Assembly: GCA_902789555.1 (NCBI GenBank)
Contig: CADAOF010000005.1
Coordinates: 1-64,000, forward strand
From: an uncultured Lachnospiraceae bacterium
GTDB lineage: Bacteria; Bacillota; Clostridia; Lachnospirales; Lachnospiraceae
Reading direction: 5' to 3'
Length of the DNA stretch: 64,000 nucleotides
Shown here: piece after piece, positions 1 to 64,000 of the stretch
How the letters are laid out: the number at the start of each line of letters is the position of its first letter
How positions within the stretch are numbered: the stretch's first letter is position 1
Notes under the pieces: generated by a model
Databases searched by the model: none
What the model saw: the letters and a program-made list of their open reading frames with translations, nothing else
What the model was told of the DNA's origin: nothing
Translations under genes and position numbers: made by a program

Positions 1-44
1 AAAACAAAGTGGATGCCTCCTGTAAAGTACAGAATGGCATCCAC
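1..44 (-). terminator. Rho-independent terminator, minus strand
   Basis: A perfect 9-bp stem pairs positions 9-17 with 36-44. A further inner 5-bp stem pairs 20-24 with 28-32. On the minus strand the hairpin is followed by TTTGTTTT (complement of 1-8). It lies about 110 bases beyond the stop of the aminotransferase gene and most likely ends that transcript. The stretch 45-152 between stop and hairpin holds no gene I can recognise. Confidence 0.8.
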
Positions 45-152
45 CTGTTAAGCCTCAGTCATAATTCAATGTGTCCAGAAAACTGGGTACATATCACCGG
101 AGGCAGTCTTCTTTGTGATCACTTTTAATATTCAAATACGTGGTCTCATCTC

Positions 153-1451
153 TCAGTCAAAGCAGCGGCGAACAGTTTCGATTATCGCATTCTGTTCCTC
201 TGCCGTCATTTTGATGTCGCTCGGGAGGCACAGCCCGCGGTGGAAGATATCTTTGCCGACATCCAGGAGTTTTTCATCCTGGACAAGAGCAACGCCGGCA
301 ATGTAAGCATTAGTCTTTGCTCTGCCGTTTCCTTCCCTGGTAATGAACGCATTGCCGCGGTATACAGGCTGCATGTGCATGGGTTTCCAGATGGGACGCC
401 CTTCCGCGTTGATGGATTCCAGCGCCTGAAGGATCTCCGTGGGGCAGCTCTTTCCGTGCTGCGGGGTGAAGTTCGATTCACTGTCGCCGCGTACCATGGG
501 GCACATCGCATCAGGATTGATGATCAGGCAGCTGAGCCAGTAATTCGGTTCACTGTTTTCGAAATCAATGGGATTCATCTGCACAGGCAGGCCTTTGAAT
601 CCTTCCCGGTAACGTTCCCAGATCGCCTTTTTCCTTGCAACATGTTCTTCCAGATACGGCATCTGACCGCGGATAACGCCGGCAATAACGTTGCTCATGC
701 GATAATTGAAGCCGATTTCTTCATGCTGATACCAGGCTGCATTCTCGCGTGATTGAGTGGACCATTTGCGTACCTTATCGGCGTCTTCCTTCACATCGCT
801 CAGAAACATGCCTCCGGAACTTCCGGTAATGACTTTGTTGCCGTTGAAAGATATGACATTGTAGTCACCGAAGTTGCCTGTCTGTTTCCCTTTGTATAAA
901 GCACCGAAAGACTCCGCGGCATCTTCCACGATAAGCGCGCCGTTTTTCCTTGCGATCGCACGGATCTCATCAATTTTGCCGGGCGTGCCGTACAGGTGCG
1001 CAATGACGATCAATTTCACATCCGGATAGATCTCGAAAGCCTTTTCCAGAGCCTCAGGGTCCATGTTCCAGGTGTCATATTCCGTATCGATAAATATCGC
1101 TTCACCGCCTTCGTAAGCTACCGGATTGATCGTAGCTGCGAAAGTCATATCTGAGCAGAAGACCTTATGGCCGGCAAGGGTTCCCGTATTCACGGGATGG
1201 ACGCCGTAAAGTTTTTCCCCAGCCAGTCTTGTTGCAAGATGCAGGGCTGCTGTCCCGTTGGAGAGAGCAACTGCATATCTGCATCCGATTTTTTCCGCAA
1301 CCTGCCGTTCGATCTCATGGATATTCGCGCCAACCGTACTCATCCAGTTGGTGTCGAATGCTTCTTTCATATATATCAGTTCTTCCCCGTGCATGGTGGG
1401 GGAACTCAGCCATATCTTTTTTTCCAGCTTAACACTCTTGCCGCAGTACAT
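153..1451 (-). CDS. DegT/DnrJ/EryC1/StrS-family PLP aminotransferase (PglE-like)
   Basis: A 432-residue sugar aminotransferase of the DegT/StrS family, which transfers an amino group to a nucleotide-linked keto-sugar. The PLP-lysine is K206 in NGNKVITG, the PLP-nitrogen aspartate is D177 in VEDAAES, and the phosphate-binding segment is SNGTAALH near residue 65. This pattern is closest to PglE-type enzymes that make 4-amino sugars for glycans; the exact sugar cannot be told. The start at 1451 is chosen over the ATG at 1559 because GAAGGAGG lies at proper spacing before it, while 1559 would fall almost on the expected transcription start. It is monocistronic, with its own promoter and terminator, and no dehydratase partner is adjacent. 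The rfb/EPS cluster lies at the far end of the window, so involvement in the same surface polymer is possible but not shown. Confidence 0.88.
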   Translation of the reverse strand: MYCGKSVKLEKKIWLSSPTMHGEELIYMKEAFDTNWMSTVGANIHEIERQVAEKIGCRYAVALSNGTAALHLATRLAGEKLYGVHPVNTGTLAGHKVFCSDMTFAATINPVAYEGGEAIFIDTEYDTWNMDPEALEKAFEIYPDVKLIVIAHLYGTPGKIDEIRAIARKNGALIVEDAAESFGALYKGKQTGNFGDYNVISFNGNKVITGSSGGMFLSDVKEDADKVRKWSTQSRENAAWYQHEEIGFNYRMSNVIAGVIRGQMPYLEEHVARKKAIWERYREGFKGLPVQMNPIDFENSEPNYWLSCLIINPDAMCPMVRGDSESNFTPQHGKSCPTEILQALESINAEGRPIWKPMHMQPVYRGNAFITREGNGRAKTNAYIAGVALVQDEKLLDVGKDIFHRGLCLPSDIKMTAEEQNAIIETVRRCFD

Positions 1452-1570
1452 TGACCGCCTCCTTCGAATCCGGATACTCTTCAAACCAGACGTAATGAAC
1501 GGATTGCTGTCTTGCAGGCAAATCACCCTTCCGATATACGGTCGGATACAATATCCCACAATACTAGAAC

Positions 1571-1599
1571 AATATACACTTTTCTTTGACAGTTGTCAA
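1571..1599 (-). promoter_or_regulatory. Sigma-A promoter of the aminotransferase gene, with overlapping palindrome
   Basis: Read on the minus strand there is TTGACA (1594-1599), a 17-base spacer and TATATT (1571-1576). The -35 element is half of an inverted repeat (1586-1599), TTGACA-NN-TGTCAA, which could be an operator. The leader to the chosen start codon is about 110 bases. Confidence 0.75.
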
Positions 1600-1618
1600 T
1601 AATCATCGCCGGCAGGAC

Positions 1619-1652
1619 AATAAAAGGAAGACTGCCTTTCAGGCAGTCTTCC
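1619..1652 (-). terminator. Rho-independent terminator after the XpaC-like gene
   Basis: An 11-bp perfect stem (1626-1636 with 1642-1652), a 5-base loop and a minus-strand T run (complement of 1620-1625). It lies about 40 bases beyond the stop codon of the XpaC-like gene. Confidence 0.85.
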
Positions 1653-1691
1653 TTCCGAATGATTCAGTTTTCCGGACAATCCGGACCGGTC

Positions 1692-2330
1692 TTATCCCAT
1701 CAGTCCGTCCTGTTTCATGCTTTCCTTCATGAGCTCGATCTCGGCGTCGACGTCGAAGACGTCGTTGTCAAACACATTGCCGAGCTGCTTCTGGGTCGCT
1801 TCCCTGATGTCTTTCAGGTGGCGCAGCACTTTTTCGGCCAGCTGGTACTTCGCTTCGATGCCGCTTTCCTCAATGTGCTCGAACTTGGTCAGGATCTCCT
1901 TCTGCGTCGGCAGATAGTACTGCAGGAACATCTGGCCGTCGGCGATCTTCTTCGGATCCTCCTTCATCGCAGCAAGGATCTTGTCCATGATGTCGCAGAC
2001 TTCGTTGCTGCGGCGGCGGATCTCTGCGTCGTCGATCTTAGTGTTCAGGATACGGATCTCCGTCACCTGATGGCGGGCAGTTGCCAGCGTCTGGGCTTCT
2101 TCAGGGGTAAGGATCGCCCTGCCGTTCTTTGCGGCGTTTTTCGCATCCTCGGCAGACCCCTTGAAAGCGAAGAACATTACGGCCGCCACGAGCAGAACGA
2201 TGGCGCCGAAAGCTATCCCCAGCACGCCCAGTACGGCACTGAGACCTCCGCCGAAGATGCCGATCAGCAGAGCGGCGACGGTAATCGCGATCAATACACC
2301 CGAGGACGAGCCTCCTCCGTTTTTACTCAT
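1692..2330 (-). CDS. XpaC-like membrane protein (5-bromo-4-chloroindolyl phosphate hydrolysis family)
   Basis: A 212-residue protein with two hydrophobic segments near the N-terminus (about residues 10-28 and 32-52), followed by a long charged, largely helical cytoplasmic region. The layout and helical tail match the XpaC family, whose biochemical role is not well settled; family members often sit beside telA-type genes, but none is seen here. The start at 2330 is preceded by AAGGAGG; the longer reading frame to 2387 would overlap the previous gene. It begins 19 bases after the deacetylase-like gene and shares its transcript. Confidence 0.7.
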   Translation of the reverse strand: MSKNGGGSSSGVLIAITVAALLIGIFGGGLSAVLGVLGIAFGAIVLLVAAVMFFAFKGSAEDAKNAAKNGRAILTPEEAQTLATARHQVTEIRILNTKIDDAEIRRRSNEVCDIMDKILAAMKEDPKKIADGQMFLQYYLPTQKEILTKFEHIEESGIEAKYQLAEKVLRHLKDIREATQKQLGNVFDNDVFDVDAEIELMKESMKQDGLMG

Positions 2331-2349
2331 GATGATGCCTCCTTGTTTT

Positions 2350-3756
2350 TCAGGGTCTGGTCTTATCCAGGACAGCCGCTGCGTCAAAAAACGGGGCGAG
2401 CCGCTCGGGATACCGGGTAAGCTGCGTGCCGTTCAGGGTCACGCGTCCCTGCCGCAGGTACGAAGCTGAGGTTGAGAGCTGCACCCAGGGGATGGTGGTC
2501 AGGTCCACCCCGCAGTAATACGTGAAGCCTTCCGATTTCAGATAGGCGAATTTTTCGTTGGTCTCGGCGGAATAGGTACGCCAGCTGCCGATATCCGCTC
2601 CGTTGTCAAAGAAGAGAATGTCCGTGCTGCCGATGAGCGGAACGACCTGTTCCTTCCATCTGGCCGTATCATCTCTGATCCTGTCCGGATCAGCCTTGGC
2701 CATGTTGATATGGCCCCAGCTGTGGGAAGCAAAGCGCCAGCCGAGTTTTTTCAGCCGCGCGGCAACCACCTGCGCCCCGGCCTGCTCTGCTGCCACGTTT
2801 AGGGACGCATAAGCCGGTTTCCAGTCCTTCCCCGTTGGATCGCCGTACTTCGGTGCCGTCCGGTAGCCGAGGATCCCGTCATAGCCGGTCAGAGCAATGA
2901 TCCCGCGGGCGCCCTTATAGGAAAAGTCGGGATGTCTTCTGATGAAGCTCTCCACGATCGGAACGACGTCCAGGTCGGCAATGACGGTCGAACCGTCGCG
3001 TCCGGTCATCTCGCTTCTCGGGTTGCCTTCCGCGTCAATGATCAGGCGGTTCGCAAAACCTTTTCCGGCGTTGGCCTCGTAGTAGACCATGTCTTCGACG
3101 GAGAGCACGAACGCCTTTTTATCTTTCGGCAGCAGGATCGTTCCGCTGACGAAGAAACCGTTCGCATCCGGATGCGCCATGTCACCGATATCGACGAGTA
3201 CCCAGCCGGCTTCGTAAAGCTTTTCCAGGATCTTATCAAATTCCGAAACGGTAAGATAGTTCGCAGCCAGGTTATCCTTATCCGCAGAGCCGAATGCCGC
3301 CGACGGATCCGCGATCAGGCTCCTTACGGACAGATGGCAGACCTTGTTGATGTCCACCCTCACCAGTTCGCTGCGCGCCGCCTTCAGCCGGGTGAGCGCA
3401 GCCGAGAGCTGTTCGTTTTTTCCGTAGCCTTCCGCCTGCTGGAGCAGGGCGATCGCGCCGTCATAGTCGTACTGCACGGCCATCCCGTCAGCCGTACGGA
3501 TGAGAGCACCGTAGTCTTTTTCCTCCTCCGTACTCTCCTCAGGCGCAGGCGATTCGTCCGTTTTTGTCGGAACAGGGTCGTCCATCACCTCATGCACCCA
3601 TCTGCGCGCAAGGCCGACCCCTTTGTAAATGCCGAAACCGAGACCGGCTGCCAGAATGAAGAGCGCCAGGACCGCAAGCACACGGCTGCCCCGCGGAGCA
3701 CGGCGGCGGCGCCGCTGCCCTCCGTACGAGCTGCTTCCGTAGTGATAAGACGGCAT
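2350..3756 (-). CDS. Membrane-anchored polysaccharide deacetylase-like protein
   Basis: A 468-residue protein with a basic N-terminus (an Arg run near residue 18), one transmembrane segment at about 26-46, an acidic Pro/Glu linker, and an extracellular domain of the NodB/polysaccharide deacetylase type. The metal-binding HxxxH is visible as SHSWGH near residue 340. The usual TFDDG motif is replaced by LSVEDM, so the catalytic aspartate may be kept but the context is unusual. A role in trimming cell-wall or capsular glycans is inferred. GGAAGGAGG precedes the start at 3756. It is first in a two-gene transcript with the XpaC-like gene. Confidence 0.72.
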   Translation of the reverse strand: MPSYHYGSSSYGGQRRRRRAPRGSRVLAVLALFILAAGLGFGIYKGVGLARRWVHEVMDDPVPTKTDESPAPEESTEEEKDYGALIRTADGMAVQYDYDGAIALLQQAEGYGKNEQLSAALTRLKAARSELVRVDINKVCHLSVRSLIADPSAAFGSADKDNLAANYLTVSEFDKILEKLYEAGWVLVDIGDMAHPDANGFFVSGTILLPKDKKAFVLSVEDMVYYEANAGKGFANRLIIDAEGNPRSEMTGRDGSTVIADLDVVPIVESFIRRHPDFSYKGARGIIALTGYDGILGYRTAPKYGDPTGKDWKPAYASLNVAAEQAGAQVVAARLKKLGWRFASHSWGHINMAKADPDRIRDDTARWKEQVVPLIGSTDILFFDNGADIGSWRTYSAETNEKFAYLKSEGFTYYCGVDLTTIPWVQLSTSASYLRQGRVTLNGTQLTRYPERLAPFFDAAAVLDKTRP

Positions 3757-3786
3757 GGCAGACCTCCTTCCCGCTTCGGACAAATA

Positions 3787-3815
3787 ATTATATCACGAAA
3801 TACAGGGAAACTCAA
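3787..3815 (-). promoter_or_regulatory. Sigma-A promoter of the deacetylase-like/XpaC genes
   Basis: On the minus strand, TTGAGT (3810-3815), a 17-base spacer and TATAAT (3787-3792), about 30 bases before the start codon. It implies separate transcription from the truA-ecf group upstream. Confidence 0.75.
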
Positions 3816-3870
3816 TGGGTTTCCCGCAGCCGGGGCTGCATGCAGCAGTCCTGCACGGTCCCGATGTCTC

Positions 3871-4647
3871 TCAGTTCCAGCTGCGGGTGATCTCTTCGGG
3901 AAAGCCTTCCGGGAAGAGGCGGATCTCCATCAGGCAGAGGCCTTCGGCGGGAGCTTTGGGTCCCGCAGCCTGGCGGTCCTTTGCTTCCAGGATCTCCTTC
4001 ACCTTCTCCGGCGGCCAGAAACCGGTCCCGACCCGCAGGAGCGTGCCCGCGATGATGCGGACCATGTTGTAGAGAAAGCCTGTCCCGGTAATGCGGAAGG
4101 CAACGCGCGTGCCCTCCTCTTCGATCGAGAGCGCTGTGATCCGGCGGATCTTCGTTTCCACCTGCGCTCCTGCGCTGCAGAAGCTGGAAAAATCATGCTC
4201 CCCGACCAGGCAGGCTGCGGCTTCCCGCATTTTCGGCACGTCCAGCTTCCGGTAGAAAAACGTGGTGAAATGCCTGACGAGCGGATCCGGCAGGCTGTCG
4301 TGGTACAGGGTATATTCGTAGGTCTTCAGACTGTCGCACTTGCGGGGATGAAAGTCCGCAGGGACCTCCTCCGACCTTCTCACCACGATATCCTCCGGCA
4401 GGACTTCGTTGACGGCATAGCAGATCTTTTCCGGCGGGATGGGGGTCTCCGAATCGAAGATGCAGAGATTCCCCCGCGCGTGCACGCCTGAATCCGTACG
4501 TGATACGCCCTTCACGCGGATATCCTCGCCGAGCCGCTTCGAGAGAGCCTTGTTCAGGACCTCCTCGACCGAAATGCCGGTAGGCTCGGTCTGCCAGCCA
4601 TGGTAATTCGTTCCGTCATAGGCGACGGTCAGCATGATCCGTTTCAT
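3871..4647 (-). CDS. truA: tRNA pseudouridine(38-40) synthase TruA
   Basis: 258 residues, normal TruA length. The enzyme isomerises uridines 38-40 in the anticodon stem-loop of many tRNAs. The nucleophile is D52 in SRTDSGVHA, and the N-terminal YDGTNYHGWQ is the family signature. It begins 9 bases after ecfT; the order ecfA-ecfT-truA is a common Firmicutes arrangement, although here the usual ribosomal-protein genes do not precede it. Confidence 0.96.
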   Translation of the reverse strand: MKRIMLTVAYDGTNYHGWQTEPTGISVEEVLNKALSKRLGEDIRVKGVSRTDSGVHARGNLCIFDSETPIPPEKICYAVNEVLPEDIVVRRSEEVPADFHPRKCDSLKTYEYTLYHDSLPDPLVRHFTTFFYRKLDVPKMREAAACLVGEHDFSSFCSAGAQVETKIRRITALSIEEEGTRVAFRITGTGFLYNMVRIIAGTLLRVGTGFWPPEKVKEILEAKDRQAAGPKAPAEGLCLMEIRLFPEGFPEEITRSWN

Positions 4648-4656
4648 TTCCGCCCC

Positions 4657-5445
4657 CTAAACGATAAATACCGCGGCAAGGTACAGCGCGGCGCCGCCAA
4701 GGGCGATCCAGTCGGCGCTGCTGAACTTCAGCGGTTTCATGCGGGTGCGGCCGCTGCCGCCGTGATAACAGCGCGCCTCCATGGCCATGGCCAGGTCGTT
4801 CGCGCGGCGGAAGGCCGAAACGAACAGCGGCACGAGGATCGGGACCATTGCCTTTGCGCGGCGTACGACTCCGCCGCTCTCAAAATCGGCGCCCCTTGCC
4901 ATCTGCGCCATCATGATCTTATTGGTCTCCTGCGTCAGGATCGGCAGGAAGCGCAGGGCGATCGTCATCATCATGGCGATCTCATGCACCGGTACCTTAA
5001 TGTAATTCAGAAAATGCAGTCCCTGTTCGAGGCCGGCGGTAAGCTCCGTCGGGCTGGTGGTATAGGTAAGGAGGGACGTGCCGAAGATCAGCAGCACGAG
5101 CCGCAGCGCCATCCAGGCTGCCTGAATGAGGCCTTCCTTCGTTACGGCGATCCCCCAGATCTGCCAGATGACCTCCCCCTTCGTCCAGAAGATGTTGAAA
5201 AAGACACTGATGCCGAGGAGGAAAATGATGGGCTTGAGGCCGCGGACCATGTAGCTGACAGGCACCTTTGAGAGGGCGATCCACAGGGCCAGGAAGCCGG
5301 CGGAAACCGCGAACGCCAAAAAATCCCGCGCCGAGAAAAGCGCGATGATATGGATCAGCGTGATCAGCAGTTTCGAGCGGGGATCCAGACGGTGGATGGG
5401 TGAATCCACCGGATAGTACTGTCCCAGGGTCAGGTCTTTGAACAT
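4657..5445 (-). CDS. ecfT: Energy-coupling factor transporter transmembrane protein EcfT
   Basis: 262 residues with several hydrophobic segments. The motif HRLDPRSKLL near residue 20 is typical of the T component, and the two coupling-helix regions carry Ala-Arg-Gly-type signatures (AQMARGADF, AMEARCYHGG). It connects substrate-binding S components to the ATPases for uptake of vitamins or trace metals. It begins 18 bases after the fused ATPase gene. No S component lies nearby, which fits a group II (shared-module) ECF transporter. Confidence 0.93.
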   Translation of the reverse strand: MFKDLTLGQYYPVDSPIHRLDPRSKLLITLIHIIALFSARDFLAFAVSAGFLALWIALSKVPVSYMVRGLKPIIFLLGISVFFNIFWTKGEVIWQIWGIAVTKEGLIQAAWMALRLVLLIFGTSLLTYTTSPTELTAGLEQGLHFLNYIKVPVHEIAMMMTIALRFLPILTQETNKIMMAQMARGADFESGGVVRRAKAMVPILVPLFVSAFRRANDLAMAMEARCYHGGSGRTRMKPLKFSSADWIALGGAALYLAAVFIV

Positions 5446-5463
5446 GTTTGCCTCAGTTAGCGT

Positions 5464-7284
5464 TTATTTCCATGCCGTGAGAATGTTCTGCACGGCTTCA
5501 TCCATTGAAAGAACGTCGGGATCGGCCGGGCAGCCTTCTGCCGCCAGCCGTCTTGCCATGCGCGTCACCGCGGGGATCGCAAGCCCGATCGCATCCAGGT
5601 CTTTTTCGCGGCGGAAGATCTCCCGCGGAGAAGCATCCATTTCCACGCGGCCGTCGTGCATCACCACGATGCGGTCCGCAGTCGCGGCCACGTCCTCCAT
5701 ACTGTGCGAGACGAAAACGATGCCGATGCCTTCGTTTTTCAGTTTCAGGAGCGTCTGAAGCAGGCGGGACCGGCCGGCAGGATCGAGTCCTGCGGTGGGT
5801 TCGTCCAGCACGAGGATCTCGGGCTGCATGGCCAGAACGCCGGCAAGCGCTGCACGGCGTTTTTCGCCCCCGGAAAGATCGAAGGGCGAGCGTTCGTCAT
5901 ACTCTTCCGAAAGGCCGACCGCCTCCATGGCATGTCTTGCCCTGGCGCGGATCTCTTCTTCCGGCAGTCCCTGATTCTTCGGACCGAAGCTTACGTCCTT
6001 CAGCACCGTTTCTTCAAACAGCTGATGTTCGGGATACTGGAATACCAGGCCGACCTTTCCACGGAGTGCGCGGCGGTCGTACTTTTCGCCGAAAATGTCT
6101 TCACCGTTCCACGAGACCGTCCCGCGGGAAGGCTTCAGCAGACCGTTCAGGTGCTGGATCAGCGTCGATTTGCCGGAACCGGTACGGCCGATGATGCCGA
6201 GGAACTCGCCCTGGCGAATGGTCAGGGAAACGTCGTCCAGACCGGTCGCCGCCATGGGCGTTCCCGGTTCATATTCGTAAAAAACATGGGAAAGCGCGAG
6301 TTCGGAACGGTGTTCATGAGCGGAGGCAGACGCTTCCGCCGATGCCTCAGGACCTGCCGGCGCGGCAGTTCTGCCGGCCGTTTCCGGCGTCTGAGCCGGC
6401 TTCGCGGTTTCAGCAGCAGTCTCCTGCCCCGGGCGGATCCGGATCAGTTCGCACACCAGTTCCTCTTCCGACAGGATCCCCTGCGGAAGCGGAAGTCCGG
6501 CGGTCCTCAGGCGGTCCGCGAGTTCCGTAGCCTGCGGAAGCGAAAGCCCCATCGCATGGATCTCATCCGTCCGCGAAAAGATCTCATGCGGCGTGCCGTC
6601 CATCCGCACCCGGCCGTTCTGCATCACGACGATGCGGTCGGCGTCCACGGTCTCTTCCATGTAGTGGGTGATCAGCAGCACCGTGATCCCGGCGGCTTCG
6701 TTCAGTTCGTGCATTGCCTTCAGGACTTCACGCCGGCCTTCCGGATCCAGCATGGCCGTCGGTTCGTCCAGGATCAGGCACTTCGGCTGCATGGCCAGGA
6801 TGCCGGCGATCGCGACCCGCTGTTTCTGGCCGCCCGAAAGCCGCAGCGGACTGGTCTCGGCGTATGCCGTCATTCCGACCGCATTCAGGGCATTTTCCAC
6901 GCGCTTCCAGATCTCCTCTGTCGGAATGCCGAGGTTTTCGGGGCCGAAGCCCACATCGTCCTCGACGATCGATGCGACGATCTGGTTGTCCGGATTCTGG
7001 AAAACCATGCCGGCAGAACTTCTCACCGTCCAGAGATTTTCCTCGTCGGCGGTATCCTTTCCGCAGAGCCACACTGTCCCGCCCGTCGGGTACAGCAGGG
7101 CATTCAGTTGTTTCGCAAAGGTGGACTTACCGGAGCCGTTCCGCCCCAGGATCGCCACGAAATCGCCTTCCCGGATGTTCAGGGAAACGTCATCCACTGC
7201 GCGGTTAATGCTTTCAACCACATCTTCATCGTTGCGTACGGCGTATTCGTAAACCAGATGCTCGGTGCGGATGATGTCCTGCAT
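5464..7284 (-). CDS. Fused energy-coupling factor ATPase (EcfA1-EcfA2 in one chain)
   Basis: 606 residues holding two complete ABC ATPase domains. Domain 1 (about 1-280) has Walker A GRNGSGKST, signature LSGGQKQR and Walker B CLILDEPTAMLD. Domain 2 (about 335-606) has GRTGSGKST, LSGGEKRR and ILVLDEPTAGLD. An Ala/Pro/Glu-rich linker of about 50 residues joins them. In most Firmicutes these are two genes, ecfA1 and ecfA2. The start at 7284 has AAAGGGGAAA before it; the reading frame to 7458 runs past the promoter and is rejected. It powers EcfT and unlinked S components. Confidence 0.92.
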   Translation of the reverse strand: MQDIIRTEHLVYEYAVRNDEDVVESINRAVDDVSLNIREGDFVAILGRNGSGKSTFAKQLNALLYPTGGTVWLCGKDTADEENLWTVRSSAGMVFQNPDNQIVASIVEDDVGFGPENLGIPTEEIWKRVENALNAVGMTAYAETSPLRLSGGQKQRVAIAGILAMQPKCLILDEPTAMLDPEGRREVLKAMHELNEAAGITVLLITHYMEETVDADRIVVMQNGRVRMDGTPHEIFSRTDEIHAMGLSLPQATELADRLRTAGLPLPQGILSEEELVCELIRIRPGQETAAETAKPAQTPETAGRTAAPAGPEASAEASASAHEHRSELALSHVFYEYEPGTPMAATGLDDVSLTIRQGEFLGIIGRTGSGKSTLIQHLNGLLKPSRGTVSWNGEDIFGEKYDRRALRGKVGLVFQYPEHQLFEETVLKDVSFGPKNQGLPEEEIRARARHAMEAVGLSEEYDERSPFDLSGGEKRRAALAGVLAMQPEILVLDEPTAGLDPAGRSRLLQTLLKLKNEGIGIVFVSHSMEDVAATADRIVVMHDGRVEMDASPREIFRREKDLDAIGLAIPAVTRMARRLAAEGCPADPDVLSMDEAVQNILTAWK

Positions 7285-7322
7285 GACTTTCCCCTTTCTT
7301 CCGGATATCGGACAGTCTAAAT

Positions 7323-7376
7323 AAATGCGCGCTGCGCATTTGGAATAATGATAGCCGAAAAAAGCCTTTCTGTCAA
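7323..7376 (-). promoter_or_regulatory. Sigma-A promoter of the ecf operon with a palindrome at the transcription start
   Basis: On the minus strand, TTGACA (7371-7376), a 17-base spacer and TATCAT (7348-7353). An 8-bp inverted repeat with a 3-base loop (7323-7341) begins just where transcription should start. It could be a 5'-end hairpin that protects the mRNA, or an operator. Confidence 0.75.
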
Positions 7377-7388
7377 TGTTCGGCAGCA

Positions 7389-7418
7389 TAAGAAAACCCT
7401 CCCCGCAGGAGGGGAGGG
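7389..7418 (-). terminator. Rho-independent terminator after the rnf operon
   Basis: A perfect 8-bp GC-rich stem (7397-7404 with 7411-7418), followed on the minus strand by TTTTCTTAT. It lies about 60 bases beyond the Gx transporter stop codon and closes the rnf transcript. Confidence 0.85.
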
Positions 7419-7480
7419 CTATGCGGCAGAAAGCCGCAGCAGATCTGAGCAGCGTCATTCCCGGGCACTTGCCGGGGCTT

Positions 7481-7978
7481 TCATTCCGTCAGTTTTTTCG
7501 GGAGCCTCGCGATCATCAGCGCAGCAAGCACGCCGATGACGACGCCGGACACGACCCCCGAAACGAGCAGGGCAGGCAGGTAGTAAATGATCTTATCGGT
7601 CCCCAGGATGATCATCGCGACACCGATCTGTGCGGCGTTGTGCACGACCGCGCCTGCCACCGAAACGCCTGCCGTATGCAGACCGGGCAGTATCCGGAGA
7701 AGCGTCATCATAAGGAGGCTGAGGACTGCGCCGGCAATTGAATACAGAAAGCTGTAGACGTTGCCGAACAGCAGGGCGACGATCGCGACGCGGACCAGGG
7801 AGATGCGTGCCGCGCTGCCGGCGCCCAGGCGGTACAGCGCGAAGACGATCACGAGGTTCGGAAGCCCCATCTTGACACCCGGCACGGCAATGCTGAGGGG
7901 AAAGAGCGATTCAACGTAGGAAAGGATGAGCGCGAGGCCGCAGAGCATAGCCTCAGTCATGAGTTTTTTCGGCTTCAC
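7481..7978 (-). CDS. Gx transporter family membrane protein
   Basis: 165 residues, mostly hydrophobic, with about five membrane segments and the pattern GLPNLVIVFALY common to the Gx transporter family (formerly annotated as heptaprenyl diphosphate synthase component I). Substrate unknown. The start is a GTG at 7978 overlapping the upstream TGA (GTGA), so translation is probably coupled; the ATG at 8086 lies inside the previous gene. The family is often found beside rnf and NusG-domain genes, as here. Confidence 0.8.
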   Translation of the reverse strand: MKPKKLMTEAMLCGLALILSYVESLFPLSIAVPGVKMGLPNLVIVFALYRLGAGSAARISLVRVAIVALLFGNVYSFLYSIAGAVLSLLMMTLLRILPGLHTAGVSVAGAVVHNAAQIGVAMIILGTDKIIYYLPALLVSGVVSGVVIGVLAALMIARLPKKLTE

Positions 7979-8376
7979 GGCATGAGTTCCTCCGCCTCCT
8001 CCGCGCTGATCACTGTTGCAACCAGACGGTGCGGCAGACAGACGATCGTCTCGCCCACCTGCGACTTCGTCCCCTGCTTCACGCACAGTTTATCCGGACA
8101 GGAAGCCGATTCCATGTGCACTGCACCGTTTTCGATGACCAGGACATTGCCGGCTGTTCCCTCACCGAAGTTCAAAGCGGAGCCGTCTTCCTCCGGAAAC
8201 ACCTCTCTTCTGTCCTCATTCAGCGGATACAGGGCGACCGTTTTTCCGTTCCTCTCCACACGAACGTAGGCGCCGGGCTTTCTCGCGAGGGCAAAAGCCC
8301 CCGCGATCAGCCCCGCGCCTACGAGCACGGCGAGGATCAGAATGAGATCCTTTCGATATTCCTTAAGCCGCCCCAT
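7975..8376 (-). CDS. NusG domain II-containing membrane protein
   Basis: 133 residues: an N-terminal membrane anchor (about 9-28) and an extracytoplasmic NusG-domain-II-like fold with the family motif SCPDKLCVKQG and a following CLPHRL. The function is unknown; the two conserved cysteines suggest a disulfide or metal site. Its ATG overlaps the rnfB stop by one base (TAATG), so it belongs to the rnf operon. This trio (rnf, NusG-II, Gx) recurs in Clostridia. Confidence 0.82.
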   Translation of the reverse strand: MGRLKEYRKDLILILAVLVGAGLIAGAFALARKPGAYVRVERNGKTVALYPLNEDRREVFPEEDGSALNFGEGTAGNVLVIENGAVHMESASCPDKLCVKQGTKSQVGETIVCLPHRLVATVISAEEAEELMP

Positions 8377-9161
8377 TAAAGAATGCACTTCTTCGGGCAG
8401 ACTTCCCTGCACTTGCCGCAGCCGATGCACTTCTCGTAATCGATCGCCGCCAAAAAGCCTTCGACCTTAATGGCCTCAGCCGGGCAGTTCCGCATGCAGA
8501 GGCCGCAGCCGATGCAGCCGGCCGTGCACTTTTTCATGACCACCGGGCCCTTCTCCTTGTTGGAGCAGGTCACCTTGACCGCCGCAGCCTTCGGGATGAG
8601 GGTCACGATCTTCTGCGGGCAGACACTGACGCACTGGCCGCAGGCGATGCAGCGCGCACCGTTCACGTGCGCGACCCCGTTGATCACGTTGATGGCCTGC
8701 TCAGGGCAGACCGCTGCGCAGTCACCGTAGCCCAGGCAGCCGAAAGTGCAGGTGCCTTCGCCGCCGAACAGGAGTTTCGATGCCTTGCAGGTCTTCGTGC
8801 CGTTGTATTCAGCCTTCTTCTGCGTGGCATTGCAGTCGCCCTTGCAGTGAACGTAAGCCACCTTTTCCTCAATGGCTTCCGCTTCCTTGCCGGTCGCCTT
8901 CGCCAGAGCTTCGACTACCGCCGCGCCGCCGGCCACACACTTGTTGATCTTCTCTTCCGAACCGTCCACCAGAGCGTTTGCGTAGCCGTCGCAGCCCGCG
9001 TAGCCGCAGCCGCCGCAGTTCGCGCCGGGCAGGCACTCTCTGATCTTCGGGAAGCGTTCATCCACGGGAACCGCCATGAACTTGGACGCGACCACCAGCA
9101 GGACCGCGCAGACAAGTCCGACGCCGCCCAGTACCAATACCGCAACTAAAACCGGATTCAT
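8376..9161 (-). CDS. rnfB: Rnf complex iron-sulfur subunit RnfB
   Basis: 261 residues. An N-terminal membrane helix (about 4-27) is followed by the RnfB Fe-S domain (CLPGANCGGCGYAGC near residue 43) and four ferredoxin-type cysteine motifs (CTFGCLGYGDC, CIACGQCVSVC, CIGCGLCMRNC, CIGCGKCREVC). RnfB is the likely entry point for electrons from reduced ferredoxin. It is the last Rnf subunit in the order CDGEAB, 12 bases after rnfA. Confidence 0.97.
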   Translation of the reverse strand: MNPVLVAVLVLGGVGLVCAVLLVVASKFMAVPVDERFPKIRECLPGANCGGCGYAGCDGYANALVDGSEEKINKCVAGGAAVVEALAKATGKEAEAIEEKVAYVHCKGDCNATQKKAEYNGTKTCKASKLLFGGEGTCTFGCLGYGDCAAVCPEQAINVINGVAHVNGARCIACGQCVSVCPQKIVTLIPKAAAVKVTCSNKEKGPVVMKKCTAGCIGCGLCMRNCPAEAIKVEGFLAAIDYEKCIGCGKCREVCPKKCIL

Positions 9162-9173
9162 GCTCAGTCCTCC

Positions 9174-9773
9174 TTAATGGAACAGATTGTCCGCGATCCC
9201 GGCAAAGCCCATGAAGGTCATGCTGGTGAGCGCCGCGGCAACCAGAGTGATGGGAAGCCCTTCGAAGCATTTCGGAGGTTTCGCCCGCTCGAGCGCCTTG
9301 CGGACGCCGCAGAACAGGATCAGGGCCAGACCGAAGCCGATGCCGGCAGTGGCGCCGTCAACGCAGGATTCGATGAAGTTGTAGCTTTCATCGATGTTCA
9401 GGATGGTGACCGCCAGCACCGCGCAGTTGGTGGTGATGAGCGGCAGGTAAATACCGAGCGCCTTATATAAAGGCTTGATGTACTTCTTCAGCACGATCTC
9501 GACGAACTGCACGAGCGCCGCAATGACCAGGATGAAAACGATCGTCTGCAGGTAGGTCAGCCCGAACGGTTCAAGCAGGAAATTGTAAATGGTCCAGGTC
9601 ACGGCGGAAGCCAACGTCATGACAAAGATGACGGCTCCGCTCATGCCGATGCAGGAATCGAAGTTCTTTGACACGCCCAGGAAGGGGCAGATGGCGATGA
9701 ACTGCACCAGCACGTAGTTTTCCGTGAAGATCATGGAAAACGCGATCAGTAAAAGTTTTGCTCCGTCACTCAT
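9174..9773 (-). CDS. rnfA: Rnf complex membrane subunit RnfA
   Basis: 199 residues with about six membrane segments and the family pattern ENYVLVQFIAICPFLGVSK. RnfA pairs with RnfE in the membrane and, in studied complexes, helps hold a membrane-embedded iron-sulfur centre through conserved cysteines. Its ATG overlaps the rnfE stop (ATGA). Confidence 0.97.
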   Translation of the reverse strand: MSDGAKLLLIAFSMIFTENYVLVQFIAICPFLGVSKNFDSCIGMSGAVIFVMTLASAVTWTIYNFLLEPFGLTYLQTIVFILVIAALVQFVEIVLKKYIKPLYKALGIYLPLITTNCAVLAVTILNIDESYNFIESCVDGATAGIGFGLALILFCGVRKALERAKPPKCFEGLPITLVAAALTSMTFMGFAGIADNLFH

Positions 9774-10483
9774 TTCGCCGCCTCCTCAGTTTTCTTTGCT
9801 TCCGGGACGATGTCCGTAATGGCGTTTTCGCAGCCCATGGCGCAGTTGCCGCACTTGCCGTCGCAGCCGATGCGCGGATCGAACTTCTTGCCCTTCTTGC
9901 CGAGGCAGTAGATCAGGAGTGCCATGGCAAAGCCGAACATCATGAAGCCGCCGGGCGTCTGGGTGATGATGCCGATCTGATAGCCTTCGGGAATGATGCG
10001 GACGCCGAAGAGGGTGCCGTAACCGAGAAGTTCTCTCACCACGGCGATGCCGACGATGACGAGGGTATAGCCGCAGCCCATGCCGAGGCCGTCAAGAAGG
10101 GAATCCACCACGCCGTTCTTGCTCGCGAACATTTCCGCGCGGCCGAGCACGATGCAGTTGACGACGATCAGGGCAAGGAAGATGCCGAGCGCGTCGTACA
10201 GGTCGGGCAGGAATGCTTCCACGACCATCTCCACCAGGGTCACGAAGGTTGCGATGACCACGATGAAGCAGGGGATGCGGACCTTGTCCGGGATCACTTT
10301 CCGCAGCAGGGAAATGACGATGTTGGAACCGACCAGAACGAAGGTCAGCGCCACGCCCATGCCGAGCGCGCCCTTGACGGTCACGGAGATCGCCAGCACG
10401 GAGCAGCAGCCGAGCAGGAGGATCAGGACGGGGTTCTCTTTAAAGACGCCGTTGATGAAGATCTGCCATTTAGTCTTTTTCAT
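9770..10483 (-). CDS. rnfE: Rnf complex membrane subunit RnfE with a cysteine-rich C-terminal tail
   Basis: 237 residues. The membrane core (about 1-195, with VNCIVLGRAEMFA) is typical RnfE. The last 40 residues are a charged extension with four cysteines at 207, 211, 214 and 218 (CX3CX2CX3C), resembling a cluster or metal site that I do not expect in the core family. AGGAGGGG precedes the start. It overlaps rnfA by four bases. Confidence 0.95.
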   Translation of the reverse strand: MKKTKWQIFINGVFKENPVLILLLGCCSVLAISVTVKGALGMGVALTFVLVGSNIVISLLRKVIPDKVRIPCFIVVIATFVTLVEMVVEAFLPDLYDALGIFLALIVVNCIVLGRAEMFASKNGVVDSLLDGLGMGCGYTLVIVGIAVVRELLGYGTLFGVRIIPEGYQIGIITQTPGGFMMFGFAMALLIYCLGKKGKKFDPRIGCDGKCGNCAMGCENAITDIVPEAKKTEEAAK

Positions 10484-10497
10484 CTCTCTCCCCCTCC

Positions 10498-11025
10498 TTA
10501 TTTGATTTTGTCAAATGCAGCCAGAGCCGCATTCACGCCGTTCTTGACGGCAGCGCTGGTGTAGCTCGCGCCGGTCAGCGAATCAACGTTCGCGACGCCG
10601 CTTGCTCCCAGGAATCTGTCCAGATACTTTGCCTCGCCGGCCTTGGAGCCGACACCCTGGGTCTCGGTCTTCACGTCCGCGGAGATCCCGACGATCTTGC
10701 CGTTCGGATCGAGGCCGACCGTAACCGTCACATCGCCGCCGTACCCTTTATGGGTAGACGTGATCACGTAGCCGAGGCCGCTCGTTTCCTTATAGGCGCT
10801 GTCGATGTCGAGCACCGCGAAATCACCCTTGATCTCTTCGAAGCCCTTCGCACCGGCAAGCACAGCCGCACGGGTCTGTTCCGCCTTGATCCGGGCGTTT
10901 TCCTTAATGATCGGTTCGGTCTTGCTGTTTACGAAGCCCAGCAGCACGGCAGCTGCAAGAGCGATGCCAAGCAGTACGACGACGGGTTTCAGAAGGTCTT
11001 CCCACACATTGCCTTTTTTGCTCAT
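10498..11025 (-). CDS. rnfG: Rnf complex flavoprotein subunit RnfG
   Basis: 175 residues: an N-terminal membrane helix (about 14-32) and an FMN-binding domain. The flavinylation motif is LTGASYTSA; T156 is the expected covalent FMN attachment residue, modified by ApbE, whose gene lies at 13428. The start at 11025 is preceded by GAAGGAGG inside the end of rnfD; the longer frame to 11061 is rejected. Confidence 0.95.
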   Translation of the reverse strand: MSKKGNVWEDLLKPVVVLLGIALAAAVLLGFVNSKTEPIIKENARIKAEQTRAAVLAGAKGFEEIKGDFAVLDIDSAYKETSGLGYVITSTHKGYGGDVTVTVGLDPNGKIVGISADVKTETQGVGSKAGEAKYLDRFLGASGVANVDSLTGASYTSAAVKNGVNAALAAFDKIK

Positions 11026-11026
11026 G

Positions 11027-11959
11027 TCAGGCCTCCTTCTTTTTCTCGGGCACGATGGCACCGATGGGCTTGGTCTCAGACAGGTCGTTGATGTACGGGA
11101 CCAGGATGTTGCCGAGGATGATGGCGAAGGTCACGCCTTCCGCATAGTTGCCGAAGACACGGATCACGGAAGTGATGAGGCCGAGGAAGATGCCGAAGAT
11201 GACCTTGCCCTTATCGGTGATGGGGCTCGTCACATAGTCGGTCGCCATGTAGATGGCGCCGAGCATCAGGCCGCCGGCAAAGATGGACTCCAGGGGAGCC
11301 TGAGCGCCGAACAGCCAAGAGAAGCAAAGGGTCGTGCCGATGTAGACCAGCGGAATGATCGGCTTAATGACCTTGCGGACGCAGAGGTAGATGCCGCCGA
11401 GGATCAGGGCTGCCGCGCAGGACTCGCCGATGACGCCGCCGTGCAGGCCGAGCAGGAGCTTCACGAAACCGTAGGAAGCCGGATCGGCAAGGGGAGTCGC
11501 CGTGGTCGCCGCGTCAACCATTCCGGCGGAACCGGAGTAGGTGGTGATGGCGGTCGTGAAGGAGAACATCATCACGATACGGCCGACGAGCGCGGGGTTC
11601 ATGAAGTTGCAGCCCAGGCCGCCGAACAGCTGCTTTGCAAGGATGATCGCAGCCAGGTCACCGACGAGCAGCATCCAGATCGGCATGGAGACGGGGACGT
11701 TGAACGCCACCAGGATGCCGGTGACCACCGCGGAAAGATCCGAGACGGTGATCGGCCGCTTCATCAGCTTTTCATAGGCATATTCGAAGAAAACGCAGGC
11801 GCCGGAGGAGATCACGGTCAGCAGCAGGGCGCGGACGCCGTACAGCACGACGGAAGCGATCAGGGCAGGAACGAGCGCGATGATGACATCGAGCATGACG
11901 TTCTGCGTGGTCCTCGAGCTCCGGATATGCGGGGATACGCTAAGATTCATTTTACTCAT
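11027..11959 (-). CDS. rnfD: Rnf complex membrane flavoprotein subunit RnfD
   Basis: 310 residues with many membrane segments (RnfD/NqrB type). The covalent-flavin motif TTATPLAD is present, with T155 the expected FMN site. It is thought to form part of the ion-translocating core. It overlaps rnfC by four bases and ends one base before the rnfG start codon. Confidence 0.96.
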   Translation of the reverse strand: MSKMNLSVSPHIRSSRTTQNVMLDVIIALVPALIASVVLYGVRALLLTVISSGACVFFEYAYEKLMKRPITVSDLSAVVTGILVAFNVPVSMPIWMLLVGDLAAIILAKQLFGGLGCNFMNPALVGRIVMMFSFTTAITTYSGSAGMVDAATTATPLADPASYGFVKLLLGLHGGVIGESCAAALILGGIYLCVRKVIKPIIPLVYIGTTLCFSWLFGAQAPLESIFAGGLMLGAIYMATDYVTSPITDKGKVIFGIFLGLITSVIRVFGNYAEGVTFAIILGNILVPYINDLSETKPIGAIVPEKKKEA

Positions 11960-13257
11960 TTGATCCCGGCCTCCCGTAAGTATTGTTTCGCCAGCTTATG
12001 GCTCTCGACGAGGTTCCGCTTGGCGGGGCACACGAAGGAGCAGCTGCCGCATTCCATGCAGAGATTGACCTTCAGTTCGGACAGGCGCTTCAGATCCTTC
12101 TTAATGCAGGCCTGTTCGAGTTCGGTCGGCATCAGATGCAGCGGGCAGGTGTCGATGCAGCGCCCGCAGTGGATGCAGGCTGTCGGCTCGGGGATCTTCG
12201 CATCCTTCTCGTCAAAGATCAGAACGGCGTTCGTGTTCTTCAGGATCGGCTGATCCAGGTCCGGAATGGCCGTGCCCATCATGGGGCCGCCGTACAGGGC
12301 CTTGGCCGGTTCGCACTTCAGCCCGCCGATGTGCTCGACGATCTCGCTGATCATCGTGCCCACGGGAACGATCAGGTTCTGTGGATTCTTCACCGCTGAG
12401 CCGTCGATGGTGATGCACTTTGAGGTCAGCGGTTCGCCGGTCATCAGGTACTTGCCGATGAAGGAAAGCGTCGTCGCGTTCAGCACGATGCAGCCGGCGT
12501 CGAGCGGGAGCTTGCCTTCCGGAACGATGCGGCCGGTCGTGTTGTAGATGAGGACCTTTTCACCGCCCTGCGGGTAGGAGCTCGGCAGTTCGATCACGTC
12601 GCATTTTTCCACCTTGTCGGTGTACTCGCGCATGACTTTGATGGCTTCCGGCTTGTTGTTCTCAATGCCGATGTAGATCTGCGACGTCGGGAAGAAGCGC
12701 TTCAGCGCGTCAAGGCCGGCGCGGATCCTCTGCGGATTGTCGCGCATGGTGTGGGTATCGGAAGTGATGTACGGTTCGCATTCCGCGCCGTTGATCAGAA
12801 TGTAATCCACCTTTGCCGGGTCGACCTTCAGCTTCACGCTGGTGGGGAAGCCGGCGCCGCCGAGACCGACGATGCCGCTGTCGCGGACTGCCTGGATGAA
12901 GGAATCGAAGTCAGTCAGTTCGGGGGCTTTCAGGTTTTCATCCTTCTCGTTGAGCCCGTCGGATTCGATGGTGACTGCCATGCAGGAGCCGCCGTTCGAG
13001 AGGAGCATGCTGTCGACCTTTTTCACGGTCCCGGAAATGGACGCGTGGATCGGCGCAGAGACGAATCCACCGGGTTCCCCGATCAGCTGGCCCGTCTTGA
13101 CGTGATCCCCCACTTTGACGACCGGTTTGGCCGGGGCACCGATGTGCATCGACATCGGGATCGTTACGGACTTGACTTCGAAGAAACGCTGTGGAACGGA
13201 ATTTTTCGTGTTCTTCCTGTGCGGAACGTGAACACTTCTTAAGAATTTGGGCGCCAC
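11956..13257 (-). CDS. rnfC: Rnf complex NADH-binding iron-sulfur subunit RnfC
   Basis: 433 residues. The NADH/FMN domain carries GLGGAGFPTSVK and ILINGAECEPYITSD; two C-terminal 4Fe-4S motifs follow (CIHCGRCIDTC and CMECGSCSFVC). It reduces NAD+ with electrons that come from ferredoxin through the complex. The start is GTG at 13257 with AAGGGAGA upstream. First gene of the eight-gene operon ending with the Gx transporter. Confidence 0.96.
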   Translation of the reverse strand: MAPKFLRSVHVPHRKNTKNSVPQRFFEVKSVTIPMSMHIGAPAKPVVKVGDHVKTGQLIGEPGGFVSAPIHASISGTVKKVDSMLLSNGGSCMAVTIESDGLNEKDENLKAPELTDFDSFIQAVRDSGIVGLGGAGFPTSVKLKVDPAKVDYILINGAECEPYITSDTHTMRDNPQRIRAGLDALKRFFPTSQIYIGIENNKPEAIKVMREYTDKVEKCDVIELPSSYPQGGEKVLIYNTTGRIVPEGKLPLDAGCIVLNATTLSFIGKYLMTGEPLTSKCITIDGSAVKNPQNLIVPVGTMISEIVEHIGGLKCEPAKALYGGPMMGTAIPDLDQPILKNTNAVLIFDEKDAKIPEPTACIHCGRCIDTCPLHLMPTELEQACIKKDLKRLSELKVNLCMECGSCSFVCPAKRNLVESHKLAKQYLREAGIK

Positions 13258-13427
13258 TGTTTTTCTCCCTTGTTTTGTGTTATGATATCCACAGGCAAAA
13301 GCCGGGAAGTCCTTTCCGGAGAAAAAATCTTCCCGCTCCGTTTGCGGATGTCATGTGAACGGTTATTCGGTAATCTCACAACCGCTATACAGTTTACCAT
13401 TTCTTCATACATTTTGGCAAGGGTTTT
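13258..13427. promoter_or_regulatory. Divergent promoter region between rnfC and apbE
   Basis: This 170-base gap must carry promoters for both genes. A weak candidate for rnf on the minus strand is TTGCCA, an 18-base spacer and TAAACT (about 13387-13416). For apbE I see only TATACA-like -10 elements without a clear -35. No riboswitch fold is recognised. Confidence 0.4.
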
Positions 13428-14480
13428 ATGATGGTGAAAACGCAATTATTATCCTTCAGAAGGTTCTGCGCGCTGCTTGCGTCCGTCCTTCTCCTCCTGC
13501 TCCTTTCCGGCTGCGGCGGCGCGTCGCCGCACGTCCGGACCGGCTTCGCCTTTGATACGGTCGTCAGCATCACCTATTACGACAATAAGGACAGCGGCGC
13601 CGTCACGAAGGTCATGGACCGGCTCGAATACTACGAAAAGATCTTCAGCCGGACCGATCCGGAAAGCGAGCTGTACGCGGTCAACGCGCGGCTCGCCGAA
13701 GCGGCGGAACAGGGGCTCTACAACGTCAGTGTCCCGCTTTCGGCAGATCTGTACCGGGCGCTGCATCTCGCGCTCGACTACGCGGAGATCACGGAAGGGG
13801 CCTTTGACCCGACGCTCGGCAAACTTCTGGAACTCTATGATTTCGGCGGCACGGAGCATACGGTGCCGACGGAGGCGCAGCGGGAGGATATCCTCTCCCA
13901 TTGCGGCTGGCAGAAGCTGGAGACGGCGGAAGTTTCCCGGGCCGGTGACGTCAGCGCTTATCCCTATCAGCTGACCGTAGCCGATCCGCAGATCGTGATC
14001 GATCTCGGCGGCATGGCAAAGGGCTACATCGCGGACCGGCTGAAGGAGGAGCTGAAGGCGGAAGGCGTTTCAAGCGCGATCATCAATCTGGGCGGCAATC
14101 TTCTCGTCATCGGCAGCAAGCCGGACGGAAAGCCTTACGCCATCGGCGTATTGAAGCCGGAAGCCGGCAGCAGTGAAAATCTGGCGACTTTCAGGATCAC
14201 GGATGCCTCAGCCGTGACGAGCGGTTCCTACCAGCGCTTCTTTGAACAGGACGGCGTGACCTACCACCACATCCTCGATCCGGCGACCGGCCTGCCGGCG
14301 GAAAGCGGCCTTAAATCCGTCACGGTCGTCGCGAAGAGTTCTGCTGTCGCGGACATTCTGAGCACTTCATTCTTCGTCATGGGAGAAGCAAAAGCAGGCG
14401 CTTTTTGGGAAAACTGCACGGATATCGATGTGTATTTTGTCGATGAAGCGTTGAATGTTAATAAATATTTACACGAATAA
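13428..14480 (+). CDS. apbE: FAD:protein FMN transferase ApbE, lipoprotein
   Basis: 350 residues. The lipoprotein signal ends in LLLSGC (Cys near residue 27), so the enzyme is anchored outside the membrane. The ApbE signatures are FDTVVSITYYD near the N-terminus, GAFDPTLGKL, DLGGMAKGYIADR and the C-terminal SAVADILST. The family attaches FMN from FAD to Thr in membrane flavoproteins; the neighbouring rnfG and rnfD carry the target motifs. Two ATGs stand in tandem at 13428; either may be used. Confidence 0.95.
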   Translation: MMVKTQLLSFRRFCALLASVLLLLLLSGCGGASPHVRTGFAFDTVVSITYYDNKDSGAVTKVMDRLEYYEKIFSRTDPESELYAVNARLAEAAEQGLYNVSVPLSADLYRALHLALDYAEITEGAFDPTLGKLLELYDFGGTEHTVPTEAQREDILSHCGWQKLETAEVSRAGDVSAYPYQLTVADPQIVIDLGGMAKGYIADRLKEELKAEGVSSAIINLGGNLLVIGSKPDGKPYAIGVLKPEAGSSENLATFRITDASAVTSGSYQRFFEQDGVTYHHILDPATGLPAESGLKSVTVVAKSSAVADILSTSFFVMGEAKAGAFWENCTDIDVYFVDEALNVNKYLHE

Positions 14481-14534
14481 GCGCTGTTTTTCTCTTTCGG
14501 AACGGAAGCAGACATCGTAAGAAAGCCGGATCGC

Positions 14535-14571
14535 AAAAAAACGGAAGCGGATCTCTCCGCTTCCGTTTTTT
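14535..14571. terminator. Bidirectional Rho-independent terminator
   Basis: An 11-bp stem (14541-14551 with 14556-14566) and a 4-base loop, with an A run on the left and a T run on the right. It serves both apbE (plus) and the serpin gene (minus), which converge here. Confidence 0.9.
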
Positions 14572-14594
14572 GCTGCCGTTCAGCTCTTCCGTGA

Positions 14595-16055
14595 TCACTC
14601 GATATGATTGACGACCCCGGCAAACAGGATCGAATTATCCTGCCCCGTCACGAGGAAAAGGAAGGGTCGGTCAACGATAAGGGCATGGTTGGGCTCAGTA
14701 TAAGCTGCCAGTACCTCCAGATATGTATACGCCGCGCCGACGATACCGTCCTCATCGATCTCCACCATGGCTGCATGCTGCGCTTTGCCAAGGGACAGGC
14801 CTGCCGCCTCCTCTTTTTTCGCCATGAGCGGCGTAAAATCAGCCAGCGTCTGGTCTGTCACATCCGTGATGCCGAGCGCGGGAAGGATCTTCATCAGATC
14901 CGTCTGTCCTTCCACCCTGAATTTCGGGAGCGTCAGGATCACTTTGCCGCGCGGTTCATGCTTGCCCTGCTCATTGCGTTTGATCATGTCGAGGAGTTCC
15001 GGATCTGCGGCAAGAGCGGCAGCGTCCGCCCCCTCCTTCGGCAGACAGATATAGACGAAGCCGCTGTCCGTAAGCGGAAGACCGACCGATTCAAAGCACT
15101 CGCCTTCATACCAGTCCGCATCTTTCTCTCCGTGCATCATCTCGACTTCGGTATCGTCCTTCGCTCCATGAAAGACCTCCTGTCTGTTATCCGTTTTCCA
15201 GAATGGATCTTCCCACATTGCCTTGAAGAAAATTGTCGAGACCAGCGCCAATACGGCGTTTCTGTCCATCTTCATTTCTTTCGTCTGTTCGGAAAGCAGG
15301 CCGCCGGTATTTTCATCGGTCCATTTCTGCAGAGCTTTATTCATTGCGTCGGAACCGGGAGTTCCGATAAAGGAATCGGCATAGTAACGCTCAGCCAGGG
15401 TCTGCAGCGTCGATTTGTTGTAATCCAGGGTGCTGCTCAGCCAGTATGAATCGGCGAGCAGACTCTGCAGCTGGAAGGAGTCGGTATAATTGCTTTTCCA
15501 GAGAAGAGCAGCATTCTCCCGCAGCGTTTCAACATCCGGCGCACACAGCGCATCCAGAATCTGCTGCCTGGTATTTCCGTCTGTGACCTCTGCGAGCATG
15601 GCCAGGGCCATGTAAATGTTCAGCGGAGAACAGACGGCATTGTCCTCCTGCCCCGTCAGCATCACCTTCATCAGGCGTTCGTAGTAGGGCCGCATGCCCT
15701 CCTGCAGTGCATAGGCGGGATCGGTGAGTTTGGCCTGCGCGTTCCACCAGGCATTATGTTTATTGTATGAATGGAGGTCTTCTTCCGAAGACAGCTTTAC
15801 CAGGGAGACCGGCCGCACGGCCTGCACGGTTTCGACGCCCGGATAATTCACCTTCGCTGCAGTTTTTCGGAAGAGCGGGATCCCGACCGCCAGTACCAGG
15901 GCGATCACTGCCGCGCCGCCGAGCATGAGGAGCCGCATCCGCAGTCTCTTTTTCCCGGCAGCAGTTCCCTTGCCCAGTCCTTCTTCCACAATATGTTCCA
16001 CCGCCCGGTCGATCTCTTCCGGTGCAGGCATGGGGATCTTTTCATCACCGATCAT
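14595..16055 (-). CDS. Membrane-anchored serpin coupled to an ECF sigma factor
   Basis: 486 residues. Residues 1-43 are a charged cytoplasmic segment like the N-terminus of an anti-sigma factor. A single membrane helix lies at about 44-64, and residues 90-486 form a serpin fold (SPLNIYMALAMLAEVTDGNTRQ, FKAMWEDPF, DRPFLFLV). The reactive centre loop spans about 435-463. Its hinge reads EDGIVGAAYT, with Ile at P14 and Val at P13 where inhibitory serpins usually have Thr/Ser and a polar or charged residue; P1 is probably one of residues 450-453 (AAYT). It may inhibit elastase-like proteases or act as a sensor. Its start overlaps the sigma-factor gene by 11 bases, so the two are translationally coupled. 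Confidence 0.9.
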   Translation of the reverse strand: MIGDEKIPMPAPEEIDRAVEHIVEEGLGKGTAAGKKRLRMRLLMLGGAAVIALVLAVGIPLFRKTAAKVNYPGVETVQAVRPVSLVKLSSEEDLHSYNKHNAWWNAQAKLTDPAYALQEGMRPYYERLMKVMLTGQEDNAVCSPLNIYMALAMLAEVTDGNTRQQILDALCAPDVETLRENAALLWKSNYTDSFQLQSLLADSYWLSSTLDYNKSTLQTLAERYYADSFIGTPGSDAMNKALQKWTDENTGGLLSEQTKEMKMDRNAVLALVSTIFFKAMWEDPFWKTDNRQEVFHGAKDDTEVEMMHGEKDADWYEGECFESVGLPLTDSGFVYICLPKEGADAAALAADPELLDMIKRNEQGKHEPRGKVILTLPKFRVEGQTDLMKILPALGITDVTDQTLADFTPLMAKKEEAAGLSLGKAQHAAMVEIDEDGIVGAAYTYLEVLAAYTEPNHALIVDRPFLFLVTGQDNSILFAGVVNHIE

Positions 16056-16581
16056 TGCCGAATTCCTCCCTGATCCGTTTCTGCAGGCGGTAATACTTCG
16101 TCTTGACGCTCGCCTCCGGCATGTTCAGGCTCTCCGCAATCTCGCGGAAACTGCACTCATCATAGATGTGCAGCCTGAAGACCGTCTGCGTCTCCTCGTC
16201 AAAGCCGGAAACATAGCCCTCGATCCGCCGGAGAAGTTCCGCATCATCGAGCCTTGCGAGTTCGTCAGGTCCCTCATGCGCGGCATCATCTTCGAGCGGC
16301 AGAAGCGTCACATGCCCGGTGCGGCGGTGGTCGATCACCTTATGCGCCGCGATGGCATGGAGCCAGGTCCGGAAAGCACTCTTTTTGCTGTCGTAGCGAC
16401 CGATCGACTGCAGCGCCGCGATGAAGATCTCCTGCGTCAGATCCATCGCATCTTCCCTGTTTCCGACCTGGCGGCAGACGCAGACATATATCTCCTCATA
16501 GTATCCGCGCACCAGAAGATCGGCCGCCTTTCGCGACCCGTACCTTTGAATGCGCCTGATGAGTCCGGATTCTCCGTCCAT
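16045..16581 (-). CDS. ECF-type RNA polymerase sigma factor
   Basis: 178 residues. Region 2 includes DAMDLTQEIFIAALQSI (about 44-60) and the -10-contacting FRTWLHAIAAHKVID. Region 4 is a helix-turn-helix near 145-170 (SFREIAESLNMPEASVKTKYYRLQKR). It is followed with overlap by the membrane-anchored serpin, the position normally held by an anti-sigma factor. It probably controls its own promoter. Confidence 0.92.
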   Translation of the reverse strand: MDGESGLIRRIQRYGSRKAADLLVRGYYEEIYVCVCRQVGNREDAMDLTQEIFIAALQSIGRYDSKKSAFRTWLHAIAAHKVIDHRRTGHVTLLPLEDDAAHEGPDELARLDDAELLRRIEGYVSGFDEETQTVFRLHIYDECSFREIAESLNMPEASVKTKYYRLQKRIREEFGNDR

Positions 16582-16619
16582 GCCCTGACTCCTTCGAAGT
16601 ATTTCCTTCTGCCTTTATA

Positions 16620-16646
16620 TTCGAATCCTTTAAGGAAATCGTTTCA
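16620..16646 (-). promoter_or_regulatory. Candidate ECF-type promoter of the sigma/serpin operon
   Basis: On the minus strand, TGAAAC (16641-16646), a 17-base spacer and CGAA (16620-16623). This resembles ECF promoters with an AAC-type -35 and a CG-type -10, and would allow autoregulation. It is based on pattern only. Confidence 0.35.
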
Positions 16647-16687
16647 CCGTTTTTCGCTGTTTCATCCGTTTTCAGTTTTATTCTGAC

Positions 16688-16722
16688 ACAAAACAGGCAG
16701 AGGAGCAAGTCCTCTGCCTGTT
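16688..16722 (-). terminator. Rho-independent terminator after rpoC
   Basis: A perfect 13-bp stem (16692-16704 with 16710-16722) with a TTTTGTG tail on the minus strand, about 30 bases after the rpoC stop codon. Confidence 0.9.
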
Positions 16723-16748
16723 CATTTTGCACGGATCCGGCGGATCCC

Positions 16749-20438
<3,690 letters not shown>

Positions 20439-20456
20439 GTTCTTTACTCTCCTTCC

Positions 20457-23400
20457 TTAGTCCACCGATTCGGTGTCATCATAGTCGGTCAGCAGGCCTT
20501 CCGTGTTTTCCGCTTCCACGTCCACGAGTTCGCCGCCCTGGAATTCCTGGGTGGTGTAGCCGTAGTTCGAGTAGTCGTTCCGGCGGTTCGCGCCGAAATC
20601 ACGGTTGCCTTCAATGACGGCCCGGAAGTCGCGTTCGGTGTATTCCACGTTCTCCTTGACTTCCACTTCGCTGTACTGCTCGGTCCCGTCTTCGCCGAGA
20701 CCTTCGTCCTTCAGCAGGATCATGTCCAGCCCCAGGGACTGCAGTTCCTTCAGCAGCACCTTGAACGATTCCGGAACGCCCGGCATCGGGATGTTGGTGC
20801 CCTTAATGATGGCTTCGTAGGTCTTGACACGGCCGACGACGTCATCGGACTTCACCGTCAGGATCTCCTGCAGGGTGTAGGCCGCGCCGTAGGCTTCCAG
20901 CGCCCAGACTTCCATCTCACCGAAACGCTGTCCGCCAAACTGGGCCTTGCCGCCCAGAGGCTGCTGCGTGACCAGCGAGTAAGGGCCGGTCGAACGGGCG
21001 TGGATCTTGTCGTCTACCAGGTGGTGGAGCTTCAGGTAGTGCATGTGGCCGATCGTAACCTTGCCGTCGAAGGGTTCGCCGGTGCGGCCGTCGCGGAGCT
21101 GGACCTTGCCGTCAGGCGTGATCGGCACGCCCTTCCACAGTTCGCGGTGCTCCAGATGGCTGCCCAGGTATTCCAATACCTCAGGGGCGACCTTGTCGCG
21201 GTACTTCGCTTCGAAATCTTCCCATTCGGTATTGACGTAATCGTTCGCCATGATCAGCGCGTCGGAGATATCGCTTTCTCTTGCGCCGTCGAAGACCGGC
21301 GTGGAGATCTTGTAGCCGAGGATCGCGGAGGCCAGCGAGAAGTGGGTCTCCAGTACCTGGCCGATATTCATACGGCTGGGCACGCCCAGGGGGTTCAGCA
21401 CGATGTCAAGCGGTCTGCCGTTCGGAAGATAAGGCATGTCTTCCACGGGCAGGATGCGGGACACGACGCCCTTGTTGCCGTGACGGCCGCTCATCTTGTC
21501 GCCGACGGAGATCTTTCTCTTCTGGGCGATGTAGATGCGGACGCTCATGTTCACGCCCGGAGGCAGCTCGTCGCCGTTCTCGCGGGTGAAGACTTTCGCG
21601 TCCAGGACGACGCCGTAGGCGCCGTGCGGCAGCTTCAGGGAGGTGTCGCGGACCTCGCGGGCCTTTTCACCGAAGATGGCGCGCAGCAGACGTTCCTCGG
21701 CGGTCAGTTCGGTCTCGCCCTTCGGGGTGACCTTGCCGACCAGGATGTCGCCGGTGCGGACCTCGGCACCGATGCGGATAATGCCGCGCTCGTCCAGATC
21801 CTTCAGGGAATCGTCGCCGACGCCGGGCACGTCTCTGGTGATCTCTTCCGGTCCCAGTTTGGTGTCGCGGGCTTCGGTCTCGTACTCCTCGATGTGGATG
21901 GAGGTGAAGACGTCATCCTTCAGGAGCCGCTCGGAAAGGAGCACGGCGTCCTCGTAGTTGTAGCCTTCCCAGGTCATGAAACCGATCAGCGGGTTCTTGC
22001 CCAGACCGATCTCGCCGCCGCTGGTGCAGGGGCCGTCGGCAATGACGTCGCCTGCCTTCACGCGGTCGCCCTTGTTGACGATGGGCGTCTGGTTGTAGCA
22101 GTTGCTCTGGTTGGTCCGTTTGAACTTGCTCAGCTTGTATTCTTCGACCGTGCCGTCATCCAGACGGAGCACGACCTTGGTCGCATCGACGTAAATGGCG
22201 GTGCCGTCGTGTTTCGCCACGACGCAGACGCCGGAGTCGACCGCAGCCTTATTTTCCATGCCGGTGCCGATGTAGGCGGATTCCGTCGTCATCAGCGGGA
22301 CGGCCTGACGCTGCATGTTGGAGCCCATCAGGGCACGGTTCGCGTCGTCGTTCTGCAGGAACGGGATCATGGAGGTCGCCACGGAGAAGACCATCTTCGG
22401 GGAGACGTCCATCAGGTCGATGATCTCCTTGTCAAACTGGCTGGTGATATCCTTGAAGCGGCCCGTGACGTTCTGCGTCGCGAAATGGCCTTCTTCATCA
22501 AGCGGGGTATTCGCCTGCGCGATGTAGTAGTTGTCTTCTTCATCGGCAGCCAGATACACCACGTCATCCGTGACGCGCGGATTCTCGGGATCGCTCTTGT
22601 CGACGATGCGGTAAGGCGCCTCGATGAAGCCGTACTCATTGATGCGGGCATAGGAAGCCAGGGAGTTGATCAGACCGATGTTCGGACCTTCGGGGGTCTC
22701 GATGGGGCACATGCGGCCGTAATGGCTGTAGTGGACGTCGCGGACTTCGAAGCCGGCGCGGTCACGGGACAGACCGCCGGGGCCCAGGGCCGACAGACGG
22801 CGCTTGTGGGTCAGTTCGGACAGCGGGTTGTTCTGGTCCATGAACTGGGACAGCTGGGAGCTCCCGAAGAACTCCTTCACCGCTGCGGTAACCGGCTTGA
22901 TGTTGATCAGGGACTGCGGGGTGATGTCCTCCTGGTCCTGGGTGGTCATGCGCTCACGCACGACACGTTCCAGACGGGACAGGCCGATGCGGTACTGGTT
23001 CTGCAGCAGCTCGCCCACCGCACGGATGCGGCGGTTGCCCAGGTGGTCGATGTCATCGGTATTGCCAAGGCCCTTGCACAGGGTCAGGCCGTAGCTGATG
23101 GAGGCAAAAATATCTTCCTTGGTGATGTGCTTCGGAATTAGGTCGCGGACGGCGCGGTGAAGCATCGCCTTCTGTTCCTCTTCGTCCGGATAGGCTTCCA
23201 GGAAAGCCATGAGCGCCGGATAGTAGACCAGTTCGCGCACGCCGAATTCCTTCGGATCGTAGGACACGTACTTGGACATGTCGACGGTGCGGTTGGTCAG
23301 GACCTTCACGAGCTCGCCGTCGATGTCCAGCACGACGTAAGCAATGCCCGCGTTCTGGATCTCGTCGCAGAGTTCGGGAGTCAGCACGGTGCCGGCTTCG

Positions 23401-24323
23401 GCGATGATCTCGCCGGTATCCATGGATACGGCGTCTTCCGCCAGGAGCTTTCCGGCCGCGCGCCGCTTCAGCTGAAGCTTCTTATTATACTTATAGCGTC
23501 CCACGTGTGCGAGGTCATAGCGGCGGGGATCGAACAGCATGCCGTCAAAGAGGCTGCGCGCGTTGTCCACGTAGAGCGGTTCGCCCGGACGGATCTTCTT
23601 GTACAGATCCAACAGGCCTTCGTCCACGTTAGTCGCGGTATCCTTGGCAAAGCTTGCTCTGATCAGCTCGCTCTCGCCGAACATGTCCTCGATCTCCGCG
23701 TTGGTGCCCACGCCGAGGGCGCGGATCAGCACCGTCACCGGAACTTTCCGGGTACGGTCCACGCGGACCCAGAACACGTCGTTCGAGTCCATCTCGTATT
23801 CGAGCCATGCGCCGCGGTTCGGGATCACCTGACTGGAGTACAGGGATTTGCCGTTCTTGTCATGGTCTTCGCTGAAATAGATGCCCGGGGAACGGACCAG
23901 CTGGCTGACGATGACACGCTCGGCGCCGTTGATGACAAAGGAACCGGTCTCGGTCATCAGAGGCATGTCGCCCATGAAGATGACGTGTTCGCGAATGGTC
24001 CCCGTTTCTTTATTGATAAGGTTGACCTTCACCTTAAGCGGGGCCGCATAGGTGGCGTCCCTTTCCTTACACTCTTCAATTGTGTATTTGGTTTCATCTT
24101 CACACAGCTTGAAATCGGTAAATTCCAGACTGAGGTTGCCGCTGAAGTCAGAGATCGGGGAGATGTCCTCAAATGCCTCTTTCAAGCCTTCGTCCAGAAA
24201 CCAGTTATAGGACTTTTTCTGGATCTCGATGAGGTTCGGGATCTCCAGGACTTCCTTCTGTCTCGAGTAGCTCATGCGCATGTTTTTACCGGACTTGACC
24301 GGGCGCATTGTGTTTTTCTCCAT
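20457..24323 (-). CDS. rpoB: DNA-directed RNA polymerase subunit beta
   Basis: 1288 residues from the ATG at 24323, which has GAGGTGA upstream; an in-frame ATG at 24398 would lie at the transcription start and is rejected. The rifampicin pocket reads [20 protein letters not shown] and [10 protein letters not shown], with the Asp, His and Ser positions where resistance mutations arise all in the sensitive state. [13 protein letters not shown] and [12 protein letters not shown] are present. The C-terminus ends [17 protein letters not shown], echoing the RpoC tail. Confidence 0.99.
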
Positions 24324-24403
24324 AGACGCTTCACCTCTAAAAGATATGTAATGCCCTAAAAATGAGCACAGTACACACACTGCCCCACAATAGTGCATTC
24401 TTC

Positions 24404-24432
24404 AGTCTATCAAACCGATTTCAGGGTGTCAA
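24404..24432 (-). promoter_or_regulatory. Sigma-A promoter of rpoBC
   Basis: On the minus strand, TTGACA (24427-24432), a 17-base spacer and TAGACT (24404-24409), giving a leader of about 75 bases. No rplJL genes precede rpoB within this region, so this promoter probably serves rpoBC alone. Confidence 0.75.
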
Positions 24433-24539
24433 GCAGATTTTTCTTCATTTTTCGAAAGATTTTTATGTTTTTTTCGGGAAATTTCAGGCGGAATTTTTTC
24501 AGAGATCCGATTTTGCCCGTGGCGGGCAGGGGCGATATG

Positions 24540-24548
24540 TGCTATACT
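24540..24548 (+). promoter_or_regulatory. Extended -10 promoter element for cca
   Basis: TGCTATACT, an extended -10 element, lies about 30 bases before the cca start codon. No convincing -35 is present at the right distance. Confidence 0.5.
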
Positions 24549-24576
24549 GCATTTTAGAGTTGTTTTCGAGGTTCCC

Positions 24577-25905
24577 ATGCAGACGATCCTTTTACCCGAA
24601 AAAGTATCACGCATACTGGAAGTCCTGGCCGGTGCAGGCTATGAAGCCTACGCCGTGGGCGGGTGCGTCCGCGACGCCATCCTGGGGCGCGTTCCGGGAG
24701 ACTGGGACATTACCACAAACGCCCTTCCGGAGGAAGTGAAGCGCCTCTTCCGCCGGACCGTCGATACCGGCATCCAGCACGGGACCGTGACCGTGATGCT
24801 CGGCGCGGAAGGTTTCGAGGTCACGACCTACCGGCAGGACGGCGATTACAGCGACCACCGCCACCCGGACGGGGTGGTGTTCACGACTTCACTCGCCGAA
24901 GACCTGAAACGGCGCGACTTTACGATCAACGCCATGGCCTACCGCCCGGATACCGGGCTGGTCGACCTTTTCGGCGGGCAGGAAGACCTGGGACGGAAAG
25001 TCATCCGCTGCGTAGGCGACCCCCGCGAACGCTTCGATGAAGATGCGCTCCGCATCATGCGGGCCCTGCGCTTTTCCGCCCAGCTTGGTTTTAAGCTCGA
25101 TCCGAAGACCCGGGAGGCGATCCGCGAATTTGCCCCGAGGCTGCAGCTGATCAGTAAGGAAAGGATCCGCGTGGAGCTGCTGAAGCTCCTCATGAGCCCG
25201 CACCCCGACCGTCTGCTCGACCTTGCCGAATGCGGCATCACGGCCGAGATCTTCCCGCTCTGGGATACCATGCTGGCCACCTCCCAGAACTCACCCTTCC
25301 ACCGCTACTCCGTAGGCATGCATACGCTGAAGGTCGTGGAGGGCGTCCCTGCCGATCCCGTTCTCCGTCTGGCGGCTCTTCTGCACGACTGCGGAAAGCC
25401 GGCCTGCAAAAGCACGGACCTCGGCGGACGCGAGCATTTCTACGGCCACGCCGAAGCCGGCGCGAAGCTTGCGGAAGCTTTTCTGCGGGACATGCGCTTC
25501 GACAACAAAACGATCGCGGACGTGGTGCAGCTCGTCCGCGTGCATGACGATCACTATTCGGCCACGAAGGAAAACGTCCGGCGGGAGATGAACCACGTGG
25601 GGGAAGACCTCTTCCCTTCCTATCTTAAGCTGGTGCTTGCGGACAATCTGGCCAAGAGCGGCTACGCCCTGGATGAATTCATGACGCGCTATCAGCGTGT
25701 CTGTAAAATATATGAAGAGATCCTGGCTGCCGGCGACTGCATCACGCTGAAGGATCTCGCCGTGAAGGGAAGCGATCTCATCGCGGCCGGCATGAAGCCC
25801 GGTCCGGAGATGGGAACCGTCTTAAACCGCATGCTGGAAGACGTTCTGGGGAATCCGGAACACAACAGCAAGAGTTACCTTTTGGGGAGATATGTAAGAC
25901 GGTAA
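24577..25905 (+). CDS. cca: CCA tRNA nucleotidyltransferase with HD domain
   Basis: 442 residues. The head domain has GGCVRDAILGRVPGDWDITT, with the catalytic Asp-X-Asp (DWD), then RRDFTINAMAY and the ERxxxE segment KERIRVELLKL. An HD phosphohydrolase-like domain follows (LAALLHDCGKPACK), as in bacterial class II CCA-adding enzymes that carry it. It adds or repairs the CCA end of tRNAs. It is transcribed divergently from rpoB. Confidence 0.95.
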   Translation: MQTILLPEKVSRILEVLAGAGYEAYAVGGCVRDAILGRVPGDWDITTNALPEEVKRLFRRTVDTGIQHGTVTVMLGAEGFEVTTYRQDGDYSDHRHPDGVVFTTSLAEDLKRRDFTINAMAYRPDTGLVDLFGGQEDLGRKVIRCVGDPRERFDEDALRIMRALRFSAQLGFKLDPKTREAIREFAPRLQLISKERIRVELLKLLMSPHPDRLLDLAECGITAEIFPLWDTMLATSQNSPFHRYSVGMHTLKVVEGVPADPVLRLAALLHDCGKPACKSTDLGGREHFYGHAEAGAKLAEAFLRDMRFDNKTIADVVQLVRVHDDHYSATKENVRREMNHVGEDLFPSYLKLVLADNLAKSGYALDEFMTRYQRVCKIYEEILAAGDCITLKDLAVKGSDLIAAGMKPGPEMGTVLNRMLEDVLGNPEHNSKSYLLGRYVRR

Positions 25906-25977
25906 GACTTTTTCCGCCGAGCCCGCACGGAGCAAGGCGTTTTTTTTAATGATCCTGTCAAAAAACCGAAATTTCTC

Positions 25978-26008
25978 TTGACTGTAAAGTTCCTTCACCC
26001 TTTACAAT
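25978..26008 (+). promoter_or_regulatory. MerR-type promoter with 19-bp spacer and palindromic operator
   Basis: TTGACT (25978-25983) and TACAAT (26003-26008) are separated by 19 bases, too long for normal sigma-A use but typical of promoters untwisted by MerR regulators. Between them lies the inverted repeat TGTAAAG-N10-CTTTACA (25983-26006). The gene it serves, 24 bases downstream, encodes a MerR-family protein, so autoregulation is very likely. Confidence 0.85.
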
Positions 26009-26031
26009 GGGTGCAGTCAGGGAGGTATGCC

Positions 26032-27486
26032 ATGAAGATCAAAGAACTGGAAGCTATTACCGGAATTCCGCGGGCTACGATCCGCTTCTATGAAAAAGAA
26101 GGACTTTTGTCCCCGGAGCGCAAAGACAACGGATACCGGGAGTATTCCGAAGAAGATAAAGACAAGCTGATGAAAAACAAGCTGCTCCGGCTTCTTTCCA
26201 TCCCGGTGGAATCCGTAAGAGAGCTGGAGGCAGGAAAGCTGGATCTGACTGCCTACATGGAGACGCACGTCCATGACCTTCAGCTGACAGAGAATGATAT
26301 CCGCAACGCGGAACGGGTATGCCGGGAGATCTGCACTGACCGGGCTGCCTTCGCCACGCTTGACGCCGCGCGCTACATCTCCTCTTTTGAGGAAGGAACC
26401 CGGAACGAACTGCGGGACAGCGAACAGCAGCTGTACCGGACGGATACCGTGCCCCGCGTAACAGCGCCCTGGCGGCGCTTCTTTGCCCGCATGCTGGATC
26501 TGAGTCTGTGCTCCCGCCTTCTCGGCAGCTGCCTGGTCATTTTCCGGAATGTCAACATTGGCAGACTCGGCCCGGGAGAAAGCATTCTTTGCATGTTTGC
26601 CGCCACGTTCATCATGCTCATGGCTGAACCGCTCTTCCTGCATCTTTTCGGAACGACTCCCGGGAAATGGATCCTCGGACTCAGCGTATCCGATGAAAAC
26701 GGTCACCGTCTCTCCTACAGCGAAGCATGGCAGAGGACTCTCTGGGTCTGCGCCTACGGCATGGGCCTGTCTATTCCGATCATCGGTGTGATCCGCCTGA
26801 TCATCAGCCGCAAGGCCTGCCTTCGCGGCGAGCCCCTGGTCTGGGAAGAGTACAGCGTACTGGAACTGAAGGACGAAAGATCCTGGCGCATCTTCGCCTA
26901 TGCCGGGCTTGATCTTCTGATAACGGTGGCCGGTCTGCTTGTGATCATTCGTTTTGGCGAGATGCCCCGTCACCGCGGCGACATCACCGTTGCCGAATTC
27001 AGTGAAAACTACAACCGTCTGAGCACGTTCAAACAGCTTGATTTCGACGCGGTCCTCGACGAAGAAGGCAAATGGGTGGAACGTCCCGAAGATCCGAACA
27101 GCGTTACGGTTTTCTTCCCGGAACAATATCTTCCGGAATATGAGTACGATGTCCAGGACGGCAAACTGAAAAGCATCCGTTTTCATTACGAGACGGATGC
27201 CGATTACCCCTCTGACTGTCAGGCGCACATGCAGCTTGCCCTCCGCTCTTTCGCTTTCACCGACCGCGACCTGAACGTCATAAACAACGCCGGGAAAGTC
27301 ATGGAAGAGACCGTTGCTGCCAATGCCTTCCAGCCGTTCCACTATTCTTCCGGCGGCGTCACCGTGGACTGTCAGGTGAATTATGAAGGTTATACTCCTT
27401 TTTATTCGCCATCATATCCGCTGATCCCGGACGAAAACGCAGCCGAGCGCCATTTCTCCATGATTTTCTCCGTTGCCAAAGATTGA
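26032..27486 (+). CDS. MerR family regulator fused to an RDD membrane domain
   Basis: 484 residues. Residues 1-70 are a MerR winged helix (MKIKELEAITGIPRATIRFY, NGYREYSEEDKDKL), followed by a helical dimerisation region to about 120. An RDD-type membrane domain spans about 145-310 with four to five hydrophobic segments and the signature GTTPGKWILGL. The last 175 residues appear extracytoplasmic, rich in Asp and Tyr, and are not recognised. GGGAGG precedes the start at 26032; the upstream ATG at 25978 falls inside the promoter. The gene is probably a one-component membrane-bound transcription regulator; the ligand is unknown. Confidence 0.85.
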   Translation: MKIKELEAITGIPRATIRFYEKEGLLSPERKDNGYREYSEEDKDKLMKNKLLRLLSIPVESVRELEAGKLDLTAYMETHVHDLQLTENDIRNAERVCREICTDRAAFATLDAARYISSFEEGTRNELRDSEQQLYRTDTVPRVTAPWRRFFARMLDLSLCSRLLGSCLVIFRNVNIGRLGPGESILCMFAATFIMLMAEPLFLHLFGTTPGKWILGLSVSDENGHRLSYSEAWQRTLWVCAYGMGLSIPIIGVIRLIISRKACLRGEPLVWEEYSVLELKDERSWRIFAYAGLDLLITVAGLLVIIRFGEMPRHRGDITVAEFSENYNRLSTFKQLDFDAVLDEEGKWVERPEDPNSVTVFFPEQYLPEYEYDVQDGKLKSIRFHYETDADYPSDCQAHMQLALRSFAFTDRDLNVINNAGKVMEETVAANAFQPFHYSSGGVTVDCQVNYEGYTPFYSPSYPLIPDENAAERHFSMIFSVAKD

Positions 27487-27513
27487 CCGCAGACGCCTCA
27501 GCCTTGTGCCTGC

Positions 27514-27562
27514 AAAAACATATCCCCTCCTTACTGCTTATCCGGTAAGGAGGGGATATGTT
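27514..27562 (-). terminator. Strong hairpin terminator between convergent genes
   Basis: A perfect 18-bp stem (27517-27534 with 27545-27562) with a T5 run on the minus strand. It ends transcription of the 77-residue gene and may also slow transcription of the MerR-RDD gene on the plus strand, where no T run follows. Confidence 0.85.
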
Positions 27563-27640
27563 GCTCATACGGCATAAAAGATACTTTATGCGGAACACTG
27601 TTATCTTCCTGAGTTTTCTGCAGGAAAGCGAAGGATCTCT

Positions 27641-27874
27641 TTATTTTGCCAGGCTCTTGACGATCTCCAGCAGTTCCAGGTCGGATTCCTGTACGCGGAT
27701 CCCGGTCTTGAACTCGGTCCCGTCCGGGTAGCGGACCGCGACGGCGATCTCCTGCCCTTCCTCGAATCCCTTGGCATAGACTTCGTTGCCGAATTCCACG
27801 GCCCTCGGGTGATTCTCGTTAAATCTCTGCCATGCGCCGCGAAGCTTCAGCATGGCGCCGAAATCAAGATTCAT
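27641..27874 (-). CDS. Small conserved-looking protein of unknown function
   Basis: 77 residues from the ATG at 27874, preceded by GAAGGAGAG. Acidic and soluble, with an N-terminal helix (FGAMLKLRGAWQRFNENHP) and a C-terminal beta-rich part (GQEIAVAVRYPDGTEFKTG). No signal peptide or membrane segment. It starts 32 bases beyond the hgd operon terminator and has a strong terminator of its own, so it may be expressed by read-through from the hgd operon. I do not recognise the family. Confidence 0.65.
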   Translation of the reverse strand: MNLDFGAMLKLRGAWQRFNENHPRAVEFGNEVYAKGFEEGQEIAVAVRYPDGTEFKTGIRVQESDLELLEIVKSLAK

Positions 27875-27901
27875 AACACTTCTCTCCTTCTGTTCCTTGT
27901 A

Positions 27902-27931
27902 CACAAAACGGGGCGGTTTCCCGCCCCGTTT
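27902..27931 (-). terminator. Rho-independent terminator after the glutamate-fermentation operon
   Basis: A perfect 11-bp stem (27906-27916 with 27921-27931), a 4-base loop and TTTTGTGT on the minus strand, 13 bases after the hgdB stop codon. Confidence 0.88.
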
Positions 27932-27943
27932 CTTTGTTTACGC

Positions 27944-29092
27944 TTAGACGCTCAGCACGTCGGCAAATGCCTGGATGGCGGTGGAAGCCTGACCGAAGTC
28001 GCGCATCTGCTGGTCGATACCCAGTTTGATATGAGGGATACCGGCGTCGTCGAGGGCCTTCTTCAGGTAAGGATATTCCATTTCCTCAGGGTCGCAGAAC
28101 TGCTGCATGAAGAGGACGAGCCCCTTCGCGCCGCTTTCCTTCACGAGGTTCGCCACGAATTCGCCGCGGCGGTTCTTGCTGGACTCTTCATCGTACAGCA
28201 GGACGTCGTAGTCTTCGTCCGCGAACTGCTTCGCCAGGGCCATCATCGGATCGCCGTCTTCGGCAGCATCCACGCGGATGGTGCGGCTTTCGTGGGCAAC
28301 GTCATCGGTCGCGATCGCGATCTTGTTGTCGTCAAAAATCTTCAGCAGGACCGGGTTGTCGCAGATGATGCCGCTGGTGACGATCTTGATGCCGTCCCAG
28401 TTCGAGGCGGGCAGAGCCTTCAGCTCTTCGTTCAGAGCGTTCAGCTTTTCGGTGTATTCGGGCTTCTCCATGAAGTAGCCGGCCTTGAGGACCGCGCTGC
28501 GGTTCACGGCGCTGACGGCTTCCGGATGCTCACCGGCGAGTTTCACAAATTCGCGGCGGGCCTGGCGGTACTTGTTGTAGACCTTGATGGCCGCGCGGAT
28601 ATCTTCATCCGTCATCTCATGGCCGGCGATCTTTTCCAGTTCTCTGCGCACGTTGGTGTACTGGGCCACGGTGAATTCCAGGCCGAACTGCGGACGGCGG
28701 TACTGCGGATGCGCCAGGAAGATGGTGGGCATCTTATGCAGATTGGTCATGGCAACGCGGAAGTTCTGGCTCATGGGACGAAGGGTGTCGCAGATGGTGG
28801 GCGTGATCACGCCGTCCAGCTGATCCATCGTGCCGTCCAGCATCATTTCCAGCGCGAGCTGGGCGATGGTGCAGTAGAAGGTCGCGCAATATTCCTTGGC
28901 CTTGGAGATGGTCTTGTTGTTGCTGCCCCAGATGCCCATCGGGACCATGCCGGCCGCGTAGACGAGCTCTTCGGGAGCATAGTAGGGAAGAACGCCGATG
29001 ACCTTCTTGCCTTCGGCCTTGTACTGCTTCAGCAGTTTGCCGGGAGCATAAGCAGCGGCTTTGAATTCATTGAATCTGGTTTCGATACTCAT
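27944..29092 (-). CDS. hgdB: 2-hydroxyglutaryl-CoA dehydratase, beta subunit
   Basis: 382 residues of the 2-hydroxyacyl-CoA dehydratase (HgdB/FldC) family. It forms the dehydratase with HgdA and holds an iron-sulfur cluster through conserved cysteines (ITPTICDTLRP and VLFMQQFCDPEE regions). The enzyme removes water from (R)-2-hydroxyglutaryl-CoA by a ketyl-radical mechanism, giving glutaconyl-CoA. Assignment to this substrate rather than lactoyl- or phenyllactyl-CoA rests on the linked glutaconate CoA-transferase and decarboxylase genes. It follows hgdA by 12 bases. Confidence 0.9.
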   Translation of the reverse strand: MSIETRFNEFKAAAYAPGKLLKQYKAEGKKVIGVLPYYAPEELVYAAGMVPMGIWGSNNKTISKAKEYCATFYCTIAQLALEMMLDGTMDQLDGVITPTICDTLRPMSQNFRVAMTNLHKMPTIFLAHPQYRRPQFGLEFTVAQYTNVRRELEKIAGHEMTDEDIRAAIKVYNKYRQARREFVKLAGEHPEAVSAVNRSAVLKAGYFMEKPEYTEKLNALNEELKALPASNWDGIKIVTSGIICDNPVLLKIFDDNKIAIATDDVAHESRTIRVDAAEDGDPMMALAKQFADEDYDVLLYDEESSKNRRGEFVANLVKESGAKGLVLFMQQFCDPEEMEYPYLKKALDDAGIPHIKLGIDQQMRDFGQASTAIQAFADVLSV

Positions 29093-29104
29093 GATTTTGC
29101 CTCC

Positions 29105-30550
29105 TTATGCCTGTGCTTCCAGTTTTTCCGCGCGGATCTGCATGGCCTCTACCAGGCCCTGCACGCGGGTCTCATACTGCGCTTCGTTGAAGTTGCGCGG
29201 GTCGGCCTGGTCGCCGTCGAAGCCGGCGCAGGGGACGCCAAGGTCCGCGGTGAAGCGGCGCTGCATCTCGGCCATGTAGCCGGACCAAGGCTTGCAGGAA
29301 CGGTTGTAGTGGACCAGCACGCCGTCGACCTTGTTCTCGCGGCAGATGCCTTCACGCCATTCCACGCCCTTTTCGATGGAGACGGAGTTCGGGGCCTTGC
29401 AGTAGGCGCTGACCATCTCGTCCATGTTGTTGTAGACGAAGCCGAAAGCCGGGGCATACACGACGGCGGTCACGTTGATGCCGTTCGCCTTAAGCGGCTT
29501 GAACAGGTTCGGCAGCTTCGGCCAGCAAGGGATGCCTTCGAACATGACGCGGTACTGTTCCGGGAACGGCAGGGTGGAGGTGCCTTCCTTGATGTTCTTC
29601 TCCAGGTCTTCAGCCAGGAGATCGAACGCGTCGGCGGCTTCCTTCTTGCCGCGGGCGGTCACGACGTCAGCCATGTGGTTGAACAGATCGAAGCCGCTAA
29701 GCGGAGCGGGCTTGTACTGCAGGAAGTTGCAGACCTTCAGCCAGTTCTGGGCGGTGCGGTTCGCCTGCGCGCAGGCATGCTCGAACTTCTTCTCATCGAA
29801 CTTCTTGCCGGTCAGCTCTTCCAGCTGATGGATGGCATTGTCGAACTGAGCGCGGATATAGGTCACGTTCTCAGGGTTCGGATCCATGGTGTTGTTGTAG
29901 GGAACGTCGATCATGATGAGCGGAATGTTGCACATGCGGGCAATGTTCTCGTACCACTTGGTCATGCAGTTGCAGATGTTGTTGCAGCACAGCACGAAGT
30001 CGGGCTGAGGGATGCGCATCTGCTTGTACGGCTGGATGGATTCCAGACGGCGTTCTTTTTCACGGCCTTCGGGAAGGGCTTCGATCTCATGGATATCTTC
30101 CAGAACGATGTAAGGAGTCTGGGTCTTGGGATCCTTCTTCGGCTTGCCGTTCTCGTCAAGAACGACGTTGCCGTTTTCGTCCTTCAGAGGCTTGCCGGTG
30201 GCAGGGTTGATGACGTAGCCGTCTTCCTTGCTCCAGTCGATCTTGCGGGCAGCGCGCTTGCCGGCCGCATAGGCCAGGGAGATGCGGGCGTAGCCGCAGA
30301 TATCGTTGTCGAAACCGAGATCTTCGGCCGCCTGACACATGATCTCGCCGTCACGCTGGGCAGCGATACCGGCAGCCTGGTTCTCCGGATACATGACGTT
30401 CAGGTCAAACGCCTCTGCCAATTCACAGGGGAATTTGGATGAAGACCAGCCGACCAGCTTGCCTTGCTTTTTCGCCTCACGGGCGTCCGCGTACACATCG
30501 TCAACGACTTTGCGCAGCGCCAGGACGCCGGGGCTGACTTGTTTAGCCAT
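29105..30550 (-). CDS. hgdA: 2-hydroxyglutaryl-CoA dehydratase, alpha subunit
   Basis: 481 residues of the same family, close to the length of characterised HgdA. Cysteines expected to bind the 4Fe-4S cluster lie in DFVLCCNNICNCMTKWYE (about 178-195) and in the segment VHYNRSCKPWSGYM. An Asp/Lys/Asn-rich loop at about 105-135 precedes them. GAGG precedes the ATG at 30550. It is oxygen-sensitive by family and needs HgdC and ATP for activation. Confidence 0.92.
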   Translation of the reverse strand: MAKQVSPGVLALRKVVDDVYADAREAKKQGKLVGWSSSKFPCELAEAFDLNVMYPENQAAGIAAQRDGEIMCQAAEDLGFDNDICGYARISLAYAAGKRAARKIDWSKEDGYVINPATGKPLKDENGNVVLDENGKPKKDPKTQTPYIVLEDIHEIEALPEGREKERRLESIQPYKQMRIPQPDFVLCCNNICNCMTKWYENIARMCNIPLIMIDVPYNNTMDPNPENVTYIRAQFDNAIHQLEELTGKKFDEKKFEHACAQANRTAQNWLKVCNFLQYKPAPLSGFDLFNHMADVVTARGKKEAADAFDLLAEDLEKNIKEGTSTLPFPEQYRVMFEGIPCWPKLPNLFKPLKANGINVTAVVYAPAFGFVYNNMDEMVSAYCKAPNSVSIEKGVEWREGICRENKVDGVLVHYNRSCKPWSGYMAEMQRRFTADLGVPCAGFDGDQADPRNFNEAQYETRVQGLVEAMQIRAEKLEAQA

Positions 30551-30627
30551 AGAATAACCTCCTCTATAATACCGACAGCTGCCTCACCGGGGGTGCTGTC
30601 TATATTGTTCTCACTAAGCCGCGCCCC

Positions 30628-31416
30628 TTATTTCTTCCGGAGCGCTTTCTGATAGGCGAACAGGGCGGCGCCGAGTGCGCCGTTGTACTGGGTGAGCGGG
30701 CTGGTATAGACCGTGTGCCCGAGCCCCTCTTCCAGCGCTGCCACAATGCCCTTGTTCTGCGCTACGCCGCCGGTCATGACCACTCGGTCCTGCACGCCGA
30801 TGCGGTTGACAAGCCCAACCACGCGGTTTGCTACGGAATGATGGATGCCGTTGATGATGTCGCGCTTATCGGTGCCCATGGACAGCTGGCTGATGACCTC
30901 GCTTTCGGCGAAGACGGTGCAGGTGGAGCTGATGGCAATGCGCTTTGTCGACTGCGCGCCCAAATCGCCGAGATCGTTGACCTCGACTTCAAGGACCTTG
31001 GCCATGACGTCCAGGAAACGGCCCGTGCCGGCGGCACATTTGTCGTTCATCTGGAAGTTGACCATCGCGCCGTTCTCGATATGCAGCGCCTTCACGTCCT
31101 GACCGCCGATGTCGATGACCGTTCGGACGTCCGGGAACAGGAAGGACGCGCCCTTTGCATGGCACGACAGCTCGCTCATCTGCGAATCCGCGATGTTGTC
31201 CAGGGAATTGCGGCCGTACCCGGTTGCCAGCGTATAAGCCATGTCGGAAGCCTGCATGCCACAGCTGGCAAAGGCCGCTTCGATGGCCCGAGCGGGGCCG
31301 CTGGTTCCGGCGCCGACGTCAATCAGGGACTTGCCGACGATCTCCGTGCCGTCCTTCAAGATAATGCACTTCGACGCGGTCGAACCGACGTCGATGCCCA
31401 GAGTATAAATGCTCAT
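30628..31416 (-). CDS. hgdC: 2-hydroxyglutaryl-CoA dehydratase activator (ATP-dependent reductase)
   Basis: 262 residues, BadF/BadG/HgdC ATPase family (ASKHA fold). The N-terminal phosphate loop is GIDVGSTASK; DIGGQDVKAL and the cysteines in NDKCAAGTG and SSTCTVFAESE bind the 4Fe-4S cluster at the dimer interface. It passes one high-energy electron to the dehydratase with ATP hydrolysis. It lies between gcdA and hgdA, with a hairpin upstream. Confidence 0.95.
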   Translation of the reverse strand: MSIYTLGIDVGSTASKCIILKDGTEIVGKSLIDVGAGTSGPARAIEAAFASCGMQASDMAYTLATGYGRNSLDNIADSQMSELSCHAKGASFLFPDVRTVIDIGGQDVKALHIENGAMVNFQMNDKCAAGTGRFLDVMAKVLEVEVNDLGDLGAQSTKRIAISSTCTVFAESEVISQLSMGTDKRDIINGIHHSVANRVVGLVNRIGVQDRVVMTGGVAQNKGIVAALEEGLGHTVYTSPLTQYNGALGAALFAYQKALRKK

Positions 31417-31443
31417 GAGATCTCCTGCCTCATTTCATTCGGT

Positions 31444-31476
31444 ACCCTCCCCGGCTCTTTCGATACCGGGGAGGGT
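31444..31476 (-). other. Intra-operon hairpin between gcdA and hgdC
   Basis: An 11-bp perfect GC-rich stem (31444-31454 with 31466-31476) in the 75-base gap, without a following T run. It may be an mRNA-stabilising or processing hairpin that sets different levels of GcdA and the activator, rather than a terminator. Confidence 0.6.
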
Positions 31477-31491
31477 CCTCATGCTTCCTAT

Positions 31492-33282
31492 TTAGTACGG
31501 AATGTTCTTTTTGTTCACAAAGGTGTTGAAATCGCGGATCGCGCGAGGCGTGATCATCTGGTGGAACGGGCAGATGTGCTCCGGATTCTGATAGCAGGAG
31601 TACGCGAACGCCACGATGTAGTTGCGCATCATGTTCATGTTCACGATCTCATCCACAAGACCCAGCTGTGCGCAGGCCTGCGGACGGGACTTCGCGGCAT
31701 AATCCTGAATCATCTTGTTCATGGCCGCGATGGTGGCTTCATGCGACTTGCCTTCCTTGGCTTCCTTCGCCAGTCTGCGGGAATACATGGCGGCAGCAGC
31801 GGTCTCGCCGTGCATGACGTAGATTTCGGTGCCGGCCGTGCCGATGGAGAAGGCGTTGGTGTCGTTGCCCTGAGGGCCGCCCATGACATAGTGCGCCGCA
31901 GCAGTACCCTTGCGGAGCGTGATCTCCATCTGCGGGATCTTGCTGTTCTGGATGGAATAGATCAGGGACTGGCCAAGGCCAAGCAGTTCTGCCTTTTCGG
32001 CGTCGTCGCCGACGTCGATGCCGGTGGTATCCTGGATCCAGACGATTGGGATCTTATCACGGCTGCAGAGGGTCACGAATTCGTTCATCTTCAGCAGGCC
32101 CTGGCGGTAGAGCTTGCCGCCGATGCCGACCGCGCCGGTCTTGTATTCCGGATAGTTGAGCAGCAGGCCCTGGGTGTTGGCGATGACGCCGACCAGGAGG
32201 CCTTCCGCCTTCGCGAGACCCGCGACGATTTCCGGACCGTAGCCCTTCTTGTATTCCAGGAACTGGCTCTTGTCGAAGAGACGGCCGATGACGTCGTAGA
32301 TGTCGTAGATCTGCTTCATGTCCATGGGGATCAGGCTGTACAGATCGTTCGGGTCCAGAGCGGGCAGGCTCGGATCGTCCACGCGGAAAAATTCCGGATT
32401 GTAGGCAGGCAGGTAGGCCATGAATTTCTTGATGCCTTCCAGCACGCCTTCTTCGGAACCGTACACTTCGCGGAAGAAGCCGGTCTCGCCGTAGTGGATG
32501 GGAACGGATCCCGGAGGCGTCGCCACCAGGCCCTTGCCGGCCTGGATCAGCGCTTCCGCCGCTTCCTCGTCCACGTAGCCCTTCGGATTCATGCCGCCCA
32601 CGATGCCGGCGCCGCCGACGGCCATGTTGGCCTTCTCATGTGCGATCAGGATGGTCGGGGAGATGGAGTGGTAGCCGCCGCCGGCCGGGTTGGTGCCGTA
32701 GATGCCGACGATGACCGGGATGCCGAGCTGTTCCAGTTCGGTGTTGCGGTAGAAAGGCGTGCCGCCGCCGCGGCGGTTCGGGTACACCTTTTCCTGGGCG
32801 TCAAGCTTGACGCCGGAGCAGTTCAGCACGTACACCAGCGGGATGTGCAGGCACTTCGCGGTATCGGAAGCACGCAGCAGGTTATCGGCCTGTCCGGGGA
32901 TCCAGGCGCCGGCCAGCTTCTTGTTGTCGGAAGCGACGATCACGGCCCAGCGGCCGGAGATGCGGCCAAGGCCTTTGATGATGGCAGTGGATCCTTCGGG
33001 GTTGTGTTCCGGATTGTAAATGCTGTTCAGCGGGCACCAGGTGCCGGGATCGACCAGAGCGGCCAGACGGTCCATGGCGGTCCATTCGCCGGAGGCGTGG
33101 ACCTTGTCGTCAGGCTTGCCGTTCGCGATCGCTTCGGCAGCGATGCGGTGGATGTCTTCCTCAATGGTCAGGATCTTCTGAATGTTCTCCTGCTTCTGGG
33201 CGCGCAGCGGTTTGCCGACCTGCGGCATCGCCTGGAAGTAGCGAGGCATGGAATAAAAGCCCATTTTCGTTTTATCCTCCAA
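31492..33282 (-). CDS. gcdA: Glutaconyl-CoA decarboxylase, alpha (carboxyltransferase) subunit
   Basis: 596 residues, matching the length of GcdA. Carboxyltransferase family, with the segments YGTNPAGGGYHSISP, GGAGIVGGMNPKGYVDEEAAE and VMGGPQGNDTNAFSIGTAGTE. It moves the carboxyl group of glutaconyl-CoA to biotin, leaving crotonyl-CoA; the membrane sodium-pumping subunit GcdB and the biotin carrier GcdC are not in this window. Carboxyltransferases of related acyl-CoA enzymes are similar; the operon context favours glutaconyl-CoA. Confidence 0.9.
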   Translation of the reverse strand: MEDKTKMGFYSMPRYFQAMPQVGKPLRAQKQENIQKILTIEEDIHRIAAEAIANGKPDDKVHASGEWTAMDRLAALVDPGTWCPLNSIYNPEHNPEGSTAIIKGLGRISGRWAVIVASDNKKLAGAWIPGQADNLLRASDTAKCLHIPLVYVLNCSGVKLDAQEKVYPNRRGGGTPFYRNTELEQLGIPVIVGIYGTNPAGGGYHSISPTILIAHEKANMAVGGAGIVGGMNPKGYVDEEAAEALIQAGKGLVATPPGSVPIHYGETGFFREVYGSEEGVLEGIKKFMAYLPAYNPEFFRVDDPSLPALDPNDLYSLIPMDMKQIYDIYDVIGRLFDKSQFLEYKKGYGPEIVAGLAKAEGLLVGVIANTQGLLLNYPEYKTGAVGIGGKLYRQGLLKMNEFVTLCSRDKIPIVWIQDTTGIDVGDDAEKAELLGLGQSLIYSIQNSKIPQMEITLRKGTAAAHYVMGGPQGNDTNAFSIGTAGTEIYVMHGETAAAAMYSRRLAKEAKEGKSHEATIAAMNKMIQDYAAKSRPQACAQLGLVDEIVNMNMMRNYIVAFAYSCYQNPEHICPFHQMITPRAIRDFNTFVNKKNIPY

Positions 33283-33297
33283 ATAATCTAATTAGAA

Positions 33298-34113
33298 TCA
33301 GGCCTTCGGCACCTTGATGAACGCCTGGCCGGGGTCGATGTCTTCGCGGATGGTGCGGATAATCTCGGGGGTCGGGCCTTCCATCAGCTGGGCTCTCTCG
33401 TCAACGATCAGCGGGAAGTCCGGAATGGCCGCCTTGATCTCTTCGGGCGTGGTGTAAGGATAGTAGTAGGCCAGATACATTCTCTTGGTCTCTTCGTCGA
33501 ACTTCATGATGCCCATGTCGGTAACGACCATCTGCGGGCCGCGGTTGCCGGGCAGGCCGACCTTTTCACGTCCGCCGGGGCCGTCCATCCAGCCGCAGCT
33601 GGTGATATAGTCGACCTTGTTGACGAATTTGGTCTTGTCGAGCTTGATCATGATGATCGTGTTGCAGAAGCCCGCGATGCCGTTCGCGCCGCCGGAACCG
33701 GTGAAGCGGACCTGCGGTTTCACGTAGTCGCCCTTGCCGTAGATGCAGGTGGAGTTCACGTTGCCGTAAGGGTCGATCTGGGCGCCGCCGATGAAAGCGA
33801 TCAGACGGTCGGTGTCATGCAGCCACTCGTTGGCTTCGAAGCCCACGAAGCGGATGTTCGGCCACTGCACGGCGCAGTGCGCCATGAAGCGGAGGTCGCC
33901 GACGGAACGCGGCACTTCCACGGGCGAGCAGTCCATCAGGCCGCTCTCCACGATGGGATGGCAGCTGGGGCAGATCACGGCCTTCGCCAGCGACGCGCCG
34001 ATAAGCGGCAGACCGGTGCCGACGATGACGATCTGGTTTTCCTTGATGTTCTTTGCAATGGCATAAGCCTGCATTTCGGACATCGTATATCCGACTTTCT
34101 TATAATCAAACAT
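33298..34113 (-). CDS. gctB: Glutaconate CoA-transferase subunit B
   Basis: 271 residues, CoA-transferase family I, beta type. E56 in CHPIVESGLMD is the probable catalytic glutamate that forms the CoA thioester. The enzyme moves CoA from acetyl-CoA or glutaconyl-CoA to 2-hydroxyglutarate. It follows gctA by 19 bases. Confidence 0.92.
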   Translation of the reverse strand: MFDYKKVGYTMSEMQAYAIAKNIKENQIVIVGTGLPLIGASLAKAVICPSCHPIVESGLMDCSPVEVPRSVGDLRFMAHCAVQWPNIRFVGFEANEWLHDTDRLIAFIGGAQIDPYGNVNSTCIYGKGDYVKPQVRFTGSGGANGIAGFCNTIIMIKLDKTKFVNKVDYITSCGWMDGPGGREKVGLPGNRGPQMVVTDMGIMKFDEETKRMYLAYYYPYTTPEEIKAAIPDFPLIVDERAQLMEGPTPEIIRTIREDIDPGQAFIKVPKA

Positions 34114-34132
34114 GTTCTCTTGCCTCCTGCCC

Positions 34133-35230
34133 TTAGTGTCTCGTGGAATAGCCGAGATGCGGTTCGATCCGCAGATCGGTAAGGCGCTTGCCGCCGATCA
34201 CGTTCAGCAGATCTTCGTGAGTCTTGCAGCCGTAAACGTACTTGTCCAGATAATCCTTGAAGGTCTCGGGGACTTTCGTACCGTCGGCAGCATCCTTTGC
34301 CGCCTGTTCGGCCTTCACGGCAGCCGCTTCGGCCTTCTCGTCGCCGGGCTTCGCATCCGCGGTCTTGCGGGCTTTCGCGGCAGCCTTCGCCAGCTTCTGC
34401 ACGGCGTCTTCGGCATCCACGTAGTTGGAAGCCTTGTCGTATTCCTTCAGGACCTTGTCATCATTGTCATAGTAGCCGTAGCACTGGCTGGGCCATGCGC
34501 CGAAAGGAGCGCGCACGACGGCATCGACGCATTCGCCGAAAATCTTGGTCGCGCTCGGATCGCGGCGGATGTACTCGTCGCTGACGATCTCCTCGCAGGT
34601 CACGATGGTGCGCTTTGCAGCGACCGCGATGTCGACATCATGGAATTCATCGCCCATGATGACGCAGGTGCCGTCCGGAGAGGCCTGCTGCACGTGGATG
34701 ATGGCGCAGTCAAGCTTCGGGACCGGGACCGCGACGACCTTTTCGCCCGGGTTGAAGGGGTTGTCGACGTAGGCAAGCTTCAGGTCGTCCACACTCGGCA
34801 GTTCCTTGCGCTTCTCAGGGCTGATGCCCCAGTATTCGCACAGGCCGGACCCCATCATCAGACGGACGGGAAGGAAAGGAAGGCCCAGGGAAGCGGCGTG
34901 AAGCTGCAGCATCAGGACGTCCTGGCTGTAATCTTCGTAGATGATCTCGCCCTTCTCGATGGCCGCGCGGAAACGACGGGAAACGTTGGTGTAACCGGAG
35001 TTGGCAGTGTAGCAGTTGATGTACACTTTCACGCGCCCTTCGCCGATCAGCATGTCCCAGTCGCCGCCGGCAGGACCCGCCCAGACGGTAAAGTCACCCT
35101 TGCCCTGGCGCAGGATCTCATACGCCGCAGCATAAGGCTTCCGGTTGGTGGTGAAGCCGCCGAAGCAAATGGTGTCGCCGTTTTGCACGTACTTCTCAAC
35201 GGCTTCCGATAAGCTACATACTTTGTTCAT
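34133..35230 (-). CDS. gctA: Glutaconate CoA-transferase subunit A with a low-complexity insertion
   Basis: 365 residues. The core (about 1-270) has GDTICFGGFTTNRKP and the CoA-transferase fold. Residues about 272-318 are an Ala/Lys/Glu/Asp-rich segment predicted to be helical, inserted before the conserved end (KTHEDLLNVIGGKRL). The family is usually about 320 residues, so the extra length is this segment. First gene of the six-gene operon, with its own promoter. Confidence 0.92.
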   Translation of the reverse strand: MNKVCSLSEAVEKYVQNGDTICFGGFTTNRKPYAAAYEILRQGKGDFTVWAGPAGGDWDMLIGEGRVKVYINCYTANSGYTNVSRRFRAAIEKGEIIYEDYSQDVLMLQLHAASLGLPFLPVRLMMGSGLCEYWGISPEKRKELPSVDDLKLAYVDNPFNPGEKVVAVPVPKLDCAIIHVQQASPDGTCVIMGDEFHDVDIAVAAKRTIVTCEEIVSDEYIRRDPSATKIFGECVDAVVRAPFGAWPSQCYGYYDNDDKVLKEYDKASNYVDAEDAVQKLAKAAAKARKTADAKPGDEKAEAAAVKAEQAAKDAADGTKVPETFKDYLDKYVYGCKTHEDLLNVIGGKRLTDLRIEPHLGYSTRH

Positions 35231-35272
35231 AAAATGATATCTCCTTTCGGCTTATCATATATATTCGACTTT

Positions 35273-35301
35273 ATAATAGCAAGGAAGCCCCCTTTTGTCA
35301 A
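35273..35301 (-). promoter_or_regulatory. Sigma-A promoter of the gct-gcd-hgd operon
   Basis: On the minus strand, TTGACA (35296-35301), a 17-base spacer and TATTAT (35273-35278), about 40 bases before the gctA start codon. Divergent from the crt promoter about 100 bases away. Confidence 0.78.
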
Positions 35302-35400
35302 ACCAAAGAGCGTGAAATTTGTCTTTTTGAAAGACGTTTTCGGCGTCATTTATTTTTGTATATCACGGCTTCCCGAGCCGGGACTTTTCCGTTTTTTTGC

Positions 35401-35460
35401 TTGACGAAAGCCGCCCCGGTAGCATACAATAACGAAAGGTATAAATACGCCGCAAGGCGT
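35401..35460 (+). promoter_or_regulatory. crt promoter and GCAA-tetraloop leader hairpin
   Basis: TTGACG (35401-35406), an 18-base spacer and TACAAT (35425-35430). The leader contains a 5-bp hairpin closed by a GCAA tetraloop (35447-35460). The core of the same hairpin occurs in the bcd leader at 40565-40576. Confidence 0.7.
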
Positions 35461-35485
35461 CTGTGAAACGAAAGGAGTCCCCGTT

Positions 35486-36262
<777 letters not shown>

Positions 36263-36298
36263 GACTGCCGCGCCCGCAGCGGCACCCGTCACCGTTAA

Positions 36299-36336
36299 TG
36301 TCATCCTGAGGAAGGCTCTGCCTGACGAAGGATCTT
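36299..36336. repeat. Intergenic repeat of the TGTCAT...TGAG...GAAGGATC type
   Basis: The gap between crt and hbd holds TGTCATCCTGAGGAAGG followed by GACGAAGGATCTT, a pattern I associate with dispersed intergenic repeats in Firmicutes. A diverged relative in reverse orientation appears to lie just after hbd (about 37207-37246). Confidence 0.5.
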
Positions 36337-36368
36337 AAACAAAAATCATTTTTAGGAGGAAACCTATC

Positions 36369-37205
36369 ATGAAAGTAGCAATTTTTGGCGCCGGCACCAT
36401 GGGCAGCGGTATCGCTCAGGTCTTCGCTGCTAAAGGACACACCGCTCTGATGTACGCTTCCAGCGTTGCATCCGCTCAGCGCCACAAAGACAACCTGGCC
36501 AAGTCGCTGCAGAAGCGCGTCGAAAAGGGCAAAATGACTCAGGAAGCCGTTGATGCTCTGCTGGCCAACGTCCTCGTGGAAGAAAAGTCCGCTGCTGCCG
36601 ACGCCGATCTGGTTATCGAATGCGTCAAGGAAGAAATGGCCACCAAGCGTGAGCTGCTGAACGAGCTCGATGCGATGTGCAAGGAAAGCACCATCTTCGC
36701 GACCAACACCTCTTCTCTGTCCGTAACTGAGATGGGTCTCGGCCTGAAGCACCCGGTGATCGGCATGCACTTCTTCAACCCCGTTCCTTCGATGAAGCTC
36801 ATCGAAGTCATCCGCGGCGCGAACACCACCCAGGAGACCTTCGATTTCATTTACAACCTGAGCAAAGAGATCGGAAAGGATCCGATCGAAGTCGCGGAAG
36901 CTCCCGGCTTCGTCGTCAACCGCGTCCTGATTCCCGAGATCAATGAAGCGATCGGCCTCGTCGAGACCGGCGTTGCCTCTGTCGAAGACATCGACAAGGC
37001 CATGAAGCTCGGCGCCAACCACCCGATGGGCCCGCTGGAACTCGGCGATTTCATCGGCCTGGACGTCTGCCTTGCCATCATGGACGTTCTTTACAGCGAG
37101 ACCGGCGATCCCAAGTACCGCCCTGCTCTCCTGCTGAAGAAGATGGTCCGCGCGGGCAAGCTTGGCCGCAAGTCCGGCCAGGGCTTCTACGACTATCGCA
37201 AATAA
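36369..37205 (+). CDS. hbd: 3-hydroxybutyryl-CoA dehydrogenase
   Basis: 278 residues. The NAD-binding loop is [11 protein letters not shown] at residues 8-18, and the catalytic His is in [15 protein letters not shown]. It oxidises 3-hydroxybutyryl-CoA to acetoacetyl-CoA or the reverse. GGAGGAAA precedes the start. The last 33 bases of the gene, stop included, are repeated at 40390-40422 beyond the low-GC island. Confidence 0.96.
37173..37205 (+). repeat. 33-bp direct repeat, copy 1 (3' end of hbd)
   Basis: The final 11 codons of hbd including TAA. Copy 2 at 40390-40422 differs by one base (TAT to TAC, a silent change). The two copies bracket the AT-richer island. Confidence 0.9.
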
Positions 37206-37247
37206 GGGATGATCCCCTTCGGAGCGGCCTTCGGGCCGCGCAATGAC

Positions 37248-37289
37248 AAAGGAGGGGCGGCTGCAAAAGGCCGCTCCCTCCTTTGTTTT
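37248..37289 (+). terminator. Rho-independent terminator after hbd
   Basis: A stem of about 14 bp with one unpaired or mismatched base (37248-37261 with 37270-37284), followed by TTTGTTTT. It ends the crt-hbd transcript before the island. Confidence 0.8.
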
Positions 37290-37325
37290 CCCTTGTTTCT
37301 TTCTCACTGGATCTCTACCATTTCC

Positions 37326-37826
37326 CTACGGCACCGTAAAAACAAGCTGTCCACTTCGCTCTGTTGGTCCGACAACGGATGAATCCTTCCCCGCCTCTAT
37401 TATTTCTAAAAACATTTCGGAAATATCAATCATATATGTTCCCGCCTTAAGCTCATAATCTGGCAGTATCGGTACATCTCGTTCCGCACCTCTCTCAATG
37501 GTTCGTTCAATGCCAGCCACCGTTAATGTCCCCGCAGCAGATGTATAAAGTGTTTGCCATTTTCCGCCATTTGACCGAAGGTAAAGAAGGACCGGTTCCC
37601 CCAAAACCAATACATACTTCGTATTGTTTTTCACGCTTAAAAATGCTATTCTTCCTCTGCCATAGTTGAGCTGAAATGTAACGTCACCTTCTACCCCGTC
37701 AAAGTGAAATGAATACTCCTTGACGGTATCCTCGTTTTCTGCATTGCTCCCCTTTGTACAACCAGTAGAGACAGAAATAACGAGAAGCAAAATCATTATC
37801 GACCAGTAGAGTTTCGTTTTGTTCAT
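37326..37826 (-). CDS. Secreted lipoprotein with an Ig-like beta domain
   Basis: 166 residues. A lipoprotein signal ends in SVSTGC (Cys at about 23). The rest is beta-rich (FLSVKNNTKYVLVLGEP, LKAGTYMIDISEMF) and resembles bacterial Ig-like domains with a GEP strand and a KAGTY turn; this is a fold-level guess. It follows the secreted protease by 17 bases in the same transcript, so a role in holding, protecting from or inhibiting that protease is possible. Codon use includes TTA and TCA, unlike the surrounding genes. Confidence 0.7.
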   Translation of the reverse strand: MNKTKLYWSIMILLLVISVSTGCTKGSNAENEDTVKEYSFHFDGVEGDVTFQLNYGRGRIAFLSVKNNTKYVLVLGEPVLLYLRSNGGKWQTLYTSAAGTLTVAGIERTIERGAERDVPILPDYELKAGTYMIDISEMFLEIIEAGKDSSVVGPTERSGQLVFTVP

Positions 37827-37843
37827 AACAGATTCCGTTTTTG

Positions 37844-39010
37844 TTAATTCAAGGAAAATCCAGCTGTAGACAGGTATTGATAAGGTGTAAAATAACCCAT
37901 AAGTTCACTTTCTTCTGTCACTCTGCGACCATGAAGAACGCCGCAGTATATTACCGTTGATCCACTTAAACAAAAAAATGGACCACCACTGTCTCCGTTT
38001 TGTATATTTCCACTGTACACATGAATTTTGGTCATCCCTTTTAAATACACAGATGAATCAGCATACACTTGAACCCCTGTTGAAACAACTGTTCCATAGC
38101 CAACACTTGCCGTCGTCTTCCCGTAAAATTTTACAGTGGTCCCCACTGAGGGACTTTGACAACCCGAAATATAATACGACAGAATCTGATTCGACCCGGA
38201 AAAATTACCGGACATAATGGGAACAAATGAAAAATCTCCGTATCCGTAATTTGTATAGCGCACATATGTCGTCTGACCAATCTGCGCCCCTGAATATTTA
38301 ATTACATCTCCTACTGTCTGTCCGCCATGTCCGCAAGTTACAAGTACACTGCCACCGTTGTATTTCCCACACACGCTTAACGTCATTGCACATCCTGCAT
38401 TTACATTTGAAATAGCCATTCCGCCTTTCAACGCGGTCGTTGCTGTTTCAGTCGTGATGCCTTTGACCAGAGTCACTGGATACTCATCAAATTTTAAGCC
38501 ATCATTTTTAATACGATTCAATAAGGCTTCAGAAACGCCTATTTCTATGCGATTTTCCTTTTCTTTAACTTCGTAAGACTGAATGGGTTCATTATATTGT
38601 TGTTCTATAGACTCGGCAATATAATCAATAAGTCCATATAATTGATTTTTGGAATAGGTACGGGTAACATATTCCACATACTGTTTATAATCTCCTAGTA
38701 TTGTGTCATAATACGCAATCGTATTTTGATCGTCAGCTGTCAGTGCAATAATCAGTTTAGCACCCTCAATCCAAATGCCGCATAACGTATCGGGGTAAAT
38801 GTAGTTTCCGACTTCATCCTGCTCAAATGAGCCTGTCAGTACGCCGCTCGCCGCTACAGCAAATCGTTGCAGTTGCATTTGATTCTCATAGTCTTTCTCC
38901 GTTTTTATTCCGTCTTCAGCCTTCATTCTTTTCCCTGAAAAAAGACAAAGAAAGGCTGCCAACAAAAGGAACAACACTAAAAACTGAACATTCCGCTTTT
39001 TCATTTTCAC
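37844..39010 (-). CDS. Secreted chymotrypsin-fold serine protease
   Basis: 388 residues. A signal peptide covers about 1-32 and a possible propeptide reaches about 195. The protease domain has the triad H228 (VTCGHGG), D259 (GYGDFSF) and S341 (NGDSGGPFF), as in S1 enzymes of the streptogrisin/alpha-lytic type. Five cysteines in the mature region may form disulfides. AGGAGG precedes the start. It is divergent from the padR gene, and its AT-richer codon use differs from the GC-rich flanks, pointing to acquisition from elsewhere. Confidence 0.88.
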   Translation of the reverse strand: MKMKKRNVQFLVLFLLLAAFLCLFSGKRMKAEDGIKTEKDYENQMQLQRFAVAASGVLTGSFEQDEVGNYIYPDTLCGIWIEGAKLIIALTADDQNTIAYYDTILGDYKQYVEYVTRTYSKNQLYGLIDYIAESIEQQYNEPIQSYEVKEKENRIEIGVSEALLNRIKNDGLKFDEYPVTLVKGITTETATTALKGGMAISNVNAGCAMTLSVCGKYNGGSVLVTCGHGGQTVGDVIKYSGAQIGQTTYVRYTNYGYGDFSFVPIMSGNFSGSNQILSYYISGCQSPSVGTTVKFYGKTTASVGYGTVVSTGVQVYADSSVYLKGMTKIHVYSGNIQNGDSGGPFFCLSGSTVIYCGVLHGRRVTEESELMGYFTPYQYLSTAGFSLN

Positions 39011-39060
39011 AACCTCCTACAACTTAAACCACCGATACTGTTTGGCCATATTATATTGCC

Positions 39061-39088
39061 ATTATAATTCCATCCGCTCATATGTCAA
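39061..39088 (-). promoter_or_regulatory. Sigma-A promoter of the protease/lipoprotein genes
   Basis: On the minus strand, TTGACA (39083-39088), a 16-base spacer and TATAAT (39061-39066). The divergent padR gene has a TATTATAAT-like -10 near 39135-39143, so PadR could control both directions. Confidence 0.75.
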
Positions 39089-39170
39089 TAATTATTTAAA
39101 TATTTTATGTGTTTTCTTTTTTGGGCATGTGTGGTATTATAATTAAGTACAGACATCAGGAGAAGTATTT

Positions 39171-39515
39171 ATGGGAAGCTACACACCTAATTATTTCCGC
39201 AAAGGTCTTCTTCCGCTTATTGTCCTCAGCCTTTTGAAAGAAAAGGACATGTATGGATATCAACTGGTCAAGGAGATTGCAGAGCAAAGCGGCGGCGTCA
39301 TCACTACGCAGGAGGGAGCTTTATATCCTATTTTGTATTCACTAAGCAAAGCTGGATATATCAGCGAGCAAACCGTTAAGGTTCATACCCGTCAGGTTCG
39401 TGTCTACTATCATCTTGAACCCGAGGGGGAAGACCATTTGAGTCAACTATTATATGAATACTATCAAGTGGAAGATGCCATGAAAAATCTGTTGCCCGGA
39501 GGAATAACAAAATGA
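39171..39515 (+). CDS. PadR family transcriptional regulator
   Basis: 114 residues. A winged helix (YFRKGLLPLIVLSLLKEKD, MYGYQLVKEI, TQEGALYPILYSLSKAGYI) matches short PadR proteins. These are usually repressors of adjacent membrane or export genes. It overlaps the next gene by four bases (ATGA), typical of PadR-HAAS pairs. Confidence 0.93.
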   Translation: MGSYTPNYFRKGLLPLIVLSLLKEKDMYGYQLVKEIAEQSGGVITTQEGALYPILYSLSKAGYISEQTVKVHTRQVRVYYHLEPEGEDHLSQLLYEYYQVEDAMKNLLPGGITK

Positions 39516-39940
39516 GCGGTTTTAATCGGTATATCCGAAGTATCAGTTCCTTTCTGCACTGTACTGAATCAGAACGTCAATACTATGCGGACCATATAGA
39601 AAAAAGCCTTGGTGAAGATGCGCAATCGTTGTGTTATGAGGAAATCGTCCACCGTTTGGGAACGCCTGAGGAATGGGTGGTTGCACAGGTTGAAAACCTG
39701 GATGCGGGAACAATCATACTTAGATCAGTCAACGCTTATCGGAGAATGCGCAGGAATACAATTATAGTTCTCACCATATGTTTGGCTTTTATTGTTGTGT
39801 GTCTTGGATTATTCATATGGGATCATAATAACAGATTTGTTGGCGGTTATTATTCAGGTCCCGTTGTGGATTCCTATTCTCTTGACATTGACGAGTCAAG
39901 TCCAAGTTTAATTCTTTCCACCGAGGAGGTCCAACCATGA
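39512..39940 (+). CDS. HAAS/DUF1700-like single-pass membrane protein
   Basis: 142 residues. The N-terminal helical domain (about 1-65, with LGTPEEWVVAQVE) resembles the HAAS signalling domain that accompanies PadR regulators. A membrane helix spans about 88-105 and a short extracellular tail follows. Probably a membrane partner that modulates PadR. It overlaps both neighbours by four bases. Confidence 0.7.
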   Translation: MSGFNRYIRSISSFLHCTESERQYYADHIEKSLGEDAQSLCYEEIVHRLGTPEEWVVAQVENLDAGTIILRSVNAYRRMRRNTIIVLTICLAFIVVCLGLFIWDHNNRFVGGYYSGPVVDSYSLDIDESSPSLILSTEEVQP

Positions 39941-40353
39941 AAAAAGTATTTGCTCTGTATCTTTCTATTATGCTCATCGTTCTGCCATGTTTTTCGGCAT
40001 GGGCTGCCACTGACGACATGATCTTTACAACAGCTATAGTGTCAGAACGTACCCGCAGCACAGTAACGGGTCATAAATCTTATTCCCCTACCGACGGAAG
40101 CGGAAGTACTATTGCCACAGCAACTTTGACAGGCAGTTTCACCTTTAACGGAACCACTTCAAGCTGCACTGGTGCCTCCTGTGATGTTACGATTTACAAC
40201 AATTCCTGGAGCACCAAATCGGTTAATGCATACACTTCTGGCTATTCTGCTATAGCTGAAGTTACCATAATACGCAAACTGCTTTTTATCACGGTAGAGA
40301 CTAAGAGCTTCTCTATTACTCTTTCCTGTGACAGATATGGAAACTTAACATAA
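39937..40353 (+). CDS. Small secreted protein of unknown function
   Basis: 138 residues with a clear signal peptide (cleavage near CFSAWA-AT, about residue 23). The mature part is Ser/Thr-rich and beta-rich, with three cysteines (SSCTGASCD and LSCDRYGN). I do not recognise the family. It is coupled by ATGA overlap to the HAAS protein, so it is the likely output of the PadR/HAAS cassette, and it faces the secreted protease genes across the divergent promoter. It could be a surface protein, a protease substrate or an inhibitor; none is shown. Confidence 0.75.
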   Translation: MKKVFALYLSIMLIVLPCFSAWAATDDMIFTTAIVSERTRSTVTGHKSYSPTDGSGSTIATATLTGSFTFNGTTSSCTGASCDVTIYNNSWSTKSVNAYTSGYSAIAEVTIIRKLLFITVETKSFSITLSCDRYGNLT

Positions 40354-40389
40354 AGTATTGCACTTCAACAAAGGCATCTTACCCGTCAT

Positions 40390-40422
40390 TCCGGCCAGGG
40401 CTTCTACGACTACCGCAAATAA
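40390..40422 (+). repeat. 33-bp direct repeat, copy 2 (orphan hbd tail)
   Basis: 32 of 33 bases match the last 33 bases of hbd, including the stop codon, but no hbd sequence precedes it: similarity stops abruptly at 40390. It is followed by a terminator. It is either a remnant of a second hbd copy or the far end of an insertion. Confidence 0.9.
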
Positions 40423-40451
40423 TGGTCAGGGTCCCTGAGACATGACAAAGG

Positions 40452-40475
40452 GGCGGCCTCCGGGCCGCCTTTTTT
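40452..40475 (+). terminator. Rho-independent terminator after the island
   Basis: A 7-bp GC stem (40452-40458 with 40463-40469), TCCG loop and T6. It may be the original hbd terminator displaced by the island, or the terminator of the secreted-protein cassette. Confidence 0.85.
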
Positions 40476-40507
40476 AATGTAAAAACAGAGAAACCGCGTT
40501 TTTCCCG

Positions 40508-40577
40508 TTGACAGTCCGCATTTTATACGCTACATTGTATATTGATATAAAAGCAAAGAAAAAACGCCGCAAGGCGC
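40508..40577 (+). promoter_or_regulatory. bcd promoter and GCAA-tetraloop leader hairpin
   Basis: TTGACA (40508-40513), a 17-base spacer and TACATT (40531-40536). The leader carries the hairpin CGCC-GCAA-GGCG (40565-40576) followed by CTTTTTAT, the same core as in the crt leader. Confidence 0.7.
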
Positions 40578-40633
40578 TTTTTATCTTTTCTTCAGTATGT
40601 TATTTATTTAACAATATCTCAGGAGGTTGCAAA

Positions 40634-41779
40634 ATGGATTTTGCCTTAAGCCAGGAACACGCCATGGCGCGCGACCTGTTCAAGAGCTTTGCCGAGAACG
40701 AAGTAAAGCCCCTTGCGCAGGAGATCGATGAAGAAGAACGTTTCCCGTCGGAAAGCGTCGCCAAGATGGCGAAGCTCGGTTTCCTCGGGATCGCGGTCCC
40801 GAAGCAGTACGGCGGACAGGGCTGTGATTACCTGACCTACACCATGTGCGTGGAAGAACTCGCCAAGGTGTGCGGTACCACCGCTGTCGTCCTCTCCGCT
40901 CACACCTCTCTGTGCCAGATGCCCATCCTGCATTTCGGTACCGAGGAGCAGAAGCAGAAATACCTCGTCCCGCTTGCCAAGGGTGAGAAGCTCGGCGCGT
41001 TCGGCCTGACCGAACCCGGTGCCGGCACTGACGCCGCAGGCCAGCAGACCAAGGCCGTGCTCGACGGCGATGAATGGGTCCTGAACGGAACCAAGATGTT
41101 CATCACCAACGGCTACTACGCCGATACCTATGTCATCTTCGCCATGACCGACAAATCGCTCGGCCGCAAGGGCATCTCTGCCTTCATCGTGGAAAAGGGC
41201 ACGCCCGGCTTCACCTTCGGCACGAAGGAAAAGAAAATGGGTATCCGCGGCAGCGCGACCTATGAACTCGTCTTTACCGACTGCCGTATCCCGAAAGAGA
41301 ACCTCCTGGGCAAACCCGGCGAAGGCTACAAGATCGCCATGGATACGCTGGACGGCGGCCGTATCGGCATTGCCGCACAGGCCCTCGGCCTTGCGGAAGG
41401 CGCGCTCCAGGTCACTGTCGATTACGTAAAGACCCGCAAGCAGTTCGGCAAGACGCTGGGCCAGTTCCAGAACACCCAGTTCCAGTTAGCCGACATGGCG
41501 ACCCGCTGCGACGCGGCCCAGCTGCTCGTCTACCGCGCAGCCATCGACCATGACATTCCGAAGAAGACCAGCGACGGCATGACTTCCTCCATGGCCAAGC
41601 TTTATGCCGCGGAGACCGCGATGTACGTGACCACCAAGGCTGTCCAGCTGCACGGCGGCTACGGCTACATCCGCGACTATGACGTGGAACGCATGATGCG
41701 CGACGCCAAGATCACCGAGATCTACGAAGGCACTTCCGAAGTGCAGCGCATGGTCATCGCGAAGAATCTGCTGAAGTGA
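40634..41779 (+). CDS. bcd: Butyryl-CoA dehydrogenase (acyl-CoA dehydrogenase)
   Basis: 381 residues from the ATG at 40634, preceded by CAGGAGG; the longer frame begins inside the -35 element and is rejected. Acyl-CoA dehydrogenase fold with FGLTEPGAGTDA, the catalytic base E365 in IYEGTSEVQ, and FAD contacts QLHGGYGYIRDYDVER. It reduces crotonyl-CoA to butyryl-CoA. Followed by etfB and etfA, the usual clostridial arrangement for electron-bifurcating Bcd-Etf. Confidence 0.94.
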   Translation: MDFALSQEHAMARDLFKSFAENEVKPLAQEIDEEERFPSESVAKMAKLGFLGIAVPKQYGGQGCDYLTYTMCVEELAKVCGTTAVVLSAHTSLCQMPILHFGTEEQKQKYLVPLAKGEKLGAFGLTEPGAGTDAAGQQTKAVLDGDEWVLNGTKMFITNGYYADTYVIFAMTDKSLGRKGISAFIVEKGTPGFTFGTKEKKMGIRGSATYELVFTDCRIPKENLLGKPGEGYKIAMDTLDGGRIGIAAQALGLAEGALQVTVDYVKTRKQFGKTLGQFQNTQFQLADMATRCDAAQLLVYRAAIDHDIPKKTSDGMTSSMAKLYAAETAMYVTTKAVQLHGGYGYIRDYDVERMMRDAKITEIYEGTSEVQRMVIAKNLLK

Positions 41780-41795
41780 TAAGGGGGAATAAACC

Positions 41796-42581
41796 GTGAA
41801 TATCGTTGTTTGCATCAAACAGGTCCCGGATACTGCCGGCGGCGTAAAATTCAACCCGGACGGCACGCTTGACCGCGCCGCCATGCTTGCCATCATGAAC
41901 CCCGACGACAAGGCCGGCCTGGAAGCCGCCCTTCGTCTTAAGGATGAATACGGCGCCAAGGTCACCGTCGTGACCATGGGTCTGCCGAAGGCCGACGCGA
42001 TCCTCCGCGAAGCCATGGCCATGGGCGCCGGCGACGCCGTTCTGGTCACCGACAGAGTTCTCGGCGGCGCCGATACCTGGGCTACCTCCCAGACGCTTGC
42101 CGGTGCGCTCCGCGCTCTGGACTACGACCTCGTCATCACCGGCCGTCAGGCCATCGACGGCGACACCGCACAGGTCGGCCCGCAGCTGTCCGTGCACCTC
42201 GGCCTGCCCATCGTCAGCTATACCCAGAAGCTTAAGATCGAAGGCGACTACGTGATCGCCGAGCGCATGTTCGACGACCGTCATCACGTGCTGAAGGTCA
42301 AGATGCCCTGCCTGCTGACCGCTCTTTCCGAACTCAACGAACCCCGCTACATGACTCCTGGCGGCATTTTCGAAGCGTTCCAGAAACCCGTCACCATAAT
42401 GGGCCGCAAGGACCTTGTGGACACGCTGGATTCCAACATCGGCAAGGTCGGTTCCCCGACCCAGATCGCCAAGGCGTCCGACAAGGTCCGCAAAGGCGCC
42501 GGCACCCAGTACATCCCCGAGGATGCGACCGATGCCGCTGAGTACATCGTTGGCAAGCTGAAAGAAAAGTTCATCATCTAA
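41796..42581 (+). CDS. etfB: Electron transfer flavoprotein beta subunit
   Basis: 261 residues, EtfB family, with VCIKQVPDT at the start and the nucleotide-binding GRQAIDGDTAQVGPQL. It pairs with EtfA and binds a flavin; in bifurcating Bcd-Etf complexes it takes electrons from NADH. 16 bases after bcd. Confidence 0.95.
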   Translation: MNIVVCIKQVPDTAGGVKFNPDGTLDRAAMLAIMNPDDKAGLEAALRLKDEYGAKVTVVTMGLPKADAILREAMAMGAGDAVLVTDRVLGGADTWATSQTLAGALRALDYDLVITGRQAIDGDTAQVGPQLSVHLGLPIVSYTQKLKIEGDYVIAERMFDDRHHVLKVKMPCLLTALSELNEPRYMTPGGIFEAFQKPVTIMGRKDLVDTLDSNIGKVGSPTQIAKASDKVRKGAGTQYIPEDATDAAEYIVGKLKEKFII

Positions 42582-42593
42582 GGAGGCGGAAAC

Positions 42594-43649
42594 ATGAATC
42601 GCGAAGAATATAAGGGCGTCTATGTATACGCCCAGCAAGTCGACAATAAAGTCAGCAATATCGCGCTCGAGCTGCTCGGCAAGGCCAAAGCGCTGGCCGA
42701 CGACCTCGGCAGCGAAGTGGTTGCCATGCTCCTCGGCTCCGACATCAAGGATCAGGCCCAGATCCTCGCCGAATACGGCGCAGATAAAGTCATCGTAGTG
42801 GATCACCCGTTCCTGAAGGAATACATGACCGAACCGTACACCCAGGCCATTTCCGCGATCATCCGCGAATTCAAGCCTGACGTCGTGCTCTTCGGCGCGA
42901 CCGCCATCGGCCGTGACCTTGCTCCCTGCGTCGCTGCCACCGTGCACACCGGCCTGACCGCCGACTGTACCAAGCTGGACATCGGCGACTTCCCCATGAC
43001 CCCTATCCCGGGCAAGGAGACCCTGCATAAGCAGCTGCTCATGACCCGTCCCGCCTTCGGCGGCAATACCATCGCCACCATCGCCATTCCGGATTTCCGT
43101 CCGCAGATGGCCACGGTCCGTCCGGGCGTCATGCAGAAGCTTCCGCGCAATAAGGAAGCAAAGGCCGAGATCATCGATTTCGACGCGCATCTCGAGAAGA
43201 ACAACCGCTACGTGGAGATCCTTGACGTCGTCAAGAAAGTCTCCGATTACGTGGACATTCAGGACGCCAAGATCCTCGTTTCCGGCGGCCGCGGCATGCA
43301 GAACAAGGAAAACTACGAGAAGTACCTTCGTCCTCTGGCAAACCTGCTCGGCGGACAGGTCTCCTCTTCCCGCGCGGGCGTCGACCAGTTCGGCATCCCG
43401 AAGGAACTGCAGGTCGGCCAGACCGGCAAGACCGTGCGTCCGAAACTTTACATTGCCTGCGGCATTTCCGGCGCCATCCAGCACCTGGCCGGCATGGAAG
43501 AATCCGATCTCATCATTGCCATCAACAAGGATGAGACCGCTCCCATCTTCGACGTGGCCGACTACGGCATCGTGGGCGACCTCTTCCAGATCATCCCGAT
43601 CCTGACCAAGATGGTCGAACAGGAACTGGCGAAGAAGGCTGAGATGTAA
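42594..43649 (+). CDS. etfA: Electron transfer flavoprotein alpha subunit
   Basis: 351 residues. The C-terminal FAD-binding domain has [32 protein letters not shown] and the family signature [17 protein letters not shown]. It forms the Etf heterodimer with EtfB and delivers electrons to Bcd. 12 bases after etfB; AGGAGG precedes the start. Confidence 0.96.
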
Positions 43650-43664
43650 GTTTCGTCCCGCATA

Positions 43665-43703
43665 CGGAAAGGCATGGTCTCCGGGCCATGCCTTTTCCGT
43701 TTT
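43665..43703 (+). terminator. Rho-independent terminator after etfA
   Basis: A 13-bp stem with one bulged base (43665-43677 with 43686-43699), then TTTT. The ribosome binding site of the next gene follows immediately. Confidence 0.8.
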
Positions 43704-43713
43704 AAGGAGGATA

Positions 43714-44820
43714 ATGATGGAATACAGAAAAACCGTCGTCCTGAAGGACGGCAGGGAATGCATCTTAAGAAGCGGTACGGCGGCTGACGCACAGGCGGTG
43801 CTGGACAATTTCATCCTGACGCACGCCCAGACGGAGTTTCTGACGTCCTATCCCGATGAGATCCGCTTCACCCTCGAACAGGAAGCGGACTATCTCGCAA
43901 AGCGGGCGGAAGCGCCGAGGGAGATCGAATTGCTGGCGGAGCTGGGCGGCAAAATTGCCGGAACTGCCGGCATCCACGGCATCGGTTCCTATGAGAAGGT
44001 CAAGCACCGTGCGGGCTTCGGCATCAGCCTTGACGAAGCATTCTGGGGACTCGGCATCGGCAGGGCGCTCACCCGCGCCTCGGCCGAATGCGCGAAGGCT
44101 GCAGGCTATGAGCAGCTGGAACTGGAAGCCGTCGCAGAAAACGCCAGGGCGGTCATGCTCTACAAAACCGAAGGATTTAAGGAATACGGCCGGAATCCGA
44201 AGGGATTCCGCCTCCGGAGCGGCGCCTTCCAGGAGACCGTCCTCATGCGACTGGATCTGCTGCGGGGAAATGGCCCTGCGGAGCCCCCGGAAGAAAAGCT
44301 GACATTGACCGAGCCGACGCCGGAACAGGAGAAAGAGATCCTCGCCTACCGGCAGGAGTTTCTCGACTCCGGCGACTCCATGGACGGGACCGGCTCCCTC
44401 AGGCGCTGTGAAAACGCCGCGCAGTGGTTTGAAGAGATCGAAATATTCCGCAACCCGGCAGCTGTCCCCGAAGGCAAGGTACCGTCGACCCAGTTCGTCT
44501 TCGTCCGCGAATCGGACGGCAAAGTCGTCGGCATGCTGCAGTTCAGGCATTATCTGAACGATTATCTCCGGCAGTTTGCCGGACACATCGGCTATTCGGT
44601 AAGACCGAGCGAACGCCGGAAAGGCTACGCGGAGCAGATGCTGAAGGCTGCTCTTCCGCTCTGCCGGGCATTCGGCCTTGACCGCGTCATGATCACCTGC
44701 CGTGACACGAACGAAGGGAGCCGCAGGACCATCCTTGCGAACGGCGGCGTCTACGAATCGACGGCCTATGAGCCCGACAGACAGGTGAATCTCCAGCGCT
44801 ACTGGATCGATCTGGCCTGA
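43714..44820 (+). CDS. Tandem GNAT acetyltransferase
   Basis: 368 residues with two GNAT-type halves. The N-terminal half (about 1-190) has the acetyl-CoA loop region GLGIGRALTRASAECAK. The C-terminal half (about 195-368) has VRPSERRKGYAEQML. Two-domain GNAT proteins of this sort occur in Firmicutes; substrate unknown. AAGGAGG precedes two tandem ATGs. It sits after the etfA terminator, so it may rely on read-through or a promoter I cannot see. Confidence 0.85.
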   Translation: MMEYRKTVVLKDGRECILRSGTAADAQAVLDNFILTHAQTEFLTSYPDEIRFTLEQEADYLAKRAEAPREIELLAELGGKIAGTAGIHGIGSYEKVKHRAGFGISLDEAFWGLGIGRALTRASAECAKAAGYEQLELEAVAENARAVMLYKTEGFKEYGRNPKGFRLRSGAFQETVLMRLDLLRGNGPAEPPEEKLTLTEPTPEQEKEILAYRQEFLDSGDSMDGTGSLRRCENAAQWFEEIEIFRNPAAVPEGKVPSTQFVFVRESDGKVVGMLQFRHYLNDYLRQFAGHIGYSVRPSERRKGYAEQMLKAALPLCRAFGLDRVMITCRDTNEGSRRTILANGGVYESTAYEPDRQVNLQRYWIDLA

Positions 44821-44897
44821 CGTTTTTCTCCACACGAGACTTTCGGCCGGCCAAGTTCTGTTTCCCGAAATTTTTTGCGATTTTTTCAAAAAAGTGC

Positions 44898-44926
44898 TTG
44901 ACAAGCGAAAAACACATGTGTAAAAT
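44898..44926 (+). promoter_or_regulatory. Sigma-A promoter of the T-box/ABC transporter operon
   Basis: TTGACA (44898-44903), a 17-base spacer and TAAAAT (44921-44926), about 15 bases before the T-box stem I. Confidence 0.85.
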
Positions 44927-44934
44927 CCCGGGCA

Positions 44935-45213
44935 TAAACCGATGACGGAGGATAGTAATTCTCTCTCCCCTGACCACAGCGAGCCGCAGACGGTGAAAGG
45001 CGGCGTCAGCGAAAGAATGAACGCGCTCCCGAGGGCAAACTGAACCGGCTTCAGCCGAAGTAGGGGAGACAGAGTGGTTCTCTGTAGAAGAAAACCGGCG
45101 TCTTGTCAGAGACGCGCAGAGGGCATGCGCAAGGCGCATGAAGCCGGGTGGTACCGCAGGAATTACAGCCTGTCCCGACATTGTAAAAAACAGTGTCGGG
45201 GCGGGCTTTTTGA
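44935..45213 (+). ncRNA. T-box riboswitch, probably reading tRNA-Arg
   Basis: Stem I elements are visible: GATAGTAA (S-turn side), GAGCC...GGTGAAAGGC in the distal part, and GAACGCG then CTCCCGAG on the descending side. The T-box bulge TGGTACCGC lies at 45149-45157; its variable T expects discriminator base A in the tRNA. The terminator is a 16-bp stem with three G-U pairs (45168-45183 with 45191-45206) and T5. The codon after GAA at 45022-45024 is CGC (Arg). The alternative register after the earlier GAA gives AGA, also Arg. Uncharged tRNA-Arg should therefore raise expression of the transporter operon downstream. Confidence 0.9.
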
Positions 45214-45259
45214 TTTCCTGACAGAACGAAAGCCCCCGGCACGGAAAGAAGGAGAAATC

Positions 45260-46195
45260 ATGAAAAAAACAAGCAAGACCCTCGCCATCCTCCTGACCGT
45301 CATCCTCTGCGCCGCTCTTCTCGGCGCCTGCGGCAGCAAACCGTCCTCCGGAAAGACCGGAAAGGACTCTACCTACGCCTATCTTCTGGATACATCCTCT
45401 CTGAAGAAGCCGGAGCTCGATCTGAAAAACCCGAGCGGCGTGCTGAAAGACGTTCTCGACCGGGGCGTCCTCCGGATCGCCACCTCTCCCGATTACCCGC
45501 CGGCTGAATTCATCACCGAGAACGGGACCGTGTACGGCGCTGAAATGATGCTCGCCAAGTACGCCGCGGACTGTCTGGGCGTCGACCTCGCCATCGAGAC
45601 CATGGATTTTAACGGGACGCTGATCGCCGTACAGACTGGGAAAGTTGACCTCGGTGTTTCCGGCTACGGCTGGAAGGCCGACCGCGCCGAGAGCTTCGAG
45701 CTCACCACCGGCTACGTCGGCGACCCGGACGAAGCCGAATACCATACCCTGATCGTTCCGGCCGGACAGGAAGGCAATTACAACTCCTGCGCCGATTTCG
45801 TCGGGAAGCACATCCTCGCGCAGGCCGGTTCCCTCCAACAGATGTACGTGGAGGATCAGATCCTGGCCATCGATCCTGACAAGAAGACCGAGCTGGAATT
45901 CGTATCCACGCTGGATCAGGCCATCCTCGGCCTCTCCGCAGGCAAGTGCGATGCCGTGGCCCTGGACGGCACGACGGCGGAACAGTACGTGAAGCAGTCC
46001 GAAGGCAAGTTCGCCCTTTCCGGCGTACACTTCGACCTTTCCCTCTACGATGATTACGAAGGTACGGTCATGGCCATCAAGAAGGGTGAGACCGCTTTCC
46101 TCGAACTCATCAACAGCATCATCGCCGCCGTGAAGGAAAACGGCTACTACGGCGAATTCTATAAGACGGCCAAGCAGCAGGCCGGCCTGGAGTAA
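45260..46195 (+). CDS. Amino-acid ABC transporter substrate-binding lipoprotein
   Basis: 311 residues from the ATG at 45260 with AGAAGGAGA upstream; the open frame continues back into the T-box but has no ribosome site. The lipoprotein signal ends in LLGAC (about residue 22). A type-2 periplasmic binding fold (SBP family 3) follows with GVLRIATSPDYPPAEFI, LAIETMDFNGTLIA and KCDAVALDG. Substrate is a polar amino acid; the T-box suggests arginine. Confidence 0.92.
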   Translation: MKKTSKTLAILLTVILCAALLGACGSKPSSGKTGKDSTYAYLLDTSSLKKPELDLKNPSGVLKDVLDRGVLRIATSPDYPPAEFITENGTVYGAEMMLAKYAADCLGVDLAIETMDFNGTLIAVQTGKVDLGVSGYGWKADRAESFELTTGYVGDPDEAEYHTLIVPAGQEGNYNSCADFVGKHILAQAGSLQQMYVEDQILAIDPDKKTELEFVSTLDQAILGLSAGKCDAVALDGTTAEQYVKQSEGKFALSGVHFDLSLYDDYEGTVMAIKKGETAFLELINSIIAAVKENGYYGEFYKTAKQQAGLE

Positions 46196-46216
46196 AGGCG
46201 CGGAAGGAGGCCTCCG

Positions 46217-46882
46217 ATGGGCAAAGGACTCTTTGAAGTACTTTTCGAATACTGGCCGATCTTTCTGAAAGGCCTGTGGGGCACGCTGAAATACGCCTTC
46301 ATCGCCGTGACGCTCGGCAGCATTCTGGGCGCTCTCGTTGCCATTGTGCATCTGTCAAAGAAAAAAGCGGTATCGTCTCTCGCCGCGGTCTACGTGAACG
46401 TCCTCCGCGGAACGCCGCTCCTCGTGCAGATGTACATCTCCTACTACTTCATCCCCATGGCGATCCCGGCGTTAAACAGCATCGACAAGATCTACTACGT
46501 GATGCTGGCGCTGACCTTAAACTCGAGTGCATACGTTGCGGAGATCATCCGCAGCGGCATCGGATCCGTCGACCGCGGCCAGGCGGAAGCTGCTCGTTCG
46601 CTGGGGCTATCGGGCGGACAGACGATGACCCGCATCATCCTGCCGCAGGCGGTCAAGAACATCCTGCCGGCGCTCGGCAACGAATACATCGCCATGATCA
46701 AGGAGACCTCGCTTGCCGGCACCTTCATGCTGTACGAACTGATGTACACCCGGACCATCCTGGCCAATAAGTATCTGGTCTGGCAGCCGCAGCTCATCAT
46801 CGCGGGCATCTACCTGGCCGTCACGCTCCTGCTCTCCGCCGGAGTCAAGAAAATGGAAAAGAGGTTGAGCGTCAGTGACTGA
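46217..46882 (+). CDS. Amino-acid ABC transporter permease
   Basis: 221 residues of the HisM/GlnP type, with about five membrane segments and the EAA loop [17 protein letters not shown]. The conserved [11 protein letters not shown] is present. It lies 21 bases after the binding protein and overlaps the ATPase gene by 8 bases. Confidence 0.95.
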
Positions 46883-47618
46883 GATCGGTATTCCCTTAAT
46901 TGAAACGGTCGGCCTGACCAAGAAGTTCGGCGAGCTGGATGTGCTGAAAGGCATCAGCGAACGCATTTACAAAGGTGAAGTGGTCTCCGTGATCGGCCCG
47001 TCGGGCGGCGGAAAATCCACCTTCCTGCGCTGCCTGAACCTGCTGGAAACACCGACCTCGGGCAAGGTCCTTTTTGAAGGCGCGGAACTTTCCGAAAAGT
47101 CCACCGACCTCGACGCGTACCGCCGGAAGATCGGGATGGTCTTTCAGCAGTTCAACGTCTTCCCGCATCTCAAGGTGATCGACAACATCACCCTCGCCCC
47201 GGTGCTGACCGGGAAGATGAGCAGGGAAGAAGCCAACGCCCAGGCGCTCGAACTGCTGGAGAAGGTCGGTCTCGGCGACAAGGCGGAGGAATACCCCCGC
47301 AAGCTCTCCGGCGGGCAGAAACAGCGGCTCGCCATCGTCCGCGCCCTGGCCATGCAGCCGGACGTGATGCTCTTCGACGAGCCGACCTCCGCCCTCGACC
47401 CCGAGATGGTGAAGGGCGTGCTGGAGGTCATCCAGAAGCTTGCCGAAAGCGGCATGACCTGCGTGATCGTCACACATGAAATGGGCTTTGCCCGGAAGGT
47501 CTCGGGCCGCGTGCTCTTCATCGACGGCGGCGTGATCGCCGAATCCGGAACGCCCGAAGAGATCTTCGACCACCCGAAAAACCCCAGAACGCAGGAATTC
47601 CTCGCGCAAGTCCTGTAG
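46875..47618 (+). CDS. Amino-acid ABC transporter ATP-binding protein
   Basis: 247 residues. Walker A is GPSGGGKST, the signature is LSGGQKQR, Walker B is [12 protein letters not shown], and the switch His is in [10 protein letters not shown]. GlnQ/HisP type. It powers the permease next to it; third gene of the T-box operon. Confidence 0.96.
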
Positions 47619-47638
47619 ATCCCCGAAAGGAGCCGTCC

Positions 47639-49390
47639 ATGAAAACGACGTTTGCCTACGACCACTATTATCTTTACAAGGAACTGGAAAGCTGCCTGAA
47701 ATACTTTGCGGAAAAGTATCCGGAGCTTGCCGAGCTGAACGTGAACTGCGTGACGGCGGAAGGGCGGAACCAGTATCTGATCACACTGACCAATCAGAAA
47801 ACCGGGCCTGCCCTGTCCAAGCCCGGCTGGTATCTGGACGGCAACATCCACGCCGGCGAGGTGACCTCCTCCATGGCAGCGATGCACACCGTTGACTGGC
47901 TGCTGACGAATTACGGAAGCGACAGGGCAGCGACGAAACTCCTCGACGAATACTGCCTGTACGTGCTGCCGCGCGTTTCCCCGGACGGTGCCGAGACCTA
48001 TCTGACGACGCCTCTTACGCTCCGGAGCGTGAACCGCGAGTATCAGCCGGAACCCGGCGGGCTTTATCCCGAAGATCTGGACGGCGACAGCGTCATCCGC
48101 ATGATGCGGATCCCGACGCCCTACGGCGCCTGGAAGAAGGATCCCGCGGATGAAAGCCTGATGGTCCTCCGCGCGCCGGACGAGGTGGACGGCAGCTTTT
48201 ATGACATCTTCCCTGAGGGACTTCTGGAGGCGTATGACGGAAGCGAGAACCTTAAGCTGAAAAAGAGCGCCTGGGGCCTCGATTTCAACCGGAACTTCCC
48301 GCTCGGCTGGTTCCCGGACGCAAGACAGCCCGGCGCGGGACCGTACCCGCTCAGCAATCCAGAAACGAAGGCCGTAGTCGATTTCGTTCTGGCGCATCCG
48401 AATATCGGCGGCGCCGCCATCGGCCATACTTCGGGCGGCCTCCTGCTCTATCCGCCGGGAACGCGCTCCGCAAAAAGTGCGCCGGAAGCCGATATCGCCG
48501 CCTTCAAGGCGATCGCGGAAATGGGCCGGCAGGAACTCGGCTACCTCCCCATGAACATTTTCGATACCTTCATGACAGACCAGGAGAATTATGACAGCGG
48601 CGCGCTCGACGACTGGTTCTATCAGTCCCAGGGGATCCCCGCCTACACGGTGGAGTTCTGGGACATTGCGAAGGCGGCCGGCGTCCCGGTCGACTGGAAC
48701 ACGAAAGAAGAAGATCCGAAAAAAGAATTGGAACGCTTTGCCGCCTGCGTGAAGTGGGTGAAGGAAAATGCGCCGGAGTACTGGCTGGACTGGACGCCGT
48801 TCGAACATCCCGTTTTCGGACAGGTGGAGATCGGCGGCTTCTGCACCAAGTTTACGCACCAGAATCCGCCGCCCGCATTCCTTCAGAAGGAATGTGAGAA
48901 CGATACCCGCTTCAACATCCGCTTTGCGCTCGCCTGTCCGAAGCTGGTGATCGAAAAGGCTGCGTCCGAAAAGCTGGCGGAGGGTGTTTACAAACTGAGC
49001 GTCACCGTCGGGAACCGCGGGTATCTTCCGACTAACCTGACCGATGAAGCGGTCACCCTGAAGAAGGCGGCGCCGGTAAAGGTCTCTCTTTCTGCCGAAG
49101 GCGCGGACGAAGAAGGCGCAGCGAAAGGCGTCGAGGCATCAGACGGCAGCCCTGCAGTGAAGTCCGGCCTCTCTCTTCTCTCCGGAAAGGAAATGGAGGA
49201 GATCCCTTCGCTTTCCGGCTTCAGCCGGACCAACACAGGGATCTGGTATTACGGCAATATTTCGACCGGCGCCGCAGCGCCCGCGAAGAAGACGCTGAAC
49301 TGGATCGTCAAAGGGAAACCCGGCGACGTCATCACCGTCACCGCCTCGCAGGAAAAGGCCGGCGAGGCGAAGGCTCAGATCCATCTGTAA
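47639..49390 (+). CDS. M14 family zinc carboxypeptidase
   Basis: 583 residues. The zinc ligands H71 and E74 are in GNIHAGEVTSS, and the third-ligand region is IGHTSGG near 260. The catalytic glutamate lies in YTVEFWDIAK near 340. The last 170 residues look like a beta-rich accessory domain. No signal peptide is visible, so it is probably cytoplasmic. It starts 20 bases after the ATPase gene and so is under the T-box; release of C-terminal residues from imported peptides, perhaps basic ones, is an inference. Confidence 0.88.
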   Translation: MKTTFAYDHYYLYKELESCLKYFAEKYPELAELNVNCVTAEGRNQYLITLTNQKTGPALSKPGWYLDGNIHAGEVTSSMAAMHTVDWLLTNYGSDRAATKLLDEYCLYVLPRVSPDGAETYLTTPLTLRSVNREYQPEPGGLYPEDLDGDSVIRMMRIPTPYGAWKKDPADESLMVLRAPDEVDGSFYDIFPEGLLEAYDGSENLKLKKSAWGLDFNRNFPLGWFPDARQPGAGPYPLSNPETKAVVDFVLAHPNIGGAAIGHTSGGLLLYPPGTRSAKSAPEADIAAFKAIAEMGRQELGYLPMNIFDTFMTDQENYDSGALDDWFYQSQGIPAYTVEFWDIAKAAGVPVDWNTKEEDPKKELERFAACVKWVKENAPEYWLDWTPFEHPVFGQVEIGGFCTKFTHQNPPPAFLQKECENDTRFNIRFALACPKLVIEKAASEKLAEGVYKLSVTVGNRGYLPTNLTDEAVTLKKAAPVKVSLSAEGADEEGAAKGVEASDGSPAVKSGLSLLSGKEMEEIPSLSGFSRTNTGIWYYGNISTGAAAPAKKTLNWIVKGKPGDVITVTASQEKAGEAKAQIHL

Positions 49391-49394
49391 AAGA

Positions 49395-49433
49395 CGCAAA
49401 AGCAAAGGATGACAGCGGACTCCGCTGTCATCC
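49395..49433 (-). terminator. Rho-independent terminator of the second sigma operon
   Basis: A perfect 11-bp stem (49407-49417 with 49423-49433) with TTTGCTTTTGCG on the minus strand. It sits between convergent genes and may also slow transcription from the M14 gene on the plus strand. Confidence 0.8.
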
Positions 49434-49438
49434 AGATC

Positions 49439-50743
49439 CTAATGTTTCATATTGTTGTCATCCAATGCCTGCGCGAATGCCCTGTCCATCGTCGTCAGCT
49501 GCGTGATCTCAACCAGGACCGCATTCATGGTGGCAAGCGGCTCTCTCATCGAGCCCATATACTGCAGATACAGGCTTGTGTAACGGTATTCATGGACCTT
49601 GCCGTCTGCGGTAAACCGCAGCACGAGTTCCGTTAGTTCGCGGCCTTCGGCTGCATCTTCGAACGTTTCAGGCAGGTCTTTCAGCTTTAAATAGCTGCGG
49701 TAGACATCCCGGAGCGTTTCCGGCAGCGGTTCAAAACTGAGATCCTCAATGACACGCTCCACCTCCTGCGGAGAAACGAAACGGTAAAACTCATGATGCC
49801 AGGTTCCCTCCGCGCTGTCATAGATCCGGCAGGTATCATAGTCTGCGTTCTTCCCGAAGCTGCGGATCTCATAATATACCGCAAAATCTTCCGGCATGGA
49901 CGGATCCTCATCCCCGATGACGCCGCGGAAATAATCGGCTGCCTGCTCCAGCGTCCAGTCTGTCTGCAAGCCGGTAAATGCCTCCCGCTCATAGACTAAC
50001 GAATCATTCTTCTGCCACACGGCAAAACGGACGCCGTCCCCGGCAATGAATGCCGCTTTTTCCTTAAGTGCCTCCGCCCAGGGCTCCGTTTCATACATGA
50101 GGAAGATCCCTTCCGCGCCGGGAGCCGCCTGCATCAGCGCCGTATTATAACCAGTAAGATCGTCGACGGCAAGACGGATCGTTTCACCGGGCTGCGCGCC
50201 GTCGCCCCGAAGAACATCCTGGACCGAGATGGTCAGGATCACAAACGTTTGAAAATATCCTTCCATCGGTCCCTTCAGCGGCTGTTGATACGTTTCTGCT
50301 GCTTCTACTTTTCCGCGGACGATCAGGTCAGCCCGCATCAGCAGTTCACGCTCAGAAAACCAGGCAAGTTCGGCTTCTCCATGCATATTGCCTTTCGGAA
50401 GCTGCTGTTTGATTATTTCCGGCGGATCGTCATTCGAAACCGACTGTTTGACTTCTCCCTGCATATTGCTGTCCGGAACCGAATGTTTGGCTTCTTCATT
50501 CGTCAGGGTCTCTGATCCGGACGCACCTGCCGGATCCGTCACCGGCGGCTTTCCGTCAGAAAAACGCACGGCCAGGATGACCAGAGCCGCGGCGGCAGCC
50601 GCGCCGATCCCCCGGACGATCCATTTGCGGCCAAACCGGCTGCGGCGCCTGCCTGCAGAGTCCGTCTCCTTCTCCGGATCCGCATCGTCGATCAGCGATC
50701 CGCGGATCTCTCCCAGTTCCTTCAGTATGTCCCGGCTATCCAT
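49439..50743 (-). CDS. Single-pass membrane protein paired with an ECF sigma factor
   Basis: 434 residues. Residues 1-43 are a charged cytoplasmic segment; a membrane helix spans about 44-62. An extracellular region follows, with two imperfect 26-residue repeats (about 85-135, containing SNMQGEVK and GNMHGEAE) and an unrecognised domain that includes DLIVRGKVEA and TDWTLEQAADYF. It overlaps the sigma gene by 8 bases and fills the place of an anti-sigma factor. The large extracellular part could sense a signal. Confidence 0.7.
   Translation of the reverse strand: MDSRDILKELGEIRGSLIDDADPEKETDSAGRRRSRFGRKWIVRGIGAAAAAALVILAVRFSDGKPPVTDPAGASGSETLTNEEAKHSVPDSNMQGEVKQSVSNDDPPEIIKQQLPKGNMHGEAELAWFSERELLMRADLIVRGKVEAAETYQQPLKGPMEGYFQTFVILTISVQDVLRGDGAQPGETIRLAVDDLTGYNTALMQAAPGAEGIFLMYETEPWAEALKEKAAFIAGDGVRFAVWQKNDSLVYEREAFTGLQTDWTLEQAADYFRGVIGDEDPSMPEDFAVYYEIRSFGKNADYDTCRIYDSAEGTWHHEFYRFVSPQEVERVIEDLSFEPLPETLRDVYRSYLKLKDLPETFEDAAEGRELTELVLRFTADGKVHEYRYTSLYLQYMGSMREPLATMNAVLVEITQLTTMDRAFAQALDDNNMKH
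50371..50506 (-). repeat. Imperfect 78-bp tandem repeat inside the membrane-protein gene
   Basis: Two diverged copies with a period of 78 bases; the shared GCATATTG stands at 50383-50390 and again at 50461-50468. The translation gives two 26-residue units just outside the membrane, probably a flexible stalk. Confidence 0.6.
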
Positions 50744-51296
50744 GCTGCTCCTCCTTTTCCAGCTGTGCTTTCAGTTTTTTCCGTAAACGGTGGAGGAGGA
50801 CTTTGGCGTAGCCGGGCGAGATCCCGCAGGACGCTGCCGTTTCTTCCACGCTCAGCATGTACCAGTAGCGGCGCAGAAAGACCTTTTGTTCCAGCGGTTT
50901 CAGCCCGTCAGCGAAGCGTTCCAGCGAATCCCTCAGGCTGATCTCTCCGGCCCAGTCCCGTCCGTCGCTTCCCGACGGCAGCGTCTCTTCCAGTTCCTCA
51001 AGCGCCAGCGGAATCTCCCCGCCGCCTCTCTTCTCCCGCCGCAGCAGATCCAGGCGGTCCATGGCTCGCCGCCTGCAAACGGCAGACAGATAAGCCTTCA
51101 GCGATTCCGGCCGGTTCGGTGGAATGCTGTTCCAGGCAGCCAGCAGGGTGTCGTTCACGATCTCTTCCGCATCCTCGGGACTGTTCAGCAGACGCATGGC
51201 AAGAGAATAAAGCGACGGAGCGTAGTGCTTCTGCACCTCCTCCAGCGCGCTTTCCGACCGTTCCCAAAACAGTTCGGTCATTCTCTCATCCGTCAT
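50736..51296 (-). CDS. ECF-type RNA polymerase sigma factor
   Basis: 186 residues from the ATG at 51296, with AGAGGAGG upstream. Region 2 shows NSPEDAEEIVNDTLLAAWNSI and KAYLSAVCRRRAMDRLD; region 4 shows SVEETAASCGISPGYAKVLLHRLRKKLK. It overlaps the downstream membrane-protein gene by 8 bases. A GTAACC/CGAC pair about 35 bases upstream could be an autoregulated promoter, but this is weak. Confidence 0.9.
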   Translation of the reverse strand: MTDERMTELFWERSESALEEVQKHYAPSLYSLAMRLLNSPEDAEEIVNDTLLAAWNSIPPNRPESLKAYLSAVCRRRAMDRLDLLRREKRGGGEIPLALEELEETLPSGSDGRDWAGEISLRDSLERFADGLKPLEQKVFLRRYWYMLSVEETAASCGISPGYAKVLLHRLRKKLKAQLEKEEQHG

Positions 51297-51385
51297 GGCT
51301 AAGCCTCCTCTGCATAAACAGTCGGCATTCCGGGTACTCAGGTTACTAAGCGAGCAGAATTTTTCCGCTTTGTTCATGATAAACG

Positions 51386-51407
51386 AAAAGCTTCCCCGCA
51401 GGGAAGC
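51386..51407 (-). terminator. Rho-independent terminator after the aldo/keto reductase gene
   Basis: A 7-bp stem (51390-51396 with 51401-51407), a 4-base loop and TTTTCGTTT on the minus strand. It appears to close the long minus-strand run of genes that enters from the right edge of the window. Confidence 0.8.
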
Positions 51408-51428
51408 CTTTTTGCGTATTGCGCCGCG

Positions 51429-52574
51429 TCAGCAGCCGAAGAGCTCCGCAGTCCTTGCCATGCGGTCCGCGACCTTAACGCCGAAGGGACAGCGGCTTTC
51501 GCACCCCCGGCATCCGATGCAGGCAGAGGCGGTCGTTCCCAACGCCTCATAGTGCGCCTTCACGCTTTCGGGGACTTTAGGCTGCTGCACGGCCAGATCA
51601 TAGAACTTGTTGACCATGGCGATATCGATATTCATCGGGCAGGGTCTGCAGTGTCCGCAGTAGGTGCACTGCCCCGTATATGCATGCAGCGGCGCGGAGG
51701 CGATCACGGACGCGTAGTCCTTCTCATCGTCCGAAGCCGTCTCGTAGGCGACGGCGGCGTCCACCTGCTCCTTCGTGTCAAAGCCGCAGAGGATCGAGGA
51801 AACGCCCGGTCTCGTCAGCGCGTAATGAATGCACTGCAGCGGTGTGAAGGCGACGCCGAAGGGCGAGGTCTTCGCATCGAACATGCGCCCGCCGAAGAAG
51901 CCCTTCATCACGGTGATGCCTACGTTTTTCTCTTCACAGAGCTGATACAGGGCTGCCCGCTCGGGGTCGATGCCGCTGTAGTCCGCCTTGTCATAGCCTT
52001 CGAACATGCTGTCCAGATCTTCCGTAGCCGGCCGCATGTCAAAGGCGGGATTGATCGAGAACAGGATCATTTCGATGAAGCCGGATTCGGCAGCCTGTTT
52101 CGCGATCCGCGGGTTGTGCGTGGAGATCCCGATGTGGCGGATCTTCCCTTCTTCGTGAAGCTTCCGGACATATTCGATGTAATCCGAATTCATGCAGCGG
52201 TCCCAATCGGCCTGCTCATCCACGTAGTGGATCATGCCAAGATCAATGTAATCGGTCTTCATGCGCCGCAGGATATCTTCAAAGGCGGCCTCCGCCTGCT
52301 TCACGTCCCGCGTGCGGACGTACTGGCCGTTCTGCCAGGTGGAGCCGATATGCCCCTGCACGATCCATTTTTCGCGCTTTCCTTCCATGGCCTTCCCGAT
52401 GATGTCCCGGGATTTCGGGTCCGGCATCCAGCAGTCAACGATGTTGACGCCCTTTTCCCCGGCATAGCGCAGCAGTTCCACGGCTTCCGCTTCGTCGTGG
52501 CGCTCCAGCCATTCCCCGCCGAAACCGATCTCACTGACCTTCAGTCCTGTCTTTCCCAATGTACGATATTGCAT
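51429..52574 (-). CDS. Aldo/keto reductase with a C-terminal 4Fe-4S domain
   Basis: 381 residues. The TIM barrel of the aldo/keto reductase family spans about 1-280 (LGKTGLKVSEIGFGGEW, YIDLGMIHYVDE). The C-terminal part has two cysteine motifs (CTYCGHCRPC and CIGCRGCESRC) like a ferredoxin domain. This architecture is common in anaerobes; substrate unknown. 14 bases after the GNAT gene. Confidence 0.9.
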   Translation of the reverse strand: MQYRTLGKTGLKVSEIGFGGEWLERHDEAEAVELLRYAGEKGVNIVDCWMPDPKSRDIIGKAMEGKREKWIVQGHIGSTWQNGQYVRTRDVKQAEAAFEDILRRMKTDYIDLGMIHYVDEQADWDRCMNSDYIEYVRKLHEEGKIRHIGISTHNPRIAKQAAESGFIEMILFSINPAFDMRPATEDLDSMFEGYDKADYSGIDPERAALYQLCEEKNVGITVMKGFFGGRMFDAKTSPFGVAFTPLQCIHYALTRPGVSSILCGFDTKEQVDAAVAYETASDDEKDYASVIASAPLHAYTGQCTYCGHCRPCPMNIDIAMVNKFYDLAVQQPKVPESVKAHYEALGTTASACIGCRGCESRCPFGVKVADRMARTAELFGC

Positions 52575-52588
52575 GTCTCCTCCGCGGC

Positions 52589-53152
52589 TTAACTCCGTGT
52601 ATTCTTCAGTTCTTTATTGCCGGCCTGCCACTCTTCTTTTGTCATGGCGTTCACGTGACCGGTCCTTGTTTCATGCATCAGCGGGACGTCCACGCCTTCG
52701 CTCGTCCACTGATAACGAAAGCCGAGCTTTTCCTGCACGCGCTTCGACTTCAGGTTGCCGTCGTAGTAGGCGCACCAGACTTTTGTCATCCCGAGGTCCT
52801 CAAAGGCATGACGCAGGATCTCCCGGCCGGCTTCCGGCATGATGCCCCGGCCCCAGAACGGCTTGCCGAGCCAGTAGCCGAGTTCGCATTCGTCGTCCCT
52901 CTCCGTGAAATCGGTATGCCCTTTCATTTTCAGGGAAATGGCGCCGATGGCCTTCCCGTCCTCTTTCAGGCAGACCGCATAAGTCTCCGGAACGCGCAGC
53001 ACGTTCCGGATCACGTCCAGGCTTTCCGCGGCATCCTTATGCGCCGGCCAGCCCGCGATCGGTCCGACGTCCGGATCTTTCGCATAGGCGAAGCAGCTCT
53101 CCGCGTCGCTGTCTTCCCAGTCGCGGAGGATCAGTCTTTCCGTCTGCAGCAT
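52589..53152 (-). CDS. GNAT family N-acetyltransferase (RimJ/RimL type)
   Basis: 187 residues. TERLILRDWEDSDAES at the start and GYWLGKPFWGRGIMPEA as the acetyl-CoA binding region match the RimJ/RimL-like group, which acetylates protein N-termini or small amines. It follows the DUF1796 gene by 12 bases. Confidence 0.9.
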   Translation of the reverse strand: MLQTERLILRDWEDSDAESCFAYAKDPDVGPIAGWPAHKDAAESLDVIRNVLRVPETYAVCLKEDGKAIGAISLKMKGHTDFTERDDECELGYWLGKPFWGRGIMPEAGREILRHAFEDLGMTKVWCAYYDGNLKSKRVQEKLGFRYQWTSEGVDVPLMHETRTGHVNAMTKEEWQAGNKELKNTRS

Positions 53153-53164
53153 GCCTTCTTCCTC

Positions 53165-53914
53165 CTAACGGTAGGTCTTCCCGTGCCGGTAAGGCCTGCG
53201 GATACCGAGCTTTGCCACGGCTTTTTCCGCCTTGTGCCTCAGTTCGATCTTCTTCCGGCGCCGCGCTGCCGCTTCTCCACGCAGGCGGTTCGCCTCCTGA
53301 TCCGGAACGGAGAAGGAATCGAGCAGTTCCCCGAGTTCCTTATTTTTCTCCCTCGGTACACGGGCGACCACATCGCCCTTATCCTTCTCCACGGAATAGA
53401 TCTTCAGTTTTTCCGACTTAACCCCGCTGTTCGCGATCAGGATCAGTTCGTTTTCCGGGCAAAGTCCCTTCAGCACATCCATGACGTGCCCGTAATTTTC
53501 CTCAACATAGTGCAGCTCGTGCGGCGTTCCGTCCTCCTCGAGGATGCGGTCGTCCATGTAGCGGATGAAAAGCGTCGGCTCCGCCGTGATCTGATAAAAA
53601 TGGCGGATGCGCCGTTCGTACTTGTCCTGCACGGCCGGGAGCTGCTCACGCAGCGGATCCCACATGTTGAAATCATGGAAGAACTGGATCTCGTAGCGGT
53701 TCATGTAATGCTCGGGCGCTTCCTCGCTCTGGCGGAGTTCCTCCTCATCCAGAAAATGCGCAAAGCCCTTTTCGATGCAGTCGATGACGCCCTCGAAGCG
53801 CAGGTCGATGTTCCAGTCGAAAGGCATGGAAGCCTCGCGGAGCCCCAGCGCCTCGAGGTCGAGGGCGACCGAGCAGAAACTGCCGAGCGATATGAAATGC
53901 CTGAACTCCGTCAT
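53165..53914 (-). CDS. DUF1796 family putative papain-like cysteine peptidase
   Basis: 249 residues. The opening SLGSFCSVALDLEALGLRE and the adjacent MPFDWN are the recognised start of DUF1796 proteins, proposed to be papain-like peptidases with the Cys (about residue 13) as nucleophile. A His region EENYGHVMDV follows, and the C-terminus is basic. Activity is unproven for the family. The gene sits between tex and a GNAT gene, in the minus-strand run that starts with surface-glycan genes; DUF1796 genes are often near glycan loci. Confidence 0.75.
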   Translation of the reverse strand: MTEFRHFISLGSFCSVALDLEALGLREASMPFDWNIDLRFEGVIDCIEKGFAHFLDEEELRQSEEAPEHYMNRYEIQFFHDFNMWDPLREQLPAVQDKYERRIRHFYQITAEPTLFIRYMDDRILEEDGTPHELHYVEENYGHVMDVLKGLCPENELILIANSGVKSEKLKIYSVEKDKGDVVARVPREKNKELGELLDSFSVPDQEANRLRGEAAARRRKKIELRHKAEKAVAKLGIRRPYRHGKTYR

Positions 53915-53926
53915 GTCCGTTTTTCC

Positions 53927-56074
53927 TTACTTCTTGATCTTCATCGTCAGCGCGATGCGGTTTCTCTTCCGATCCACTTCGAGGACCTGCACGTCCACGA
54001 CGTCGCCCACCTTCACCGCTTCAAGCGGGTGCTTGATGTAGCGGTCGCAGATGCGGGAGATGTGCACAAGGCCGTCCTGATGAACGCCGATGTCCACGAA
54101 GATGCCGAAGTCGACGGCATTGCGGACAGTTCCCTTCAGGATCATGCCGGGGACCAGGTCATTAATATCCAGAACATCGCTCCGGAGCACCGGTTTCGGG
54201 ATGTCCTCGCGGGGGTCGCGGCCGGGCTTTTCGAGTTCGTTCAGGATGTCGGTCAGCGTCGGTACGCCGATGCCGAGTTTTTCCGCCATGGCCTTCTTAT
54301 CCGTGACCTTGCGGCTCACGCCGGCAAGGCCGCCCTTGCGGATATCGTCCGGGGTATAGCCCAGTTCCTTCATCAGTTCGGATGCCGCCGCGTAGCTTTC
54401 CGGATGCACTGCAGTCTCGTCGAGCGGATTCTTTCCGCCGCGCACTCTGAGGAAGCCCGCGCACTGCTCGAAGGCTTTCGGTCCCAGCTTCGGGACCTTC
54501 AGGAGCTGCTTTCTGTCGGTGAAGGCGCCGTTTTCTTCGCGGTAGGCCACGATGTTCTTCGCGATCGTCTTGTTGACGCCGGAAATGTATTCGAGCAGCG
54601 AGAAGCTTGCGGTATTCAGGTCCACGCCGACCTTGTTCACCACGTCCTCGACCACGCCGCTTAAGGCGTCGCCGAGCTTCTTCTGGTCCATGTCGTGCTG
54701 ATACTGGCCCACGCCGATGCTCTTCGGATCGATCTTCACGAGTTCCGCAAGCGGGTCCTGCAGGCGGCGCGCCATCGACGCGGCGCTGCGGCCGCCGACG
54801 TCCAGGTCGGGGAACTCTTCCGTCGCCAGCTTGCTCGCAGAATAGACCGAAGCGCCGGCTTCGTTCACGATCACGTAGGAGACCTTCGTCGGGATCTCGT
54901 GCAGGATCTCGGCGATGACCTGTTCGGATTCGCGGGAGGCCGTGCCGTTGCCGAGGGCGATCAGCGTGACCTTATCCTTTGCGATCAGGCGCTTGATGAC
55001 GGTCTTGGTCTCCTCCACACGGTTCATCGGTTCGGTCGGGAAGACGACGGTATGATCCAGGACCTTGCCGGTCGGGTCGACTACGGCGATCTTGCAGCCC
55101 GTGCGGAAGCCGGGGTCCCAGCCGAGAGTCACCTGTCCGACGATGGGCGGCTGCATCAAGAGCTGCTTCAGGTTCTCGCCGAAGACCTTGATGGCGCCGT
55201 CCTCGGCGCGTTCGGTCGCAGCAGCGCGCACTTCGCGCTCTACGGACGGCTGGATCAGGCGCTCGTAGGCGTCCTTCGCCACGTTCTGCAGGAAAGGCGT
55301 CGTGTAAGGGTTGTTCTTCGTGACCAGGCGCTTCGTGAGGAAATTCTCCATGGCTTCCGCAGAAATGTCCACCTTCACCGAAAGTTTCTTTTCCGCTTCA
55401 CCGCGGTTCAGGGCAAGGATGCGGTGCCCCGCGGCCTTGGCGATGTTTTCCGTATAGCCGACGTACATCTCGTAGGTGCCGTCCGGATCCTCTTCCTTCG
55501 CTTCGGACACGAGCACGCCGTACTTGCCGGTCGCATCGCGGATCGCGAAGCGGTAAGCCGCCTCGTCACTCACCTGTTCAGCCAGGATATCGGAAGCGCC
55601 GGCGAGGGCTTCCGCCGCCGTGGCGACGCCCTTCTCCTCGCTCACGTAATCCGCAGCCAGCTGCTCGAGCGGGACGTTCACCTCCTGCGCAAGGATGGTC
55701 CGGGCCAGCGGCTCCAGGCCTTTTTCCTTCGCCACGGTCGCACGCGTCCTGCGCTTCGGCTTATAAGGACGGTAAAGGTCCTCGACAGCCACGAGCGTCG
55801 CCGCGTCGCCTATCTGCTTCATGAGTTCGGGCGTCATCTTGCCCTGCTCTTCGATGCTCTTGATGACGGTCGCCTTGCGCTCCTCAAGCCCGCGGAGATA
55901 CGTCAGGCGCTCATCCAGGGTCCGCAGCACTTCGTCCGTCAGGCCGCCGGTCGCTTCTTTGCGGTAGCGGGAAATAAAGGGGATGGTATTGCCCTCGTCG
56001 ATGAGGTCTACCGTCGCCTTGACCTGAGAATCCTTGATGGCCAGCTCTTCGGCCAGTTTTCTGATGATGTCCAT
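53927..56074 (-). CDS. tex: Tex family RNA-binding transcriptional accessory protein
   Basis: 715 residues, full Tex length. An N-terminal helical region (FISRYRKEATGGLTDEVLR), a YqgF-like domain (GWDPGFRTGCKIAVVDPTG), a helix-hairpin-helix pair (VGVDLNTASFSLLEYISG) and a C-terminal S1 domain (VPGMILKGTVRNAVDFGIFV) are all visible. It binds RNA and affects transcription; the exact role varies between species. Confidence 0.96.
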   Translation of the reverse strand: MDIIRKLAEELAIKDSQVKATVDLIDEGNTIPFISRYRKEATGGLTDEVLRTLDERLTYLRGLEERKATVIKSIEEQGKMTPELMKQIGDAATLVAVEDLYRPYKPKRRTRATVAKEKGLEPLARTILAQEVNVPLEQLAADYVSEEKGVATAAEALAGASDILAEQVSDEAAYRFAIRDATGKYGVLVSEAKEEDPDGTYEMYVGYTENIAKAAGHRILALNRGEAEKKLSVKVDISAEAMENFLTKRLVTKNNPYTTPFLQNVAKDAYERLIQPSVEREVRAAATERAEDGAIKVFGENLKQLLMQPPIVGQVTLGWDPGFRTGCKIAVVDPTGKVLDHTVVFPTEPMNRVEETKTVIKRLIAKDKVTLIALGNGTASRESEQVIAEILHEIPTKVSYVIVNEAGASVYSASKLATEEFPDLDVGGRSAASMARRLQDPLAELVKIDPKSIGVGQYQHDMDQKKLGDALSGVVEDVVNKVGVDLNTASFSLLEYISGVNKTIAKNIVAYREENGAFTDRKQLLKVPKLGPKAFEQCAGFLRVRGGKNPLDETAVHPESYAAASELMKELGYTPDDIRKGGLAGVSRKVTDKKAMAEKLGIGVPTLTDILNELEKPGRDPREDIPKPVLRSDVLDINDLVPGMILKGTVRNAVDFGIFVDIGVHQDGLVHISRICDRYIKHPLEAVKVGDVVDVQVLEVDRKRNRIALTMKIKK

Positions 56075-56101
56075 ACGTCTTTCTGTTCCTTTATTCTTCC
56101 C

Positions 56102-56599
56102 TCACGGCCGCCAGCCGATGAGGATCTTGATGATCCACTGCAGCAGGATGACTGCCAGCAGGGCGTAAACATATACGTCGTTAAACGTGAGCATGCGGAT
56201 CTTCCCCCGGCTCACGCGTCCCGCGGTCTGCGAGATCATGAAGGCGGCAGCGAGGACCGCGAAAAACGGCACGGCCGGGTGCCAGAGAAACGATTCCCGC
56301 AGTCTTCCGCCGGCGAGTGCCCGAAGCGCTCTCGTTGCCCCGCAGCCGAGGCAGGGGATGTGCAGCAGGCTGTCAAAGGGGCAGGGGAAAGGCCAATGGA
56401 GCTTTGCCGCCGTCGCCGGTGCCAAGGCCTGCAGAAGCATAAAGCCAAGCCCTGCTGCGAAGAGGGTCAGCCCCAGGATGAAAAGCGCGTCATCGGTCCG
56501 CGAAGGCTTTCCCGCCAGCCAGACCGTGCGGCGCCCGTTCCGAGGCGCGCCCTGCGGCAGCGTCTGCCGTCCGTCCGGGTCATTCCCATAAGAGATCAT
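56102..56599 (-). CDS. DUF2752 domain membrane protein
   Basis: 165 residues from the ATG at 56599, with GGAAGG upstream; the longer frame lies inside acpS. Three hydrophobic segments, and the DUF2752 signature CPFDSLLHIPCLGCGATRA. Function unknown. It overlaps acpS by 20 bases. Confidence 0.85.
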   Translation of the reverse strand: MISYGNDPDGRQTLPQGAPRNGRRTVWLAGKPSRTDDALFILGLTLFAAGLGFMLLQALAPATAAKLHWPFPCPFDSLLHIPCLGCGATRALRALAGGRLRESFLWHPAVPFFAVLAAAFMISQTAGRVSRGKIRMLTFNDVYVYALLAVILLQWIIKILIGWRP

Positions 56600-56984
56600 G
56601 TCCGGACCTTCCTCTTCCCTCCAGCACGGCAAAAGCGACCGCGAGCCCGCCGTCATGGGAGATCGACAGATGCATCCGGTCGACGCCTTTCCTGCGGGCA
56701 AGCATGTTCGCTTCTCCGGTCAGGCAGTATCCGGGCTTTCCGTTTTTGTCATGGAGCACCTCGATCTCCAGCGGTCCGAAACCGCGGAAACCGGTCCCGA
56801 GCGCTTTTGCGCAGGCTTCCTTTGCAGCAAAGATCGCTGCTGCCGAAGCTGCGGCGCCTTTGCCGCGCTTCTCTGCGTAAGTCCGTTCTCCCTCCGTAAA
56901 AAAGCGCGCCATGAGGGCGTTCCGCTTTTCTTCGTTTTCAAAGCGTTCGATGCTGCAGATATCCGTTCCGATCCCGACGATCAT
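56580..56984 (-). CDS. acpS: Holo-[acyl-carrier-protein] synthase
   Basis: 134 residues. GIGTDICSIERF carries the magnesium-binding Asp, and AAKEACAKALGTGF the conserved Glu/Lys. It transfers 4'-phosphopantetheine from CoA to acyl carrier protein. It begins 3 bases after the glycosyltransferase stop codon. Confidence 0.96.
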   Translation of the reverse strand: MIVGIGTDICSIERFENEEKRNALMARFFTEGERTYAEKRGKGAAASAAAIFAAKEACAKALGTGFRGFGPLEIEVLHDKNGKPGYCLTGEANMLARRKGVDRMHLSISHDGGLAVAFAVLEGRGRSGHDLLWE

Positions 56985-56987
56985 GTG

Positions 56988-57938
56988 CTACCCCCAGATC
57001 ATCTGCGCGGCGCGGCGGCCCGGATCCTTTTTCCAGAAACCGTATCGCGAGTAGGTGCGCAGACGCGCAAGTTTTTTCATGGCCGGCAGTTTCGCATAAG
57101 CCCCGACCGCTTCCTTCTGCGCCGCGTTCAGCCGGTCACCGTAGACCCTGAGAAAGGCTTCCGCCTGCGCCGAAGTGTCATTCAGTGACTTTTTGATCGC
57201 ACCGCCGGCAAGCCGGCTCTTCAGGTACGCCGGGTTCAGCGGACTCTTCGCACCGACGACATTGCCGCCGTGCTGACGGTAGTCGATAGTCGCCTCCGGC
57301 AGGAACACACCCTTTCCGAAAGCCGCCGCACAGAGCGCGATCCACCAGTCGTGCATCAGCATCTTCTCTTCGTCCGCGCCCTCGAGCGCAAGCACGGTGA
57401 GCGGCCGGTTGATCATCAGCGTGCAGCCGGTGACCACGTTCTGGATCAGGAGTTCGTTCAGCGCGAGACGCGTTCCGTCCAGCCGGGAATAATGCATGAA
57501 ACTTTCGTCGATCGGCCGGAGCTCCCCGTCCACGACGCGGAGGTCCGTATGCACGAGCACCGGCGGCGCATTCTCCTCACGGCTCTCCGCGCGGGCATCG
57601 CGCTCCGCCTTCTGCATCGCCGCGAGGGTCTTCCGCACCTTGTCCGGATGCCAGACGTCGTCCTGGTCGCAGAACATCAGATATTCCGCATTCCGGAATT
57701 CCTTCATGAGATGCAGGAAATGCTTCTGGGCACTTCCGAAGCGAAGCCCCGAGCGGTGATGGATGATGCGGTCCGGATATTTTTCGGCATATTCTGCAAG
57801 CAGATCTTCGGTAAAGCCGCCGTCGTCGGAAAGCACCAGTTCCCACTCATCACAGTCTTGCGCAAGGATCGAATCGATCATTGCACCGACGTATTCCTTG
57901 CCCTTGTAAGCCGCCAGAAGGATCGTCACCCTGCTCAT
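56988..57938 (-). CDS. Family 2 glycosyltransferase
   Basis: 316 residues from the ATG at 57938, which overlaps the previous stop (ATGA) and has GGAGGAAG upstream. The GT-A fold opens with VTILLAAYKGKEYVGAMI; ELVLSDDGG and the metal-binding MFCDQDDVWHPDK follow. Related to rhamnosyl-type transferases of surface polysaccharides; the dTDP-rhamnose genes upstream supply the likely donor. Confidence 0.9.
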   Translation of the reverse strand: MSRVTILLAAYKGKEYVGAMIDSILAQDCDEWELVLSDDGGFTEDLLAEYAEKYPDRIIHHRSGLRFGSAQKHFLHLMKEFRNAEYLMFCDQDDVWHPDKVRKTLAAMQKAERDARAESREENAPPVLVHTDLRVVDGELRPIDESFMHYSRLDGTRLALNELLIQNVVTGCTLMINRPLTVLALEGADEEKMLMHDWWIALCAAAFGKGVFLPEATIDYRQHGGNVVGAKSPLNPAYLKSRLAGGAIKKSLNDTSAQAEAFLRVYGDRLNAAQKEAVGAYAKLPAMKKLARLRTYSRYGFWKKDPGRRAAQMIWG

Positions 57939-58693
57939 GGTCTCTTCCTCCATTTGGCAAAGTATTTCCTTGCCGATTCAATGTGAAGTTTCAGTGCCTT
58001 CCCGCTCTTCGCACTTTCATGATGCCAGGCATGCGTCACCTTCGCGCCGGGGAAGAAGATCACTTTTGCCTCCTGCCTGACCCGCCGGCTTAAGTCCGCA
58101 TCCTCCATGTAGAGGAAATAGCGCTCGTCAAAGCCGCCGAGTTTCTTAAACAGTTCGGTGCGGATCAGCATGAAGCATCCGGAGCAGAATTCGATCTCCG
58201 TGGGCAGTTCCATCGCTTCGTTCCCGCGGCAGTAGGCCGTCCGCACGGCAGGCAGGAACTTTCCCGCGATCATGTACCGCCAGGTCGGATCGTGCTTCGG
58301 CAGGATCTGCCTGGTCCCGTCAGGATTCCGGATATCCGGCATCATGAGTCCGACCTCCGGGTGGTCCTCCATGTACCTGACCATCTCAGTGATCGCATCT
58401 TCCTCCAGCGTGATGTCGGGGTTGATCATCACGTGATAACGGGAGGAAAGAAGCGGCAGCACCTTGTTGTGTCCTGCGCCGAAGCCCAGGTTCGCGCCGT
58501 TTTCGATCACGCTGACATCAGGAAAAGCGGCCCGCACGGCGGCAGGGGTGCCGTCGTCCGAACCGTTGTCGGAGACAAAAAGACTGAGGCTGACGCCTTT
58601 CGTCTGCGCTTTCAGGGCCGAAAGGCACTCGAGGATCTCGCCGCGGTTATTGTATGCGACGATGCATCCGGATACCGGGATCATCTCACTCAT
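57935..58693 (-). CDS. Family 2 glycosyltransferase, probable rhamnosyltransferase
   Basis: 252 residues from the ATG at 58693 (GGAGGAGG upstream), overlapping the previous gene by 8 bases. It has GCIVAYNNRGEILECL, FVSDNGSDDGT, the metal-binding MINPDITL and ERYFLYMEDADLSRRV, as in WbbL-like rhamnosyltransferases. Confidence 0.9.
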   Translation of the reverse strand: MSEMIPVSGCIVAYNNRGEILECLSALKAQTKGVSLSLFVSDNGSDDGTPAAVRAAFPDVSVIENGANLGFGAGHNKVLPLLSSRYHVMINPDITLEEDAITEMVRYMEDHPEVGLMMPDIRNPDGTRQILPKHDPTWRYMIAGKFLPAVRTAYCRGNEAMELPTEIEFCSGCFMLIRTELFKKLGGFDERYFLYMEDADLSRRVRQEAKVIFFPGAKVTHAWHHESAKSGKALKLHIESARKYFAKWRKRP

Positions 58694-60125
58694 CGCGCGC
58701 CTCCTCCGCCGCATTCTCTTCTGTGTCTTCGTCCGGGTAAGCTTCGGCGGCGGTCTCAGCCGCGCCGCTCTGGTCTTCTTCAAAAGCCTCGGTGCTTTCC
58801 TCAGGCGTAAAGAGCACGAGCACCGTACGGAACATCAGTTTCAGGTCCAGCCAGATGCTGAAATGCTCGATGTAGGACAGGTCCAGCATGAGTTTGTCCT
58901 TCGGGCTGGTATTGTATTTGCCGTAGATCTGTGCCATGCCGGTAAGGCCGGCCTTCGCACGCTCGCGGTAAACGAATTCGGGGTATTCCGCGGTATATTT
59001 CTCGACGTTCTCGACCATCTCGGGACGCGGCCCGACGATGCTCATGTCGCTGCGGATGATGTTGATGAGCTGCGGGATCTCGTCGATCCGGTACTTGCGG
59101 ATGAAGCGTCCCACCTTTGTAATGCGGTCATCATCCTTCGATACGGACACGTGCTTTTCGCCGTCCTCCGCCCGCATGGAGCGGAACTTGATCACCCGGA
59201 AGATCCGGCCGCCGAAGGTCACGCGTTCCTGGCGGTAAAAAACGGGGCCGCCGTCCTCCAGCTTGATGGCAAGGGCCGTCAGCAGGAAGACCGGGCTGAG
59301 AATGACCAGGGCGATGCTCGCCAGCAGCAGGTCGCCGCCGCGCTTGATGCAGCGCTGCTCAAAGCTCATGTAGCGCTCGGGCGATGCAAGCATCGATTTG
59401 TCGGAGAAATAGATCGGGGTGCCGCGCAGCGCGACGATGTCGGAAAGCGTCATGGAATAGTAAATATCTTTCTTCTTGCGGTAGGCATAAAGCTCGCCTT
59501 CTTCCCGCTCGTCCGGCGTGAGCCCGTAGAAGAAGATGATATCATTCGCGCGGATGTATTCCTCCAGCGCGGGATGGCGGTAGTCCACGGCCTGCGTCAG
59601 ATGGAACTGCTTGCGGAAGTGGCGGATTTCCTTGACGAAGCTCATAAAATCCGAGTCCTGCCTGGTCACGACAAGGCAGTTCAGCGGATCGTGGATGCGG
59701 AAATACAGGCCGTTGAAGGCATAGGTGAGACCGATCAGCACCAGGATCTGCACGGCGTAAGCCAAAAGGAGCAGCCATACGTTCGCGAGGCGCAGGCGGT
59801 TCTCCGTTGTCTCGTTCGACATCATGATCGACAGGAAGACGTACGCCACGGCATCCGTAAACAGGAGCGCAGCGGTCTGCGAATAGATGATGGGCTTGCT
59901 CTTGCGCTTGCCGATGTCAAAGCCGCCGTAGATCCGGCCCATGAAGATATACGCCATCGTGAAGCCGAGCAGCGTGACCGCCAGCGTACGGGATATGGTC
60001 AGCAAAGGCCAGTATTTCTGTCCCATGATCACGAAAAACGGCACTCCTGCCGCAAGAAAAGCGGCGAAGTGGGCCAGCAGAAGCAGTGTATGTGAAAATC
60101 GCTTGAGAATACTTTTCTCTCTCAT
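58686..60125 (-). CDS. Polyprenyl glycosylphosphotransferase starting exopolysaccharide synthesis
   Basis: 479 residues. Four to five N-terminal membrane helices (about 10-125), a nucleotide-binding-like middle domain, then a further helix and the catalytic bacterial sugar transferase domain (KRGGDLLLASIALVILSPVF, FRVIKFRSMR, GPRPEMVENVEKY). It puts the first sugar phosphate on undecaprenyl phosphate. The start at 60125 is favoured by GGAGG spacing; an ATG six bases earlier is possible. Confidence 0.93.
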   Translation of the reverse strand: MREKSILKRFSHTLLLLAHFAAFLAAGVPFFVIMGQKYWPLLTISRTLAVTLLGFTMAYIFMGRIYGGFDIGKRKSKPIIYSQTAALLFTDAVAYVFLSIMMSNETTENRLRLANVWLLLLAYAVQILVLIGLTYAFNGLYFRIHDPLNCLVVTRQDSDFMSFVKEIRHFRKQFHLTQAVDYRHPALEEYIRANDIIFFYGLTPDEREEGELYAYRKKKDIYYSMTLSDIVALRGTPIYFSDKSMLASPERYMSFEQRCIKRGGDLLLASIALVILSPVFLLTALAIKLEDGGPVFYRQERVTFGGRIFRVIKFRSMRAEDGEKHVSVSKDDDRITKVGRFIRKYRIDEIPQLINIIRSDMSIVGPRPEMVENVEKYTAEYPEFVYRERAKAGLTGMAQIYGKYNTSPKDKLMLDLSYIEHFSIWLDLKLMFRTVLVLFTPEESTEAFEEDQSGAAETAAEAYPDEDTEENAAEEARDE

Positions 60126-60150
60126 GCGCATCCTCCGAAAACAAAGACTG

Positions 60151-60753
60151 TCAGAAGCGGAAGGCCTCCCCGAGGCGCGGCGCGGCGATATCCTTCGCCG
60201 ACAGGATGAGCGGCGTACCGTCTTCCAGCCGGTAACCGGACGGGTCGGCCGAGCCGGGATATTCCCCGGTAAGTCCGGGCCACTCTACCGCGATGTCCGG
60301 ATCGTTGAAGGCAAGTGAGCCCTCATCGCCGGGCCGGTAGAAATCCGTCACCTTATAGCAGAACTCCGCCCGGTCGGACAGGACCAGGAAACCGTGGGCA
60401 AAGCCCTCCGGCACGTAGAACTGATTCTGCTTCTCCGCGGAAAGGATGACGCCGTGCCACTTTCCGAAGGTCGGGCTCTGCGCCCGAAGGTCCACGGCCA
60501 CGTCAAAGACTTCGCCGCTGATCACGCGTACGAGCTTGCCCTGAGGATGCTGTTTCTGATAGTGCAGGCCGCGCAGCACGCCCTTCGACGACGCGCTCTG
60601 GTTGTCCTGCACGAACTCCATGAAGAGTCCGGCTTCCTCCATGTCCCGTTTATTGTAGGTTTCGATAAAGTATCCCCGCGCGTCGCGGTGTACGGTCGGC
60701 TGGATCTCCAGCAGACCTTCGATGCCGCAGGGAATCACCGTGATCTGACCCAT
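60151..60753 (-). CDS. rfbC: dTDP-4-dehydrorhamnose 3,5-epimerase
   Basis: 200 residues, cupin fold. The catalytic His is in GVLRGLHYQ (H64), with GKLVRVISGEVFDVAVDLR and FYVPEGFAHGFLVLSD typical of RmlC. It makes dTDP-4-dehydro-L-rhamnose from the RfbB product. 13 bases after rfbD. Confidence 0.96.
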   Translation of the reverse strand: MGQITVIPCGIEGLLEIQPTVHRDARGYFIETYNKRDMEEAGLFMEFVQDNQSASSKGVLRGLHYQKQHPQGKLVRVISGEVFDVAVDLRAQSPTFGKWHGVILSAEKQNQFYVPEGFAHGFLVLSDRAEFCYKVTDFYRPGDEGSLAFNDPDIAVEWPGLTGEYPGSADPSGYRLEDGTPLILSAKDIAAPRLGEAFRF

Positions 60754-60766
60754 TATCTGATGCTCC

Positions 60767-61681
60767 TTATTCTCCGATCTCTTTGAGATAGCGGCTGAGC
60801 GCGTCCTGCCAGGCCGGCAGGGGCTCGAAGCCTTCCCGTCTCAGCTTGCTGCGGTCCAGGCGGCTGTTCATGGGCCTTGCCGCCACGGACTTTCCGTATT
60901 CCTCGGTCGTGACCGGGATCACGGTGACGTTCTTTCCGGCCTGCCGGAAGATCTCGCAGGCAAAGTCGTACCAGGAGATGTAGCCGCCCTCGTTCGTCGC
61001 ATGGTAATAGCCGTACTTATCGGTCTCCATCATGTCCACGAGCAGCCGCGCCAGGTCGTAGGTATAGGTCGGCGTACCGACCTGATCCTTCACCACGCGC
61101 AGAGTGTCGTGCGTTTCCGAAAGTTTCAGCATCGTCTTGATGAAGTTCTGGCCGCTCTTCCCGAAGACCCAGGCGATGCGGACGATGAAGTATTTTTCCA
61201 GCGTGCTGCTGACTGCAAGTTCGCCGGCCAGTTTGCTGCGGCCGTAGACGTTGAGCGGTGCATAGTCCTTACAGTCCGGATCCCAGGGCTTCGTTCCCAG
61301 TCCGTTGAACACATAGTCGGTGCTGAGGTAGATCATCTTTGCACCGGCCTCTTTCGCTGCCTCGGCAATGAAAGTCGTCGCCGTCGCGTTGATCATGCGC
61401 ACTTTCGGGATATTGGCCGGGTCCTCGGCGGCATCCACGGCAGTCCAGGCCGCGCAGTGGACGATCACGTCGGGCGCGAGTTCGCGGATCACGCGATGCA
61501 CTGCCTCTTCATCCGTAATGTCCAGCCCGACATAGGGCATGCCCGTCACGGGCGAGCCGTCCTGCACGCCGGCATATTCCGGCTTAAGGTCGGAACCGAT
61601 GCCTTCATATCCGCGCTTATGGAGTTCATTCATGACGTCGTGGCCGAGCTGGCCGGCGGCGCCGGTAACAAAAACTTTCAT
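60767..61681 (-). CDS. rfbD: dTDP-4-dehydrorhamnose reductase
   Basis: 304 residues from the ATG at 61681; the longer frame would run into rfbB. The Rossmann motif is VTGAAGQLGHDV, the STDYVFNG segment is present, and the catalytic Tyr-Lys pair is in YGRSKLAGE. It completes dTDP-L-rhamnose. Confidence 0.96.
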   Translation of the reverse strand: MKVFVTGAAGQLGHDVMNELHKRGYEGIGSDLKPEYAGVQDGSPVTGMPYVGLDITDEEAVHRVIRELAPDVIVHCAAWTAVDAAEDPANIPKVRMINATATTFIAEAAKEAGAKMIYLSTDYVFNGLGTKPWDPDCKDYAPLNVYGRSKLAGELAVSSTLEKYFIVRIAWVFGKSGQNFIKTMLKLSETHDTLRVVKDQVGTPTYTYDLARLLVDMMETDKYGYYHATNEGGYISWYDFACEIFRQAGKNVTVIPVTTEEYGKSVAARPMNSRLDRSKLRREGFEPLPAWQDALSRYLKEIGE

Positions 61682-61694
61682 CTTGTCCTCCCGC

Positions 61695-62714
61695 TCAGCG
61701 GCTGCCGTACATTTTCTCGTAGTACTGCTGATACTCGCCGCTGACGATGGTCTGCCACCATTCCTTATTGTCAAGATACCAGCGGATCGTCTTTTTGATG
61801 CCGTCGGCAAACATGGTCTCCGGCAGCCAGCCGAGTTCCGCATGGATCTTGGACGGATCGATCGCGTAGCGCATGTCGTGGCCTTTGCGGTCGGTCACGA
61901 AAGTGATGAGGCTCTCGGGCTTTCCGAGTTCCTTCAGAATGATCTTCACGATATTGATGTTGGCCATCTCATTGTGGCCGCCGATGTTGTAGACCTCGCC
62001 CACGCGGCCTTTCCGCATGATCAGGTCGATGGCCTTGCAGTGGTCTTCCACGTAAAGCCAGTCGCGCACGTTTTCTCCGGTGCCGTAAACCGGCAGCGGC
62101 TTGTCCGCGAGAGTGTTCGCGATCATCAGCGGGATGAGCTTTTCAGGGAACTGATAGGGGCCGTAGTTGTTTGAGCAGCGGGAAACGGAGACCGGCAGGC
62201 CGAAGGTCCGGTAATAGGCAAGCGCCAACAGGTCCGCTGCAGCCTTGGAGCTCGAATAGGGAGAGCTCGTATGGATGGGCGTTTCCTCGGTAAAGAACAG
62301 ATCCGGACGGTCAAGCGGCAGGTCGCCGTAGACCTCGTCGGTCGAGACCTGGTGGAAGCGGCCGACACCGTATTTCCGGCAGGCATCCATGAGGTTCGCG
62401 GTCCCGAGGATATTGGTCTCCAGGAAGATGCCCGGGTTCTCTATGGATCGGTCCACATGGGATTCCGCCGCGAAATTGATGACGATGTCGAACTTTTCTT
62501 CCTCAAAGAGGCTGAACACGGCCTCGCGGTCGCGGATGTCCATCCTGACGAAGCGGAAGCCGGGCTTATCCAGCACGGAAGCGAGCGTGGACAGGTTGCC
62601 GGCATAGGTCAGCGCGTCCAGGCATATGATGCGGTCTTCGGGATGGTGCTCTCTCTCGTAGAAAATGAAGTTGCTTCCGATAAAGCCGGCGCCGCCGGTC
62701 ACAAGCAGATTCAT
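61695..62714 (-). CDS. rfbB: dTDP-glucose 4,6-dehydratase
   Basis: 339 residues. GGAGFIGSNF is the NAD-binding loop, FAAESHVDRSI a family hallmark, and YSSSKAA holds the catalytic Tyr-Lys. Second step of dTDP-rhamnose synthesis. 13 bases before rfbD. Confidence 0.97.
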   Translation of the reverse strand: MNLLVTGGAGFIGSNFIFYEREHHPEDRIICLDALTYAGNLSTLASVLDKPGFRFVRMDIRDREAVFSLFEEEKFDIVINFAAESHVDRSIENPGIFLETNILGTANLMDACRKYGVGRFHQVSTDEVYGDLPLDRPDLFFTEETPIHTSSPYSSSKAAADLLALAYYRTFGLPVSVSRCSNNYGPYQFPEKLIPLMIANTLADKPLPVYGTGENVRDWLYVEDHCKAIDLIMRKGRVGEVYNIGGHNEMANINIVKIILKELGKPESLITFVTDRKGHDMRYAIDPSKIHAELGWLPETMFADGIKKTIRWYLDNKEWWQTIVSGEYQQYYEKMYGSR

Positions 62715-62742
62715 GGCGTTCTCCTTAGCAATTGGTTTTGTA

Positions 62743-63627
62743 TCAGTAACGGAACTTGCCGTCGGCCACCTGCTTCAGATGCTGGCCGTAGGGGGATTTG
62801 CCGTAGCGTTCGGCCGAACGGAGCAGATCCTCCTTCGTGATCCAGCCGTACATGTAGGCGATCTCCTCCAGGGCGGCGATCTGTGCGCCCTGCCGGACCT
62901 CGATGGTCCTCACGAAGTCCGCGGCGTCTACGAGGGAATCCATAGTCCCGGTATCCAGCCAGGCATAGCCGCGGCCGAGCAGCTGCACGTTCAGCGTGCC
63001 GTCTTCGAGATAAAAGCGGTTGAGGTCAGTGATCTCCAGCTCGCCGCGGGCGCTCGGCGTGATGCGCTTTGCCATCTCCACGCAGCGGTTATCGTAGAAG
63101 TACAGGCCGGTGATGCAGTAGTTGCTCTTCGGGTTCTTCGGTTTTTCTTCGACTGAAATGACCTTGCCGTTCTCATCGAATTCCACGATGCCGAAACGCT
63201 GCGGATCGTTCACGTAGTAGCCGAAGATGGTCGCCTTGCCGGCTTCCGCAGCCGCTCTCGCTTCCTTAAGGCGCGTCCGCAGCTCGCCGCCGTAAAAGAT
63301 GTTGTCCCCGAGGACCATGGCACAGCAGTCATCGCCGATGAACTCCTCGCCGAGCAGAAAGGCCTGCGCGAGGCCGTCGGGACTCGGCTGCACCTTATAG
63401 CTGAGGCGGATGCCGAAGGCGCTGCCGTCACCCAGGAGCCGTTCGAAGTTCGGCAGGTCTGTAGGCGTAGAGATGATCAGGATATCACGGATCCCCGCTG
63501 TCATTAGAGTGGACAGGGGGTAGTAGATCATCGGTTTGTCGTAGACCGGAAGCAGCTGCTTCGAGGTCACCATGGTCAGAGGGTAAAGCCGGGTGCCAGC
63601 ACCGCCGGCAAGCACGATTCCTTTCAT
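62743..63627 (-). CDS. rfbA: Glucose-1-phosphate thymidylyltransferase
   Basis: 294 residues from the ATG at 63627 with GGAAGGAGA upstream. The nucleotidyltransferase motif is [20 protein letters not shown] and [11 protein letters not shown] are present. First step of dTDP-rhamnose synthesis. The order here is rfbA, B, D, C along the transcript. Confidence 0.97.
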
Positions 63628-63649
63628 TTTTCCTCTCCTTCCGGACCGC

Positions 63650-64000
63650 TCACGGTCCCTCATCCGGCCCGTTCAGGCTGCTCTGCATGAGTGCCAGGCG
63701 CCAGGCGTCGTAAAGTGTTTTATACAGATCCGTATCGGCGCTCGTGATGCTCAGCTGTCCGAACAGTTCCTCGATTTTTTCCCGGTCCTCAGTCACCTCA
63801 ATGTCAAGCTGGCTGAGCTGCAGCAGGATCTCATAGGCTTCGTTCCGGTCTTCACTGGCCGCAAGCCGCAGCCGGAGCGATTCCATCTGCTCCGCATATA
63901 CCGCCACGGCCCTGTCGACCGCTGCCTGCCGGTTCCTGGAAACGGTGGGGACCAGGATGCCCCATACGGCACAGACCAGGAGGAAGATCCCGAGCACGAA
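63650..64000 (-). CDS. C-terminal part of a membrane protein, cut by the window edge
   Basis: The frame is open to the last base of the window. What is visible is one hydrophobic segment (about 20 residues), then a charged, probably coiled-coil region of about 95 residues ending 22 bases before rfbA. It lies upstream in the glycan gene run, so it could be part of a polymerase, flippase or chain-length protein, but the visible part is not diagnostic. Confidence 0.6.

Follow-up and report, generated by a model that had tools for sequence, protein, structure and literature searches.

In the window (the whole stretch of 64,000 nucleotides that was analysed), an intact hbd gene and the gene bcd are held apart by five genes and by an orphan second copy of the hbd 3' end. 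The features are as follows, G005 and G010 being two relatives from the same genus:

36369..37205, + strand: hbd, 3-hydroxybutyryl-CoA dehydrogenase, intact (Pfam 3HCDH_N and 3HCDH); its last 33 bp are the left copy of the repeat
37206..37300, + strand: terminator region 3' of the left copy, most similar to the terminator that follows hbd in G005
37326..37826, - strand: putative lipoprotein of 166 aa (ORF; VSTGC lipobox by eye; Big_14 below cut-off)
37844..39010, - strand: trypsin-like protease of 388 aa, probably exported (Trypsin match below cut-off, and motifs by eye)
39171..39515, + strand: PadR-family regulator (PF03551, E 6e-20)
39512..39940, + strand: HAAS-like protein with one hydrophobic segment by eye (HAAS PF22564, below cut-off)
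39937..40353, + strand: small protein of 138 aa with a signal-peptide-like start by eye (ORF; homologues in the family)
40390..40422, + strand: orphan second hbd 3' end, with the same 33 bp as at the end of hbd in G010 (sequence match)
40423..40517, + strand: terminator and leader common to G010 (3 substitutions across 40390-40517)
40634..41779, + strand: bcd, acyl-CoA dehydrogenase, the right flank, then etfB and etfA (ORFs; order conserved in relatives)

The names bcd, etfB and etfA are putative assignments. The protease stays just below the Pfam Trypsin cut-off (E 0.0014, 18.9 bits; cut-off 20.6), and motifs around the putative catalytic His (TCGHGG), Asp (YGDFSF) and Ser (NGDSGGP) were recognized by eye; a comparison with the PDB gave chance-level matches only, the best of which (E 0.26) is a serine protease. 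The HAAS match is weak (E 0.0043, 17.8 bits; cut-off 27), and the protein adjoins a clear PadR and resembles proteins that adjoin PadR in other genomes. The small putative secreted protein was matched by none of the four libraries scanned (Pfam, NCBIfam, PADLOC and PHROGs) within the limits applied. Scans of the island cargo gave nothing with PADLOC and nothing but one weak match for PadR with PHROGs, and when the five genes were scanned against Pfam, NCBIfam and PHROGs, no recombinase or integrase was detected, in agreement with the first-pass annotation, in which no integrase had been visible.

The G+C content is about 0.58 outside and 0.38-0.46 between about 37.3 and 40.5 kb. The codon use of the five genes indeed differs from that of their GC-rich neighbours, as had been claimed: GC3 is 0.38 in the island genes versus 0.80 in eight flanking genes, and TTA, CTA and TCA occur 16, 3 and 19 times in 948 codons of the former versus 3, 0 and 0 times in 2761 codons of the latter. 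The claim that an AT-rich island fills the space between the two copies holds for the presence of such DNA but not for its left limit, as the AT-rich DNA starts at about 37.3 kb and not at the left copy, from which it is separated by a G+C-rich terminator.

The last 33 bp of hbd (37173-37205) are repeated at 40390-40422 with an identity of 32/33, forming a direct repeat built from the end of the target gene. The single mismatch, TAT versus TAC at 37196, is silent, just as first described. In the assembly, which comprises 38 contigs and 2.26 Mb, this tail occurs at two places when up to 3 mismatches are allowed, both at this locus. Leftward of 40390, 7 of the 12 preceding bases agree between the copies, which we regard as near chance, and the sharp stop of similarity that had been noted at the left edge of the second copy is real.

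The interval between hbd and bcd in relatives

An hbd-like match is present in 15 of the 16 genomes of the genus, own included, in G009 and G015 as a more distant paralogue only, and the region downstream of the hbd orthologue was compared in 12 genomes besides the window. In G010 and G005, hbd, terminator and bcd follow each other without interruption and with one tail copy at a spacing of 209 and 231 bp, which is the empty arrangement that the first-pass annotation had envisaged in relatives. The accessory content between these same core genes differs among relatives: the interval measures 3.4 kb in the window, 1.4 kb in G001, where it holds a Uma2-type gene, 8.6 kb in G008, where MarR, PCC, DNA-alkylation-repair and altronate-dehydratase-type genes are found among others, and about 0.2 kb in G010 and G005. 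In eight further loci of the genus, bcd lies outside the stretch taken, and the interval contents were compared without these. The DNA of the island is absent from the 15 other genomes of the genus, save for short matches around PadR in three of them. The relatives are titled rumen or gut Lachnospiraceae.

The loci of G001 and G008 contain no second hbd tail (best further match 20/33 and 22/33, respectively). The tail pattern matches in 11 of the 16 genus genomes: twice in the window genome and, in the other ten, once each, at the end of hbd; in the remaining five there is no match within 3 mismatches. Among 80 named hbd loci, which come partly from the same genomes as the genus set, 77 have a readable gene end, and none of these shows an orphan tail within the stretch examined (threshold 26/33). 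A second long hbd-like match is present in two of the 80 loci, L118 and L144. In L144, the only one of the two that was inspected, this match is an inverted paralogue of full length with 56% identity to the query, and its end is the sole strong second tail match among the 77 loci. Other islands ending in the same 33 bases, a search for which had been suggested on the first reading of this locus, were not found among the genus genomes and hbd loci examined, nor do the relatives examined carry a complete additional hbd where the island lies.

What follows the two copies is different. The right copy is identical to G010 over its 33 bp, and 40390-40517 differs from G010 by 3 substitutions in 128 bp (score 89.0). 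The sequence 3' of the left copy, aligned from the stop codon, has its best match among the 12 relatives in G005, with a score of 27.7, followed by G001 (15.8) and G010 (15.3); as a control, 51 other gene ends of the window were compared with the G005 sequence and scored at most 15.3. Most of the likeness of the left terminator to G005 is due to about 35 bases that align well. G005 and G010, which lack the insert, also diverge from each other immediately past the hbd stop codon, and the fact that similarity ends at this codon is therefore uninformative. Taken together, the two hbd ends at the island look like alleles of two lineages, which would make homologous recombination with one illegitimate joint a better fit than a phage-like attachment site. 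Should the G005 form be the native one, the island would lie past a hbd terminator that was left intact, and the second tail would have arrived together with the island or later. Should it be the G010 form, the incoming DNA would have brought a relative's chromosomal hbd end together with its terminator. Under either form, the left end appears unlike the end of an integrative element.

The flanks are a mosaic as well. Compared with G010, the substitutions amount to 7.4% in 34001-34849 (63/849), 1.1% in 34850-37205 (26/2356) and 4.1% in 40390-47362 (286/6973), and even within hbd (843 bp aligned), all 5 substitutions lie in the last 331 bp and none in the preceding 512 bp. We take this to indicate that the locus has probably recombined repeatedly.

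A PadR-HAAS cassette among the island genes

The profile of the small secreted protein matches at 30 places in 22 of 397 genomes of the family, own included. Of the 29 places other than the window, 22 were inspected, and with the genus loci of G001 and G002, which the comparison with the island DNA had brought up, they give 24 neighbourhoods. PadR is present in 22 of these, the other two being cut by contig ends, HAAS is present in 20, and in 17 the order is PadR-HAAS-secreted protein on one strand. A 25th locus, in G004, has PadR and HAAS without the secreted protein. The protease and the lipoprotein were both not detected around the other cassettes inspected. To judge from these gene orders, PadR, the HAAS-like protein and the small secreted protein are a recurrent and patchily distributed cassette in the family. 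We also considered whether the cassette is generally tied to butyrate genes and rejected this, as hbd or bcd is nearby in only 2 of these 25 neighbourhoods outside the window (G004 and G024); contig ends truncate many of the 25.

A published proposal sees in HAAS-PadR pairs an alternative to two-component systems (PMC11237479), and because of this proposal the cassette may be viewed as a predicted membrane-sensing regulator with a secreted output. As in the described dyad, the PadR regulator directly adjoins the HAAS-like protein, but the HAAS match stays below the Pfam cut-off here, and the small secreted protein is a third gene, a partner that is not named in the portion of that account drawn on here (PMC11237479).

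How the borders of the island may have arisen

The comparison with relatives suggests an ordinary recombination scar rather than the trace of a precisely inserting mobile element. The reading that we favour, with roughly even confidence, is that of a small accessory island in a variable hbd-bcd interval whose borders stem from homologous recombination and an illegitimate joint. The cassette would have been acquired together with the protease and the lipoprotein in an integrase-free variable spot between hbd and bcd; one side would have entered by homologous recombination between relatives, and the illegitimate joint would lie at 40390. Candidate routes are homology-facilitated illegitimate recombination (HFIR) or the entry of a circularised fragment by a single crossing-over. 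What is now the second 33-bp copy would then be the stump of another lineage's hbd allele that retained its own terminator, and not an attachment site.

We favour this reading because G010 and G005 have empty sites, the terminators are of two lineage types, the identity of the flanks is patchy and the island, foreign in composition, has no integrase, and also because G001 and G008 contain other DNA in the same interval, neither with a second hbd tail. Many transfer hotspots are known to lack integrases and to recombine at flanking core genes (PMC5635113), and the locus resembles these in having variable DNA between conserved genes, no mobility genes and patchy flanks; it differs in the duplicated gene end at one border, and few genomes are available here. 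A double crossing-over alone should leave no duplicated gene end. In HFIR, homology guides the joining of one end, the joint at the other end being illegitimate, and a linear DNA may also circularise and then enter by a single crossing-over (PMC3240628); it has been proposed that HFIR moves the displaced 3' end of a gene downstream of the insert (PMC5361080). The locus shares with these descriptions an abrupt border, with similarity dropping at 40390, and a gene-end stump that is kept beyond the insert, and its other border may likewise be homologous to relatives (PMC3240628; PMC5361080), the difference being that the process is deduced here from a natural locus with three close genomes.

Several points speak against the favoured reading. 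HFIR is rare, with 3 events in 10^10 recipients in E. coli (PMC3240628), its frequency being orders of magnitude below that of homologous recombination (PMC5361080), and in size and position the 33-bp repeat is like known att repeats. Both the route of recombination and the direction of transfer are what we infer, and only three close genomes bear on polarity. The direction is not fixed, because directly upstream of bcd the window is nearer to G005 (123/134 aligned bases) than to G010 (119/144), and G010 has features in common with G001 there (by eye). No donor of the island was found: a scan of genome contigs with the protease gave no relative, and in the family sample a protease match is present in 2 of 150 genomes, own included.

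What alternatives exist for a recombination scar of this kind? It is conceivable, albeit unlikely, that a gain was followed by a loss. An ancestor with the G005-type terminator would have gained the island together with the hbd tail and the G010-type terminator, and G010 would later have deleted the island between the 33-bp repeats, leaving hbd directly before the G010-type terminator. One deletion indeed suffices to convert the window form into the G010 form, and the ends fit, but the joining of the hbd tail to the island is left unexplained, and the 5 substitutions in the last part of hbd are contrary to a recent excision from the same haplotype.

It appears decidedly unlikely that a tyrosine recombinase, since lost or acting in trans, integrated the island site-specifically at the 3' end of hbd and that the element restored the gene end. 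The repeat includes the exact gene end and the stop codon, relatives have the empty site, and phage-integrase genes are present elsewhere in the genome (9 PF00589 matches, 7 above cut-off). Streptococcal integrative and conjugative elements (ICEs) with site-specific tyrosine integrases have repeats of 12-54 bp, which in rplL and guaA include exactly the 3' end of the gene (PMC4701971), and the direct repeat found here is within this range, includes the gene end and leaves the target gene intact. In contrast to these ICEs, no integrase or conjugation genes were found here, the left end carries a terminator of chromosomal type, and the hbd site shows no recurrence in the genomes and loci examined (PMC4701971). 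The genome-wide search covered the phage-integrase family PF00589, and none of its 9 matches is on this contig; the genome has no third tail copy. Integration at the hbd 3' end, as first proposed, is therefore retained as far as the empty site is concerned, and as far as the topology is concerned if G010 represents the recipient, but its site-specific form is unsupported, because there is no recombinase among the five island genes and no orphan tail elsewhere in what was examined, and because the sequence after the left copy resembles the chromosomal hbd terminator of a relative.

The other option raised at first, the remains of a second hbd, survives in part, since under the favoured recombination the right copy would be the stump of another hbd allele. 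The stronger version, an older hbd-island-hbd arrangement with the second gene reduced to its last 33 bp, is very improbable: the right tail retains its own terminator, like a real gene end, but at no locus examined do two full hbd copies surround island genes. Even less credence can be given to a non-autonomous mobile cassette that would use the hbd 3' end as att site with an integrase in trans and would carry a complete sensor-regulator-secreted-output module with its own protease. An assembly artefact from mixed strains is extremely unlikely; G010, G005 and the other named relatives are metagenome assemblies, and the window genome is in 38 contigs, but a false join requires common sequence on both sides, and there is none at 40390 beyond the repeat.

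Transposition that would have duplicated a 33-bp target was rejected, as the left end is chromosomal in type and transposons are not known to duplicate targets of this length. An abundant extragenic repeat at the joint was likewise rejected: TGACAAAGG follows both hbd ends and has one further occurrence in the window, and the longer pattern TGACAAAGGN{0,4}GGGC matches the genome exactly at 2 places, of which one follows the left hbd end. There is no tRNA in the window and no Rfam match in 36000-41000 that could have served as target, the island DNA has no match in the plasmid collection, and the protease, the only one of the five genes that was queried, has none in the phage collection.

A duplicated gene end as a possible scar

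A gene-end duplication that resembles an att site can be a recombination scar, and on the favoured reading the locus described here would be a readable example. The discriminating question is whether the sequence after each copy comes from an element or from the chromosomes of relatives. For the genus, the hbd-bcd interval is a variable spot inside the butyrate locus, and for the family, a recurrent and so far unnamed PadR-HAAS-secreted protein cassette is brought to notice.

The PadR, HAAS-like and secreted-protein cassette

Three of the five island genes form a cassette that recurs across the family; besides the copy in the window, the loci concerned are L158, L159, L161, L162 and L195-L214 (loci from the genomes compared).

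Window 39171-40353: cassette of PadR, HAAS-like and small secreted protein genes

The secreted protein has a core of about 110 residues, in which two cysteines and one tryptophan are invariant among five aligned sequences. Scans against Pfam, NCBIfam, PADLOC and PHROGs gave no match for it at the limits used.

Distant matches to the island protease

Proteins encoded in the same genome (G000) distantly match the N-terminal part of the trypsin-like island protease, about residues 13-181:

G000:C14:31404-31880 (L048): distant match
G000:C11 (L050): distant match
G000:C31 (L051): distant match

One such gene adjoins genes that were named by eye as a putative sigma factor and a papain-like peptidase.

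Butyrate genes and variable intervals

In two genomes butyrate genes are close to the PadR-HAAS pair, at a distance of no more than about 5 kb: in G004 (L160) it is etfA, which follows bcd-etfB, and in G024 (L161) it is ech-hbd-bcd. Neither hbd nor bcd was seen in the remaining 23 of the 25 neighbourhoods; many of the 25 are cut by contig ends.

A second segment of the window (25848-27637), within which lies a gene named by eye as MerR-like, is about 1.6 kb longer than in the close relatives G010 and G005; in passing, no gene-end duplication stood out there.

In two more distant genomes, the gap between hbd and the downstream bcd measures 3.5 kb (L105) and 2.0 kb (L107), and a second copy of the 33-bp hbd tail is absent from both gaps. 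The hbd-bcd interval may be variable outside the genus, too.
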